A DNA stretch of 64,000 bases from Ulva prolifera. Taxonomy: Eukaryota > Chlorophyta > Ulvophyceae > Ulvales > Ulvaceae. The stretch spans positions 1,178,001 to 1,242,000 of the forward strand of contig JALAAN010000010.1 in the NCBI GenBank assembly GCA_023078555.1. The letters run 5' to 3'. The notes beneath the pieces are model-generated. The model was not told where the DNA came from and did no database searches. It saw only the letters and a list, made by a program, of their open reading frames with translations. Shown piece by piece: positions 1-64,000 of the stretch. Position 1 is the first letter of the stretch, and the number at the start of each line of letters is the position of its first letter. Made by a program: the position numbers and the translations under genes.

Positions 1-1240
1 CTCATCGGCGGAGATGTACACTGCTCCGAAACATCCCAAAGCGCAGGCCCATCTAACAGAGTCCAGCAGTCGCTCTAGCAGCCGCCCTGGTGATTGCCCC
101 TTGGCTATACGCGCGACAGCTGTCACGGAGTGCAGCCCTCCCCGCAGCACCAAGCCTATGCACGCACCGCGTAGGGCTGACCTATAGCACCGCTGGAACT
201 GCCGTAGTCTCTCTGACGAGCAAGGAGCACAAGGCTTTATCTCCTGTACGTTGCGCTCACCATGATGCACGGCAAGCGCCATGACGGGCAGTACGAAGCG
301 CGGTCACGCTCGCATCCCACATTCAGGGCGCTGAGTCCATCTGCCTCAAGCCAGTAGCTAAATAAACGGCCCAATGTTTATGTTTCGCAGTCCCAGATTG
401 TAGTACTTTCGTTTGCAGCTGTAGAGCCGAGCAATCGCGTGTCATCAGGAGCGACCGGCTTACACCTGTCCTGTGACCAAAATGGGCAACATCTGACTTC
501 ACGGGAATTCTTTCCCGTCCCAGACATACCACAGCACCCTTGTTTTGGACGACCTACATCGACGTGACCGGGGTCCTTGGCGCTGAGTTCTTGGTGTCAC
601 TGACTCCTGCCATGCATGCCAATGAGTGGCTACCAGGAATGCTGACCAAGCATCCCGTCCAAGATCGCGGACGGGACCACACAGCGATGACCTGGCAAGG
701 TCCCCGAGATTTCCCGTCATCTCGCCGAACCGGAAGCGACACCGTGACGAACCTGCACCTCCACACATCATCTGCGCACGGCCGGTGCTAGTCCCGTACG
801 CTGCGGACAACCGCGCGGGTTGCATCTGCTAGCTGTCGCGACATGTCGCGGGCATTCCTGATGCATGGTGCTCGAAGCACGCCGTTTCGTATCCAGCGTA
901 AGGTCACACTCCAAGACACCACGGCCGTCACGCCGTAATCATGCTGTATGCGATGGCCTGAGCTGTCGGGCGCAGCCCGCGTGTAGCGCGCATGTGCGAC
1001 ACTGTGAACGCACAATCTGTCGTCTGCGCGCAGAGCTCACACATATGAAAGATGCCATGAATTGTATGACCCCTCTGGCGTGCGCGCGCGTTCTCGAGAT
1101 GTTCCATGGTCGCAAATTTCACTGGCCAGGGGCGTTTCACACCTGCCTGGGGGACTTCAAATGATGCGATATCAAGAACGTGCCCACTTACACGCATACG
1201 TATAAACGTGGGCAACGCAGTTTCAACGCGGTGTCAAATG
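1..1240. other. Intergenic sequence, no gene recognised
   Basis: Short open frames occur on both strands but none shows a recognisable domain, a signal peptide or splice sites with matching phases. No RNA gene is seen. It lies left of the interspersed repeat that starts near position 1241. Confidence 0.5.
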
Positions 1241-1586
1241 TGTTACAAGGACAAAGCAAGCAAGGCAGGGGGCACCGCGAGCAACAACCAGGGGAACCGC
1301 ACACCACGCAACAAGCCACACGCAGCACACATCAACACACCCACGCAACGTCAGCACCCACGCCGGCCACAGCCACACAGCCACACACACAAGCCTCCCA
1401 CCCAGTACCCACATGTGCAAGCACACCCATGTTGCAAGCACACCCACACGCCCACCCCACCCGCACCCGGCCCACCAGCCAGGCGCAAGAGCCCCGAAGG
1501 CACACACCGCCAAGGCCGCTGAGCACAGAAACAGTGAAGCCCCAACAACAACCCCCGCCCGGGGAGGCCCCCGCCTCCCCCAGCAC

Positions 1587-1631
<45 letters not shown>

Positions 1632-1745
1632 CCCCCCCCCGCCGGCGCCCAGCCCCTGCACACCACCCCGCCCACCCACGAACACATACCGGGCCCGCAA
1701 CCCACAAAGACCAGCCCAGCCTGCCCAAACCACCCGGCCGCGCCC
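1241..1745 (+). repeat. Interspersed X-Y repeat, copy 1
   Basis: A C/A-rich stretch made of two blocks. Block X (about 1241-1400) starts with TTACAAGGACAAAGCAAGCA and runs into CACA-rich sequence. Block Y (about 1440-1700) contains CCAGCCAGGCGCAAGAGCCC. Both recur at 54.18-54.95 kb, where X and Y occur in both orientations. Here X and Y are in the same orientation, so this may be the simpler form of the element. Long open frames on both strands across this stretch (up to 262 codons) are artefacts of low complexity. No clear target-site duplication was found for this copy. Confidence 0.75.
1589..1640. repeat. Poly-C tract inside the Y block
   Basis: 52 bases of C interrupted by a single T at 1629. 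It lies where the 54-kb Y blocks have a mixed C/A stretch, so it looks like local expansion within the repeat. Homopolymers of this length are also prone to assembly length error. Confidence 0.95.
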
Positions 1746-4036
1746 CAATGGCGGGCCACACGCAGACGCACGGGGAAGTCAGCGGCGAAGCGCGGCACGC
1801 CAGAGCCGCCACTACGACAAAGCGGACGATGCCACGAGCGCACGCAGCAGCGACCGCCCATCAGGCAGCCCGGCCGGCTGCGCAGCGCCGCTCAGGCCGG
1901 GTGGCCTGTGAGCGGCGTGAGGTCATCGGACGGGACTGCCAGCCCCGCCAAAGCTGCCTTGCCCGCATGGCGTGCCATCAGCGGGGCAGCCGCGCGCACC
2001 GTACCTGCCGAGCCACCGCGCGGCACAGCGTCGTGGACAGCGTCGTGGACACGAGCACAGGGGTCGCGCATCGAATTCTCCTACGACAGCCGCCGAGAGT
2101 CTGCGCTCGAACCTACAGCAACGTCAGCAAGCCGGTTCAGGAAGGCGAATGCGGCCGGCCGATCCTCCCGTACGTCTCGTGAGAGAGCGGCACAAGAGTG
2201 AATGCGCCGGAGCCCGCCCGGCCATATTCGTCATGCAGTGTACATGTGCCTGGGACCGTATGTAGCAGTCGTATATCTCAACGTTGACACGTTAACATAA
2301 CATATGCCACATGCAAATGTGCAAGGATCCTTGTCGACAAAGGACAAAGGCGACGAGGCGGGCAGCACCGCGGACTCGGCGTGCAGGTGCACGGGTATGC
2401 ATGTGCCGCATGCGCAGCCTCTCTAGATCTACAGCAATATAAACGTCCCCATGTCACCCCGGCCGGATCCGTCACCCCTGCTAGAGGTCAGTGTCTCTAC
2501 AGCGATGTTCCCATGCATGCGGGGGACGTGCACGCCACCCCTGCCGGAGGTCCTCCTTCAGTGTGACACCTGTAGGTGCCAGAGCCGCTGCCGCGGGACC
2601 CGAGGTCTTCGATGTCTCTATTCAGAGAGCACACGCAAGGTCCCGCAAAAAGCCGACTCGGAGCCCCGACACCGCATGGCGCTGCATGCAAGGGCCGGGC
2701 AAATCACCGGGGCTGCCTGCTGCAGGCCAGCCTTCGCAACCCTACCTGCCTCTGCAGCCTAGGCTGCAGAGGCAGCTGCCAGCTGGGCCCCGGTCGTCAG
2801 CTCTCGTGAGAGCGGGCCCGCTCAGACACCCGTCCATGCATGCATGCCGATATGCTGCAGACGAGATCTGGTGTGAACATGTGGCTTCATATGTTACCAA
2901 ACACCGTAGCGATGACCGAGAAGATGTGTATTGCATCTGGGTGCCTATGCACGCATCATGCCACCATGCCGTGTACAACCAGGCGCAGGACTGCTTTGTG
3001 TGCCAATGTTGCCGATTGAGGAAGCATCTTGATGTAGATATCTGACTATGAATTCATACATGCAGTCATCTAATCGGGTGTATCTTCGGACATGCGGTCA
3101 CATATAGGGTGCTAGCTGGCCAGCTAGCTGGTGAACAGCTGCTGCACAGCTCACGTTCACCACCGGCAGTGTCACCAGCGTGAATCTTGCCTGATCCACC
3201 AGCTGTGCACTGGCAGAGATGCTGCATACCGGTATGGTACGCCTGTATACCGATGGCAGCCGTGGTCTGCCTGTCCTGCGCGATCAGTGGCCGCCTGACC
3301 GCTGCCTAGGTCAACACCCGCTTGGTGGCCACCTATCCTTTGGCCTTGCCGGCAAGGCTCTTGTCAACTCCCGTGGCTCGGTCATGCAGCATGACTCATG
3401 GCTCAGTGCGATGCATTAATGAAGCTTCTTGTTTGAATGTTGCTGCTGGCATGGGCATTTCGTTTCTACGGGTACACAGTGTACTACACACGCATATAGA
3501 GTGGACGCGACATTGACTCGTCCGCCCATGGCCATGCTTGCGGCTGCAGGCAACGCCTTCAGGCAACGTCTCCCTCTGGTCTGGCGAGATGTGGGGCAAC
3601 ATCATGCAGGCTGGGGAAGGAAATGTCGAGCTTCAAGCAGCGGTTCGTGTGCAAGGCTGCAGCGGGGGGGCCGCCACACCAAAGACACCAGTGCAAGGCA
3701 CCAGAACATTCTACAGGCATGCTGCACTGAGGGGTCTGCCACAAAGCCAAGACACCAGTGCATACATTCTACATGCATGCAGCCTACATGCCTGCGATGG
3801 CAGCCTGCAACAGCGCGGCGCAGTTCTGTGCAGTGCCATGATGTGCGCCACTGGCGCGAGGTGCTACCAGATGTGATACAAACATTGCAGAAGCAGGCCG
3901 CCAGCGATGGCTGGATCTCTCCGCACCTGATGCCATTCGCTGCTGCTGCACAGACACCTCGTTATCTCGAGTTATGCAGCGCTGCGCTGTTGTGTGCCGG
4001 CCATGCACAGACCGTTTTGCATCAGGGCACGGTAGG
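1746..4036. other. Intergenic sequence with palindromes
   Basis: No gene recognised. A perfect 28-bp palindrome lies at 2747-2774 (half site TGCCTCTGCAGCCT) and an 18-bp perfect palindrome, GCTAGCTGGCCAGCTAGC, at 3111-3128. TGCATGCA-type octamers are frequent. A tract near 3660-3780 repeats the phrase CCAAGACACCAGTG-CATTCTACATGCATG in degenerate form. Confidence 0.5.
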
Positions 4037-4043
4037 TATATAA
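4037..4043 (+). promoter_or_regulatory. Possible TATA box (TATATAA)
   Basis: TATATAA lies 114 bp before the ATG of a 94-codon open frame at 4157 and about 500 bp before an AATAAA at about 4541. The spacing is compatible with a short transcription unit. The motif alone is weak evidence. Confidence 0.3.
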
Positions 4044-4156
4044 GGCTACCGCCGCAAGTTAGCTACGGATTTCGACTCAGTACATCTACTCGTTATCTCT
4101 GTAACTTGACTGTTGATCCTCAACGGCATCAGCACCACCTCGCTAAAGCAAGTTGC

Positions 4157-4441
4157 ATGCGCGAGAGAAGCGTGACTGCGAGTGGCGTCAGCCAGAAGCA
4201 ATGGACCCTCATGTCAGGTGTTCCCGAACGCTTTCAGCTGAGGGCTGTGCTAGCAGGCTGGGAGCAGATCACATATGGCCACGCTGTTGGGTTCCAGTTG
4301 GCTGGCGCCCTGACAAAAACATGCCCACTGGTACCCGGTGACAAGCAACCCAGCAGGTGTGGGGGCATTTTCAACTACATCCGCGGCGGATCACAACGTC
4401 TTGGAACCTGCGCCTGTGCATTGGAAATGCACTGCTCATGA
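4157..4441 (+). CDS. Possible small protein, unknown (94 aa)
   Basis: An ATG-initiated open frame of 94 codons starting MRERSVTASG. Support is positional only: a TATATAA element at 4037 and an AATAAA hexamer near 4541 flank it. No domain, signal peptide or membrane segment is recognised, and no splice sites were resolved. It could equally be a chance frame inside a non-coding transcript. It lies tail to tail with the minus-strand SnoaL-like gene that ends at 4620. Confidence 0.2.
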   Translation: MRERSVTASGVSQKQWTLMSGVPERFQLRAVLAGWEQITYGHAVGFQLAGALTKTCPLVPGDKQPSRCGGIFNYIRGGSQRLGTCACALEMHCS

Positions 4442-4619
4442 TGTCATGATGCTGTCTCAGAGACAGTGTGTGGCTTCTCTGTCAAGTGCGAGCCGAATCC
4501 GGGATTTGCCATGCTGTTAGAGGCGTGTGTAATGTGACATTAATAAAATGCCATATTCACAGACATACCCACGGCTGCTGTGGATCCCCTTGCTGGGACG
4601 GGTGCTGATGAAATCACGG

Positions 4620-5219
4620 TCAACCTTCCTTCGACTCTGCAGGCCTGCCAAGGCCGCTCTCAGCGACTAGTGCCTGGCGATAAACTCGAGTTTCAGCTAT
4701 CTGATTGTTCACAATCGATAAGGCGGACACTCCGCCAAATAATTCTTTCTCTGCGGAAGCGCTATCTCCGTCTTTCACGGCTGACTTGGAAAATGTGCCT
4801 TCTGCGGACCACTCAACCATACAGACACCCTGGTCTGCATCGGAAATCAAAGTGTTGATAGTGAATGTGAGATCCGGATACGCTGTCCTGACGCCTGTGA
4901 TACCTTTTTGCATCGCGGCACGGCCCTCAGAAGAAGCGCCGCTCCAGATCATATCACGCTGTATGTGCCCTTCTGCCATGACCTCATCGAGCACATCTAC
5001 ATTGCCCTTGCTCCATGCTTCTTCGTACAGCTGCAGCATGATCTGTGTGAACACCTTGCGCACGACATATGCATGTTCACACCTGCCTGGCGCAGAGGAG
5101 ACTACACATGAATTGCGCCACACAGAACCATGAAGATGCAGGCTACCTGCCGCGCGCATCGCTCGTATGCTGTGACATCGTGGGCTGCCACTCGCACAAA
5201 CCGTGCTGATTGCACCCAT
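4620..5219 (-). CDS. SnoaL-like / NTF2-fold protein
   Basis: About 199 residues if translation starts at the ATG at 5219. The C-terminal 125 residues carry the SnoaL-like (polyketide cyclase-like, NTF2-fold) signature. It begins with LYEEAWSKGNVDVLDEVMA, followed by GRAAMQKGITGVRTAYPDL, then an acidic strand with VCMVEWSAEGTF, and ends IVNNQIAETRVYRQ. In this family the fold forms a small-molecule pocket, but the many algal and plant members have no assigned substrate. The first 65 residues are Arg/Ser-rich, start MGAISTVCASG and could be an organelle-targeting leader. They could also contain an unrecognised intron, since a TTGCAG acceptor-like site lies at about 5240. The stop is TGA at 4620-4622. 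Family call is firm; start and substrate are not. Confidence 0.72.
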   Translation of the reverse strand: MGAISTVCASGSPRCHSIRAMRAAGSLHLHGSVWRNSCVVSSAPGRCEHAYVVRKVFTQIMLQLYEEAWSKGNVDVLDEVMAEGHIQRDMIWSGASSEGRAAMQKGITGVRTAYPDLTFTINTLISDADQGVCMVEWSAEGTFSKSAVKDGDSASAEKELFGGVSALSIVNNQIAETRVYRQALVAESGLGRPAESKEG

Positions 5220-6980
5220 CGTCCACGCGATTGTGAACCGCTGCAATGGAGCTTCGGAGTGCGGATCATGACACGACTTTCGCGGATGGAGCTAGTTCAA
5301 TCCTGAAAATGAGATTATCCGATAGCAGCGCAACCGGACCTGGAGGACAGGACGCGGAGGGACAGATCAAGAGATCCAAACGCAGTCCGAGGGTCTACGA
5401 ATGAAGCTGGCACGCTGGAGCGGTCAAACGAAAATAATGTGATATTCCGGCGCTGTTGAGACGCCAAGGTTGGCATTGATAGCACTGTATTCCGCAATGT
5501 GCGATCCTCGTGTCCTACTGAGTGTTGCTGTGGCATGCCATAGCACAAACACGTCAGTGGCTTCGGTGCTACATGCCTCTCCGACTTGGTCCTTGTGACA
5601 CGGACACGACAGTGGCTACGGCCCCGTTCGCAAACCTCTTCGTCGCTTTGCGGCCGTTCTCAAGGAACTGAGTGAGTCCCGCCTTTATAGCTTTCGGAGG
5701 CAGGTACAATTCAGGAAGCAGGACCAGCTGTATAATTGGTTGCTTGCCTCATCGGCTCTAGCGGTGTAGGCCATCGGAGACAGGAACGAAGTATGGATGG
5801 CTGCTGACGGTCGGCTTCTTGATGGTCAACTGACACTATCTCGGGCCATTGCATGGCAGAGCAAGTACTCAAATCAATCAACATACAGCAACGACCGGCG
5901 TCCACGCGAAGAGCAACTGCCAACTCTCACTCCAGCCGATTAGCCGGACAATATTCTTGTTGCAGCATGCACAAATGTGAGTCTCACAACAGCCACATAC
6001 AATGGCATGAGTGGCATACGCGTGATCTGTGACATAATCGTCTGACATACAAAGCCACTGGTTCCGGACAGGAGAGGCACGGCCACCTCAACCAAGTCAC
6101 TCCCTGCAATCTCAGAAATATGATGCACCATTCATGCTGCGCCATGCTAGACAAACACCGTTCCCTTGTGGGGGTCGTATCCGAAGGATTCACCGCTAGA
6201 CCTTCTAAGCAGCACCACAAGCTGCATGCTTGTCGTAGACTGCTGTTGCAAGCAGGCCAGCTCTAGCCGCAAGCCAGGGGGCACAGAACTAACATGCAAC
6301 ATGTTACAACATCGTTCACCATATTTCGCAACGGCTTCATACAGCCACGACAAAACTTTGTGCGATCATACATCGCAGGAACCTCCAGCCTAGCCTAGTC
6401 GATTGTCCCACAGCACACCCCTCGGCGCCTCGCCCCGGCCAGGGAGCCTTGCTCTCCCCTCCACCTGCCGCCCCCAACACCCTCTCTACATCTACCGCAC
6501 ATGGCTCCCACGTGTGTCTAGCAAGAAAATTCTTCTGCATCATCCAGAAAGCCCCTGTCGCCACTCCTCTCTATCACCCAGCCAGCCCCCGCCACCCCCC
6601 TGCCTGGACTGGGTCTGGCCCACCCAGTGCCCCGGCCAACTCGGAGACCCACATCGGAAACGCCTCGTCAGCCACACCCATGGCGCTGCACCTGGCCTTT
6701 TGGCAAGGACTCAACGCCAAACCTGGCCAGCACCACATCGTGCCGTTGCCGGCATTCGGCACACCATGCACGCTGACCGCCCCTCTCAGGCGCCCCCCAC
6801 GCCAACAGGCGCATCATGACCGGCTCAATCAGGCCAAACTCAATGACAACCTCATCGTGCCCCCTTCCACATTCCTTGAGACCCGGCAAACCTGGGGGCT
6901 CACCACCGCACAGCCCTGGCCCCCTGGCCCAGGTGATCACCACACCGCCCCCACCTCCCAATTCCACAGGGCGGAATCGC
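5220..6980. other. Intergenic sequence, no gene recognised
   Basis: Mixed composition with AT-richer stretches. Short frames on both strands show no recognisable domain. The part next to 6980 is probably the 3-prime untranslated region of the CDCA7-like gene, which is transcribed leftward. Confidence 0.45.
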
Positions 6981-9217
6981 TCACCGGGCAGAGCAGCGGC
7001 GGCGCGCGCGCCTGAGCGCGCCGTGAATCGTGCCAGCCGCCGGCCCGCCCAGCGTGTTGGTCGCGTCGCCCAGCACCGGCTGCTCGCCGACGGTGCCAGA
7101 GAGGCCCTTGGCCATGGAGCGCGTGGTCTTCCCCGCGCGCATCGCCGGCGCCGCGCCGGCCTTGGCGGCGCGACCGCCACGCTTCGTCACACCGCCGGCC
7201 GGCGCCAGCGGGCGCTTGCCGGCGGGGCGGCTGATCACAGGAGCCTCGGCATCCCCTGCACTCCCGTCCACAACTCAGCACTGGTTCAAACAATGTACAC
7301 CGATTGATCAGTCACCTCATACATAGCCACACTAAACAGCAGAGCGTGCTGCATCCAGTGTCAAACAGAAGCACCGGCTGCTTTCACTGCAGAAAGAAGC
7401 AAAGATGCATGGATCTGCTGCAGACGCACCCTCCTAACGTCAATCAGAGCACTTCTGCGTTCCCGCAAAGAAAACGCCCCCTCACGGACGCGCTCGCTGT
7501 GACGATGCCGTAGGGAGATCCAGGGAACAAATCACAAAAGCTCGCGCCATGGTACGGCAGAGCACAAGAGCAGAATACGTGGCACCGCAAACAGAAGCAC
7601 ACGAGCCTTGTCCACAATGTCAACTAGCAAGCAGCAGAACCCACCACCAGGCAGCCCGGCGCAGCGGGGTGACACACCAGCGCGCGACTCAGCGCCGCCA
7701 TCGCCGTCCGCGATCGTGCGCTCGCTGTCACCGCTTCGCTGCGAGCAGCCACCGCCGCCGCGCTCCTCAGGGGCGCCGCCGGGGGCCGTGCCATCGGGGG
7801 CCAGCACGCGCGCCTCGACGGTGGCCTCCGCCGAATCAGGCGAGGCAGCGGCGGGGCTGGGCGGGACCGGCTCGGCGGCGGGAGCGGGACCCGGAGGGAA
7901 GGGCACGCCGTGCTCCAGCGCCCACTTCTCGGGGTAGCCGCCGGGCACGGCGAGCGTGCCGGCGCGCACGGCAGCGAGCACCTCCGGCTGCAGGCGGTTG
8001 AGCACGAGGCAGTGCGCAACCGAGAGGTAGCCCTCCGCCAGGGCGGCGCTGCACGCGGGCGCACTGCGTCAGAGGCGCGGGGTGGGGTGTGGCTGCGACC
8101 GCAGGGGCGCCGTACAGACCGCGGGGCGCCGTACAGATGTGGTGTGCTGGGCGCGGTGCGCAGTGCACGCTGTACAGGCGTGAGCATCACGTATGTGGAC
8201 GGCTCACACTCAGGCCAGGACAGCAGGCATCGGCAAGGACGCCTCGCCGCGGCACCGTGCGGCTCTGCTGCGTGAGTGGCGACGAGAACACGGAATGGAG
8301 CGTGCTCCGGCGCGCGGCAGATGGCTGAATCAGGACGTGGCACCAGAGCCTGTGAGGAACAAAGTGCACAGGCTCCGGCAATCGCAGCGGGCCGTGTGGG
8401 GGGGCGTACCGGTACATGGTGCCGGTGGGCGCCCAGCCGCGGCGCGAGCGGTGGGCGGAGCAGTTGCAGAGGTCGCGGCAGCAGGGGCAGACCCAGTCCT
8501 CGGTTGCGTTGGCCTCGTCGACGTTCTCGCCGTACCGCATGAACAGGCAGTCGCCGCAGAGCTGGCCGAAGAGCGTGTGGCAGCGGGAGCAGGACGTGCG
8601 CTTGCCGAGGGTCTTCTGGCGGCACTGGTGGCACGTCACGCCGTCCACCTTGTCGTATATCTGCAGCCACGGGGCAGTGAGGTCACATGGGGGGTGCTGC
8701 ATGCAACGCGTGTGGCAATCGCATTTCTGGGCTGGCCTCACCACAGAGCCAATAGCTGCTGGAAGCCTGATCGCATATACAGCAGAAACAAACATTGGGA
8801 ATCCTTTGAAGGTGAAGCAGTTGACAGCACAGAGGCACAGACCAGCAACGCAGGCTGAATGCAAAAATCTCCTGATCTAGACGTTGGCGCTAATGTGAAC
8901 CACGAGCTGGACCAGTACTAAGCGGCGGAGCACATGCAGTGCAATGGAACGGAGCACGTATCACCACTTGGCGACAAGGAAAGGTGCTCACCCGCTTCCC
9001 TGACTGCGAGCAGAAGCCATCCTTAAATAGAGTCCACTCTTCATTTGCCACACCGAGAGCCAGCACGTGCTCCTCACTGTATGCCTCCTCCCTGCATGCT
9101 TCGATGAACTTCCCTGAAAACAAAGCTTTCCTCGCCCGGACGTGCTTGACTTTCTCAGTCGGGTCTACACCGGAAAGGTGATTCTCGTCGTAGTTCACTG
9201 CCCCTTTTCCAGCAATC
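6981..9217 (-). CDS. CDCA7-type zinc-finger protein (zf-4CXXC_R1)
   Basis: Spliced minus-strand gene; four exons were resolved with matching phases: about 9217-8992, 8660-8410, 8048-7648 and 7255-6981 (stop TGA). The second exon holds the diagnostic CDCA7 C-terminal domain. It starts IYDKVDGVTCHQCRQKT, then CSRC, CGDC followed by LFMRYGE, WVCPCC, and CNCS followed by RRGWAPTGTMYR. The third exon continues with LAEGYLSVAHCLVLNR, the plant-style end of the domain, then an acidic/Pro-rich region. The last exon is basic. CDCA7 proteins act in the nucleus, bind DNA and, with the HELLS/DDM1 remodeller, support maintenance DNA methylation. One odd feature: the last cysteine pair reads CNCSAH where the family usually has CSxC, so one ligand is His. 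The 5-prime end is not resolved: the first exon begins at a splice acceptor, so further upstream exons are expected. Confidence 0.88.
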
Positions 9218-9225
9218 CTGCCAGA

Positions 9226-12200
9226 CCTTCTGCTGCTGTCTGCAAACAGAAGACCGCATCAGAGCGAGGCCTACCGCAAATGCGACCATGCTTGGAAGCT
9301 GTGAACACATATGTCAATAATTATGCAGCGTATGGATGGTCAGTGCTGTTCTTGGGCGCTGGCGCGGGAGCAGTGCGGCATTCCACGCGAAGGCTCATTC
9401 AAACCTCGTTCGGGGTCTTCACTTGGGGTCATATTGGCGCACTGCTGGGCATACAGGACAACTTACTCCCATCACTCTGAAGCAGCGTCTACGTGCAACG
9501 AGATTCCAAATGGACTATATGGGAGCTCGGCGCGATAAAACGACCTACAGCTAGCCTCGCCGGTGGCCGGTGGCACTGAGGTAAAGATTGGGCAAGATAC
9601 ACAGCCATGCAGTAAGATAGATACGGGATAGGAAATAACAGCTTCCTGCTGGTTGTCTTGGCATGCGAGAAAATGACGCTATGGCCTGTCGGAGTGAAGG
9701 CGGGCGCCCGCAGGACGAATATGGACAACGGCTTGCTATGTTGAAGCCATGCAGCAAGCGCCAGATGAGGCAGAAACACTGCTATCATAAGAACATGTAT
9801 CGAACCTTGCGAAGATAGCATTCGGACGGCCGGCACTTTCCTGGGCCGGGAGGGCTGCTTCGATGGCTCTGCGACCACTTGCTGCAGCTCATGTGACGCC
9901 TGCAGCACAGTAAAGCATCACAGCTGTAACAACGCTATATTATGATGCAGGATGTGCCGTTCAAGTAGGCATGCAGCAGGCCCCTCTCCAGGCGGATCCC
10001 GGCCCCGTTCAAAAGAAGAGGACAATTACCGACAACACCGTGGCCATCTTCTCTTGCAGAGCCTCCATACGCCGCCTCCTCTCGACTTCGATGTCTGGCA
10101 TTGCGTCCTTGTGTACTCCTACTCGAGGCATGGCTCAGGCAGATCTTGATTCCACGGGCTCAAAGCCGTTCAAACGAATAACGAGTCCTCGACAGGATGA
10201 AACGAGCATGACCGGCACGAAGATGCTTCGATAGCGTCTCTGAATCAATCTAGACTTATCTCTGGATCAATGGGCAGTTCAAAAGCACATGAGCAATCGT
10301 GGCTCAGTGCTCCTAACGCATGGCTCCGACATAAGGGGGTGCCGCATGGGGTTCAAACGCACGAAGTATTCGTAGCAGCACTGGCACGCAGAACGCACGC
10401 TGAATGCACGATGATGGCAAGCAGTCCGCAAAAGATCCATTGCATGACATCAGTCCGCGCAACATCCTGTACATGCATGAAAAACGTGAATACCCGTGCA
10501 TACATCATAAGAGCATGCAAGCCGGCTTCCAGAGGCAAACTGGAGTACCTGGGGCACCGATCGAGCGGCCGCAGGACATTTCGATCGGTGCCCCAGGTAC
10601 TCCAGTTTGCCTCTGGAAGCCACCAGTTTCAGCTGGCCCAGACGAGGCAGATTGGCTACGAGGCAACGGAAGTCAGCCGAAAGTTATCATCTGGTGTAGA
10701 TGCCATACCACTCCGAACCTGCCTGAATGCCTGCCTCCATGTGTGTCAAACGTGTGTGTGCATGCCAAGGTGGACCATACTGTTCATGCATGAAAAGTGT
10801 ACCAGCACCATGGTGTGTACTGTTCATGCATGCATGGATGCTTTTGAGAAGTGCACACCATGGTGTGTACTTTCAACAGCATGCATCCATGGCGAGGGAG
10901 CCCTGTTGTGGCCTTCCATCGATACCAAGGATCTGCGTTCGAGGAGTGGCTGCGGGAGAACAACAGGCCTCACAGGAGCACGATGAGACCATCCTCAAGC
11001 GATGCTGAACATCTGTGAAAGCTCTCTGCACAACACACTCGCAGTGCTTTCCATATGCTTTACAGTGGGTCACAGTACGCCAAGCCGTTTACTGTCGGGA
11101 CGGACAACGTCCTAGCACCGTGAACAAAGCAGCAGAGTTTTTATTAAAAAAAAAACCATGTTTCCAGGGCAGATTAGTTTGTCGAACAAATGCACTACAG
11201 TACCTTGGGATGGTTTCTTTCAATGAGACACAGTGAAACATCCCAGCCAGACTGAGCACGGCCCTGGACACGTCAAGACATGGTAGGAGACACTATCACG
11301 AGGGCACGGGGTCGCACATCCAGGCATAATTCTGTGCTTGTTGTGGGATCAGGCTGTGGCGGATGCTGGACTAACACCGCAGCAGCGTTTGTCAGCAGTG
11401 GGCACCCAGCTGTGTCCACAATCGTGGCTTCTAACGTCAGCCCACAAGAGAGGTAGGTATGTGTGAACATCTATATGCAGGCATTTGATAGCCTCTGGTC
11501 ACCTTGGCACCTGCACATGCTGTGCCAGCAGCTGCAGTATCTCGTGGCATTGTGTGATACCACCTGGCCGGCTGTGTTCAACATCACATAACACACACAT
11601 GCATCAGAAATGGGCAGGAACATCGAGATTATCGCTGCTCTTTTGGTCGGGACCGACATGGTTGTCAGGCAATTCAGAGCCTGCACAGCGAGATCGAATG
11701 CCGTGATACAAAATCCCGTTTCCTAGCACAAATGCATTGAACAGGTAAGAGCGTTCTGCCTTTTAACCGGCCGAGAGTGCATACGATCAATCGACAGCTG
11801 CTGCAGCCAAAGTAGCTGCAATGTTGATGGTGATCATCGGCCCGAGGGCTCTTGCAGCATCGACAAACTGCCGGAGCACGTCCGAGACAAACCTTTCGGG
11901 CTGCCGGTCGCATCACTCGTGTCCAAGCGTTTCCCGATGTTACTCAGAAGTGCTATCTCGATCACGAAGACAGGCATCTCTGCGACGCGTACAGTGAGGC
12001 GCCGTGTGTCGACGGACTTCTGCAGTTCCGTTACGTTAAGAGTGGTCAACGCAAGGGATACAGAACAGAATCTTCAACCTACAACAGGTATAAACTCTCT
12101 GATTGGTGGTTAGTGACGACCGCCAGTGTCTCAACGTCAGAGCTGCTGTCAGCTCCTGTAGTCGACGCTGGGAAATGCACGTCCAATACAAACATATTCA

Positions 12201-12229
12201 ATAAAGATTGCCTAGTTGTCACGAAGCGT
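9226..12229. other. Intergenic sequence with hairpins, no gene recognised
   Basis: The missing 5-prime exon(s) of the CDCA7-like gene may lie at its left edge. A minus-strand frame at 9489-9908 has one hydrophobic stretch but no recognisable domain. A 238-codon plus-strand frame at 10270-10986 runs through the 10.5-kb inverted repeat and looks spurious. A degenerate direct repeat of CACCATGGTGTGTACT occurs near 10807-10872. Confidence 0.45.
10524..10621. repeat. Perfect 41-bp inverted repeat (long hairpin)
   Basis: Arms 10524-10564 and 10581-10621 are perfect reverse complements over 41 bp, separated by a 16-nt loop that contains a NotI-like GCGGCCGC. The left arm starts GGCTTCCAGAGGCAAACTGG. 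A transcript would fold into a long perfect stem of the kind processed into small RNA. The sequence shows only the symmetry, not transcription. Confidence 0.97.
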
Positions 12230-12303
12230 GGTCTTATAGCTCAGTTGGTTAGAGCGTGGTGCTAATAACGCCAAGGTCCTAGGTTCGAGCCCTGGTTGGA
12301 CTA
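12230..12303 (+). tRNA. tRNA-Ile (anticodon AAU)
   Basis: 74 nt. The D arm is GCTC-AGTTGGTTA-GAGC. The anticodon stem TGGTG/CGCCA carries loop CTAATAA, so the anticodon is AAU (Ile, AUU codons). The T arm is CTAGG-TTCGAGC-CCTGG, with a discriminator A. The acceptor stem GGTCTTA/TTGGACT pairs with two G-U wobbles and one U-U mismatch at pair 6-67. No intron is present. A TTTT run at about 12345 could end Pol III transcription. The core matches plant tRNA-Ile(AAU) closely. The acceptor mismatch leaves some chance that it is a decayed or remodelled copy. It lies 1.7 kb upstream of a tyrosine recombinase gene. Confidence 0.88.
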
Positions 12304-12739
12304 TCTTCTCGTCAGACGTAGGATAAGCACTTAAGAGCCTACACTTTTGGTCGAAGCCGCGGTGCGGGGGCGGGTCGAAGCGGGGACCCTGGCGGGGCGC
12401 GCGACGCGCGACGGAGTCGCGGGCGCGCACACGCACACCGAGGCGAGGCGCGGCGGCAGGCCTGTCAGCGAAGGGACACGGAGGGTGACAGCTGTCGTCA
12501 ACCCTGTCAGGTGCAGGCGCTTGCAGCCAATGTACGACGCAGTGCACCGTGGCCAGCACGGGGGATTCCGGATGTGGAGACACGCCGGCGGGCGAGCGCA
12601 CGGGGCGCGCGGGCCGTGGACGTGTACAGTATATTACAAAAGAGTGGACGGGAGAAAACAAACACTGAAACCGAATCTCATGCGAATCGACAGCAACACA
12701 CACTCACACACACACGAACACTACAACCGCACGCACAAC
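12304..12739. other. GC-rich intergenic sequence
   Basis: CGCG-rich stretch between the tRNA and the end of a minus-strand gene. A CACACACA tract lies at about 12700-12716. No gene recognised. Confidence 0.4.
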
Positions 12740-13580
12740 TCAGTCCGGCAGGATCGCGTCCTCCAGGCCCGCATCATACCGCAACCCCTGCTCCCGAGAG
12801 ATGACAAGCCCAGACTTCCGATACATATCCGCATTGCCGCGCTGCAATGACACCGACAACACCCGCAGCGCCCACTGGAGAAACGCGCCTTTGGAGATGC
12901 GCCCACTGGCAGCAGCCACATCTGGACGTGTACAGTTGGATACGGCTATGTAATCATGCATACGTACATGCAGTTCTCGTGACGATCGGGATAAGGGCGC
13001 GGGCATGGAAGCGGGGCGTGGATTCGCACGCGAGAGTTGGGATATGGACGCGAACATGGGCGCACATGGAGACGGGATATGGACGCGTACATAGGAGCGC
13101 GAGGCGCGGCGGCGGGCAGGTAGCACGTGGGCACGTGGAGTGCACGCTGCGTGCGGCAGGATGCAGGACGCGAGCCGACGGCGGTCGGCGACGCGCCTCG
13201 GCGCAGACGTATCTCGAGAAACGCCGCTCTGGGCGCGGGCGAGGGCCGGAAGGCAGCACCGGCGGGCCACCGGCGGGCCACGGCGGGCAGGGGCGCCTGC
13301 AGCGACGCGACCGCGCGACACCCCATCACCGTAGGAGCGTGAACACGGGCGGGCTCCCGCAACAGGGGGAGCCTATCCGGATCGAAGGGCTGAGACACAC
13401 GGCTCGCAACAGCGGCGCCCAGGCCTCCGGTCGGCAGCGCCGCGTCCTCAAGGCGCGCGTGACATGGTGGTGGCAGCGAGAGGACGGGGTGACGTACGTG
13501 CGAGGCGGCCACGCGGGCCACGCGCGGCAGGCAGTTATCCACGAGGTCGCGCCGCACGACGCAGCAGGCGCGGACGACCT
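12740..13580 (-). CDS. Partial spliced gene, unknown
   Basis: Tentative minus-strand gene. The last exon (12921-12740, stop TGA) follows a CACGTCCAG acceptor and reads GRISKGAFLQWALRVL then SGLVISREQGLRYDAG, with low-complexity-free codon usage. Two candidate upstream exons give compatible phases. One is 13389-13347 (starts PFDPDRLPLLREP). The other is 13580-13498 (contains VVRRDLVDNCLPRV) with a strong GTACGT donor. The 5-prime end was not found. It could start near the TATA box at 13793 and share a bidirectional promoter with the recombinase gene. The 12.95-13.11 kb intron contains degenerate copies of a unit containing GGGATATGGACGCG. No family recognised. Confidence 0.35.
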
Positions 13581-13792
13581 CTGCAGCGGCGTGGGCGTGT
13601 GCGCGGAGTGGGGGCGAGGCGAGACGGGAGGCAGCGGCTGTGGCGCCGCGAGGAGCGGCCGCAGCCGGTCGGAGCCCAGGTGGCACCGGTGTAACGGGGC
13701 GATATCGTCGATCGCTCGCACCCTCGTTCGCAGGCGCGAGTGCGGGCTCGCGCACAGAGGGGCGGACTGCATTCGAAGGGGGGCGCGATCGC

Positions 13793-13800
13793 TATAAAAG
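13793..13800 (+). promoter_or_regulatory. TATA box (TATAAAAG) of the recombinase gene
   Basis: A consensus TATAAAAG in otherwise very GC-rich DNA, 226 bp upstream of the ATG at 14019. It would place the transcription start near 13825 with a leader of about 190 nt. The minus-strand gene to the left points away, so the region may be shared. Confidence 0.6.
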
Positions 13801-14018
13801 GGGCGACGCGACGGAGAGAGCGTGTATACATCAGCCCGGGTCGCCAGCGACGGTGACTCGCAAGCAGAGCAGAGCAGCGCGGACGGGGTGAATCTGTCGT
13901 CAGACGGCATCTGCAGCGTCGAACGCCGTGCCCGCAGCCCATCGAACTGCCATCAGTGGAGTCGAAGCGTCGCGCTGTCGTAAGGTCAAGTAGCCGTGAG
14001 CGTGAGAGGGAGGCCAAG

Positions 14019-17000
14019 ATGGCCAGCGACGACGCCGACATCGCCGCGATGAGGTGCGTCCGTTGTCAATGACGTTCGGTGCTTGCAGCCCGCGGCTCGT
14101 GCACGCGTGCGTGCCGTTGAATGTCGGCGGCGTCGCCACATGTGGGCGGGCTCGAAGCGTCTCCCAGTCATGGCTGCGTACCGGCCGTGCCATCGATAGG
14201 GGTCGACTCGACATGCATGGCGGTGTGCGGTCGGGTGGGTTTGTGCGTGGTGCTGTTGATTCGGATGAGCTCGTCGAGATTCGGCGTGGGTGTCTGCGCA
14301 CGGCTGCCATCGGGGCATGCTGGCCCGGGTGACCCACGGGCTGCGATTCACGGCCGGAGCGTCGGGGCGTCACGTTCGTACACAGCTGCTCCAGTGTGCA
14401 CAGGTGCTCCAGTGGCGCGGCTCCGCTGGCCAGGCGTCACAGCTGGCGGGGCAGGCGGCGCGGTTCAGGCCCGTGCACGCGCACCGCACTCGCAAGCCTG
14501 CGCACACGGTCGTGCGTGGGCGGGCCGCCGACGGCAACATGTCTGTGCAGGGCACGCTACGAGCTCAACCCCGCGGGCGAGGCGCTCGTGGAGGAGATGG
14601 CGCGGATGGGCATCACGGGGGAGCGCGTGCAACAGGCACGTGCGTGCGTCAACGCCGCTGCGGTGCGAGCCGGCGAGCGCGGGGAGCCCTCGCGCGCCGC
14701 CTTTGCTGCGGCCAGCGGCGTCCCCCTGCCGAGATTGGCGCTGCCGCACCTCGACGACTGGCGACTGCTGCTGAGTCATCACCATCGCACGTTGTCGGGG
14801 CTGGAGAACGCGGAGCGCACCGTGCTGCGCTTCGCCCGCGCTCACTACGCCGTCCTCAGCACACGCGGGCTCGACACCGATCACTTGCTGCAACCAGAGA
14901 CGATGAAGGTGTGTTCCCATGGCCAGGCACTCCCCCGCCCTGCACCTGGCGTCTATGTGTGTTGCGTGCGTGAGTGTCTGGATGTGTGCTTGATCCGCTT
15001 GTTTCTTTCGTGGTGCTGCCCGCCTCGCCACCTTGGTGCTTTTGACACCTGCCCCCCCCCTGCACCCGGCGGGCGTGCACAGGTATGTGAGTGCCTGCGT
15101 CCGGTTCCGCTGACAGCGTGTGGGCGTGTGCAGCTGAACATGTTCCAGATGATCGAGTCGTGGCGCACGATGCCACGGGATGTGTTTACCGCGATTCTGC
15201 ACATTTTGTTGTACACGAAGCAAATCGGCAGCAGGCAGTCGCTGGACGCGTACATGTACACGGTCGGCTGCTGTTGCAAGGCCTACTATGCGGCTGTGGA
15301 CGAGGTGCGTACTTCGGAGTTCGCGCACACCGCCTTCGGCTGCCGCCTGTCATGCTGAGCGTGCGTGTGTCCTCCGCGCGATGGCCGACCGGGACCCGCC
15401 GCCTGTTGCCCGGACTGCGCGGGCGCCGCTGCAGAGTTTTGGTGCGGGGTGACCACAGGGGCGCCGATCTGCAGGTTGTCGAGTCGCCCAGCCCGTTCCA
15501 GCGCTTCTCGGCGCTCGTGAAGGGCGTGCACATGCACATCAAGGGCTCGCCGCTCGGCGGCGTCCGCAAGATCACGCCCCTCACGCACGGCCAGATCATG
15601 CGAACCGTGGAGTCCATGTATGTCGGGGGCTTTGGCATGATGCAGGTGCGCACCCCCGTACGCAGCGGCGGTGCAGACCGGGGCGGCGACCATGCAGCTA
15701 CCCCGAGCCTTGGCCCCTTTCGCCTATGTTCCCGGCGCGTCGTCAGCCATTGGCGCTGGCACAAGCCGAACCTGTCTTTGCAGGCTCGCGTTGTTTTCGC
15801 ATTGACGGCGATCGCCGGCCTGCGCACGCCGTTCTTCCAATACTGGCGCTGGCAAGACGTGGAGCTCATCAAGGTCCCCATGTTGCGAGGAGAGGTGATG
15901 GAGGCGACGGCCGGGGTGCTGCACGACCGTGACACGCAGGTGTGGCCTCGGCGCCTTGATGAGCGTGCCTGTAGCCACCCCTTGTCATCGCTGCAGCCCA
16001 TGCCGATCGAATGCTGTGTGCTTGGTTGCGTCGCTTGCTCCTGTTGTCTGATTGCGCCGCCGAGGCATCCGCCCTGGCGGGTTATGACGGGCGTAGACTG
16101 TGCAGATGGGCTTTGCATTTGTCAGCCATCACGTCGTCAACAAGTGCCCGAACCAGTTCGGGACACCGGTACTGGCGCTCGACCCGACGGGGCAGCGTGT
16201 CTCGCCCTCCCTGCCGGTCGTCGGCAGCCTCCTCGTGCAGCTGGGGCTGGTGATGGGCGTCTTTGATGCGGAGCAGATCGTGAGCCTGCCGTACAACTCG
16301 CGCCTCTGTCCGAAGCCGCATGCACAGGAGTGGTGTGTCTCTTGCAACAAATGTGCATTACGCGGCCTGCATGCATGCGTGTGTCGTCGCCCGTGTTGCT
16401 GTGTGTCCGCCTGCACTGCCGCATCTCTGCATGTGTGATTGATTCCGTGCTGTGTTTCGGTCGGCCCCCCCGCGTATAGTGCAGTACCCAGATGTGATCG
16501 CTATGGCAGGCTGCCGGCACGCCTGCCGCGACGAGTACGTGGTTGGCGCAGTGGGGTGACCTGTGTTGCTGTCATGTGGCTCATCGGCCGGTGTGCGTGC
16601 TGGTGATTTTGCCCCTCGATCCGCTGCTGATTGCTGTGGTGTGTTGGCGTTGTGCCATGCGATGGCTCGCGACTGCCCCTTTGACTGCTACAGGTATGTC
16701 ATCTGCACTCAGCACGACATGTTCTTCCTGCCGCACATCAACGTGCCAGGCAATCGCATCTCGTGGCTGGTCGCGATGTGCGGCCTCCTGGCAGAGCCGG
16801 ACGATGGGGCGCAGGCGTCCACAGGCAAGGGCGTGCGCGTGGGGCCCCGCTCGCTGCGCTCGTCCATGGTGCTGCGCATGGTCCTCGGGCGCATCACATC
16901 TGACCGCGCGCCTGATGAGGTCCTCATGCGCCACCTCGGCACGTGGGTCCAGAACGCAACGGCCGCTGCCATGGTCCACTACTTCTCCAGCCGCGGCGCG

Positions 17001-17093
17001 GCCGCGACTCTTGCCGGCATGGTGCGCCACCTGTTCTGGAAGGGCGTGGAGGACATGGCTTGGTGCTCTGTGCGCAAAGCGCAGATGCGATAG
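14019..17093 (+). CDS. Tyrosine recombinase (Crypton-like), 8 exons
   Basis: Exons 14019-14053, 14551-14908, 15134-15304, 15475-15645, 15784-15939, 16106-16279, 16485-16534 and 16694-17093 join in phase to 504 codons plus TAG. The start ATG sits in a good context (CCAAGATGGCC). Residues 190-245 resemble a core-binding domain (SALVKGVHMHIKG, then ITPLTHGQIM). The catalytic domain shows box I, AIAGLRTPFFQYWRWQDVEL, with Arg259. A beta-hairpin Lys310 lies in HHVVNKCPNQFGT. Box II is RSLRSS with Arg427, where the usual HxxR is RxxR. HLGTW follows with Trp456 in the position usually His or Trp, and the nucleophile is Tyr468 in MVHYFSS. Such enzymes cut and rejoin DNA by a phosphotyrosine link and mobilise Crypton-type elements. 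A cysteine-rich ribbon-like stretch (CMDC...CSRC, about 17106-17164) lies just downstream in the same frame and may belong to the next gene. That boundary is unsure. Confidence 0.85.
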
Positions 17094-17319
17094 TTTTGGC
17101 CCATCTGCATGGACTGTGATCGCACGTGTGCCCCTGGTAGCGGTGTGTTCTGTAGCCGGTGCAAACGCGTGTTCAGAGAGGACTAGCTATCGTGGCTTCG
17201 CGACGGGCGTTGCGCGCCGCCGCTGCAGTAGGTGCAGGCACCTGCGTTCCAAAGGCACCGGTGGCCACGCTAGCCGCTGGACGCGCGGCTTACGGTGGTG
17301 ACGGCAGGTCGCTGTGCAG

Positions 17320-20300
17320 GCACAGGCTAACATCACGGGGGACGCCCGGGGAATGGAACATGCGCGCACGGTCACGCGCGTCGGCGGCGATGCAGGAGCC
17401 GTCGGCCTGCTGGCCACGGCACAGGAACAGCCTGAGCGCGAGCTGTTCCTCTTCATCGCCTTCCAGAAATCCAAGGACGGTGCGGCACAGCAGGCCGTCC
17501 TCACGGAGATGTCCAAGCTCCTGGCGGATCATGTCGGGGGCCACCAGGTCGGAGGTGCCGGCAAGGTCTCGACGATCTACCACCGCATCATGCGGCGGGT
17601 GGCACCGTATCCGGGGAGGTGGCTCCTCCAGAGCGCGATGCCAGCCCACCGCCTCGCCCAGCTCCCAGGTGCAGCAAACCGCCCTGTGATGTGCACGTGT
17701 TTCTGCGTGCCCGCCTGCTCTGCCGCATCTCTGCGTGCGTGTGTTTCTGTGCTGTGTTTCTGTGTGTCCGCCCGCTCTGCCGCATCTCTGCATGTTTGTG
17801 TTTCTCTGCTGTGTTTCTGTGTGTCCGCCCGCTATGCCGCATCTCTGCGTGCGTGTGTTTCTGTGCTGTGTTTCTGTGTGTCCGCCCGCTCTGCCGCATC
17901 TCTGCGTGCGTGTGTTTCTCTGCTGTGTTTCTGTGTGTCCGCCCGCTCTGCCGCATCTCTGCGTGCGTGTGTTTCTGTGCTGTGTTCGGCGTGTCCGCCC
18001 GCTCTGCCGCATCTCTGCGTGTTTGTGTTTCTCTGCTGTGTTCGGCGTGTCCGCCTGCTCTGCCGCATCTCTGCGTGCGTGTGTTTCTGTGCTGTGTTTC
18101 TGTGTGTCCGCCTGCTCTGCCGCATCTCTGCGTGCGTGTGTTTCTGTGCTGTGTTTCTGTGTGTCCGCCCGCTCTGCCGCACCTCTGCATGTGTGTGGTG
18201 CTGTGTTGAATGTCTTTGCCACCAGTGGGGGCAAAGGGTCTGATTCCACGCTTCTGACTGTGGCGAGGTGATGTAGAGCGTGCCGCCGAGGTGGTCGGCA
18301 AGCTCACGCGTGCGGTGGCCACGGCGCGCAGCGTCAAGGACAAGTGGCTGAAGGGCGCCCTGGCTGTCACCGGCGTGGACAAGGCGGGGCTCACTGTCGA
18401 GAAGCGGAGGGCGGCGCTCGCACCTCCGCGCACGACTGTCGAGGACGTCGAGATCGACTTCCCGCACGGACCGTTTGGCGAAGACGGGGATGACGCCACC
18501 TCGGACAGCGCCTCAGACAGCGCAGACGTGGAGATGCTGGACTCCGACGGTGAAGATGCGGGGCCGATGGATGACACGGAGCAGGACCGCGACGGTGAGC
18601 TCGCAGAGCTCGTGCAGAGCACCATGCAGCTCGGCGATCTTGGGACCGCCGACGAGGAGATGGTTCACGACGCGCTGGAGGAGGAGCTCAGGAGCATTGA
18701 GGAGCAGCCGGCGCCTGTCGCCGAGGGCGGCGCAGACGGGGCCACGGACGCCGGCATGTCGTCGCTCGTGCCCCCCCCCGCTGCAGAGGCCGCTTCCGGA
18801 GAGCCAGAGGGCACCCCGGCAAAGACCATCACGGCTGCCGGGGAGACGCTGCACCTGCACCTGTCGCACCGCGCGGCGCTCGGCGTGCTGTCGAACAGGC
18901 AGTACCACGTGCACACGCTCACCAAGCATCCCGCGACCGGAGAATCTGTGGTCCCGTATCCGCCCGGGATGCGGGTGCCCCAGGGCGACCCCGTCTTTGA
19001 GACGGACTACGTCACGCGCTGGGCGCACAGCAGCGGTGAGGAGTTGCTGCAGGAAGTGCGCGACGTGCTGGGCGGGGTGATCCCGACCGTGCCGGCGCGC
19101 TTCAGCAACATGACGAAGGCCGTGAAGAAGCTCTTCGCGGAGACGAGGATGTGCCTGGTCCAAGGCTGCTTGAATCTGGCATGCACAGAGACGGCAAACT
19201 TCAAACTGCATGCATGCACCGACCACCTGAAGGGGGACATGCGCGTGAAGGGCACGGATGAAGACGTCCGCCTGTGCACATCCTGCCACGGGAGTCGCAG
19301 CGTGGAGGAATTCCGCGAGGGCCAGGGCAGCCAGATCACCGGCGGCCTCTGCCATCGGTGCCGCATCGATCGCCGGAACAAGGCCATCATCCGCCGGAAC
19401 AAGAAGAAGGGGACCAACAAGCCGACCCTCCCTCTGCCTGCGCACCGACCGCCGTCCGCGACCGAGCTCGAGAACGGCAAGGACATCGGAGGCGCATACA
19501 TCGAGGAGCGTCGCAGGGCGGCGCAGCGCAATGCTCTTGCTGGCGCGCGCCCCGGTGAGACCATGCTGGAGCCGTTCCTGGTGCTTGCAGCGCACGACCG
19601 GGACCGTGAGGGGCACGAGCGCCAGTGTGTCCGCGTGGGGTGCCAGAACGACAGCAGGAGCGACAGGCTCATCGCGACGCTGTGCAGAGCGTGCTGCCAG
19701 GTGGGATCTCTGGTGTGTGGTGGCCATGCATGACCTTGCGCTGGCTGTCCCATCGGTGCTGCATCTCTGCGTGTGTGTGTGGGGTTGCTGTGCTGTGTTC
19801 GACCTGTCCGCCTGCTCTGCTGCATCTCTGCATGTGTCTGTTCCTGCTACGCATCGACTGTAGCTAGTGCATCACTGAGCAGTGTCGCTGGTCTCATGTC
19901 ACACGAGCTGACGCGCATGCGTGTGTGTGGTGCAGAGCGTGCGGGGGAGGCACTACGCCCTCGTGGCCGTCATGGACGTCGACGGCGACGCCACTGGCGA
20001 GCTCATGTTCGTGAGGTACTGCAGCGGCTGCTGGCGGGGCCTCCCGCTGCACATGTTCCGCACCGGCGTGGGGCAGTGCATCCGCTGTGTCAAGGGCGAC
20101 GCCGCGTTCCGCCTGCGGGCAGAGTCTACGCCGCGCCCGGAGCGAGCACTGGACCCCGCCACGGACGATCTTCAGCATTCGACACCTGCCACGGCCCTGA
20201 TCATGGACCACGCCTATGGCCCGGGGCTGTGCAAGGCCAAGGGCTGCTGGGATCCTGTGCTTCGACATGGCAGCGGTCAGCGCAACGAGACGCGCCCCCT

Positions 20301-23300
20301 GCCGATGTGTCTCCGCCACATCAAGGTGCACACCTCTCACTTGTGCGTGCACACAGCCGCCTGCTCCTAGAACCTGGTCAGCTGCATGCCCATGCAACGC
20401 GTGGGTCGTGTTGAATGGGAGGTAGACAGCAGACGGGGCCATGCATATGCTCTGCCGACATTCGTACCCGTGTCGGGCTGCTGCGAATGTATGCGTTGCA
20501 TCCTGTGTTATGTAGACATGTCGCAGCTTAATTTCTGAGGCCACAGATGTCGCCGCTCTGCACGCTCGGTCGTGTGCAGGCATGGTATGTGAGATCCGAG
20601 AAGACGGGGCTGCTGCAGCGCTGGTGCTCTGGCCATGAGCGGTGGGAGCACCCTGACGTCTTTGGGGGATTCTGGCATGCCTGCCAGAATCGGCTCAGTC
20701 CGAGCCGCCGCGCCGAAGCAGAGGCGATTGCAGAGCGCATCGCGCTTGCACGCGCAGATGGCACGCTTGACGGCGCCCCGCCCGCGGCCGCTGCGCCTGT
20801 GCCCAGGATCACCGCCGAGCCCGCGGCGATGCCGGCGGCTGCAGCTGTGCATGCGGTCGACGAGACTGTGGAGGAATGGAGGCCGGAGTGGGGCCGGCAG
20901 ACCGCCGTCGTTAACGGCTACAACGCGTGCAAACAGGTCAAGGAGTACCTCGGCACGGAAGGCGCGATCGACTTTGTGGAGATCATCCGGGGCAGCAGGG
21001 CTGGCAGCGGCGATGATGACATCGCGGCTGCAGTGACCGCACTGTACCAGAGGCTGGCACAGACGACGCAGCCGGCCGCGTCGGCGATCGGGTTCCCGGC
21101 AGCCCCGGCACCGGCGCCGACGACATGTGTGCGCTGCGGCGAGCCCACAGCAGCGGGCGCCTTTGTCGGCAAGTCAGTGTGCATCCTATGCGCCGCATCA
21201 GGCATGGAAAGCCTGACGCTCGTGGACGTCGGCAGTGCCCTCGAGTCGGGGATGCTGTATGGTAAAGGTGCGGCCTGTCGTGCGCTGCATGATCTGAGGG
21301 CGTAAACGTATCATGTGTCAGCCTCCGCGTTGTGGTGTACTCTCGCAGACTGCTGCTGTGTACCTGTCGCATGTGTGCAGCCGGCGGCTCATGTGCCATG
21401 GACCGAGTCCACGGCCATGCCTGTCATAGTGTTAGCTTTCCGTTGCAGGGCGGAGGGTCAGGAGGCAGGCCACCCTGAGGGACCCCAAGCTGTCCGCGAC
21501 TGAGGGGCTGACGGACGCGCACGCGCGCTTGGCCGACGAGCTGAGGAAGCGGAGGTCCGTCAGCGTCGCCGGCGTCGCAGGTGCCCCTGCGATGAAGCGC
21601 CAACGGCACGTCAAGAGCCAGTCGGCCAGGAATCAGCACCAGCGGCGAGTTGTGCATGACGGCCTGGTGCTGTCGTGGCGTCCGGAGGAAGGTCAGGAAC
21701 CGCCCGCAGAGGCAGGTGTGTTTGCTGCTTCTGCCTATCGATCGCAAGGCTGTTGCGGCACCGGCACCGCGCTGTTGCAGGAACCTGATGCCTGGTGTTG
21801 TGTTCATGCCTGCATGCATGCGTGTGCAGCCTGCCGCCCGGCCCGCATGCATGTCCGCGGCTGGTCTGCTACAGTACTTGCAGCATGAGTTTTGCTCTAT
21901 ATCGATGCCGGATTCTGCTGTGTGTTGGTTGTCATGAGTCGGCGCTCTGCCATAACCTACACTCTGTAGTACAATCGCCCGCTGTGCAGGCCCCGACGTC
22001 GAGCTGCCCGAGGCCCCAGTGGCGACGGACGCAGACCTGGCCATGCTGGCCGCCGCACGGGCGTGCAAGGCGCACGGCCTGGAGTGGCTGGCTGACACCG
22101 ATTGCACGCGGGCGGCGATGGAGGGCGTCGCGGACAAGCTGCCTCAATTCGCAGCAAGGCATGGCAGGAACAACTTCGCATCTTTCGCCATCGTCGACGC
22201 CGCCGGCACTCGGCCGGTGCTGCGAGCTCGCAAGAGCGTCTCACCACCGGGATGGCAGCAGGTGTGGCTTGTCGTCCTCGCGTCGTGTATGTACCCCGTG
22301 CCCTGTGCCCTGTGAAGCGGCTGGACCGGCATGTCAAGTTGATTCGGGTGTGCATTTCTTGTTGTGTTTATCTATTCCAGCTCACTCCTCTGTGATTATC
22401 GTGCATGTGCTTGACACCGCCGGGTGTCGCTGAGGCTGCAGCCTAGTACATCTGCCTGCCCGGTTGCTATGCACCTGCTGTGGCTGCAGCCTGCATCTCC
22501 AGGCATGAGAGCCAGATTCTGTGCGTGATGCAGGTGCTCTGTGCCCGCCCGCCAGGTCTGCGGGCCCGGATCACGGACGACTCGGACACCGGCAGTGACG
22601 GATCGTGGTTCGGCTGTGTCGGCGTCCATGTGCGCGGCGAGAACAAACCGCACAACGTGAAGAGATTGTGCGGCGAGGTGCTCATCCGAGAGCGCAGGCC
22701 CCGCCGTGTCGCGGCAGGGTCGATCGGTCAACAGCCCGACCAGTATGCCGCAGTGCAAGTTGCGCGCGACACATTCGCGCTGCTCCTCGACAGGCTGCAC
22801 GCCCTGTTCACAGCGGCGCCGATGATGCCTGTGCAGATTCTGTCGCTGACATTCCTCGAGAACTGCAAGGGTCTGGTCCCCGCCGTCCTGGATCGACACC
22901 AGCCGACGCTGCTGATTCCGGTGCATCTCTACACTGCGACGATCGCCCACCACCGGCACAAGCACGGCGCCGACAGCAACGGCAGCGTGCGTGAGAAGAC
23001 CGCGCTTGCCCACTCCATTGGGTACTGCACCGTTCGACTCGCCTGCAGCCTGCAGGACGCCTGCGAACCCCGTCCGCTCCCGGACTCGCTCTGGGGGACT
23101 GTGCGAGGGGCTGCTGTCGCGACCATGGTCGCGTTCGACACCCGGGCGTACTCGGAGTATGTGTCTGGGGCGACCCTCTTCTGTGGCCAAGCGAAGCGGG
23201 ACCTCCCCGGACAGATCCTGCTGACGCATCACACGGCCATCCTTTCCGGACTGGTGATGGCTGGCGCTGTGGGTGGTGGGCCGACGACGGCAGAGGCGCT

Positions 23301-26115
23301 GCGCGATTTCGTCGCAGGAGGCTCTGCCCCCGGCACCGGAGTCGTGCCAACGCGTGAGTATGCGCAGGAGCCTCGCAGCGCGTCCAGCCCCTGCAACGGA
23401 GCAGCCGCCATGTCCGGCGAAGCAGGATCATCCCGAGCTGCACTTGCACCCGACGCCTGCGGCGGCTCGCCAGCAGCGGGATCTGATCGCATCGCGGCGC
23501 CGACGGCTGCCACAGACGCTGACCTCTCCGCTGCTACGGTGCTGACCGCCGCGTCCGTCAAGCAAGACGCGGCGGCCATCGACGACACTGACCACCCCAG
23601 GCTGGAGGGACACGTGTTTGAGATCTCTTCCGATGACGGGGCGATGGACACAACTGGACAGCCGCGTCATGCAGAGCACCCGCCCCACCCTGCGCAGCAG
23701 CCCGCAGCCGCTCAGCCCGCCACCGCAGCGCAGCCCCCGCTGGCAGCCGCACCACCCGCTGCTGTGGAACAGGCGGCGGCTGCTGCGCCGGCTGCCGTGA
23801 ACCTCGCTGCAGCAGTCGTCGGCGCCGCGGGTTTGAACGCGGCGCCTCAGCACGTTCAGCAACCGCCCCCGCCCGACACCCCCGGACCGTCTCTGAGTGA
23901 CATGACAGCGTCGCAGCACCTGCTGAACATCAACAGCTACAAGTACGACCTGACCGCTGTGCCAGCGGAGATTCGCGCTGCAATCAAGACCGTTCGAGCT
24001 GAGGTGCGTGCGGCTGCCTCACTGTGGCTTTGATTGCGTTGCTCTGAACAGATGCTTGCTATGTACTGGACAGCCTGCTGCTATGTGGGTGTGGTCACGA
24101 GTGTAGGCCGTTCGATCTGAAGCTCCTGCTGTGGGTTGACCTCTGTGTAGGCCCATGACCCCCTTAGAGTTGCTTTTCCGCGGTCTCTGTGAGCCAGCAG
24201 CTCTAGATTATTTGACTGCTATAGAAAATCGATTGCCTAAAGGCTGTGGTGTGCGTGCTACAACAAGGGGCTGTGCAGGACATTTTCACCGCCCTGGCAG
24301 ATGGCCCCTTCGATGCCGTGATTGTCCTCGGCTCTGGAGGCAGCGGCAAGACGATCGTGGGTCGAAAGATTTTCGATCTCGCGAAGCAGCGCTACGGCGA
24401 GGACGGGGCGGCGAGATGTGCGAACAGCGGCAGGGTCGCCGTGAACGTGGGCTGCACGACGTTCGCCCGCCGCCTGAAGTACGGCTCGTACACGCCGCAT
24501 GCGGAGCATGCATACAGCAACATCACAGCTGCAGAGGAGGTCGCGCAGATCCAGATGCTGATCGCGGAGGAGGTCACTGCCGTGCCAAACCGGCTCCTGC
24601 AGCAGCACCTGGGGGCGCGCACGGCGGCGCGCAGGTCTGTGAACCTTGCTCACGAGCGCCTCCAGCAGCAGCCCCCCTACACGATCGAGGGACCTCTGGG
24701 GGGCCTCAAGCTGATCGCCAGCGGCGACCACCTCCAGCAGATTGTGGTCACAGGGAGCGTCGGCCGCGTCCAAGCCACGGGCGTCCCTGTGCCGTTCGTG
24801 CCGCCACAAGGCACCGGTCGACGCATCTGGGAGCTCTCTGAGCTGGCAGACGCCAAGGTGCTCGTGCTCGTGGTGCACGGGAACCACCGGCTCCTCGGCA
24901 GGATGCACGAGCTGCACCGCACCGGGTGCGACCTGTGTATTTTGCTGCCGTTCAGATTATTCCTGTGCATGTCGCTGCTGTCTCATTCCTGTGCGCTGAT
25001 GGGTGTTAGGACGCGTGCCAAACTGCTGTTCCCCGCATGTGCAGCTGCTACGCTCGTGCAGCCACCATGTTTGTCTGGTAGCCGTTCGCGTGTGGCTCTG
25101 CAGTGGATGGACACATGTGATTCTGTCGTTTGGCCTCTGACTTCCGTGTTGGCTCACCTGACATGCATGACGCTGTGAGTTTGGCCACGCAGGCAAGACG
25201 GCCACATCTCTGAGGACTGCATGGACCTCCTGACCGCCCGCGTGGAGTCGCTCGACGACCCGCAGTGGTTCCTCGTCTTCGTCCGGCCGGCGGGGTACCC
25301 TGAGGGAGCGCCTCCGGGCCACCCACAGCTGCCGTTCTGCATCGTCGCCGTCGCGACCTTCGCCGAAACAGAGGCGATCTTCTACAATCACGTGCGGCGG
25401 CTGCAGTCCTACCAAGACGCGTTCGGGCTGCTCCCGGCGCCCGAGGAGCATGAAGCCGCTGGCATCAAGATGGGGCACCTGGCGGGCAGCGTGCAGGAAC
25501 GTATCGTGCAGATCACATGCGTGCGCGAGAGCAGGTTCCTTTTCAGGTACGCCGTCTACAGCAAGTGATTGTATGACATGGCCGACTTGTTTTCACGAAT
25601 GCATGTCATGCATGCCACTGCGCCTCGTTTAGCATGGCGCCGCCGCAACTACAGTAATTGTGAATGCACTGAGATTGGTCGGTAGAGGGCGCACCGTCCC
25701 ACATGACATGTGTGTATTGTGCAGCACGGACGGGACATGCGCAATGGCACGGCAGCAGCTCGCTCAGGCCAAGGTCTGGTCGCGCCTTGTGCTCGCCCGG
25801 AAGGAGCCGCTCATCACCACCCACGCCACGGCGCGGCTGTCGCCGGGCATGTACGCAGTGATCAAGACGTTCAAGCTGGTGTCACGTGCAATGGTCATTG
25901 GCCATGTGTGGCAGGAGCTCAACGTGCACATGCGTGACTGCTCCAGGCGCAGGGGATTCTCCCGGACGCAGGGCGTTATCGTCGACGGCATTCTGGACAA
26001 GATTGTGCCTGATCTCGTGACGGAGGCGCTGCTGCCGCTGGAGCACAAGGTCTCGAGACGATATCTTTTGGTTACAAATATGTCAAGAAATTTTTACATG
26101 ATATGTTGTTGCTAA
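17320..26115 (+). CDS. Zinc-ribbon / Pif1-like helicase protein of the element
   Basis: Ten exons in phase: 17320-17668, 18277-19700, 19936-20325, 20580-21267, 21449-21715, 21990-22261, 22534-24003, 24279-24925, 25193-25546 and 25725-26115 (2,083 residues). The first exon begins at a CTGTGCAG acceptor, so the true start is upstream or the gene is joined to the recombinase. The N-terminal third is acidic. Next come zinc-ribbon modules: CTSC...CHRC and CSGC...CIRC, with C-x4-C...CxxH pairs between them, then CSGH...HAC and CVRC...CILC. A Pro/Ala-rich linker precedes the helicase. Motif I is VLGSGGSGKT, motif II QMLIAEEVTAVPN, motif III LIASGDHLQQIV, a motif IV-like VHGNHR, and late FSRTQGVIVDGILDK resembling the TQGxT motif. 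Pif1-type enzymes unwind DNA 5-prime to 3-prime. Motif II has Glu-Glu rather than Asp-Glu. The last 20 codons enter AT-rich repeat DNA, so the natural end may differ. Confidence 0.75.
17707..18217. repeat. 57-bp minisatellite within an intron (9 units)
   Basis: Nine tandem units begin at 17707, 17764, 17821, 17878, 17935, 17991, 18047, 18104 and 18161; seven are 57 bp and two are 56 bp. Each contains CTGCCGCATCTCTGCGTG. The array fills the 608-bp intron 17669-18276. Single related units lie in two other introns of the same locus (16384-16440 and about 19750-19845). Because 57 is a multiple of three, the array is open on both strands and makes spurious 300-residue frames. Confidence 0.95.
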
Positions 26116-27340
26116 TTGACTGACCGGGTTGGGGGGGGCTCACAGGCTGTGCTGGCTCGTTGGCGCCACGAGGACGTGCCGCACCACCCTTGGGCCCTTC
26201 GCGACAGTAACTGCATAATGCTATATGACATCTCAGTCATCAGTGAGATGGGCGCAGTGTGATCATTCCATGGCGCCCCCATTTTTACGCTTGCGCGTTG
26301 TTGGGTCCTGTTCTTCAACCCTCGTAGCCACCCGTGTTCGGCTGCAGCCATGGCACAGGCTCCTACCTCGTTGCTCAAGGGTCATCCACATACATACATT
26401 ATCAAATGGAATGTTGAAGTTGATTACTTCTGTCTGTTTTTTCACCTTTGACACGCTGACAACCACGATTGTCAAACGTCGGTGCATGGTGCGTGGCACT
26501 GCGCTTGCACCCCCCTAGCCACTGAAGCCTGCTCACCGTTTACGGACACGCCGAGCATGCAGAACGACAGCACACGCATTATAAATCGATGGGCCATTTC
26601 TCACGCGATGAAGCGTGATAATTTAATTTCACATACAACGAGGATGATCGATGTGTTAACATATATGGAGGGGGTCATCCACTCCCGCTAAAGGGTGCCC
26701 CCCCCCCGGGCGCGCAAAATTCGCTGCGAAACAGAGAAATTGGGGAAGGTTTCCACTATTGTTTAGGTAGGTTGGGAACTCGTAGTGTTCGATCTCAGTC
26801 TTGGGAAAAGTCCCCAAGGTTCGTACCCTTTTCGGCACAAATCAGCCATTCTCCCCAATATCGACAGAACGAAGAGATAACGTCCCCAATTACTCGCCTT
26901 TGCTTCCAGAACACGAACCACGCCATAAATAAGCTACAATATGTTGCTATCTTTGTGGTTGGTGTATTTCCGTTGTATGCGGGTGACCCGACACAGTGTG
27001 TACAGTACGTAGTGTCATTCGGCTCGGGGGGGGACCACCTACCTCAACGGCCCGGGGGGGGACCACCCTTTAGCGGGAGTGGATGACCCCCTATATATGG
27101 GATCTTCAAATCTGATGAATCGAGGGCCGGTTTATGCATAAATCATGGCAATGGCCAGGTGCTCAGGATAGGCTATCCACGGCAAAGACCCTCTACATCC
27201 TGCTCAAAAGCAACGGCATTAGCAGCAAGGGCATACAGAAGGCAGTGGCGAACCTAATTATAATGGCGGAGAAATATGTTGCAATGAATGGTGTTCGAGG
27301 TCGTGACCGCTCGCGCCGCCAGTGCAGCTGACGTCCATCA
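26050..27340. repeat. Tandem duplication of about 850 bp, copy 1 (interrupted)
   Basis: This AT-richer segment matches 27340-28200 along its length. Shared landmarks are GACAAACGTCGGTGCA-like and CACCGTTTAC-like blocks (near 26470 and 26536 here), then GCAAGGGC...AGAAGGC[AG]GTGGC (near 27222). Copy 1 is longer only because a 424-bp MITE sits inside it. It directly abuts the last readable helicase exon. The common part may once have encoded protein, since both copies retain a similar stretch reading SSKG...QKAVANL, but no intact gene was found. Confidence 0.75.
26661..27100. mobile_element. MITE with 8-bp target-site duplication
   Basis: A 424-bp element (26669-27092) flanked on both sides by ATATATGG (26661-26668 and 27093-27100). 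Terminal inverted repeats of about 40 bp start AGGGGGTCATCCACTCCCGC, are identical for 29 bp and then differ slightly around a C-run. The interior is AT-rich and has no transposase frame, so it is non-autonomous. An 8-bp duplication points to a hAT-like or another 8-bp-TSD superfamily. The exact TSD and high TIR identity suggest a recent insertion. Confidence 0.93.
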
Positions 27341-28200
27341 CGGAGGATTTTTTTGTCAGAATGTTGTCAGATCACCTCTATGTAGGACATGTTTGTCCTG
27401 ATGGGGGGGTCATCCGCTGTGCTGCCTCGTTCGCGCAGCGAGGCTGCGCTGAACCTCCCTGGCGCCCTTCGAGACATGTGATGCATCAGCCTTTATTTCT
27501 TTTCAGTCATCTGTGAGGTGGGTGTGGCCTGTTTCCTCCGTTCTACCGCTTCCTTAGCGCTTTTGTGTTGTTGGTAGCTTCCATGAACCCCCATAGCCAC
27601 CGTTATTAGGCTGGCACAGTATTCTTCATCGTTATTCCGGGGTCGTCCATATAGACGAAATGTCAATTTAAGTGATACCATTGATGTATTTTGTCTACAT
27701 ATAGACGTACAACACACTGTTCAAGCCGCCGTTGACAAACGTCGGTGCACAGTGCATGGGACCGCGCGCGCACCCCCCCAGCCACTCCAGCCCCCCAGCC
27801 ACTCCAGCCTGTTCACCGTTTACAGGCACGCCGGGCGTAAGGCAAACACGACACACAGTGAAGTGCAATTGCTCTAGCAATTGTGCGTGATCGCATCCTC
27901 GAATCGAGGATGGTAGATATGTGTGCATGTGCAAGATCTGATGTAGGACCGAGCACCTATGCCTGCAGGACATGTGGTCATGTCTGATATACACAGGTGA
28001 TCCTCCGGAGCTCCTCCACATGCTGCTCATTGTCAAGGCCAGCAGCAGCAAGGGCGTGCTGAAGCGCATGCAGAAGGCGGTGGCAAACCTAATGACTGTC
28101 ACGAGGGCGTGCTGAAGCGCATGCATACATACATACTGTACCATGCAGCAACGAATGGGGAACGGGCTCGCGACCGCCCACGCCGCTACTGCGTGTGCAC
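27340..28200. repeat. Tandem duplication of about 850 bp, copy 2
   Basis: Uninterrupted partner of 26050-27340. It contains short internal duplications, for example CCCAGCCACTCCAGCC twice near 27777-27808 and GAGGGCGTGCTGAAGCGCAT-like phrases near 28050-28120. It also has palindromic CAATTGCTCTAGCAATTG near 27866. No intact coding frame recognised. Confidence 0.72.
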
Positions 28201-29805
28201 ATGTCCTCGCACACTGACATGCCACGGGGCACGCGGCCAGAGATGTGCATGCGCGGCCTGGTGTACGTGGCAGAGAGACTCGCCGCAGCCTGTCGCCACC
28301 CGGAGGCCTTAAGAAGTTTGCCTAGTTAGATCTCAAAATTCTGGTCAAGCGGCCCGTGTGCCCCCACCGCGCGTAGGAAGCATGGCATGGCCACCATCAG
28401 ATAGGCAGGTGATAGCGGAGACTTCCCAAAGTCACACCTTGCAACACCATCAGCAATTGCTTATCAATGCCCGATGCTCAAACGTAGAAGCAGCCTCCAG
28501 CGTATCGTGACAACTCGCACACGTGCACGCCATGATTGCTGCTGTAGCGCACTGCGCTCCACACCTCATGCATCGCTGTGTGATGCCAACGTGCTCACTG
28601 CAAGCTGCATTGATAAGAACCGTCCATAGGAACCGGTGACCGCCAGAGGGTGTGCAGCTACATGCAGGAGGTAGTCAAGCCTCATGCATGAGGCGCCTCA
28701 AGGGCACCTGGGCACGCGTACTCTTTGAAAGCAGGATAGTTCACCGGGACCCTATGCTGAAGTGGGTTGGTGCGACACCTTATGTACCCGCACTTGGCGG
28801 TGGCCCGGTGCGGCAGCCTCAGGTGCAGCCGAGCCGGACGCGGCTGCGTCGCGTACCCATGCTTGTGGGCTGTGGTGTGTGCATGTTTCTGTGGGTGGGG
28901 GCGCACATGTGTGTTTACAAAGCCGGGGTGGCCGGTAGCACCGCCGAACAAGCACGCCAACGCCACTAGTGCATGCATGACACCAGATGCCAAATCATGT
29001 CGAACCCGACCACGGCGCCCTAGCACAACATCATGCTGGCATACACTGTTTGTGTGTGGGGGGGGGGGGGGGGGTTGTTGCGGTGTGTGTGGGGGTGCCG
29101 TCATAATTTGGGTGTGTCTGTGGGTGTTTGTTTTTTTCGGTCGTTGTGTGCGCTTTGGCTTGTGCATGCGCTAGCCTGGCTTGGTGCGCATGTTCTTGCG
29201 ATGCTCGCTGTCTTTGCCGCGCATCCCGGCTCGCCGCCTTTGTCCCTGTGACGCCCTGGGCAAAGTGTCATAGCAAGCCAAGCCCTTCCAGCGTCCAGGC
29301 ATGGCTCCCTTGTCTCGCCTTCGGGATTGTTGACAGCACAATGTTCCAAGAGTTCCTAGTCGGAGGGCTACAACATGTTCCAGCTGGAGGTGGGTGGGTC
29401 AGAATTATTGATTCACAGCCTCTGACTGTGGCTCTTGTGGCAGCAACGCCCTTCGGAGAGCCGCTCACATCCGTGGGTGCTGGCGGTCCAACTCATGCCA
29501 CAGCGCGAGCTCCCGGTCGAGTGCAGGGCACAACACCGGCTCCACCTACACCAGCACCATGACCGCTGTATGCATCCCAGGATCATAGGCAATTGGCTGC
29601 TGGACACGAAAGCAGCGACCACGTGATGCATGGCAAAACACCAGGAAATGTTGGCCTGTGTTCTGCAAATGCTGCGCTGCAGGACAGCAGAGTCCACAGG
29701 GGGTGCAGTGCAGCGGGACATACGCAGACAGATGCATGGAGGCGTCCTGGGCGCACAAACGATCGATGGCTGGATGTCTGGTCGTCATTGGGAGCAGAGT
29801 CCAGA

Positions 29806-29862
29806 AATTGCCTGTGCGGTGGCTAGCCTCCTAGTCCTGGGCTGGCCACCGCACAGGCAATT
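29806..29862. repeat. 23-bp inverted repeat
   Basis: Arms 29806-29828 and 29840-29862 pair with one mismatch across an 11-nt loop. The left arm begins AATTGCCTGTGCGGTGGC. Confidence 0.9.
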
Positions 29863-30516
29863 CCAGTGTCCTGCTTTTCTTTGGCACAAGCAGTCCGGTG
29901 ATTTCCTAGATGCAGACTCACCAGGGCGATCTGCTAGCACGAGAAGAGAAACAAAATATCAGAAAGACATGGTGCACTTGGTCTCAGACAACAGGCAGCC
30001 TACATCTCGAGATAGGCGACTACAGGCGCTTGCTCTCCGGCCAGGCCAGAGTTACTGTCTCATATGCCATTGCGCAGGGTCAAAACTGCCTGACAACTTC
30101 GGCCTGGCTATCCTGCATGCAACGTACGGCACATAACCGTAGCCCGGTTTCTGGAGCCCATGGCTTCTGCAGGCCGTCGATGTCATGACCAGCTGGGACG
30201 GCTGTGCAATCGTGTGCATACCTACCACATGGAGACGGCCCGCACAGCATACGCAAAGCATGCATGGCCTACATGGCAGCTTGCTCATAAATTCATTCAT
30301 TCCTGCGGATGCCTGCAACTCTGGACAATAGGCTGGTAGCTACAGCCCCTTTGACCGCGTTCGAATGATCAGGACAGCAGCCAGCCCATCGCCTGGGTGG
30401 GTTGCTCAGGCTATAATGTGGTTTCAAAAGACCTCGTGTGCAGGACTTCTTCACAAGCACGCGGTCTGTTCATTTACATATGTGCTTGGGAGTACTGGCA
30501 GCAGTGGTGAAGTCCT

Positions 30517-30519
<3 letters not shown>

Positions 30520-30553
<34 letters not shown>
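30520..30553. repeat. Poly-G tract (34 G)
   Basis: Uninterrupted run of G in intergenic DNA. It is a strong G-quadruplex candidate. Length is probably unstable and may be mis-assembled. Confidence 0.95.
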
Positions 30554-30554
<1 letters not shown>

Positions 30555-30671
30555 GGATGACGCCACCTGAATGGAACAGGGCGGGCGAAGCAATGCCCAG
30601 GTACTATCAGATTTGATTGGAAGGACTCAATTGTCTCAGAGATTCAGGAATGAGCAACAAGGCAAGTAAAT

Positions 30672-30714
30672 GTGGCGATCCATTGGTACAGCGATATTGC
30701 CATTGGATTGCCAC
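30672..30714. repeat. Short hairpin, GTGGC-ATCCA family, member 1
   Basis: Arms GTGGCGATCCATTGG and CCATTGGATTGCCAC pair with two mismatches around a 13-nt loop. A closely related hairpin lies at 37279-37321. Confidence 0.85.
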
Positions 30715-31437
30715 TATAGTATACACGTGGGTTCATGAAGCATATGGTCCATACCACAAATCACTGCTCTGCCAAAGGCCGTCAACAGTGTTCTCGTTTG
30801 AAAGAAACATCTCATGTCACGACTGAAATGCGACTCACTTGCAATGATGCAGGTCCGAGCTCAGACATTGTATGTGCAAGGTTGTGAATGTTTGTAGACA
30901 TCCCATCTCGGACTTGACATTGCAGTCGTGTCTGACATGGAATGCGTTCATGCCCTGATGTGATTTCCCTACTTGTGTTTGCCCTGGTACGGCACACTGG
31001 AAGTGTATTCATGCTGATCATGCTACATGTAGACATGAACCATGTGCTCGCACACAAAACATCGCAGATGTCAAAGTTAAATTTCACTTCACGATCCATG
31101 CTGCGACTGGGGCAAGGACTGCGGGCTGTGGGCGCAAAACCAGTTGGAATCACAGGGCTCCTGCAGCTCTCTTGTAGACACGCGTTCCTGCTGCGAAGAG
31201 GCCATTCGCCTGCCTGGACAGCGGGAGCCAACTCACTACGGAAGCTTACATATCAAGTTGTCAGATTGTAGTCGAATCAGGCAAATATGCTCGAATTCGG
31301 GCTGTCGACGGTTGGATGCTGTCCTGTTCAAGATCCCACTGTCTCGTCACAGCTACCGACGCCACGCTGCTCCCTTCAATCACAACATACATGAGTTAGT
31401 CTGGAGCAGGTAATGGTGCGCTGGCAGGTGGTACATC

Positions 31438-34400
31438 ATGGGTAGTTGGTGGCAGTCTCAGCTGAACTTCGCTGAAGGCCTTCTTGACCAAGTGGATAAG
31501 AAGGTCACGTCTGCTGTCGGTGCAAATGAAGACCAGCCTGGTGGTAATTCATCATCTGATCGGGAAGGTACGTGCGTGCTTGCTTGTGCTCGTGAACCTG
31601 GATCAATGTGTTGAAACTGTTTGCCCACGCACCATGCGCGCTCGAATATGTGATCATCAACACGTTGCAGGCTTGAAGTCCTATGCATCACGCACAGCTC
31701 AGCCGTCGGCATCTTCTGGGCCTGGTGCAAGGCGTGCTAGCCCTGTCTCGCAACAAGCACAGCCTCGGACGCGAGCGAGCCCGAGCTCCCTGAAGCTGCC
31801 CTCCAAGAAAGTACGTCCGACGGCGACCTCAACAACGTCCGCGTCCAACACTGATACGCAGAGTCACGCCGCAGGTGCGATCGATGCTGCGTGAGAGAAT
31901 ATTCACAGGTCACAGGTCTCGGCAACGATTGGCGCAGTGAAAGCAGACAGGTTGTCACATGCAGAGACTCCCAAGCAGTCTCCCAAGTCTCCTCTACCTG
32001 TTCATCCTGCGACAACGGGTGGTTTGCACAAGAAGCATGGCCGGACACCAGGCTCACCAGCTGCAGAGGCTTCAGGCTGGACTGCACCTGCAGACCTCCG
32101 CACATCTCCCAAGTCATCCCCGACCACTCCCACCGGAGCTCTTTTCAAGGACAACTCGAGCTCGTGGCAGGCTCAGCCACGCTCCCCCATGGCAAAGGTC
32201 TCACCTGCCAAGACGCCAGACTCAGCCACAGCCAAGCCAGCAATCACAAAATCCCGATTTGCAGCCATACCCCCACCACCTCCACCGCTCCTCCCTTCCA
32301 GGATGACACCGCCTACGTCCACACCACCACCTCCAGCCCACACGCTGGTGCCAGAGCCACCTCTGCCTCCTGCTGCACCTGCCCTGTCCAGCGCACTTGA
32401 ATCGCCATCAAAGCAGCAGACAGCAAACGGGACTGCTTCAGCCGACCAGGCAGCCACTGCCACAAATTCTCCAGCTTCTCCACAAGGAGACAGTCACGGC
32501 ACAACAGCTGCAGAGCCTCCCGTTGCAGAGGCATCGAGCCCAGAGGCGCAGGGGCACGGTGCCCAGGGCACATCAGCGCCCGACACCGGGGCTGCAGGGC
32601 AAGCTCAAGACGCAGAGCTCAGAGCTGCATGGTGGTCAGAGGCGGCGCAGCCGCAGGTGCGGTCGAGGGCCACCGGCCCCTGCCCCAATGCATCTCACAT
32701 GTGGCTGCACCATCTGTCTTGGTGTGCTGTCCCAGGGGACCACAAACGACTGCCCGCGAAAGGCAATGGCATGCAGTTTCCCATCATCGCACACTGCCAC
32801 GCCTTGACTCACACAATCTGTATCGATTTCATCCCCAAATCTGTACAGTTCGTGAAGCTGGAGGCAATGCACACGGTTGTCTGTGGCCGCGGTGCTTTGT
32901 GTTTGCAGATACGTGCATGTGCGTTCCTGATTCGACTGCGGCGTGTGTTGCTCTGGTCTGAAACGCTTGCGTGTGCCGCCCACATCCAGTGTTGCCATGG
33001 CCCGGGCGCTAGTACGCTCCATCTCATGGCTCTCATGGCATGTGCCGCCGTCGCACGTGGTGCAATGCTTCCGCATGAGCATGCATGAGCGTAAGCGAGT
33101 GGTGTTCATCCGCTCGTTTGGGTTGCCTTGCAGGCACCACCGTCAACAGATGCAGCCACAGGAGAGGACCAGGATGCTGTGCATGCTACGCCAGCAGAGC
33201 AGTGGACCGCCGACGGCACCCCATCCCCAGACAGCGGCGACGGCAGTGCCGCAATGAATGGCGGCCATGCAAGCACCGCGGCCGCGTCGAATGGCGCCGA
33301 GGCCGGGGGTGTCCTCACCAGCGGCACTTCCACCACGGAGCCCTCTTCTGAGCTGCTGCCGGAGGCCGCCCCGACGGGCCCCCCGGCCGCCGCGACGCCT
33401 GACCCGGCCGCCATGCAGCGCCTCCGCGATGAGCTGACGACCGCGCAGGGCCGCGCCGCCGTGGCGGAGTCCGGGCTTGCTGAGGCTCGCGACAATGCGG
33501 CCGCAGCGGAGGCGCGGGCGGACGCGGCCGAGACGCGTGCCGACGCGGCGGCGGGTGCCGCCGCGGAGGCGCAGGGTGCGCTCGCGGATGCACAGGAGCG
33601 GACCAAGGCCGCGGTGGACTCGGCGGCGGCGGCGCGGAGCAAGGCGCGAGAGGCAATGGAGCGCGCCGGGCTGAAGGCGGACCAGCTGCGGTCGTGCGAG
33701 GCGCGGCTGGGGCAGGTCGAGGCCGAGGCCGAGGCGGCGGTGGCGGCGCGTGCGGCGGCGGAGGCGGAAGTCGCGCGCCTCAAGGTCTGCCCCCCCGCCC
33801 GGCCATCGTGCCGCTAAACTGTCCCGCGGCTGTGTGGCTGCTTTGATGCTCTAGAGCAGGGCTGCTGCATGTGATGCCACACCCCTGTCCCCATGGATCG
33901 TTCACCACCAGTCCATCCTCCCCGCTGCGGCGTTTCGAGGGTGCCTCCATGCATTATGATGTTGGAGTCCGGTGCCCCGGCCGTGCAGATGGCCTATTGC
34001 ACGGATCGTTGGGGCTCGCGCAGAGGGCAATGCCCGGGGCGTGTACGCTGCGCTGCGCTGATGCATGGTCGCGCATCCACATGCAGCCGGACACCAACGA
34101 CCGCATCAGCCGGCTCCTCCGCTCGAGCCTCATGCGGCGGTTCACAGTTTTCGTGCATCCACAATGGCATCGATCTTAGGGCCTCTGGGCAGATGACCAA
34201 TGCTGCCAGAGGGGGCCACGGGGAGCTGTCGTCGGAAATGTTCGTAGTGTGCAGGCGGAGGCGAGCCAGGCGGCGGCGGCCGCGGCGCAAGAAGGCCATG
34301 AGTACGTCGACACCCTGCAGCGGGAGCTCACGGCGGCCCGGGAGGCCGCGGAGGCCGCGGCGCGGGACGCCGCGGCAGAGCGCGCGGCGGCCGTGGAGGC

Positions 34401-36728
34401 CCGCACCGCGGCGTCGCGGCGGCAGGAGCAGCTGGAGGCGTCGCTCGGCAGCGCGCACGCGGAGGCAGCCAACTGCGCGCGCGCCGCGGAGGAGGCCGGG
34501 GAGGCCCTAGAGGTGGCTGAGGTCCGCTTCCTGTGCGTGGTGGAGGCGCTTCGGAGACGGACAGCGCTGCGGTGCAAGCGGGGCGACAAATCGAGGCAGG
34601 CTCTGTAATGCGCGTCCGTCCGTGCGTTGTGCTTGCCGTTTCAGTGCTGGGTCAGCACTGCACTGCTGCGCCCAGTCGCTGGCATCATGCATACATGTTC
34701 GGCCTGTGGAGTGCGCGCGCCAGGTTTGTGGCTCCACATGGCGACCCGGCTCGTGCCGTGCAGGGCCGCGTGGTGGCGCTCGAGCGGCGCATCGCCGACG
34801 CAGAGTCCGGCAGGGCTGCCGCGTCCGCGCCAGACGCCGGCCGCATCATGGAGCTGGAGGCGGCCCTGGAAGCCGCGGAGGCACGCTGTGCTGCCGCACA
34901 GCGCGCGGCCTCCGACAGCCGGACGCAGGTGCGCCTCCGCGCACAGCTGCTCGTGTCCGCTGCAACATGCATGTGCAGCTGATTGACCGCGGTGCGTGCT
35001 GCCGTCGGCCATCCACTTTGACGGCAAGGGCGGCACATTGTGTGTGTACAATTCTTGGCCATGTATCCCCGATTTTGCGCGGCATTTGCAAGCCGCATGC
35101 GGCAGGAGGCTGGCGTGGGGTGATGCGGCCATGCACATCGTCTCCTCTGACCAGTGCCGGAGACTTTCATCTATCTGTTCCCTGCCGGGGCTATCTATTC
35201 CCTGCGGGGGGGGGGGGGGGGGGGGATATTTGGCCCCTGCCGGAGTAAACGCCACCCACAGGCACATGGAACACAGCCAACTCCGCGCCGGCCGGACACA
35301 GCAGGTCTGTGGGTGTCTCCCAGGGGGAACTACCCATGCATGGCGTGCGGCACACGCAGCTTTGCAAATCGCAATCCCCAGCATGCAGGTCGTGGCGCTG
35401 GAGCAGGACGTGCTGGAGCGCGCCAACAGCGGCGCCCACATCGCGATCCAGGAGCTGCAGCAGCAGCTGCATCAGGCGAACCACCTCCTCGTGGAGCGGC
35501 AGGGGCAGTGGGAGCACAGCAGCGCGGAGCGCGGGGCGCGCATCCTCACGCTCGAGCGCCAGCTCGCTCACGTGCGCCCCCTGTGAACGTCGCACTGTGA
35601 ACATCCGGACGGCTGAGGCCTGACGCGTGGGTGCTGTCGGCTGTGAAGGTGACTCTGTGGTTTACTTTGCCGCTGTCGGGCGCGGCGTTTGCAGCTGTCG
35701 GGCGCGGCGTTTGTGTGCGCGGGGGGCAGCCTCGCCATGATCGGTGTCCAGTGCAGACAATGGTTCCCAGCCTCACAATGATGGCTGGCAGTTTTGTACT
35801 AGTGCATGACTCCAAAAGGGCGAAGGCTGGGTGGGGCGTGATGTCCGGGGCGCAGCGCGACACGGCTGTGGTGCGGAACGTTGCCCGTGTTGCCGAGCGT
35901 GGATGTTGCTCTGCCTCGGCCGTTGTGCAGACCTCTACCACCGATGGCTGCGCAGTAGCGTCTCTGTGCTGCAGTTGGGAGTATTCGGCAGTTTGGCCGG
36001 AGGAAGGGCTAGCGGGTGCTGCGGAATGGGAGCACATAGCCCCCCCTAAGCCTCAGCGGCCGATGTACGTGCCGCCATGAATCTGCGGATGATGCCGACC
36101 GGATGCCGCCTCACCGCACATACTGCCTCAGTTTGACCCGCGCAAGCGGCATGCATGGCGGTATCCCGCACCCGCGCCTTCATTGACAGCGCGTGTGGCG
36201 TGCAGGTGGAGACGCAACTGGCGGCGGCGCAGCGGCAGGCCGAGGCAGAGAGCAGCGCCCGTGGCCACTCCCTCATGATGGCTGACGAGGTCGTGCCCCT
36301 CGCCAGCCTCGGAGGCTACCACCGCTTCGCCTCCAGCCGCCGATTCGGCAGCGCCGTCAAGGTCCGTTCCTTGGCATGCCATCCTCTGCCCCCCCTGCTG
36401 TGCTCAGTGCTGGGCCCGCTGCGCGAGGTGGCGCATGCTGCACAACCCAGCGTCACTTCGTTGGCGCGCTCCATGGCGTGCTCCTACGCCGGGCCGGTGA
36501 TTCATGCATGCGGTGCAGGCGTTTGGGGGCACGGTGGACCGAGTGACGGCGCAGGCGGTGGCTCTGCTGCGGCGGCACCCCGCGGCGCGCCTCCTCGTGC
36601 TCCTCTACATCACGACCGTCCACGCCTTCATCTACCTGCTGCTCGGCCGCATGCAGCACGCGCACCTGCAGGCCGCCGGGGGCATGCCAACGCACTCCGC
36701 GTCGCTGCGCGGCAACGGCGTCCTCTGA
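31438..36728 (+). CDS. Golgin-84-like Golgi tether (GOLGA5/GC1 type), 9 exons
   Basis: Exons 31438-31567, 31671-31810, 31916-32656, 33134-33784, 34255-34521, 34764-34928, 35389-35571, 36206-36361 and 36519-36728 join in phase to 880 codons plus TGA. The N terminus MGSWWQSQLNFAEGLLDQVD matches the golgin-84 start, a short Trp-containing amphipathic segment. Residues about 45-400 are Pro/Ser/Ala-rich and disordered. Residues about 400-750 are an Ala/Glu/Arg coiled coil. The C terminus has SRRFGSAVK, then LLRRHPAARLLVLLY and a single transmembrane segment ending IYLLLGRMQHAH. This is the golgin-84 tail-anchor signature (RRxPxAR-TM-RMQ). Golgin-84 is a type II Golgi membrane protein that tethers intra-Golgi vesicles through the coiled coil. 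Coil-encoding exons are far more GC-rich than exons 1-3. Plant-type tail makes a CASP protein less likely. Confidence 0.85.
35206..35225. repeat. Poly-G tract (20 G) in golgin intron 6
   Basis: The run follows a short tandem phrase, CTATCTGTTCCCTGCCGGGG then CTATCTATTCCCTGC. It lies in the intron between 34928 and 35389 and does not touch a splice site. Confidence 0.93.
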
Positions 36729-38113
36729 CATGGCGTGTCTGGCCGAGGAGATGCAGCCTTCGAATACCAGCTACTTCGTGTGCAGATGCCGTGCGCGGCG
36801 GCAGACCCGCCCGGGGCTCTGTCACACTTGTGGCCTTCACCGCTGCGAACACTTTCATCTGGAGATCTGCGCTCTGCTGCACGATTTCTGATGCAGGGCA
36901 GCATCGCTGCTTCTGCATAGTCTGTGAGACCGCTTGATGCGTGCGGCGTGGTGTTGAGGTGGCGGCTGGTTGGCGTAGTCACTGGTCTCATGCCCACTCG
37001 TGGCACAGCGCCGTTGGAGTGTGCCAGTCCTGTGTCTGCAGTTGCAGTGAACACTGTGGTGCTGCATAGCAGTTGGCTCAGGTGTCTTTGAAGTCATTCA
37101 AACGTAGTGGGTTGCTGTGCTGCGAATGCCATGTCTATGTAATCACGTATCCCTCAGAGCAGCCGGAGCTTTGCCCCTCTGAGATAACTGCAGACTCTAT
37201 CCGACAGAGTCAATCAATCATCCTCTATGCACGCAAGGCGTTCCATAGCATGTGTGAGAGGAGTTGGTATGTCTCGTTGTGGCAATCCAGTGGTATAGCG
37301 GCCATATCACTGGATTGCCACACTCGTTTCAGAGTAGGACATAAACAGTGGATATCAAGGTCCAGAGTCTCATGGCTTTGTGGGAAATCACGCTTCATTT
37401 TACACGTTGAGGAATGCTGTAGCAGACCCGACATGTTGGAACAGAGGCCAGAGGCCACACTGGCTGTGAATTTGCCTCATGAATAATTACTGAATAAGCT
37501 GTGCTGTTCATAAGGAATAGATCTACGGACACAGCTACCTTTGTAACCGAGGTACACCTCTCGATCCGTACCACATCAGGTAGTAGTACTGGAGTCACTA
37601 TGTCTAAACGATACCACAAGCGGCAACTTTCCTTCCGCCACAAATGGAATCGGCCGGCAGTCAACGTGAGTCTGCACATGTGTGCATGAGCACGTAAGCA
37701 CCACACTCCCCGGGCAGACCGCCATGCAAATAGAGGGTCCGCATCATCAACCGGATGTGCATGACACGAGCAAGCTGGGCGTACCGATGCCGCACAACGG
37801 CGCCTACTGGACACCCAGCCTCCGTGACTTGCCAAGAGCACTTTCGCTGCTGCCGCCACTGAACACTACACCTCCGACATGACGCAAACAGGCATTTGAT
37901 GAGCAGCCCTCACATGCGCACTCAGGCGGCCACACGAATGTCTCCAAAGGCGGCGCGGAGCGGCTGATGCGATCTACAACCACAGGGCTTACCAGCCCAG
38001 AATCCTTCCGGCTGACCCCCGATCCCGTGTCCCCTCATGAAACCAAGCATGATGCATGCCTCGGGGCAGCAAACACGTATGCACCGCCTCCCCCACGTCA
38101 CGAACATACAACG
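36729..38113. other. Intergenic between golgin-84 and ALG2 (tail to tail)
   Basis: Both neighbouring genes end here, so the 1.4 kb holds two 3-prime untranslated regions plus a hairpin at 37279-37321. No further gene recognised. Confidence 0.5.
37279..37321. repeat. Short hairpin, GTGGC-ATCCA family, member 2
   Basis: Arms 37279-37299 and 37301-37321, each 21 nt, pair with two mismatches and a one-base centre. The left arm is GTGGCAATCCAGTGGTATAG plus C. It resembles the hairpin at 30672-30714 in size and end sequence. Confidence 0.88.
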
Positions 38114-41100
38114 CTACTCGCTCTTCATCGCTGCTCCGCTTCCCCGCGCCGCCCGCTCCGCCTGCGCGCCGGCCATGATCTCCGCCCACTGCCGCCCGAA
38201 CACTTTGCGCGAGAAGTTCTCGCTGACGTGGCGCCGCGCGGCCGCGCACATCTGCGCGCGCACCGCGTCCTGCTGCGTCATCAGCATCACCACCGCGTTG
38301 GCGTACTCCATCGGGGTGCCCTCCGCGAGGAAGCCTGTCTGGCGGTGCACGACCGTCTCGAGGGGCCCGCCGCTGGCGACGGCGATGACGGGGCAGCCAC
38401 GGGCCATGGCCTCGAGCGGCACGATGCCGAAGTGCTCGTGTGCCGGCGTGTACAGCATCGCCTGGCACGCCGACACCAGCGCGCGCCTGCATGCACACGC
38501 TCCGTCGCCTTGTGTTGTTGTTGTTGGCCGTCGCTGTGCAGCCGGACAGGCTGGGTGCGGTGGGAGTGCGGCGCGCGGCCGCCTCGTCAGCCGTGTTGTG
38601 CGACGACACTGCGGTTGGCGCATGCTCTGTGCGGCAGATCATGCGCTCGGCGATTGGTCGGCATTCAGCAGGCAGCGTTGCACACAGAACGTGCGCGAAG
38701 GCCTCCGCGACGGCCTGCGCCAGTGCCAAAGAGTGATAAGCCTCGCTGATGCGCGCACGCCCGGCTTCTGCTATCAACATGTACACGCGTGATGGGTCCG
38801 CGGAGCCTTGAGCCGGAATGTGGGCGCTACGGTGCCTGGGGGCGGACGGTGGGACGGCAGTGCGGAGGTGCCGGCTGGCCCGGGGGCTGAGGATTGGCCA
38901 CGCTCGGCCTCAGACAACACACATTCTGTGACATTGATCCACGGTACAGAGGACTCGGAGCCACAGGTCACCAGTGGCGGCCAACCACAGAAGCGCAGGA
39001 GTGAGGCGGCAGGCCGGAGGCAGGGCGCACACCGCTGCGCCTCGGTGACGTTGGTCAGGAAGACGACGCGGTCCTCGAGGTCGAGCTCCTCGGCGAGCGC
39101 CCGCAGCTCGCGCAGGTGCGCGACGTTCTCCGCGACGCGGGGGTCGTGGCCGCCGGCGATGACGAGGCGCGCCCGCGCGCACGCGCCCACCGACAGCGCG
39201 TGCCGGTCGATCACCTCGCGCAGCGCGCGCAGCGCGAGCCCGATGTTCTTCTTGCGCTCGTAGCGGTTGAGCGACAGCAGGACGCTGCCGCCGTGCAGCC
39301 ACGCGACGAGGTCCGCCTCCAGCGCTGCACCGCAGGGACGCACTTTGTTGCCGCGTGATCATAAGTCATGATTGTTGATACCACTGTGTGAGCAGGATGA
39401 CGCAAGGGGAAAATGTCACACCTCATGCATGTGTTAAGGTGCCATGTGATGTGCACAGGTGACAGCATGCCGGCATGTCATCTGGGAACACCACAGGTTC
39501 GGCTCTTGCATCTTGCCCATGTTGCACAAGAGCATTTTACCTCGGCACGAGCCGGGTCTGGTGCACTAGTGGTCACGGAGGCGGGGCTGTCTCAAAAAGA
39601 CGGCAGCACCGCCACGCATGTAATAGCGCGTGCCGCCATGCAGCATGAGTGTGGGAGGGTGCGAAGGTGCCGCCCGGCGGAGGTGGCGTAGGCGGCGCAC
39701 CAGACTCCCACGACGCCTGGTCTGCGGCGAGCTCCTCGTCCGAGGGCACCGCGACGGCCGGGTACAGGATGCGCGGCGAGCGCGCGGCCGCGAGGCGCGG
39801 GAACGTCGCCGCGAAGGTGTCGAGGGTGAAGCGCGAGTTGACGAGCAGCGTGTGCGCGGCGGCGGTGGAGGCGCCCTCGAGGGCGTCGAACGGCCGGCGG
39901 TACACGCGGCGCAGCGGCGAGGCGCGGGTGGCGAGGTGCAGGTCCGGGAAGTGGCCGTAAAAGACGACGTGCGCGGCGGTGGCCCACTTCAGGAGCGGCA
40001 CGATGATGGAGACCTGCATGCGCAGGCCCTCGGCGGTCACGGGCCGCGTGGAGATGCGTCCCACCGCGGTTTCGGCCCATACGGCCCATATGGTAGGACA
40101 GTCCACGTCAGGCGATACATGTGGCAATACGGTCCACGGCGGCGGCTGGTATCTGCAGGTACAGCCGAAGGCGTTCGGCACATGTGGCGACACTGCCCAC
40201 GGCGGCCGGCATCTGCGGGTGGTGCAGCGCCGCGGGCTGCGATGTGTGGTGTACAGCGGTCGAGAGCTGCACAGCCACGCCGCAGCAATGGCGATGCGGT
40301 CGCATCACACTGGAGCGCCGCATCAGCCGCATGTGGCGGCCTGCTGCCGGTGGCGGTGTGTGGGTCACAAGGGCTCAGGCGAGGCGGCAGGAAGAACGGC
40401 AGCAACGGCGTGCAATACGAGTTGGTCCGGGTCCAATGGGTTGAGGACGGCATAAAAGCTACCCCCTCCGTTTCGGGAGGTCGTGGGTTAGAATCTGCGT
40501 GCACTTTGGGGAATCGAAACGGCCGTACGTGGCCACCTCGCTTAGCACAGGAGGAGGCCCTGCGAGTTGCGTACGGTCGTCTGAGGGGGGTTTCCAGGTG
40601 GTTTACCCCTTCGGCATATGTGGTCCCGTTGACTCGGATTTGTCAATGTCCAATAGGATATGGCTCGGTAAATTCAGATTCACTTCACTCTCCTTCACAA
40701 AGGCGGGAACAACAGCACAGCACAACCCAGGCTGCAGCCAGCATCCCCTGCTGAACAACCAGCTGCCGAACACCACCACCATGTGATGAAACCCGCGCCC
40801 CGCACAAAATTACACCAGCAGAGCAGCATGGAGCGCAGCATGGAGGAGTGAGCAGCTGGCTGGAGCTATGTGGATGTGCGCAGGCCGCCATCAGCTTGGT
40901 GGCTGTGCAGTGAATGGCGGCAGTGGACAGTGCAGCATGCTGCCTTGCAGGGGCACGGGGAGTGGCTGCAGCGGCTGCACTGGCTGACGTGTATGCATGA
41001 TTACATCGAAGTGCGGTGTTTGATACCGTGGCAGCTTGCAGGTGTGACAGAGATGAAGGCGATGATGCGGGTAGCACCGCGACAGCAGCAAGCACTGCAA

Positions 41101-41967
41101 GAACACAATCACCAACCTGTGTCATCACACCCACACCACAGCCGCAACCAGCGCACGGAAGCATGGCACGACAGTGTCACTGAGTGGGCAGTAGCATGGT
41201 GTGAGATGAACGGGGCCAGGATGCACGTGGGAATAGCGATGGTGTGTGGGCAAGCACATCGAATGTAGCGAAAGAGTGGGGTGGTGATCAGCAGATGAAT
41301 TTGTTGGATCAGCTCTACCAGAACAGTCATGCACGAGAACACAGGGCGAAGGACACTGTGCGGACTGCTTTCATCAGGACACGGACATGCTTCAAATCAC
41401 AAACAGCATCTGGAGTTGCAGTGAATCCCGTATCGGTTGGATGGGCCCATCCGAATCCATGGCATGAGCAACAATGGCAGTTGGCATCAAGTTCCTTGTC
41501 AGATATAGTCTATGCAAGCGCACCTGATCGACAATTATTACATCGAATCTCTTTTTCTTTGTGGCGTGAAGCCATGCCAAGTGGAGGGCAATTGCAGTCA
41601 TCCTGGCCCAAGCGCACAGGACAGTGAAGAGCCCGAATACAGTTCTCGGAATCCATGAGCCAGCAGTGCGTACTGTCAAAAGTTGAGTGTCCTCCAAGCA
41701 TCTGCAAACCATGGAGTGGCTGTCGACTATGTGAATTACCTGACTACCAACATGGCGCGTGTGCCCGCTGCAGTCACAGTAATTGCCCGTTAAAGGGCCA
41801 TCCTCGCATGAATCTGCGCACCTGGATACATCATAATGAGATGTGTACATTATCACCTCATGACCTGCTTCTTGGAGCTCCAGCGCAGCATCTACGACAA
41901 GTCGCTCGGCCCCACCAAGCCCGAGATCAAGGTGGCAAAACGCCACAGTTGATGGCTCCACACTCAT
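38114..41967 (-). CDS. ALG2: ALG2 alpha-1,3/1,6-mannosyltransferase, 5 exons
   Basis: Exons 41967-41787, 41672-41524, 40013-39701, 39324-39033 and 38486-38114 join in phase to 435 codons plus TAG, close to the usual 400-510 aa. ALG2 adds the second and third mannoses to Man1GlcNAc2-PP-dolichol on the cytosolic face of the ER. Landmarks are FCHLDLGLGGAERLVVDAAL (donor-side loop), YGHFPDLHLATR, SLNRYERKKNIGLAL, and the GT4 nucleotide-sugar site HEHFGIVPLEAM with ASGGPLE. Exon 1 may end at a GC donor (41787), which aligns without a gap to ALG2. A canonical GT donor at 41777 adds three residues in the same phase. Intron 2 is long (1.5 kb) and holds a degenerate tandem repeat. The start ATG 41967 is the in-frame Met nearest the conserved core; an upstream in-frame start cannot be excluded. 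Confidence 0.95.
40100..40300. repeat. Degenerate tandem repeat in ALG2 intron 2
   Basis: Two to three units of about 63 bp. Each starts ACATGTGGC[AG]A and contains CCACGGCGGC and ATCTGC. They lie near the 3-prime end of the 1.5-kb intron, upstream of exon 3 in the direction of transcription. Confidence 0.6.
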
Positions 41968-42800
41968 TGTACAGGAAATCTGTACTAGACGCAATTTTTG
42001 GCGCAGCACATTCCCGTCACACACTTATCGTGTGTGAACACGCATGCTGATGGGGAGTGATCCTGCATCAACGATGGCAGTGCATCTGATCCTGGACCAG
42101 TACGAGAATTACCGAGGTACAACAATCATGCACTGGGATGCTTCCCCAGTAGATTCGGTTGAATGACCTGCAGGTGTAGCGGCTCGAGTAGTCGTGATCG
42201 GTGAAGACAGAGTGCAGATACGGGATACACGACCGTGACCAGCTCCAAAGCATGAACGATAGTTTTCAGTCACACGGACTTTCTTGTTTCGTGCCTGCCA
42301 GCATGCACCAGATGGGACAGTGTTGTTCACGGACCGCTGCGCATCAGTTGGACCGGCACGCAGTTTACAATGCATGCACAAACGCCGAAACGGATGCTGA
42401 GAAAGAGTCGTGTTTGTTCCATCGGCAGCACATACATGCTGCGAAAGATCTCCTGCATGCATAGAGCTGCATAGAGCTGAATTCAACAACCCTTGAGATG
42501 TGCATACCACATAGATCATATTTACACTGGCGCCACGCGCGAATCCACGACAGCCTCGTCACTGTTACGAACTCGACTCGGCAGTTTGAGATATCAAACT
42601 CACCACATTATACTCTTGACAGGGAAGCATAGCTGGACCATTGTCTGCAGATGCTCCATGAGCGCGTGCGACGAGATGGTTCCTATCGACTTCATCCGCA
42701 ACACAGAATGGTTCCATTCAGGACTCCTCCGCCACCACACAAGCTGGTTGCATTGATAACTCTTCGCCCACCCGAGTCTAAACGGTCCCGGGCATACAAG
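41968..42800. other. Intergenic between two minus-strand genes
   Basis: This should contain the ALG2 promoter and leader and the 3-prime end of the neighbouring membrane-protein gene. No TATA box or other gene could be identified with confidence. Confidence 0.4.
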
Positions 42801-43759
42801 CTATACCTCTTTGCCTTGAGCTCCTCCCTGCTTTGCGCCGGTCTGAAGACCGGTCACAAAGGCGTCGGTACCTTTGACGACTGTCTTCACGCCACGCACG
42901 GCAGTATCATGCAGTGAAGATAACTCATCTGGCTTGCCTACAATAAAAAATATGGTTGGCGTACGGGCGATTTCACAATGGGAGAATGTGCAGGTGAAAC
43001 CTTGAGCATCGGAACTGCATGACCAGGTGGAGGCAAATGCCTGTTTGGCTGCAAAACAGGTGTAAATGGGCACACAATTCGTCCATCTGCTAGTTATGTC
43101 ATCTGTTCACTGGGCCTTCAACATCTGTGTAAATCGAAACAGCTGGATGATGCATACCTCTTGCGTTGCAATACAACACAGCGCCAGCAGCTCCAGCACC
43201 CACCACCAAGGTGGTGGTCACGAGTGTAGATGCCGCTTTGAGTGCAACCTGGAAGTTTGAGGTGTAAAGAGGTCTGGCAAGCGGCTCGATCTTGCATGGT
43301 TTGTTGTGTACTGAATACTCCATACATGCTTGGCTGGTTGAACTCAATCCACAATCAGGGAAGAGCAGTAAACACACCCCCGCTGCTAGCATTGTTCCTC
43401 CTGCAACAGCGACAGCTCCTGCTATATTTCCATCCGAGCGCGAATTTCTGCCGGTGCTCTTCTCATAAGTGGTACCGACTGCCTTACCCGTCTACAGCAC
43501 ACAACTCCATCTTCGAGTAGCCCACATCAACCTGATACAGCATCGACGTTGCATCCAATTGGGAGTTTCGAACAAGTCCCAAGGTGGACGGCATGAGAGC
43601 ATCCGCGGGACTGTCCCACTACGACAAGCCAGGACCACCATCAACCAGGATCAGCACCTTCTCAATCCATTTCCCCTGGTCTGCAGCATCCTTGACACGC
43701 CTGGCAAAGCGGCCGACGGCACGTCCGGCGCTTTCTGCGTGGTTCGAATCAGTGCTCAT
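42801..43759 (-). CDS. Two-TM membrane protein, unknown, 3 exons
   Basis: Exons 43759-43639, 43478-43158 and 43048-42801 join in phase to 229 codons plus TAG. The N terminus is hydrophilic with an amphipathic helix (VGRFARRVKDAADQGKWIEK). A first membrane segment follows (GAVAVAGGTMLAAGVCLLLF), then a Cys-containing loop, then a second membrane segment (VTTTLVVGAGAAGAVLYC). The C-terminal part contains TIFFIVGKPDELSSLHDTAV and ends in Lys/Gly-rich sequence. The small-residue hydrophobic segment after a helical region faintly recalls apolipoprotein L-type proteins, but this is not a firm match. Donors are GTGGTC and GTATGC; acceptors are AGGCAG and TTGCAG. Function unknown. Confidence 0.65.
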
Positions 43760-44587
43760 GAAGCGGAACACGCAAATCTACCTACACCAACCTCCGGAGA
43801 CACGCTGTGCAGCTGAAGAGACGGATACTTCACGACAGGTGACGTATTCCTGTCTATCAGCCAGATGTGAGTTGGCTTGCGGAAGTTTGGATTAGAGAAA
43901 ATGCGATTGACGTAACCGATGTGTTAAATGCTCAGGACGGTCAGGGCAATTCAAGTGCGCGAATTGTGTGCACCACACCTTTGTAACTGACTCAAAGGCA
44001 TTTTGACACTTAATTACACCACCTCGTACGCGTCCAGCACATGCACGTACATGCGTGCTGGCCGGGCCGGTGGTCCACGTCCGAGAACGCGGGACTTCAC
44101 GCTCTGCAATCGAGTCATCAACCACAACGGCGCACCAAGTGGTAACGAAGCACGATTACGAGACCAGCTCTTCAAAATGGCATGATTCAGCCTTTACTGC
44201 TACCACAGATGACCTCATGTGCATAGCAGTTCTCAGGATGCCCGGAGATCAGAGCCGAAAGCACTGCCTATGAGAATATATCTGATAGCAGCAGCTCTAT
44301 TACAGCTCTGCAACTCCGCCCCACACCAGGTTGCGAATCAACATTCTCATCCTTCTACCACACAGCCACAGACTCGCATCTATAATTGTGCACAAACAAC
44401 CTGCCCCTGTGCTGGATTATTGGGCCCGGAGCCCCATGGGTTGCATGCATGGCCCACAGGTCTGCACCTACCTGGCCCGGACATCTCACTAATGCAATGC
44501 AAAACTCTCGAAATCAACTGTACCACTGTAGCATACTACCATCGAAACATTCGTCTCCCACATGCACTCCCCCCCCCCCCCCCCCCC

Positions 44588-44625
<38 letters not shown>

Positions 44626-44764
44626 TTGCGACCGTAGGCGCTGTTGGAACCCCTTAACCTTCCCCTCGAAAATCCCTCCCGCCTAGCGGCACCAGCCACA
44701 CATACAACAACAGCATTGACCGCAGGCTTATCAGCGAAAAGAAAATCACATAGCCGCGCCAGTC
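43760..44764. other. Intergenic with poly-C tract
   Basis: A minus-strand frame at 43892-44125 has no recognisable domain and could be upstream exon or leader of the membrane-protein gene. A 57-base C tract (44569-44625) with a single A lies just beyond the end of the neighbouring surface-protein gene. Confidence 0.45.
44569..44625. repeat. Poly-C tract
   Basis: 57 bases, all C except A at 44588. On the minus strand it is a G-run about 140 nt beyond the stop codon of the surface-protein gene, probably in or near its 3-prime untranslated region. Confidence 0.95.
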
Positions 44765-47700
44765 TCAGACGGCAGCTAGAACCAAAATCGACACAACAAC
44801 AAGAGCAGCTGCAAACACGGAACGGCTGCCATGCTGCGGCGCAGCGCCTGAAGACCCGCCATCCTCGGCCCCGCTCTCTGAGGCCAGCTCACCGGAGCCG
44901 TCAACCTCGCCCCCCCGCGTCACGAGCACCTGCTGCGGCCCAGCCGCAGCCTCCGGCCCTGGGCCCTCCGCCAAGTCCTCTGGCGACGGGCCCGCCGCCT
45001 CGAGGTCAACCGGCCCGATGTCTGGGAGCGGCGGAATCGCAGACACCGGGCCGGTGCCGGGGCCGGTGCCGGGGGCGCCCAGAGGTGTGGGGGAGGTCAC
45101 GCAGGCCGCGCCGGTGCAGGTGGTCGTCTGGGTGGTGTTGCCGTTCGTCGCCGTCACCGTCGCGTTCGTGTCAGGCCCCGACGTCTGCATGCAGGCAGGC
45201 TGGTCACTCAGCAGTCCCTTGGCACAGCCTGTGGAGCCCACGACAGCAGTCGGGCCCGTCGGATCGACTGCTCTGGCATCGGGCCGGTCGCACCCGAATC
45301 ATGCATGAATGTGACATGACTGGAACACAGACCTTGACTGTGTCACAAGGACTCTGTCAGGGAGGCCGGCAGCCCCGTCAGGGCAACGCACAAGCACACC
45401 AACGTCACCGACAATAGCGAGGGCAGACACACATCGACCTTGACTATGTGACGGTGACTGAACAGGTTGCAACTTCCACCATGCAGCGCTGTTCGGAGCC
45501 ACCGCAGCTGTGGGAGCCACCACCGCAGCCGCAGCCGCACTGCTGCTGTTCGCCGCAAGCAAACGGGGTGCAGAGGCCGACCGGCCGCCTGCCGCACCAA
45601 AGGCAGCACTGGTGGACATGGGGGGGTGAGTGGCCCGTCAGCGTTATTGACTGCAGCATGTGGCACCCTGTAGAATCTAGGTCTGGCAGGTCATCCTTAT
45701 ACAGTGCATGCATGTGCACATCTCCACGATGCGTGGCCGAGATCACTTGCATCGGACCACGCCTACCGGCCGAGCGGTCAGGCCACACAGGCAGAGTGAC
45801 GATGCATGGAGAGTGCAAAGCTGCGGTCGCACCACGATGTCCGTGGTCGTGCCGTTGCCGCTGGCAGTCACGTTGCCTTGGGCAAAGCTCCGCGTGGTGC
45901 CCGGCGGCGGCGCCTGCGGGGCCGCGGCCACCTCCGGGCCGCCCTCTGTCGTGACGCAGTTGCCCTGTGCGTCGCACTCCCGCGTCGTGCACACGCCGTT
46001 GCGGCACGCACGGCTGCGGGACACGACCGGGCCGATCGGGCCTTCCGCCGGCGCCCGCGGCGGCGGCGCCGGCGCGGCGGCGCCGTCCACGGACCGGCAG
46101 TTGCCGGCCGCGTCGCACTCCTCTGTCGTGCACTCACCATTCACGCATATGCGGCCGCGGGACACAATGCGGCCAATTGGCGGTGGAGCGGCTTCCGGCG
46201 CGGTCGCGGCCTGTGAGGGACCTGCGAGGGCCGCTGGCAATGCGGTCGGCACCTCCACAGGCGCGATGGGGACGGCCGGAGCAGATTCGGGAGCATCAGG
46301 GGGGATCGTGGCTACAGGGGACGTCGCCGGGCTGTCTTCGTCACCCACTGTGCGGCAGTTGCCGGCTGCATCGCACTCCTGAGTCGCGCAGACACCGTTG
46401 CTGCACGCGCGGCTGCGCGACACGATGGGGCCGATAGGGGAGCTCTCGGCCGGCGCAGGAGTCGCTGGAGTTGTGGGGTCTTCCAGAAGGCCTGCATTGC
46501 CTGGCGGGGCGTTGCTCACCGTCCTGCAGGTGCCCTGTGCATCACACTCCCGTGTAGAGCACACTCCATTGGCGCACGTGCGGCTGCGTGACACAATGGG
46601 GCCTACAGGAGGGCTACCGGCTGGTGGGTTCGCCGGGGGGACTGCGGGGTCATCTATGGATGCTTCCGGCTCCTCTGTGGGCGCCCCAGGGTCCGATACG
46701 GGGACTACAGGGTCGTCTACTTGTGCTTCAGGGACTTCTACAGGCGCTACAGGAGCATCTGCGGGTGACTCCGGAATCTCTATGGCCGTTACAGGGTCCT
46801 CTATGGTCGCTAAAGGGTCCTCTACTTGTGTTTCAGGCTCCTCTGCAGGTGCTACAGGAGACCCTGCTGGTGCTTCAGGGTCCTCTACAGCTGTTACAGG
46901 GTCCTCTGTGGCCGCTACAGGGTCCTCAACCGCTGGGTCAGGGTCCTCTATGGGTGCGGCGGGCGCCACGGGAGGGTCAATTAGGGGAACGTCAGGAGGT
47001 GTATCAGTTGTTCCGTCGTCGACTGCTGTCCTGCAATTGCCCGTAGCATCGCACTCCTGTGTTGTGCACACGCCATTCACGCATGAACGGCTCTGCGAAA
47101 CGATGGGGCCGAGTGCGGGGGTGTCAGGCGGAGGAATAGCTTCTGGAGTGGAAGGGTCCTCGAGTGGCGCTGGCTCGGCTTCCGGGGGGGCCTCGGGAAC
47201 CTCAGGGGGGCCTACGCCGCCTAGGGGGGGATTGCTGTCTGACCTGCAGTTGCCCTGCGCATCACACTCCTGAGTAGTGCAGATGCCGTTGACGCACGAG
47301 CGGCTGCGGGATACAATCGGGCCGACTGCAGGGGCGTCCGGGGGTGTGAGACTGGCGGGGGCGGTGTCCGCATCAGGTGGGCCTTCGGGGTCCTCTGAGG
47401 GGGCAACCGAATCCTCCGGGACGGATTCGGGATCCTCAGGAGGACTTGTGTCTAGAGGCGGCGCATCACCGACTGTCCTGCAGACCCCTTGCGCGTCACA
47501 CTCCTGAGTAGTGCAGATGCCGTTGACGCAGGAGCGGCTGCGGGATACGACACGGTTGATGGCGTTGCTTACAGGAGGCGGAGGGGTGACCGTGGTCGTG
47601 GGCTCCTCTGGAGGCGAAGGATCCTCAGGGGCGCCGGGGGATAGTTCGGGGAGCGCCTCGGCGGGCTCTTCGTCAGCTTCTTCGCCGTCCGCCGTTCGGC

Positions 47701-48363
47701 AGTTGCCCTGTGCATCACACTCCTGACTCGTGCAGATTCCGTTGACGCACGAGCGGCTGCGTGAAACAATCGGGCCAATGATCGGCGTCGCAGGCGGTGG
47801 GGGGATCTCTGGAGCGGCAGGGTTCTCGGCGGGGGCGCCGGGACCGTCTGTGATGCTGCCGTCAGCAGGCAGAGTGTCGCTCACGGTCCTGCAGTTTCCC
47901 ACCGCGTCGCACTCCTGACTCGTGCAGATCCCGTTGACGCACGAGCGGCTGCGGGAAACAATCGCGCCCACTGCCGACGGAGAGGCTGGCGGCTGCTCCG
48001 CTGAGGTGGGTGCATCAGGCGGCGCAACCACAGCGCCGCCGCCGTCCTCGGCCCCACCATCCGCATCGCTTGTCGTCGTGCAGGCGCCGGCCGCATCGCA
48101 CACGCGCGTCGTGCAGACGCCGTTGACACACGTGCGGCTGCGGCTTGAACGGCCGGTCGTGCCCCCCAGCGGCGGCCGCGGCGGCAGCCGGGCACCGCTC
48201 CTCTCGGTACAAACCCTGCCCTTGCACTCGATGGTTTTGCAGACGCCGTTGGAGCAGGTCGTGCTGATTGACGTGGCCGCGTAGCCGCGTCGGCGGTGCA
48301 CGGGGCGCGGCCGGCGGGCGCGGGCGCGTGGCGCCGGGGCCGGGTTACTGGGCGCCTCTGGCT
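44765..48363 (-). CDS. Cysteine-repeat surface protein, 11 repeats, GPI-like tail
   Basis: A long exon (48363-45833, 843 codons) and a last exon (45184-44765, 140 codons with TGA) join in phase. The long exon has 11 copies of an about 25-residue motif, consensus SRSRSCVNGICTTQECDAQG followed by NCRT, with four cysteines each. They are spaced by Pro/Glu/Asp/Ala-rich linkers of 25-70 residues, one of which contains a run of EDPVTAVEDP-like 10-residue repeats. The last exon starts TSGPDTNATVTATNGNTTQT with N-glycosylation sequons and ends in a hydrophobic tail (SVFAAALVVVSILVLAAV) typical of a GPI-anchor signal. The first exon, with the expected signal peptide, was not found; the long exon starts at a TTTGCAG acceptor. 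Likely an extended cell-surface or extracellular protein. The motif is not one I recognise from a named family. Its neighbour at 50.6-52.4 kb is a short paralogue. Confidence 0.78.
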
Positions 48364-50562
48364 CTGCAAAGAACTAAAACTTTTCTGGCTCGGCGCACCA
48401 AAGCAACAGAGCACGGCAGGGGAGGGTCGTTTAGGCATGGACCGATGGCCACCACACATGCATGTGCAATCATCTGTGCAACACAACGGCGTCGCAGCAA
48501 GACTCAGGATTCGATGTTCATTGCGTGAAGAACTGGAAAGCAGTGTGCAGGCCTTAGACGTGAGCAGGTAGCAAGTTCAAGAAAGAAGGAACGACCCGGC
48601 CCATGCCTCATCAGGCATGCCGTCGCTGTAGGCACAGACAGTGATGCAGACGCTGATGCACATGGCAAAGGTGTGCTTGTTCGGTGTGCCGGCGGTGCTG
48701 CATGCCTCTCGACTTTGTCCTTCTCGGACAGGACAGAGCTAAGCAAAGCCAGATTCACTTTATGTTGCCGTACCCAAGGCAAAGGGGGGATAGGGACTCC
48801 GGCCATGCATCGGGGAAGCACCGAGGTAGAGAGGTAGAGAAGCGGAGGCCAGGCTCGCTGGTGTGGCTGTGTCGTAATGCTATGTGGCAGCCCTGACTTG
48901 GCTGTTGAGTTGTAGTGTATCAAGCTCTGCAATGTTGTGTCCTGGGCAGCTGGGATCCACCATCACGTGTTGAGATGCCTCAAACAAGTACCCCAATGCA
49001 GCAAGTGCTGACAGGCCGATAATGACAGGCCCTGGGTCACACACACCTGCCAAAAGGCGGGGAGGGTACAGGCGGTGTTGATGAATGTCGTGGCCATTGA
49101 ACAACCATCAATAACGTGAGCAAATTCTTGGCATGAAGACACAGTGTTGCAAAGCTGTTATCTACAGATGATGTGGCCACGGCACACTTGGAGCATGTGC
49201 ATACTTGTGACAAATGATGCTTCACGTCGTAATTTTTCACAAGCTAATGTAGGAAGCGCATGGATGACGGTTCTTTCATGACGATCACGGACGGATCTAA
49301 CTGGACTCGGCCTTGCCAGATTGTGCTTGAGCAGTTATCTGCTTGATTCGAGCAACCAACACCGAAAAACCTCTCCACCTCCGTTTGTTCAGTCCTGAAC
49401 GGCGAAGTTGTGCGAGCCTGGCGGTCATGTACTTTTTGAGGTGATGCGGTCATGCCGAAAACACGGAATGCAACGCGCGACAACAGGCTACGGAGCAAGG
49501 CAGTTTGCGCCGCTCATGAGCCAGAGGGATGCACTGTGCACATGCAAGCAATACAGCATGCATGCAGCACGCCACTGTCACTCCGACCGAATCCAGATCA
49601 GAATCGGGGTATTGGCTTCCGGCCACACAGGAAGAAGGCACTCATGCAAGCCTCCTTCCGCGTCACCTGGCTCACGACCGCGGCACCAAGGCTGCATGCA
49701 CTGGCTTGTGCATCGGTGCCAGTGGCACGCGGACCATAACCAGCATCTGCTCGCAGACGTGCATTGCAACTGCCATGCACCACCACCGTTGGAATCTGCC
49801 ATGAGACATGGTGAAAAACTCCCGACCACCTTGTGTACCTCGCGGTGTTTACTGTGTACATTGTGTCTGTGTGTAATGCCTGGGGCGCCACCACCTGGTG
49901 GCCTCTCAACAGTTGTGCTGAAGTAGGTGTGAGCCCCATGCAAATGCATGAGTACACACATGCCATCTTGGTCAGGTGGAGGGGCCACAAGGTCCTGCTA
50001 TCTCAGAGATACTGGCACATGTTGCAGAAGCTTGGCATCACACTGCTTGGCTGCATGCCTCTGTGAGGTCTATGAGCATGAGCATGTGATTCCCAGATGA
50101 ATCTGATTGATAGATACAGTAATGAGAGCATGCATAGAAGCACATGCTCCTCAAGTTGTGAGTAAGCCATACTGTGCACCCTGTGACCAGGAGACATGGT
50201 CATGCCTGATCACACCAGACATTTGAATACAGCACCTAAGGATGGACAGTGGTGCCTGGCCCCTTACAGGGTTGATACATTCACAACATCATCGCTACAT
50301 ATGTCTAAAGGACCGTTCATGCAAGTACGCAAGTACGCAAAGGCCGAACCCACAGAACCAAGGCGGCAGCGCTGGTCTTGTAGCCATTCATTTGAAACAC
50401 ACAGCGGCGGCCGTCTGCCACCTTCTGCCCACCCCTACCCGATGCCCAGGACAAACCCCCTGACGCCGGCACATGGCAACAGCAGTGCCAGGAAGGCGTG
50501 CAGCACCCACCGCACGCAGCGCTCGGCGACCCTGGATTCCCCTCCCCACGCGATCGCAACGC
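48364..50562. other. Intergenic or 5-prime region of the 11-repeat gene
   Basis: The missing first exon of the 11-repeat gene should lie here. A candidate frame starting MPKRPSPAVLCCF joins in phase, but only through a 35-nt intron, so it is not accepted. No other gene recognised. Confidence 0.4.
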
Positions 50563-52397
50563 TCACATGCCAAGCAACGCAGCGCCGGCCATCAACGCAA
50601 GGAGCACCCCTGTAGCCACACCTCTCGGGGTGCCGTCTCCAGACGTGTCCACAGCCTCTGGCTCGGTGGTCACTTCGCCACCGTCGCCGCTGTCGACGAC
50701 GCCGCCGTCACTCATGTTGTTCTGCACCTCGCCGTCGGTGGTTCCACCGCCGTCGCCGGTCGGCACCTCGCCGGCCTCAACGTCGCCGTCGCCGGTATCA
50801 GTCGGGGCGGCGCCCGGCGTCGTTGTCGTCTCGCACTCCACGCCGTCGCACGACGTCATCTCGGTGACGGTGCCGTTGCTCGCGGTCGCGCTGCCTCTTG
50901 CGCCAGTGCCGGACGTCTGCATGGGGCCCTCGCAGTCACTCACCAGCGTGGGTATCATGCATGCCTGGCTCTGTCGTGGCATCCTGCCATGCAATGGCCC
51001 CAGCCCGCGTGACTTGTGCCATCAGACCAGGCATGAAGCAGCTCTCAGGTGCATGCAGCGCAGCATCGGTGGACTGATGACAAATGAGCAAAACTCAATG
51101 CCAAGCATGCGGTCTTGGGCGGGGGTAGGGCACAGGTTGTGGCTGGACAATCCGAGCGTGACGATCCATGCATGCTTGAGATGGACGCTTGCGTGCAAGC
51201 CAGGGCGCGCGGATGAGACAGTCGCATAGATGCAACATGTGCAGACGCACATTTGCACACTGTGCAGCGTTGGATCGGAGCGGCTGAGGCTGCATGCCCC
51301 CCAGCTGCGTGACCTCATGCTTTGCAACTCGGCAGTGTTGGGTCGCTTTGCAGCATTTTCAGGGCTACCCACCAAAAAATAGATCAGGATATTGGGAATT
51401 GTGCTATGTGATCGGGCCCGATGACCCAACGCTGCAACTCGGTACAGTGGAGTATGCTGAATGCTGCACTTGGGCGCTGACCCATGTGACGCCAGGCTGT
51501 GATCGACGATGCATGCTGATGGTGTCAGGTCCAATCACACACTACCAAAAAAAATACCAGCCACTGCAGGCGCACATGGTGTGTGAGATTTGGGCTAGGC
51601 AGTCTCGAACCTGCACGTCGGTGTCCACTCCTCCTGGGCCAGAAGAAGCAGTCACTGTTGCAGAAGAGGAGGTGCTGCCGTTGCTTGGTGTCATGCCTGA
51701 TCCACCACTTGGAAAGTCTGTGCCGGCGTCTTCAGAATCAAGTTCTTCAATGGTACATTTACCACTGGCGTCGCATTCCTCGACTGTGCACTTGCCATTG
51801 ACACAAGACACGCTGCGTGTTGAGCCACTGCTTCCTGACGAAGTCGGTGTCAACGTAGCATCATCGCCTGATGTGCAGGCCTGAATGCACTCAATCTGGC
51901 CAGCTGTCAAGGAGGCACAATTTTCTAAGCATTTTGCTTCCGTTTCTCCTTGTGCACCACCTGCAGACGACGAATTCTGCACATCGAATATAAATCATAC
52001 GGCATGTCATGGTCAAACAATGTGGCTGGCTATGCACGGGACGTCCGAGTTTGTGCAGGCCGGCAGCATGATCCAGGGATGCCAGCAGGGATCAACGGCT
52101 TCAGTGCTCGGCATGAGTGATTTCTTTGCGCTCAACGTCTATCAGCTGACGCGATGGCTCGCAGAATCCACGTTGACATATCCACTGACGTTGGTGGGAA
52201 GGCGCACTGACAACAACGCCATCCTCATCGGTGGTAGTGCAGCTGCTACCGTCGCATACTTGCGTCCTAGCTGCAGTCCGCACTCCACTAGATTGCTGCA
52301 AGCGCCTTGATGCTTGGAATTGAACGTTTGATCCAAACGCACCCGAGATCGCCACAATCGCTCCCAGCAAGGCGACCGCAATTGCTTGCAGCTTCAT
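50563..52397 (-). CDS. Short paralogue of the cysteine-repeat surface protein
   Basis: Three exons: 52397 to about 52217 (exact donor uncertain), 51976-51611 and 50916-50563 (stop TGA). Exon 1 encodes a signal peptide (MKLQAIAVALLGAIVAISGA) and a half motif VCDGSSCTTTDEDG. Exon 2 has a Cys-rich stretch (CLENCASLTAGQIECIQAC) and one full repeat of the family (SCVNGKCTVEECDASGKC). Exon 3 starts TSGTGARGSATASNGTVTEM, homologous to the last exon of the 11-repeat gene, then an acidic Thr/Gly-rich region and a hydrophobic end (GVLLALMAGAALLGM) fitting a GPI signal. Introns use CATGCAG acceptors in both paralogues, and intron phase into the last exon is 0 in both. Probably secreted and anchored at the cell surface. 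Function unknown. Confidence 0.72.
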
Positions 52398-54156
52398 TGC
52401 ACCTGCACAAGATCGGCCTTGTCAGAACTTTACAACTGTCAGAACATTATGTACTGTCACAGAGCTGTCCTCAAGCATCACACCGCGGATCGGGAAGCAG
52501 TGCTTCGCCCTGAACAAACACCCGCGATGCCACAGCTGTGAAAGAAATCGGTGACACAATTCACCACACAGGGCTCAATCACGGCAGATTGTTGTGGAGG
52601 CTGCCCATACTGCGCATGAGTGGCTCGCGAAAGCGTGTCGCACCCTTGTGCTGCAGTTGGCACTGGCACGTTGAAGGCGTGGCAAGCTACAAGTACGAGG
52701 GCCCCGTTTCTTGCAACGAAAAGCTTGATAGTGATAGGCTTCCATCGTGATATTGTCCTCGATGGACGGCGCAATTGTTGCAATCTTATCTTTTTGAACA
52801 CATGCAGGGACTCTGAGTGCGAAGAAGTGCGTTCGGCGAGTAGCAACGCCGAATCTACTGCAGTGAGGAGCCGCATGAGACGAGGAAACACACTTACAGA
52901 TTGGTATGGACACAAGCATGCTCATCGGACACCACACTACCGTGACCCCATCACAAGCGCATTACGTACGGCATTGAGCGGTTGCATCGGTTCGCCCAAC
53001 TTCGTTGTTCTTGTATGTGGCGAGTGCCTGAAACGACACATGCAACCTGGCCCGTTATATATGTAGCCTGTCAGGCTTTATAACGCAGATGCAGTGTCTC
53101 TGCGGTGCTCACGGCCTCGGCGCGATTTGGAACAGTGAACCGGACGCACACCTAGGCTCTCCTGCTTTCGTCCGCAAGATTTGAGAATAGATCTGCAATC
53201 TACCTTTACGATCTTTGTATTTCTGTGCTTATTTGCTGTCCACGTCGCCTTCGATGTGTCCTTGTGTGTCCGTTTCGATTAAGGAGGCACACGCCAGATG
53301 CTCTGTTATTGATCGCTAATATAAGTAAACCAACCGAGAATCACTGACATGGACACATCAGGATTGTAGATGTAAATTCGGCGTGCGATGGACGGGAAAC
53401 CGAACGTGCGAGGATGTTCCGGGCTCTTGTGCCTACAAGGTACCGTAGCTGCGAGCTCAGCGGGGTGTGCCCAGACGTCAGGAAGCCATGCCGTGTCCTG
53501 TTCAGGATCGCACCTGGCATGTCAGAACGGGTGGCCTGGGCCGGGTGTACGGAGGGAATGATCCTCACATGTGCACAGGCGAGCCGGCCCTAGCGGCAAT
53601 GTGCATGCCACGCGTATGATGGCCTTGCCAGCTGTTGAGATGGTGGGTCGTGGCTATCATAATACAATACATCGCTGCATTCCTGTGAACGCGCAGATAA
53701 TGTGCACAAAGCTCCGGGATCTGGGTGAGGGAGTAACGGCGGTAGAGGAGGTCAGACATGCAGCAATAGCAACAGCATACCCTTCTGTTGACACAGGTCA
53801 CCACTCAGTGAGTTGTGCAGCTGCACCACTCACCGTGCAACTCACCACTCACCATGCAGGTCACCAAGTCCGCCGTAGTAGCTGACTATTTACCCCTTTT
53901 CCTATTGCGCTCAGTGACAGTCCAGAGCTTCAGCCACACATCAGGTGCTGTTCCTAAAAATACTCAAGAGGAATACAATGCGAACCACAGACACTACTGG
54001 TCCGTCCAGATTGTATACATGCCAGGAGCTGCTGCATAGCGCACTCCTCAGAGCACCATGTTGTGAACTGTAGCCTGGGAAGAACACAGTCGGGAGCAAA
54101 GACTCGCCTTGTCTGTGCAATTGTGCATCAGCGTTGGTGCACTGGTGAAAAACTGC
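52398..54156. other. Intergenic sequence, no gene recognised
   Basis: Should include the promoter of the short surface-protein paralogue. A degenerate repeat of ACTCACC(G/A)TGCA occurs near 53825-53860. No coding frame with recognisable features. Confidence 0.45.
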
Positions 54157-54966
54157 ATGTGGCCATGGTACTGTGTATTACAAGGACAAGGCAAGCAAGG
54201 CAGGTAGCACCGCGAGCAGCAACCAGGGGAACCGCACACCACGCAACAAGCCACACGCAGCACACACCAACACACCCACGCACCGCCAGCACCCGCGCCG
54301 GCCACAGCCACACAGCCACACAGCCCCAAACACAGGTGTGCATGGGCTGGGTGGGGTGGGTTGTTCTGGGGGAGGCGGGGGTTGTTGTAGGGGTTTCGCT
54401 GTTTCTTTGCTCGGCTGCCTTGGCTGCGTGTGCTTTCTTCCGGGGCTCTTGCGCCTGGCTGGTGGGCGGGGTGCGGGTGGGGGTGAGCGTGTGGGTGTGC
54501 TTGTGGGTGTTGGGTGGGATGCTTGTGTGTGACTAAGGAAAAAGCCGGAGGGGCCGGTAGCACCGCCAGGACCAAGAGGGAGAGCACAAACAACAAGAGG
54601 GGTGGGATGCTTGTATGTGTTTGTGGGTGTGTGTGGTCGTGTGTATGGCTGTGTGGCTGTGGCCGGCGCGAGTGCTGGCGGTGCGTGGGTGTGTTGGTGT
54701 GTCATGCGTGTGGCTTGTTGCGTAGTGTGCGGTACCCCTGGTTGCTGCTCGCGGTGCTGCCTGCCTTGCTTGCCTTGTCCTTGTAACACACCCACAAACA
54801 CTCACAAGCATCACACCCAACACCCACAAGCACACCCACACGCCCACCCCCATCCGCACCCCGCCCACCAGCCAGGCGCAAGAGCCCCGAAAGAAAGCAC
54901 ATGCAGCCACGGCCGCCGAGCAAAGAAATAGCGAAACCCCACAACAATGTGGCCATGGTACTGTGT
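54157..54966. mobile_element. Nested X-Y repeat insertion with 20-bp target-site duplication
   Basis: The 20-bp sequence ATGTGGCCATGGTACTGTGT occurs perfectly at 54157-54176 and 54947-54966, enclosing 770 bp. Inside, the order is X forward (about 54181-54335), Y reverse (54336-54530), a short spacer, X reverse (about 54600-54793), Y forward (54820-54946). Against copy 1 at 1.24 kb (X forward, Y forward), this reads as one copy inserted in reverse between X and Y of another. No transposase or reverse-transcriptase frame is present. A 20-bp duplication suits target-primed insertion by a LINE-type machinery, so the unit may be SINE-like. Confidence 0.82.
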
Positions 54967-56542
54967 GTACAAGCCCCATAGATTCATCAACCCCCAGAAT
55001 TCATCACCCTGCTCACATGCCATATGGCTGTGATCATGTGTTTGTGTTGTCCTGGTGGAAAGCAGGCAACAAATTCTGGTGAGTTGCACATGGATTGCTG
55101 GAGAGAAGCTGCAATGCAGTGGTACAGTGGTGCTCATCACAGCAAACCAGATCTGAAGGCTACAAGTCTGGTCATTTGAAGGCTGCAGATTTGGTGCGCC
55201 TGAAACATCTGCCCAATGCAGGCCATGCAGGCCCGCTGGCTCAAGGTAGAATTTGCTTTCTAGATGGCTCATCAGGCTTGCTGATTGCAACAGCAGTTAG
55301 ACCAAGCAGACACCGTGGTCAAATGTTGCCCATAATGCTGATGCCAGCTTCATGTAAACAGCAGCACAAGCTGAATCTCTGTGTGGTATCGGCCCCCTGC
55401 TGCTCCGGGAAAATCCTTTCAGATTTGAAAAGTATCTTTCACCTACTTACTAAGTTGGTTCTTTGCGGACGCTGTTTCCGTGCCAGTGATGCCTTCATCC
55501 ATGCCCAACTGGAAATCAAGTGCTGATTGACAAGTTATTGCACATGTTCACCACTGTGGCATGGGCTTTCCGTCTCGGTCAGAGATGCACATACATGCTG
55601 ATGTGGCTAATGCTGATCTGCCTATCTTCGCGTAAGGGATAACTCACCTTCCCGCACACACAGCCTGCTCTGATGAAACTACGCCAATGCAGGCAGCCTA
55701 CAGTTTGCTTATCGTGAGCATTTTCCAGGCGACGAGCTTCGACGGCCGTGCAATTAGCACGCGGTGCTGATCGCGAACCGCCGGCTAGCTCCGGTTGCGC
55801 GCAGCTGCTTTACACACTACCCGGGCAAACAGCTCACACTGGCAGTGCAGATGAACGAGCATCGTCGCATCGAGCGACGTGCGAGATGGTGACGTTGCTC
55901 TCATCCTGCAAGTACACGAGAGTGTGAGCCAGCTTTCGCTTACACCGTGGGCAACTACCTGGGCAAGGTACCAGAGCTTTCACATCGACATCATGTGTGT
56001 CTACGGGGGTTCGGCATCAATCGAGCCCACGCCGGAGTGACAGCATACGTCGGTGTATCATTCCTTATGGCACAGGCATCGAGCTTTGAAAGCTGAGCTG
56101 AGATACCTTCGAATGCAGGCGTAAATCCTGGCCCAGCATGCTGTCGCAGCTACTTCTTGCGCTGTCGAATAAACAGTGGCCATGCAGCACTGCGGCCTCC
56201 GGCTCTAGCTTTAACTATGTCGGCACACGATGATGCTGTCTGTGATGGCTGCAAACAAGCTGAGGGCAGTATGGACCACCGAGGCCAGAGGTTGTATCTC
56301 CCAACTGCAAGGGCGAGCTGTAGGCGATCTCCGAGCAGGAAAATGACGCCTGGTCCACGAGATGATGTATCCGGATAATACATCCGTGACATCGCAATGG
56401 CCTCTTTCGCATGGTGATAGGAATGTGTGGGTGTTCATAAAGTGGTACGTGTTGTCTTGCACAGGGGGTGGCTGTCCCGAAGAATAATGGTATGAATCAC
56501 ACGAAATGTGTTCAATATTTCACCTGAGATATCTACTTGATC
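54967..56542. other. Intergenic sequence, no gene recognised
   Basis: A 143-codon plus-strand frame (55095-55526) lacks recognisable domains and has no supporting splice sites. Nothing else found. Confidence 0.4.
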
Positions 56543-56887
56543 ATGTTTGCAGGACACTTTACATTGCTTTGCATCGTTGTGTTGGGAACCAGCGCCCCAC
56601 ACAAGCCTGAGCATAGCCAAGCAGCGCTAATGCCTGCATCTGCTGCATGTGGGCCCACAGCAAGAGACTGCAATTCCGTAGTCCTGTGTGGGACTGTGCA
56701 GCTCCAACCTTCCAGTGATCCCAAAAAATGTTGTGCTGCATTCGAAAACCTTCGAATAGCAGTTCAATACTTTGATGTAGGCTTTCCTGTAAGCTATTCG
56801 GAACTAACTGCAACGAAATTAGAAGGTCCGCTGCATGGAATCAGTGTAACGCCTGGAGCTCAAACAGCTCTCAGCTGTGTTGCTTGA
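56543..56887 (+). CDS. Small secreted cysteine-containing protein
   Basis: A 114-codon frame from the ATG at 56543. It starts with a hydrophobic leader (MFAGHFTLLCIVVLGTSA) and continues with CGPTARDCNSVVLCGTVQLQ, DPKKCCAAFENL and VSYSELTATKLEGPLHG, ending ALSCVA. A recognisable but disrupted counterpart lies in the second copy of the segmental duplication (about 60430-60860), which supports the frame being a real gene. A TTTGCAG acceptor-like site overlaps the start, so an upstream exon is possible. Family unknown. Confidence 0.5.
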   Translation: MFAGHFTLLCIVVLGTSAPHKPEHSQAALMPASAACGPTARDCNSVVLCGTVQLQPSSDPKKCCAAFENLRIAVQYFDVGFPVSYSELTATKLEGPLHGISVTPGAQTALSCVA

Positions 56888-57440
56888 CGGTGGATTTTAA
56901 CCCCCAGTCAGCCTAGCGTGCGAAGCAGTTTGACTAGAAAGAGTTAGGCCTAGGGCTGATATGTGGGGCTCCTTTAGGCCACATGGGCCCGCAAAGACAT
57001 GCTTACACAAATTCGCGTGTGGCCTGGCAGGTGGACGACACACCTTCACCACTGACATCGTCCTATACATTTCCGACCTTCGAAAATCTTCTTTGCTACA
57101 CTTCGCCGCAGGCCTAACATGAATCGGTCCAGCGGGCTCACACAATTTACATTCCCTCAGCACTCACGCCACGATTCACGTTTTCTTCCTGTGACCACGA
57201 GCATTGCTGCCCACCGAAATCTTCACATTCACTCGACTTGCACACTGCAAACGACGAGTCGGCTTCAATCTTCACATGCGCGCTGATCCGCGGCTGACGT
57301 TGATGCTGCCACCGGCTCGATAGCGCGCAGTTTCTTGTATAGCGCCCAGTTTCTTGTCAAACTTGACTTGAGACAGCGTACCGTACGCGACGCCCACTGC
57401 TCGTAGTGCTCAGATCGCTACTTGAATCTTCAACTTTATC

Positions 57441-57800
57441 GTGGAGTCCTACGCAGTCTCGGGCATGCAGAGATATCTCTCAATTGACCGCATTTCAAGC
57501 AGCGAGCTTCGGCATCTGACGCTACGCCCGCCATGGCCGTCGCTCTTGCCACCGCTGTACAACTGCATGAACTTCTCACCACATGTAAGACATACAAAAG
57601 GGGTGCAGCTGCTGCTGGCTCGCCAACAACACTTGAGATCTATGTTGATTGGGCTACACGTGACCATTGACACAGACGTCTTCCAAACAGACCCCGTTTT
57701 AACCCGATATTCTCTGCTAGGCGCTTGCACGAGCTTGTTCAAGGGCCATCTAGTCCTGCACGCAATCAGCTTCGGTAGAACCAAGCCAGGTTCCTATTGA
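57441..57800 (+). other. Open frame in duplicated segment, coding status unclear
   Basis: A 119-codon frame. The matching DNA in copy B (61500-61847) is open in a partly different frame (SSAAATGSPKTN region), so the two copies do not agree on one protein. It may be exon fragments of a decayed or rapidly changing gene. No family recognised. Confidence 0.2.
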
Positions 57801-58724
57801 AGACTCTTAATCAACAAATAGCAGTTTATATCAGCGTCAGTAGATTACAAACCAACGACTCGAGTTCTGAAAGATGAATATGGACTATCTTCGAAGCTTA
57901 CGCCAGAGCAAGGCATGCCTCTCTCATCGCCTGTATTGCAGCCCAGCTGTGCTTTAGACGCACTGACACCCGGTATCGAATACCGCCATTTGGATATGTA
58001 CAGAGCTGTGAATCCGCAGAGTTGCTCTGACAAATTGTACACCTGATGCCCAACCATGTCCTGGCACGTATGGCAATCCTTCAGTACAATCCTCCGTGTA
58101 TGGCCGACCCCGCCAGTGGCGTGTCACAGCATTGATGATACCCGAGGTGAAACCTGGCTCACATTCAGCAGAGATCCACATCTTCCGCCGTATCCTGGGG
58201 ACGAGCTCAGCGGCAGGCTGCCATAGTCTCTACAGCACTCGTGTCGAGCTGTTCTTCCTGTGGTGTCGGTACACATGTACCACTGTACAGTACCACACGT
58301 GTTGCCAGTTTCTTATTTTGCAGCAGACAATAAACAAGCCTGAGCAGCTTGAATGCGCCATCCCTCCCAGATGTGGAGGAGTCAGTGCTGGATCGGGGCA
58401 GCACAGGTATCATTTTGTTCTCCTCACGCGTACGACAACAGCGCCATCTGCAGAGCAGTACCAGCCCCGGGCTCAAGACCAATGCACAACCACTCCGTCA
58501 AATTGCACTTGGCCTGATGGAAAGAACGGCCTCAATGCCGAGCAGTGTTGGGTCGTCTCGCCCGAACACATAAAATAATCCCAAAATCAATGTCTATCTT
58601 CTGGACGGTATCCCTGCAAACGTTGCGATTCAATGCGATTCGACACTGCTGCAGAGCACCATCACACCAAAACCATACCCTGCATGCGTTGCATCTCAAC
58701 ATCCAACTGCTCCGCGTTGTGCAG

Positions 58725-59531
58725 GCAGGCGTTGCGATGACGCTCCTCCTCATTCCCGGCGCTCTGGCACTGGCTCCGCCCTGTGGGCTGGTCGGCTGGC
58801 AGTGCTGCTCATGGGAGCCCGCTTGCACCACAACGGGGCGCCCGGTGCAATGCACCAACGGCCAGTGCGAGTTCTGTGCAAACGTCGGCGAGCCGATCTG
58901 CCGCGGCGATTATGGGCCCGGCGGGGACTTTTGTGCGCCGGAGCTCGAGCCCGACGCCGCCGGCATCTGCATCTGCCCGCGCGACTTTGGCGCCGTGCCG
59001 TGCGTCAGCAACACGTGCCGCCCCGGCCTCGAGGTCGGAGCCGACGGCCTCTGCGCGGGCATCGGCGGCTGCGGCGAGGAAGGCGCCGCGTGCTGCGACA
59101 CCGCGCCAGGGTTCGAGTGCCGCAACCTCCTCGGCACGACGGCGGACGGCCGCGGCGGTCGCCGGCCACTGCAGTGTAGCGCGTCTGGAGTCTGCGAGGC
59201 TTGCGGCAAGGAGGGCCTGCCGACGTGCACCGACAGCAACGGGGCTGCGTACTGCGAGGGCCGCTTCGTGGTTGTGGGCGGCATGTGCGAGCTCTGCGGG
59301 GCGGCGGGGGAAGCAGCATGTGAGGCGCCGTGGCAGGCGTGCGACGAGGGACTGGTCGAGGAGAACGGGCTGTGTGTAGAGCCGAATGCGCGGCCTTGCG
59401 GTGGGCGGCTGCAGGACTGCTGCAGCGGGAAGAAATGTCACGGTGGGCTGAAGTGTTTCAAGCGGTTCGTCTCACGGCCGCAGGGCCTCTGCGTGACCAA
59501 ATTCCGGGGCCGTTCCGGGGAAGTAGAATGA
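58725..59531 (+). CDS. Cysteine-rich secreted protein, paralogue A
   Basis: A 268-residue exon from a TTGTGCAG acceptor to TGA; an internal ATG at 58737 gives MTLLLIPGALALA, a good signal peptide, followed by the mature protein. The mature part has three CG-x-x-G/L-x-x-CC modules: CGLVGWQCC near the start, CGEEGAACCD in the middle, CGGRLQDCCSGKKC near the end. Between them are single-CxxC blocks (GQCEFC, GVCEACG, GMCELCG). The C terminus is basic (KCFKRFVSRPQGLCVTKF). The pattern fits a disulfide-rich extracellular protein of repeated small knots; no named family is recognised. Its paralogue lies 4.2 kb to the right in the same orientation. Confidence 0.8.
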   Translation, partial: AGVAMTLLLIPGALALAPPCGLVGWQCCSWEPACTTTGRPVQCTNGQCEFCANVGEPICRGDYGPGGDFCAPELEPDAAGICICPRDFGAVPCVSNTCRPGLEVGADGLCAGIGGCGEEGAACCDTAPGFECRNLLGTTADGRGGRRPLQCSASGVCEACGKEGLPTCTDSNGAAYCEGRFVVVGGMCELCGAAGEAACEAPWQACDEGLVEENGLCVEPNARPCGGRLQDCCSGKKCHGGLKCFKRFVSRPQGLCVTKFRGRSGEVE

Positions 59532-62500
59532 CCGTGTGTGGTGCATGCATGGGTGAGTGTTGGTGAGGCGTGTGGCCGACCGGTCGTCGCTGAGAATGCG
59601 AGCAGTCCTGGCCACCGCGCTTTGTGTTTCTTACCAGTGTATATGGGCGATGGACCTGCTTCTGTTCGGAGGCATGCACAAATGTCAGCAGCAAGGGACC
59701 TTGACCCACAATGATACGTTTTCGATACTGAATAGAGTTTCCAGTGTCCCTGGCTTGCGTGCAACTGTTGCGGCGTAATTGCTGGGGCACAGCCCCCAGG
59801 TATGAGGACTCTTGAGTGGCTGCAGATTGCAGCAAGTGTAAACAAGATGTGCTAGATGTGTACAGCGCAGCCTGCCGTGGCTCGCCTCGGGCGCAACAGA
59901 CTGGCCCTGCCTGGACCACGGTCACAGCCCGCCCCGATCGCGATCCCGGTGTTTCCGCAAGCATGCCTGCAGATGCATGTGAATGCATTGCGCCGACAGA
60001 ACGCTGCAGCAGCAGGATGCAGGAGCATCCTGCTGCTGTGCATGGGCAGAACACGCCGGCTGGTCCATGCCGCTGTCTCTGCTTGTCAAGACGTTCAACA
60101 GCCAACCATCCGCCACGATTCCGAGTGCAAGCTAGCATGCATGAACCGCGGTCGGTCGATGCACACCGTGTGTGTTACCGGGACAAATGCACACAGTGTG
60201 TGTTACAGGGACAAATGCACACAGTGTGTGGCCACCTGTAGCCTGCTCCCTGATCTCGCCTCTAGCTGCAGCGAGACTCCGCAGCGACTGCAGACGTGTA
60301 GTCTGGTGTGTATACATCAGGCTTCAGATCCAGAAACAAACGTTCCACAGCATATGCAGGCTGCAGACGTATCTTTTGCCTCCGCCACCAGGAAAACAGC
60401 TTCCTGGAGTATCCTAGCCAACACATCTGCTAGATTTGTTGCCGCAGCTCCACTTTGCCTTCTTTTGATCGTTTTGACTGTTCCTGTTGGCTCGGAGCAC
60501 AGATCTGCCTTCGCTTCCCACCTCGTCGAGTGCTTACCAGTGCGCCAACCTGCAGATGTATTGCCTCCGTGACCCTCCAGGCTCGACAGCATGCATTAAA
60601 CATCGCATACAATGCACAGACACATAGTTCTATCCGCGTTGCACTGTGTGGGACTCTGCAGATTCGACCCTCCACCAGCTGATCCGAAAAACTGTTGCGC
60701 ACATGCATGCAGACAGCTCCAAAAGGCACTTCAGTTCAGTGCTGTAGACTTGCATGTCGGCAGTTCGGGCCACAGGTGAGGCAGAGTTGGCAGGCCCACT
60801 GCACAATTCACTGCAACACCTCGAGCTCGAGCAGCCCTCTGCTGTGTTGTTTCACATTGCTTTGTTTGTATGCGCATACAAAATGGAGTGCGCAGCCAGG
60901 TAGCGCGCGCGCGCGCGAAGCATACAAATTTGAATGGAGTGCTCCCGAGGGGTTGTCCCGCCAGGTTTTCCCGCCGGGAAAAAAAATCCGCCTGTAGAGC
61001 ACGGGTATCGAGGCCTCACGAGGCAACGTGGATTGTGTGAGCCTACTGGACAGATATCTGTCCAGATATGTAGAGAGACCTCATAATTCGAATCATGTCA
61101 GTCCTGCGGGGGTGTTGCATAGAGGTGCTTCCGTCGATCCACATCATGCGCATGCCATTGGGACTCGCTTCGCTGGCCGTCGGAATTTCGCCTGTTTTCC
61201 CAACATTTGTCGGGAATCCGATCGCACGGCTCGACACTCACGCCACAATCGACGATTTCCTCCTGTGACCACGAGGATAGCTGCCCACCGAAATCTTCAC
61301 GTTCACTCGACTGGCACACTGCAAACGACGAGTCGGCTTCAATCTTCACATACGAGCTACCCCTCAGCTGATGTATGATGCTGCCACCGGCTGGAAGGCG
61401 CCCGCTTCTATGTCCACCTGGACTGGCGACACCGTACGCGTTCGCGACGTCCGCTTCCCCGCGCAGAGCTCGACGTCCGGTGCCGCTGCGTGGACCTGCA
61501 AGCATACCTCAGAGTCCTACGCAGCATCAGACGCGGAGAGATATGTCGCAATCATCCGGACTTCAAGCAGCGAGTTTCGGCATTCGACGCCACGCTCGCC
61601 ATGGCCGTCGCTGTTGCCAACGCTGCATGTGAATGAAATTCTCACCGCAAGTGAAACATACAAAAGCAGTGCAGCTGCTACTGGCTCGCCAAAAACAAAT
61701 GTTATCAATGTTTATCATGCTACACTTGAAGGTGGACGCGCACATTTCCCTCCAATTCCGACTACCAGGCTCAGCTTAAGCCCGGTGTTCTCTGCTAGGC
61801 TTACACTGCAAAGGCCATCTGTTTCTGCACGCATCCAGCGTCAATAGGACAGAGCCAGGTACCCAGAAAAGGCACACATCCACGATTAGCAGTTTCTTCA
61901 GCGTCAGGAGGTATTGTATACTCCTTCAGTACTGGAAGGTGGAGATGAACTGTCTTGGCGATTTAATCCAGAGCAAGGCACGACTCTCTGAGGTCCCCGT
62001 GTTGCAGGCCAGCTGTGCTCGAGATGCACTGTCATCTGTCATAGATTGCTGTCAATTATACATGTATAGAGCTGCGAACCTGCAGAGCGATCTCGCTCCA
62101 ACTGGATGTCCACCTGATGTGCCACCATGCATTCTCTGGCATGTACACACATATCGTAGAGAGATATATCGCATGAAGCGCAGTCCTTCGTAGGAGGACG
62201 AATCTATGATGTCACAGTGTTGATGGTGCCTGGGCCAGAAAGTGGCTGAGATTCAGCTCACACGTTCGCGTTCCGCCCTGTGCTGGCGCTGTCAGTGAGC
62301 TCAGCAGCAGGCTGCCACAACCTCAACCGCATCCGTGTCGGGCTGCTTTTCCTGTGGTATCGGTGGTGCCAGTATCTTATCCTGCAGACAGCTTCGCGGG
62401 CCTGATCACGTCTGCAGCAGAGGTAGACAGCAATAATCCAAGCAGCTTTGAATGCTTAAGTAAATTTGAATGCGCCGTTGCTGCGGGGTGTGGACGAGTA

Positions 62501-62895
62501 CTCGCTCGCCAGTCCTGGGTAGCGGCAGCACAGGTATATATACTGCAGCACATTCAAGGAACAAGTTGTTCCCCTGAAGCGTATGAGGACAGCACCATCT
62601 GCAGACCCGGGCTCAAGCTTGCCTAGGCAACGGCACAATCAATCAATCAGTTGAGTTGCATCTGACCTGATCGAGATGTGCAACTCACTGCCGAGCAGTG
62701 CTGGGTCGACCGGCCCGATCACATACAACAATACTGAATATTCAGGTCTAATGTCTGGATGGTGTCACTGAAAAAGCTGCATTGCGACCCAAAGCTGCTG
62801 CCGACGCACCATCACACCCAAAAATCTTAAAAGTTAACCACTTCGTAGAATTGCATGCCATGTAGCCCAACTTCCAGCGGCTCCCCGGTGTGCAG
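59532..62895. other. Intergenic and duplicated non-coding sequence between paralogues
   Basis: It holds the left part of duplication copy B, a short direct repeat (ACAGGGACAAATGCACACAG-type, 60170-60231) and the perfect palindrome CTGGACAGATATCTGTCCAG at 61046-61065. No intact gene apart from the pseudogene listed separately. Confidence 0.5.
60430..60860 (+). pseudogene. Decayed copy of the small secreted protein
   Basis: This matches 56543-56887. A hydrophobic leader-like stretch (PLCLLLIVLTVPVGSEH) is present, then a block like CGTLQIRPS that corresponds to CGTVQLQPS, then DPKNCC in another frame. The pieces lie in different frames, with in-frame stops, so the copy is broken or has acquired introns. 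Breakage is the simpler reading. Confidence 0.5.
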
Positions 62896-63860
62896 GCAGG
62901 CGTTGCGGCCTCGCTCACCCTCCTCCTCATGCATGGCGCCCTGGCACTGACTCCTCCGCCCTGTGGGCTGGTCGGCTGGCAGTGCTGCGCATCGGAGCCC
63001 GTATGCACCACAACAGGCGGCCCGGTGCAATGCACCGACGGCCAGTGCGAGTTCTGTGCAAACGTCGGTGAGCCGATGTGCCTCGGACTTGGCGGGTTCG
63101 AGGGGGGCGTGTGCGCGCCAGAGCTCGAGCCCGACGCCGCCGGCATCTGCATCTGCCCGCGCGACTTTGGCGCCGTGCCATGCGTGAGCAACACGTGCCG
63201 CCCCGGCCTCGAGGTCGGAGCCGACGGCCTCTGCGCGGGCATCGGCGGCTGCGGCGAGGAAGGCGCCGCGTGCTGCGACACCGCGCCAGGGTTCGAGTGC
63301 CGCGCGCTCGTTGGCACAGTTTCCGACGACCGCGGCGGTCGCCGGCCCCTGCAGTGCAGCGCGTCCGGAATCTGCGAAGCGTGCGGAAACGCTGGGTTGC
63401 CGACATGCACCGACAGCACAGGGGGCGCGTACTGCGAGGGCCGGTACATAATAGTTGGCGATATGTGCGAATTTTGTGGGAGGGCGGGAGACTTAGTGTG
63501 TGAGGCGCCGTGGCAGGCGTGCGACGAGGGACTGGTCGAGGAGAACGGGCTGTGTGTAGAGCCAAATGCGCGGCCGTGCGGTGGGCGGCTGCAGGACTGC
63601 TGCAGCGGGAAGAAATGTCACGGTGGGCTGAAGTGTTTCAAGCGGTTCGTCTCACGGCCGCAGGGCCTCTGCGTGACCAAATTCCGGGGCCGTTCCGGGG
63701 AAGTAGAATGACCGTGCGTGCCTGCATGTGGTGCGCGCATGGGTGTGTGTTTGTGAGGCGTGTGGCCGACCGGTCGTCGCTGAGGATGCGAGGCCGTAGA
63801 GGGTTGATGAGTCGACGAGGATTACTTTTATTGCTGATTTTTGTGTGATGGATGGACCTG
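60640..63860. repeat. Segmental tandem duplication, copy B
   Basis: Partner of 56685-59660. Alignment can be followed through CAAACGACGAGTCGGCTTCA (about 61325), GAGCAGTG[TC]TGGGTCG (about 62693) and the cysteine-rich gene, to the shared CGACCGGTCGTCGCTGAG after its stop codon. Confidence 0.85.
62896..63711 (+). CDS. Cysteine-rich secreted protein, paralogue B
   Basis: A 271-residue exon from a GTGTGCAG acceptor to TGA. The leader AGVAASLTLLLMHGALALT is hydrophobic but lacks the Met that paralogue A has at the same place, so the start codon is expected in an upstream exon. The cysteine plan is that of paralogue A (CGLVGWQCC, CGEEGAACCD, CGGRLQDCCSGKKC). The last 70 codons differ from A at only two bases, and a central block of about 180 bp is also nearly identical. 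Blocks in between differ at many positions. Such mosaic identity suggests gene conversion between the two. Function unknown. Confidence 0.8.
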   Translation, partial: AGVAASLTLLLMHGALALTPPPCGLVGWQCCASEPVCTTTGGPVQCTDGQCEFCANVGEPMCLGLGGFEGGVCAPELEPDAAGICICPRDFGAVPCVSNTCRPGLEVGADGLCAGIGGCGEEGAACCDTAPGFECRALVGTVSDDRGGRRPLQCSASGICEACGNAGLPTCTDSTGGAYCEGRYIIVGDMCEFCGRAGDLVCEAPWQACDEGLVEENGLCVEPNARPCGGRLQDCCSGKKCHGGLKCFKRFVSRPQGLCVTKFRGRSGEVE

Positions 63861-64000
63861 TTCTGCCGAGTATAGCATGTACAGATTGTAGCAGCTGACA
63901 GAGCCTGGCCTGCGCTGATGCATGTTAGCCAGTGCTCAGTGTTCCCGGTGCTCTCACATTGCTCCCTTTCCTACGCCAGCGTAGCACCCGGCCGTGAGTT
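63712..64000. other. 3-prime flank of paralogue B, end of window
   Basis: The first 80-150 bp still match the flank of paralogue A. No further gene is seen before the window ends. Confidence 0.4.

Follow-up and report, generated by a model that had tools for sequence, protein, structure and literature searches.

Two adjoining intron-rich gene models on the plus strand form a locus that we tentatively read as a divergent eukaryotic tyrosine-recombinase (YR) DNA element, Crypton-like in its working. We put the probability of this reading at about 0.4, and on this best explanation a single long gene is likelier than a pair. Two components of gene 2 are well supported, namely a Pif1-like helicase core and a pair of SBP-like zinc modules. 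The YR motifs of gene 1 are indicated only, by the order and spacing of residues in the predicted protein. The locus lies in a 64-kb stretch of DNA, analysed whole and referred to here as the window, which has a GC content of 59.9% and was taken as eukaryotic because spliced genes are present in it.

The locus is intron-rich and has the structure of real genes (Table 1). Rebuilding the exons gave 15 introns across the two genes (6 and 9), with lengths of 138–608 nt and GT-AG borders in all 15, and the phases close without stops. GC at codon positions 1, 2, and 3 is 0.648, 0.457, and 0.860 in gene 1 and 0.697, 0.513, and 0.803 in gene 2. Splicing and codon-position GC are therefore strong evidence that both genes are real coding sequence. 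A preliminary description of this DNA had proposed a first gene of 8 exons and 504 codons. An intron-containing gene does occupy that place, but it was rebuilt as 7 exons and 505 aa, and this model closes without a small extra exon between exons 6 and 7. The same-strand, 10-exon second gene was recovered by our rebuild as it had been described, with GT-AG borders and closing phases. The remark that both genes look intact by phase holds as far as the phases go, but "intact" is doubtful in view of the AT-rich tail of the last exon, the unrecognisable motifs V and VI of the helicase, and the EE at its Walker B position. The next TATAAA on the plus strand after the candidate promoter box is at 26580.

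Table 1. Features of the locus, in window coordinates.
Feature	Coordinates	Strand	Remarks
TATAAA box, candidate promoter of the locus	13793-13798	+	226 nt upstream of first ATG
Gene 1, YR-like	14019-17093	+	7 exons, 505 aa; GT-AG introns, phases close, GC3 0.86
Gene 1 exons	14019-14053, 14551-14908, 15134-15304, 15475-15645, 15784-15939, 16106-16332, 16694-17093	+	
Exon with box I-like motif AGLRTPFFQYWRWQDV (R259)	15784-15939	+	motif pattern
Exon with box II-like motif RSLR (425-428), LGTW (W457), and VHY (Y469)	16694-17093	+	
Candidate fusing intron (GTGCGC...CTGTGCAG)	17070-17319	+	in phase, locus-style splice sites
Gene 2	17353-26050 or 26115	+	10 exons; 2,073 aa including tail
Gene 2 exons	17353-17668, 18277-19700, 19936-20325, 20580-21261, 21449-21715, 21990-22261, 22534-24003, 24279-24934, 25193-25546, 25725-26050 or 26115	+	
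57-nt minisatellite, 9 copies, gene 2 intron 1	17697-18205	+	
Single diverged copies of 57-nt repeat	16372-16473 (gene 1 intron 6); 19757-19846 (gene 2 intron 2)	same strand	
SBP-like zinc module A (about aa 398-455 of gene 2)	exon 18277-19700	+	E 3.4e-4
SBP-like zinc module B	exons 19936-20325 and 20580-21261	+	E 4.6e-4
Pif1-like ATPase core: Walker A GSGGSGKT, EEVT at Walker B, GDHLQQ	24279-24934	+	
AT-rich tail of last exon	26051-26115	+	GC 0.29 vs 0.64 in rest of exon; doubtful as coding
Downstream direct repeat, two diverged copies	26133-26574 and 27403-27857	+	67%
MITE-like unit between downstream repeat copies	inverted ends 26660-26711/27050-27099		

Gene 2 carries both helicase motifs that had been reported for it, GSGGSGKT and GDHLQQ, as well as the reported zinc motifs. 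The PIF1 family (PF05970) matches a 217-aa piece of the protein over residues 14–163, from Walker A through GDHLQQ, with an E-value of 1.8e-5 and a score of 24.9 bits, 1 bit under the curated cut-off of 25.9; a longer piece matches at E 8.4e-5. Among PDB sequences, Pif1 chains were found at E 0.014 and 0.16 (the latter being 7otj), and a Dda-like helicase PHROG was found at E 0.024. In NCBIfam the sole match for gene 2 was RtcR, whose 19.6 bits fall far short of its cut-off of 650. Like Pif1 helicases (PF05970; PDB 8xak, 5o6b, and 7otj), gene 2 aligns Walker A, the Walker B place, and GD..Q in order. It differs from them in falling below the family cut-off, in having EE where Pif1 has DE (as seen at Walker B in the 7otj alignment, itself at E 0.16), and in its motifs V and VI, which are not recognisable by eye; GNHR could be picked out visually at motif IV. 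No Pfam match was obtained for the C-terminal 327 aa, a stretch that takes in a putative continuation beyond the last exon.

The two zinc modules share the Cys/His spacing of the SBP (SQUAMOSA promoter-binding) domain, PF03110, a green-plant family. Modules A and B score 21.3 and 20.9 bits against it, under the cut-off of 27, and they depart from that family also in occurring as two copies within a giant protein. When Cys and His were held fixed and the remaining residues shuffled, none of eight decoys matched SBP, and the best decoy match to anything had an E-value of 0.004. In the PDB, module A aligned to SPL13A (E 0.44), which ranked after an unrelated chain (E 0.15); module B had no PDB match. 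Together with the style of the introns, the likeness to a green-plant family suggests that the DNA comes from a green alga.

The most serious alternative to a mobile element, which we consider somewhat unlikely, is that the locus is a nuclear gene, or gene pair, either of the host itself or domesticated, encoding a zinc-module/Pif1-like protein whose YR-like domain is inactive or repurposed, and that it is fixed and immobile. The many introns and the upstream TATA box are consistent with such a gene, as is its single copy in the window, where the proteins of genes 1 and 2 found no match but themselves better than E 0.55. The neighbours also look ordinary, with a zf-4CXXC_R1 frame (E 9.8e-32) and a glycosyltransferase-like frame (E 1.3e-5, just under the cut-off), and domestication of Cryptons is reported in PMC3212892. 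Against a host gene stand the repeat-rich surroundings just downstream and the fact that no Pfam family covers the whole protein. On the preferred reading of a mobile element, the AT-rich tail of the last exon and the repeat that follows it suggest that this copy may be truncated at its 3′ end. An additional exon beyond 26050, with donor GTCTCG and an acceptor near 26144, found no support by eye.

The reading as a recombinase element depends on gene 1, whose protein has R259, K310, R425-S-L-R428, W457, and Y469 in recombinase order. All of the residues named in the preliminary description are thus present, although those after exon 6 (R428, W457, and Y469) lie one residue later than it stated. 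Three members of the R-H-R-Y tetrad stand in order, and the His place of HxxR is taken by Arg (R425). A two-box pattern that combines this order with its spacing was satisfied by 15 of 20,000 shuffles of gene 1 (0.075%), a figure that is optimistic because the regular expression was written after the protein had been seen and because the gene had been picked among many in the preliminary description. Single boxes are common among the shuffles (4.0% for box I, 7.7% for box II). The strict box I form, G.R.{8}W.D[ILV], occurs by itself in 0.05% of them, and one of nine known recombinases has it; the pair of boxes is satisfied by five of those nine. The two-box pattern was found in none of 150 window ORFs of at least 150 aa, many of which are too short to hold both boxes, and in none of 16 windows taken from gene 2.

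Profile and sequence searches of gene 1 fail. The preliminary description had named the failure of a recombinase profile to match as a refuting outcome, and no such match was found: gene 1 and its pieces matched no Pfam family, gene 1 matched no NCBIfam family, and its 260-aa catalytic part matched no PHROG. A 71-aa piece did match a PHROG, one without known function, at E 0.2. Comparison with PDB sequences returned unrelated chains only, at E 0.098 or worse, and tblastn against phages returned a single unannotated match at E 3. With our own profile of nine prokaryotic recombinases, gene 1 ranked 366th in a set of 3,010 sequences made up of gene 1, nine gene 2 pieces, and 3,000 shuffles, and hhalign of gene 1 against the same profile gave a probability of 0.63%; in both cases the best alignment fell on the box I-like stretch. 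With a box motif matrix, 1,020 of 1,500 shuffles equalled or beat gene 1, and the proposed boxes were not the ones picked. AlphaFold models of single exons had pLDDT values of 41.5 and 33.9 and carry no information on fold.

These failures, together with motifs that were chosen after looking, speak for the alternative that gene 1 is no recombinase at all, its likeness to boxes I and II being due to chance and an SBP/Pif1-like gene lying beside an unrelated orphan gene. We judge this unlikely: the two-box pattern is as rare among shuffles as given above, K310 is in a plausible place, and the strict box I form is rarer still, though just one of the nine known recombinases shares it. In addition, two stretches of gene 1, one before box I (...LVKGVHMHIKGS...ITPLTHGQIM...) and the other GTW...HYF...LAGM, look right to us when set against Crypton and DIRS recombinases. 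The call of a tyrosine recombinase made in the preliminary description keeps its motif order and the rarity of its two-box pattern, and the profile searches go against it. We estimate that gene 1 is probably a tyrosine recombinase by descent.

Whether the locus holds one gene or two turns on the 259 nt that separate the gene 1 stop codon from the gene 2 ATG. This gap contains no TATAAA, TGTAA, or AATAAA on the plus strand; the lack of polyadenylation signals counts for little, since none occur near gene 2 either. Joining the donor GTGCGC at 17070 to the acceptor that ends at 17319 produces a single open frame of 2,582 aa, including the AT-rich tail. Across the gap the frame is kept by a total of nine donor/acceptor pairs, and the case for fusion therefore rests on the match to the splice consensus. 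TGTGCAG occurs 13 times in 14019–26050, and seven of these occurrences are at assigned acceptors (7 of 15); the candidate fusing acceptor is one of the six that lie elsewhere. GTGCGY is found at 4 of the 15 donors and has 31 occurrences overall. On this evidence we lean slightly toward a single gene. The helicase gene does adjoin gene 1 on the same strand, as had been noted, but to call it a partner gene may be wrong in kind, since the two may be one.

Elsewhere in the window the best matches to the 57-nt repeat have an E-value of 0.097, and none is convincing. The repeat is common to introns of both genes and thereby ties gene 1 and gene 2 together. Its presence in three introns of the two genes points to possible intron-to-intron copying.

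Under the preferred reading of a recombinase element, the product would begin with a YR-like domain, continue with SBP-like zinc modules, and end in a Pif1-like motor. We infer every step of its mobility. The zinc modules would recognise the ends of the element. The YR domain would cut and rejoin DNA through Y469, so that a circle is excised and then inserted where a short site matches. The Pif1-like motor would open DNA at the ends, or would assist in copying or resolving the circle. Should gene 1 prove to be a recombinase, the locus would unite, within a eukaryotic element, a site-specific recombinase with a helicase of its own and with modules that bind DNA. It would then be relevant to the way recombinase elements are copied and to the spread of plant-type SBP modules. 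A stronger claim, that one 2.58-kaa polypeptide from a 17-exon gene, uniting a recombinase, SBP-related zinc modules, and a Pif1-like motor, defines a new superfamily of eukaryotic DNA element, is in our view unlikely.

It is useful to compare the locus with known systems. Cryptons encode a YR with GCR1_C and sometimes a second protein, a C48 peptidase, according to Kojima and Jurka (2011, PMC3212892); the word "helicase" is absent from the main text of that paper, and the Crypton tetrad is given there as R-H-R-Y. The locus resembles Crypton DNA transposons (CryptonF, S, A, and I) in having a eukaryotic YR-like gene, some of these elements also having a second protein. In contrast to Cryptons, gene 1 has Arg at the His place and matches no Pfam family at all, and so has no GCR1_C. 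Cryptons should also show short (4–6 bp) terminal direct repeats or defined ends, and no terminus was found for the single copy in the window. We have not filed the locus as a Crypton because it lacks the full R-H-R-Y tetrad and because its ends could not be placed from that one copy.

The captains of Starship elements fall in DUF3435; gene 1, by comparison, is without any Pfam match, and the locus shows no cargo. The likeness to Starships would be that of an element led by a tyrosine recombinase, as these fungal elements are described in PMC12134995. PMC3627910 mentions SNF2 and RecQ helicases in other DNA transposons. A eukaryotic element with a recombinase, its own helicase, and DNA-binding modules was not found among the literature matches listed, a set from which most subscription papers are absent. 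No paper in the literature searched brought together Crypton, Pif1, and tyrosine recombinase, and one, on a fungal genome, brought together Crypton and Pif1. Relatives of gene 1 were not found in IMG/VR or GTDB contigs, nor relatives of three gene 2 pieces in IMG/VR, in a comparison able to reveal close relatives alone. Absence from these collections, which are viral and prokaryotic, therefore says little.

The helicase of Helitrons and Helentrons is likewise Pif1-like, and a Helitron-derived or Helitron-like gene would also encode a very long protein with a C-terminal helicase. The length and C-terminal helicase of the locus do recall RepHel proteins, which exceed 1,500 aa and can exceed 2,000 aa (PMC6431247), but this origin is very improbable: the profile scan of gene 2 gave no Helitron, Rep, or HUH family among its Pfam matches, an absence that is no proof in so divergent a protein, and an HUH Rep module could not be recognised by eye. 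The whole locus was also considered as a DIRS retroelement and rejected, Pfam scans of gene 2 showing no reverse transcriptase.

Several other features of the window were recorded. A tRNA-Ile (AAT) at 12229–12305, complete by ARAGORN, lies 1.7 kb upstream of gene 1. Insertion targeted to this tRNA was considered and, within the window, rejected, because no match of at least 12 bp to the tRNA-Ile region lies beside gene 2. That region recurs in the window over at most 12 bp; this match, found at 57881 and well away from the locus, spans the tRNA 3′ end, and by our estimate about one of its kind is expected by chance. Between the tRNA and gene 1, a minus-strand open frame at 12741–12939 resembles a C-terminal exon, with ...LEDAILPD as its last residues, and has no Pfam match. 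The zf-4CXXC_R1 frame, at 8187–8876 on the minus strand, is presumably CDCA7-like. Downstream of the locus, 31441–36728 holds a coiled-coil gene with a membrane tail at its end that we take to be golgin-84-like, and the glycosyltransferase-like frame follows at 38774–39358 on the minus strand. An 876-aa open frame at 45743–48373, also on the minus strand, runs over a repeated stretch; its Pfam match to the RHS repeat (E 1.5e-9) may be a misfit.

Repeats are found elsewhere in the window as well. A tandem duplicate, 57161–59602 and 61235–63792, is 74% identical and includes a Cys-rich open frame; the part at 58518–59531 has no Pfam match. A dispersed repeat at 1239–1559, 54173–54531, and 54624–54947 has copies that are 86–94% alike, two of them forming an inverted pair. 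Hairpins occur at 10524–10621, with perfect 41-nt arms, and at 37278–37322, which is 89% self-complementary; a third, at 30678–30725, looks by eye to be related to the latter.
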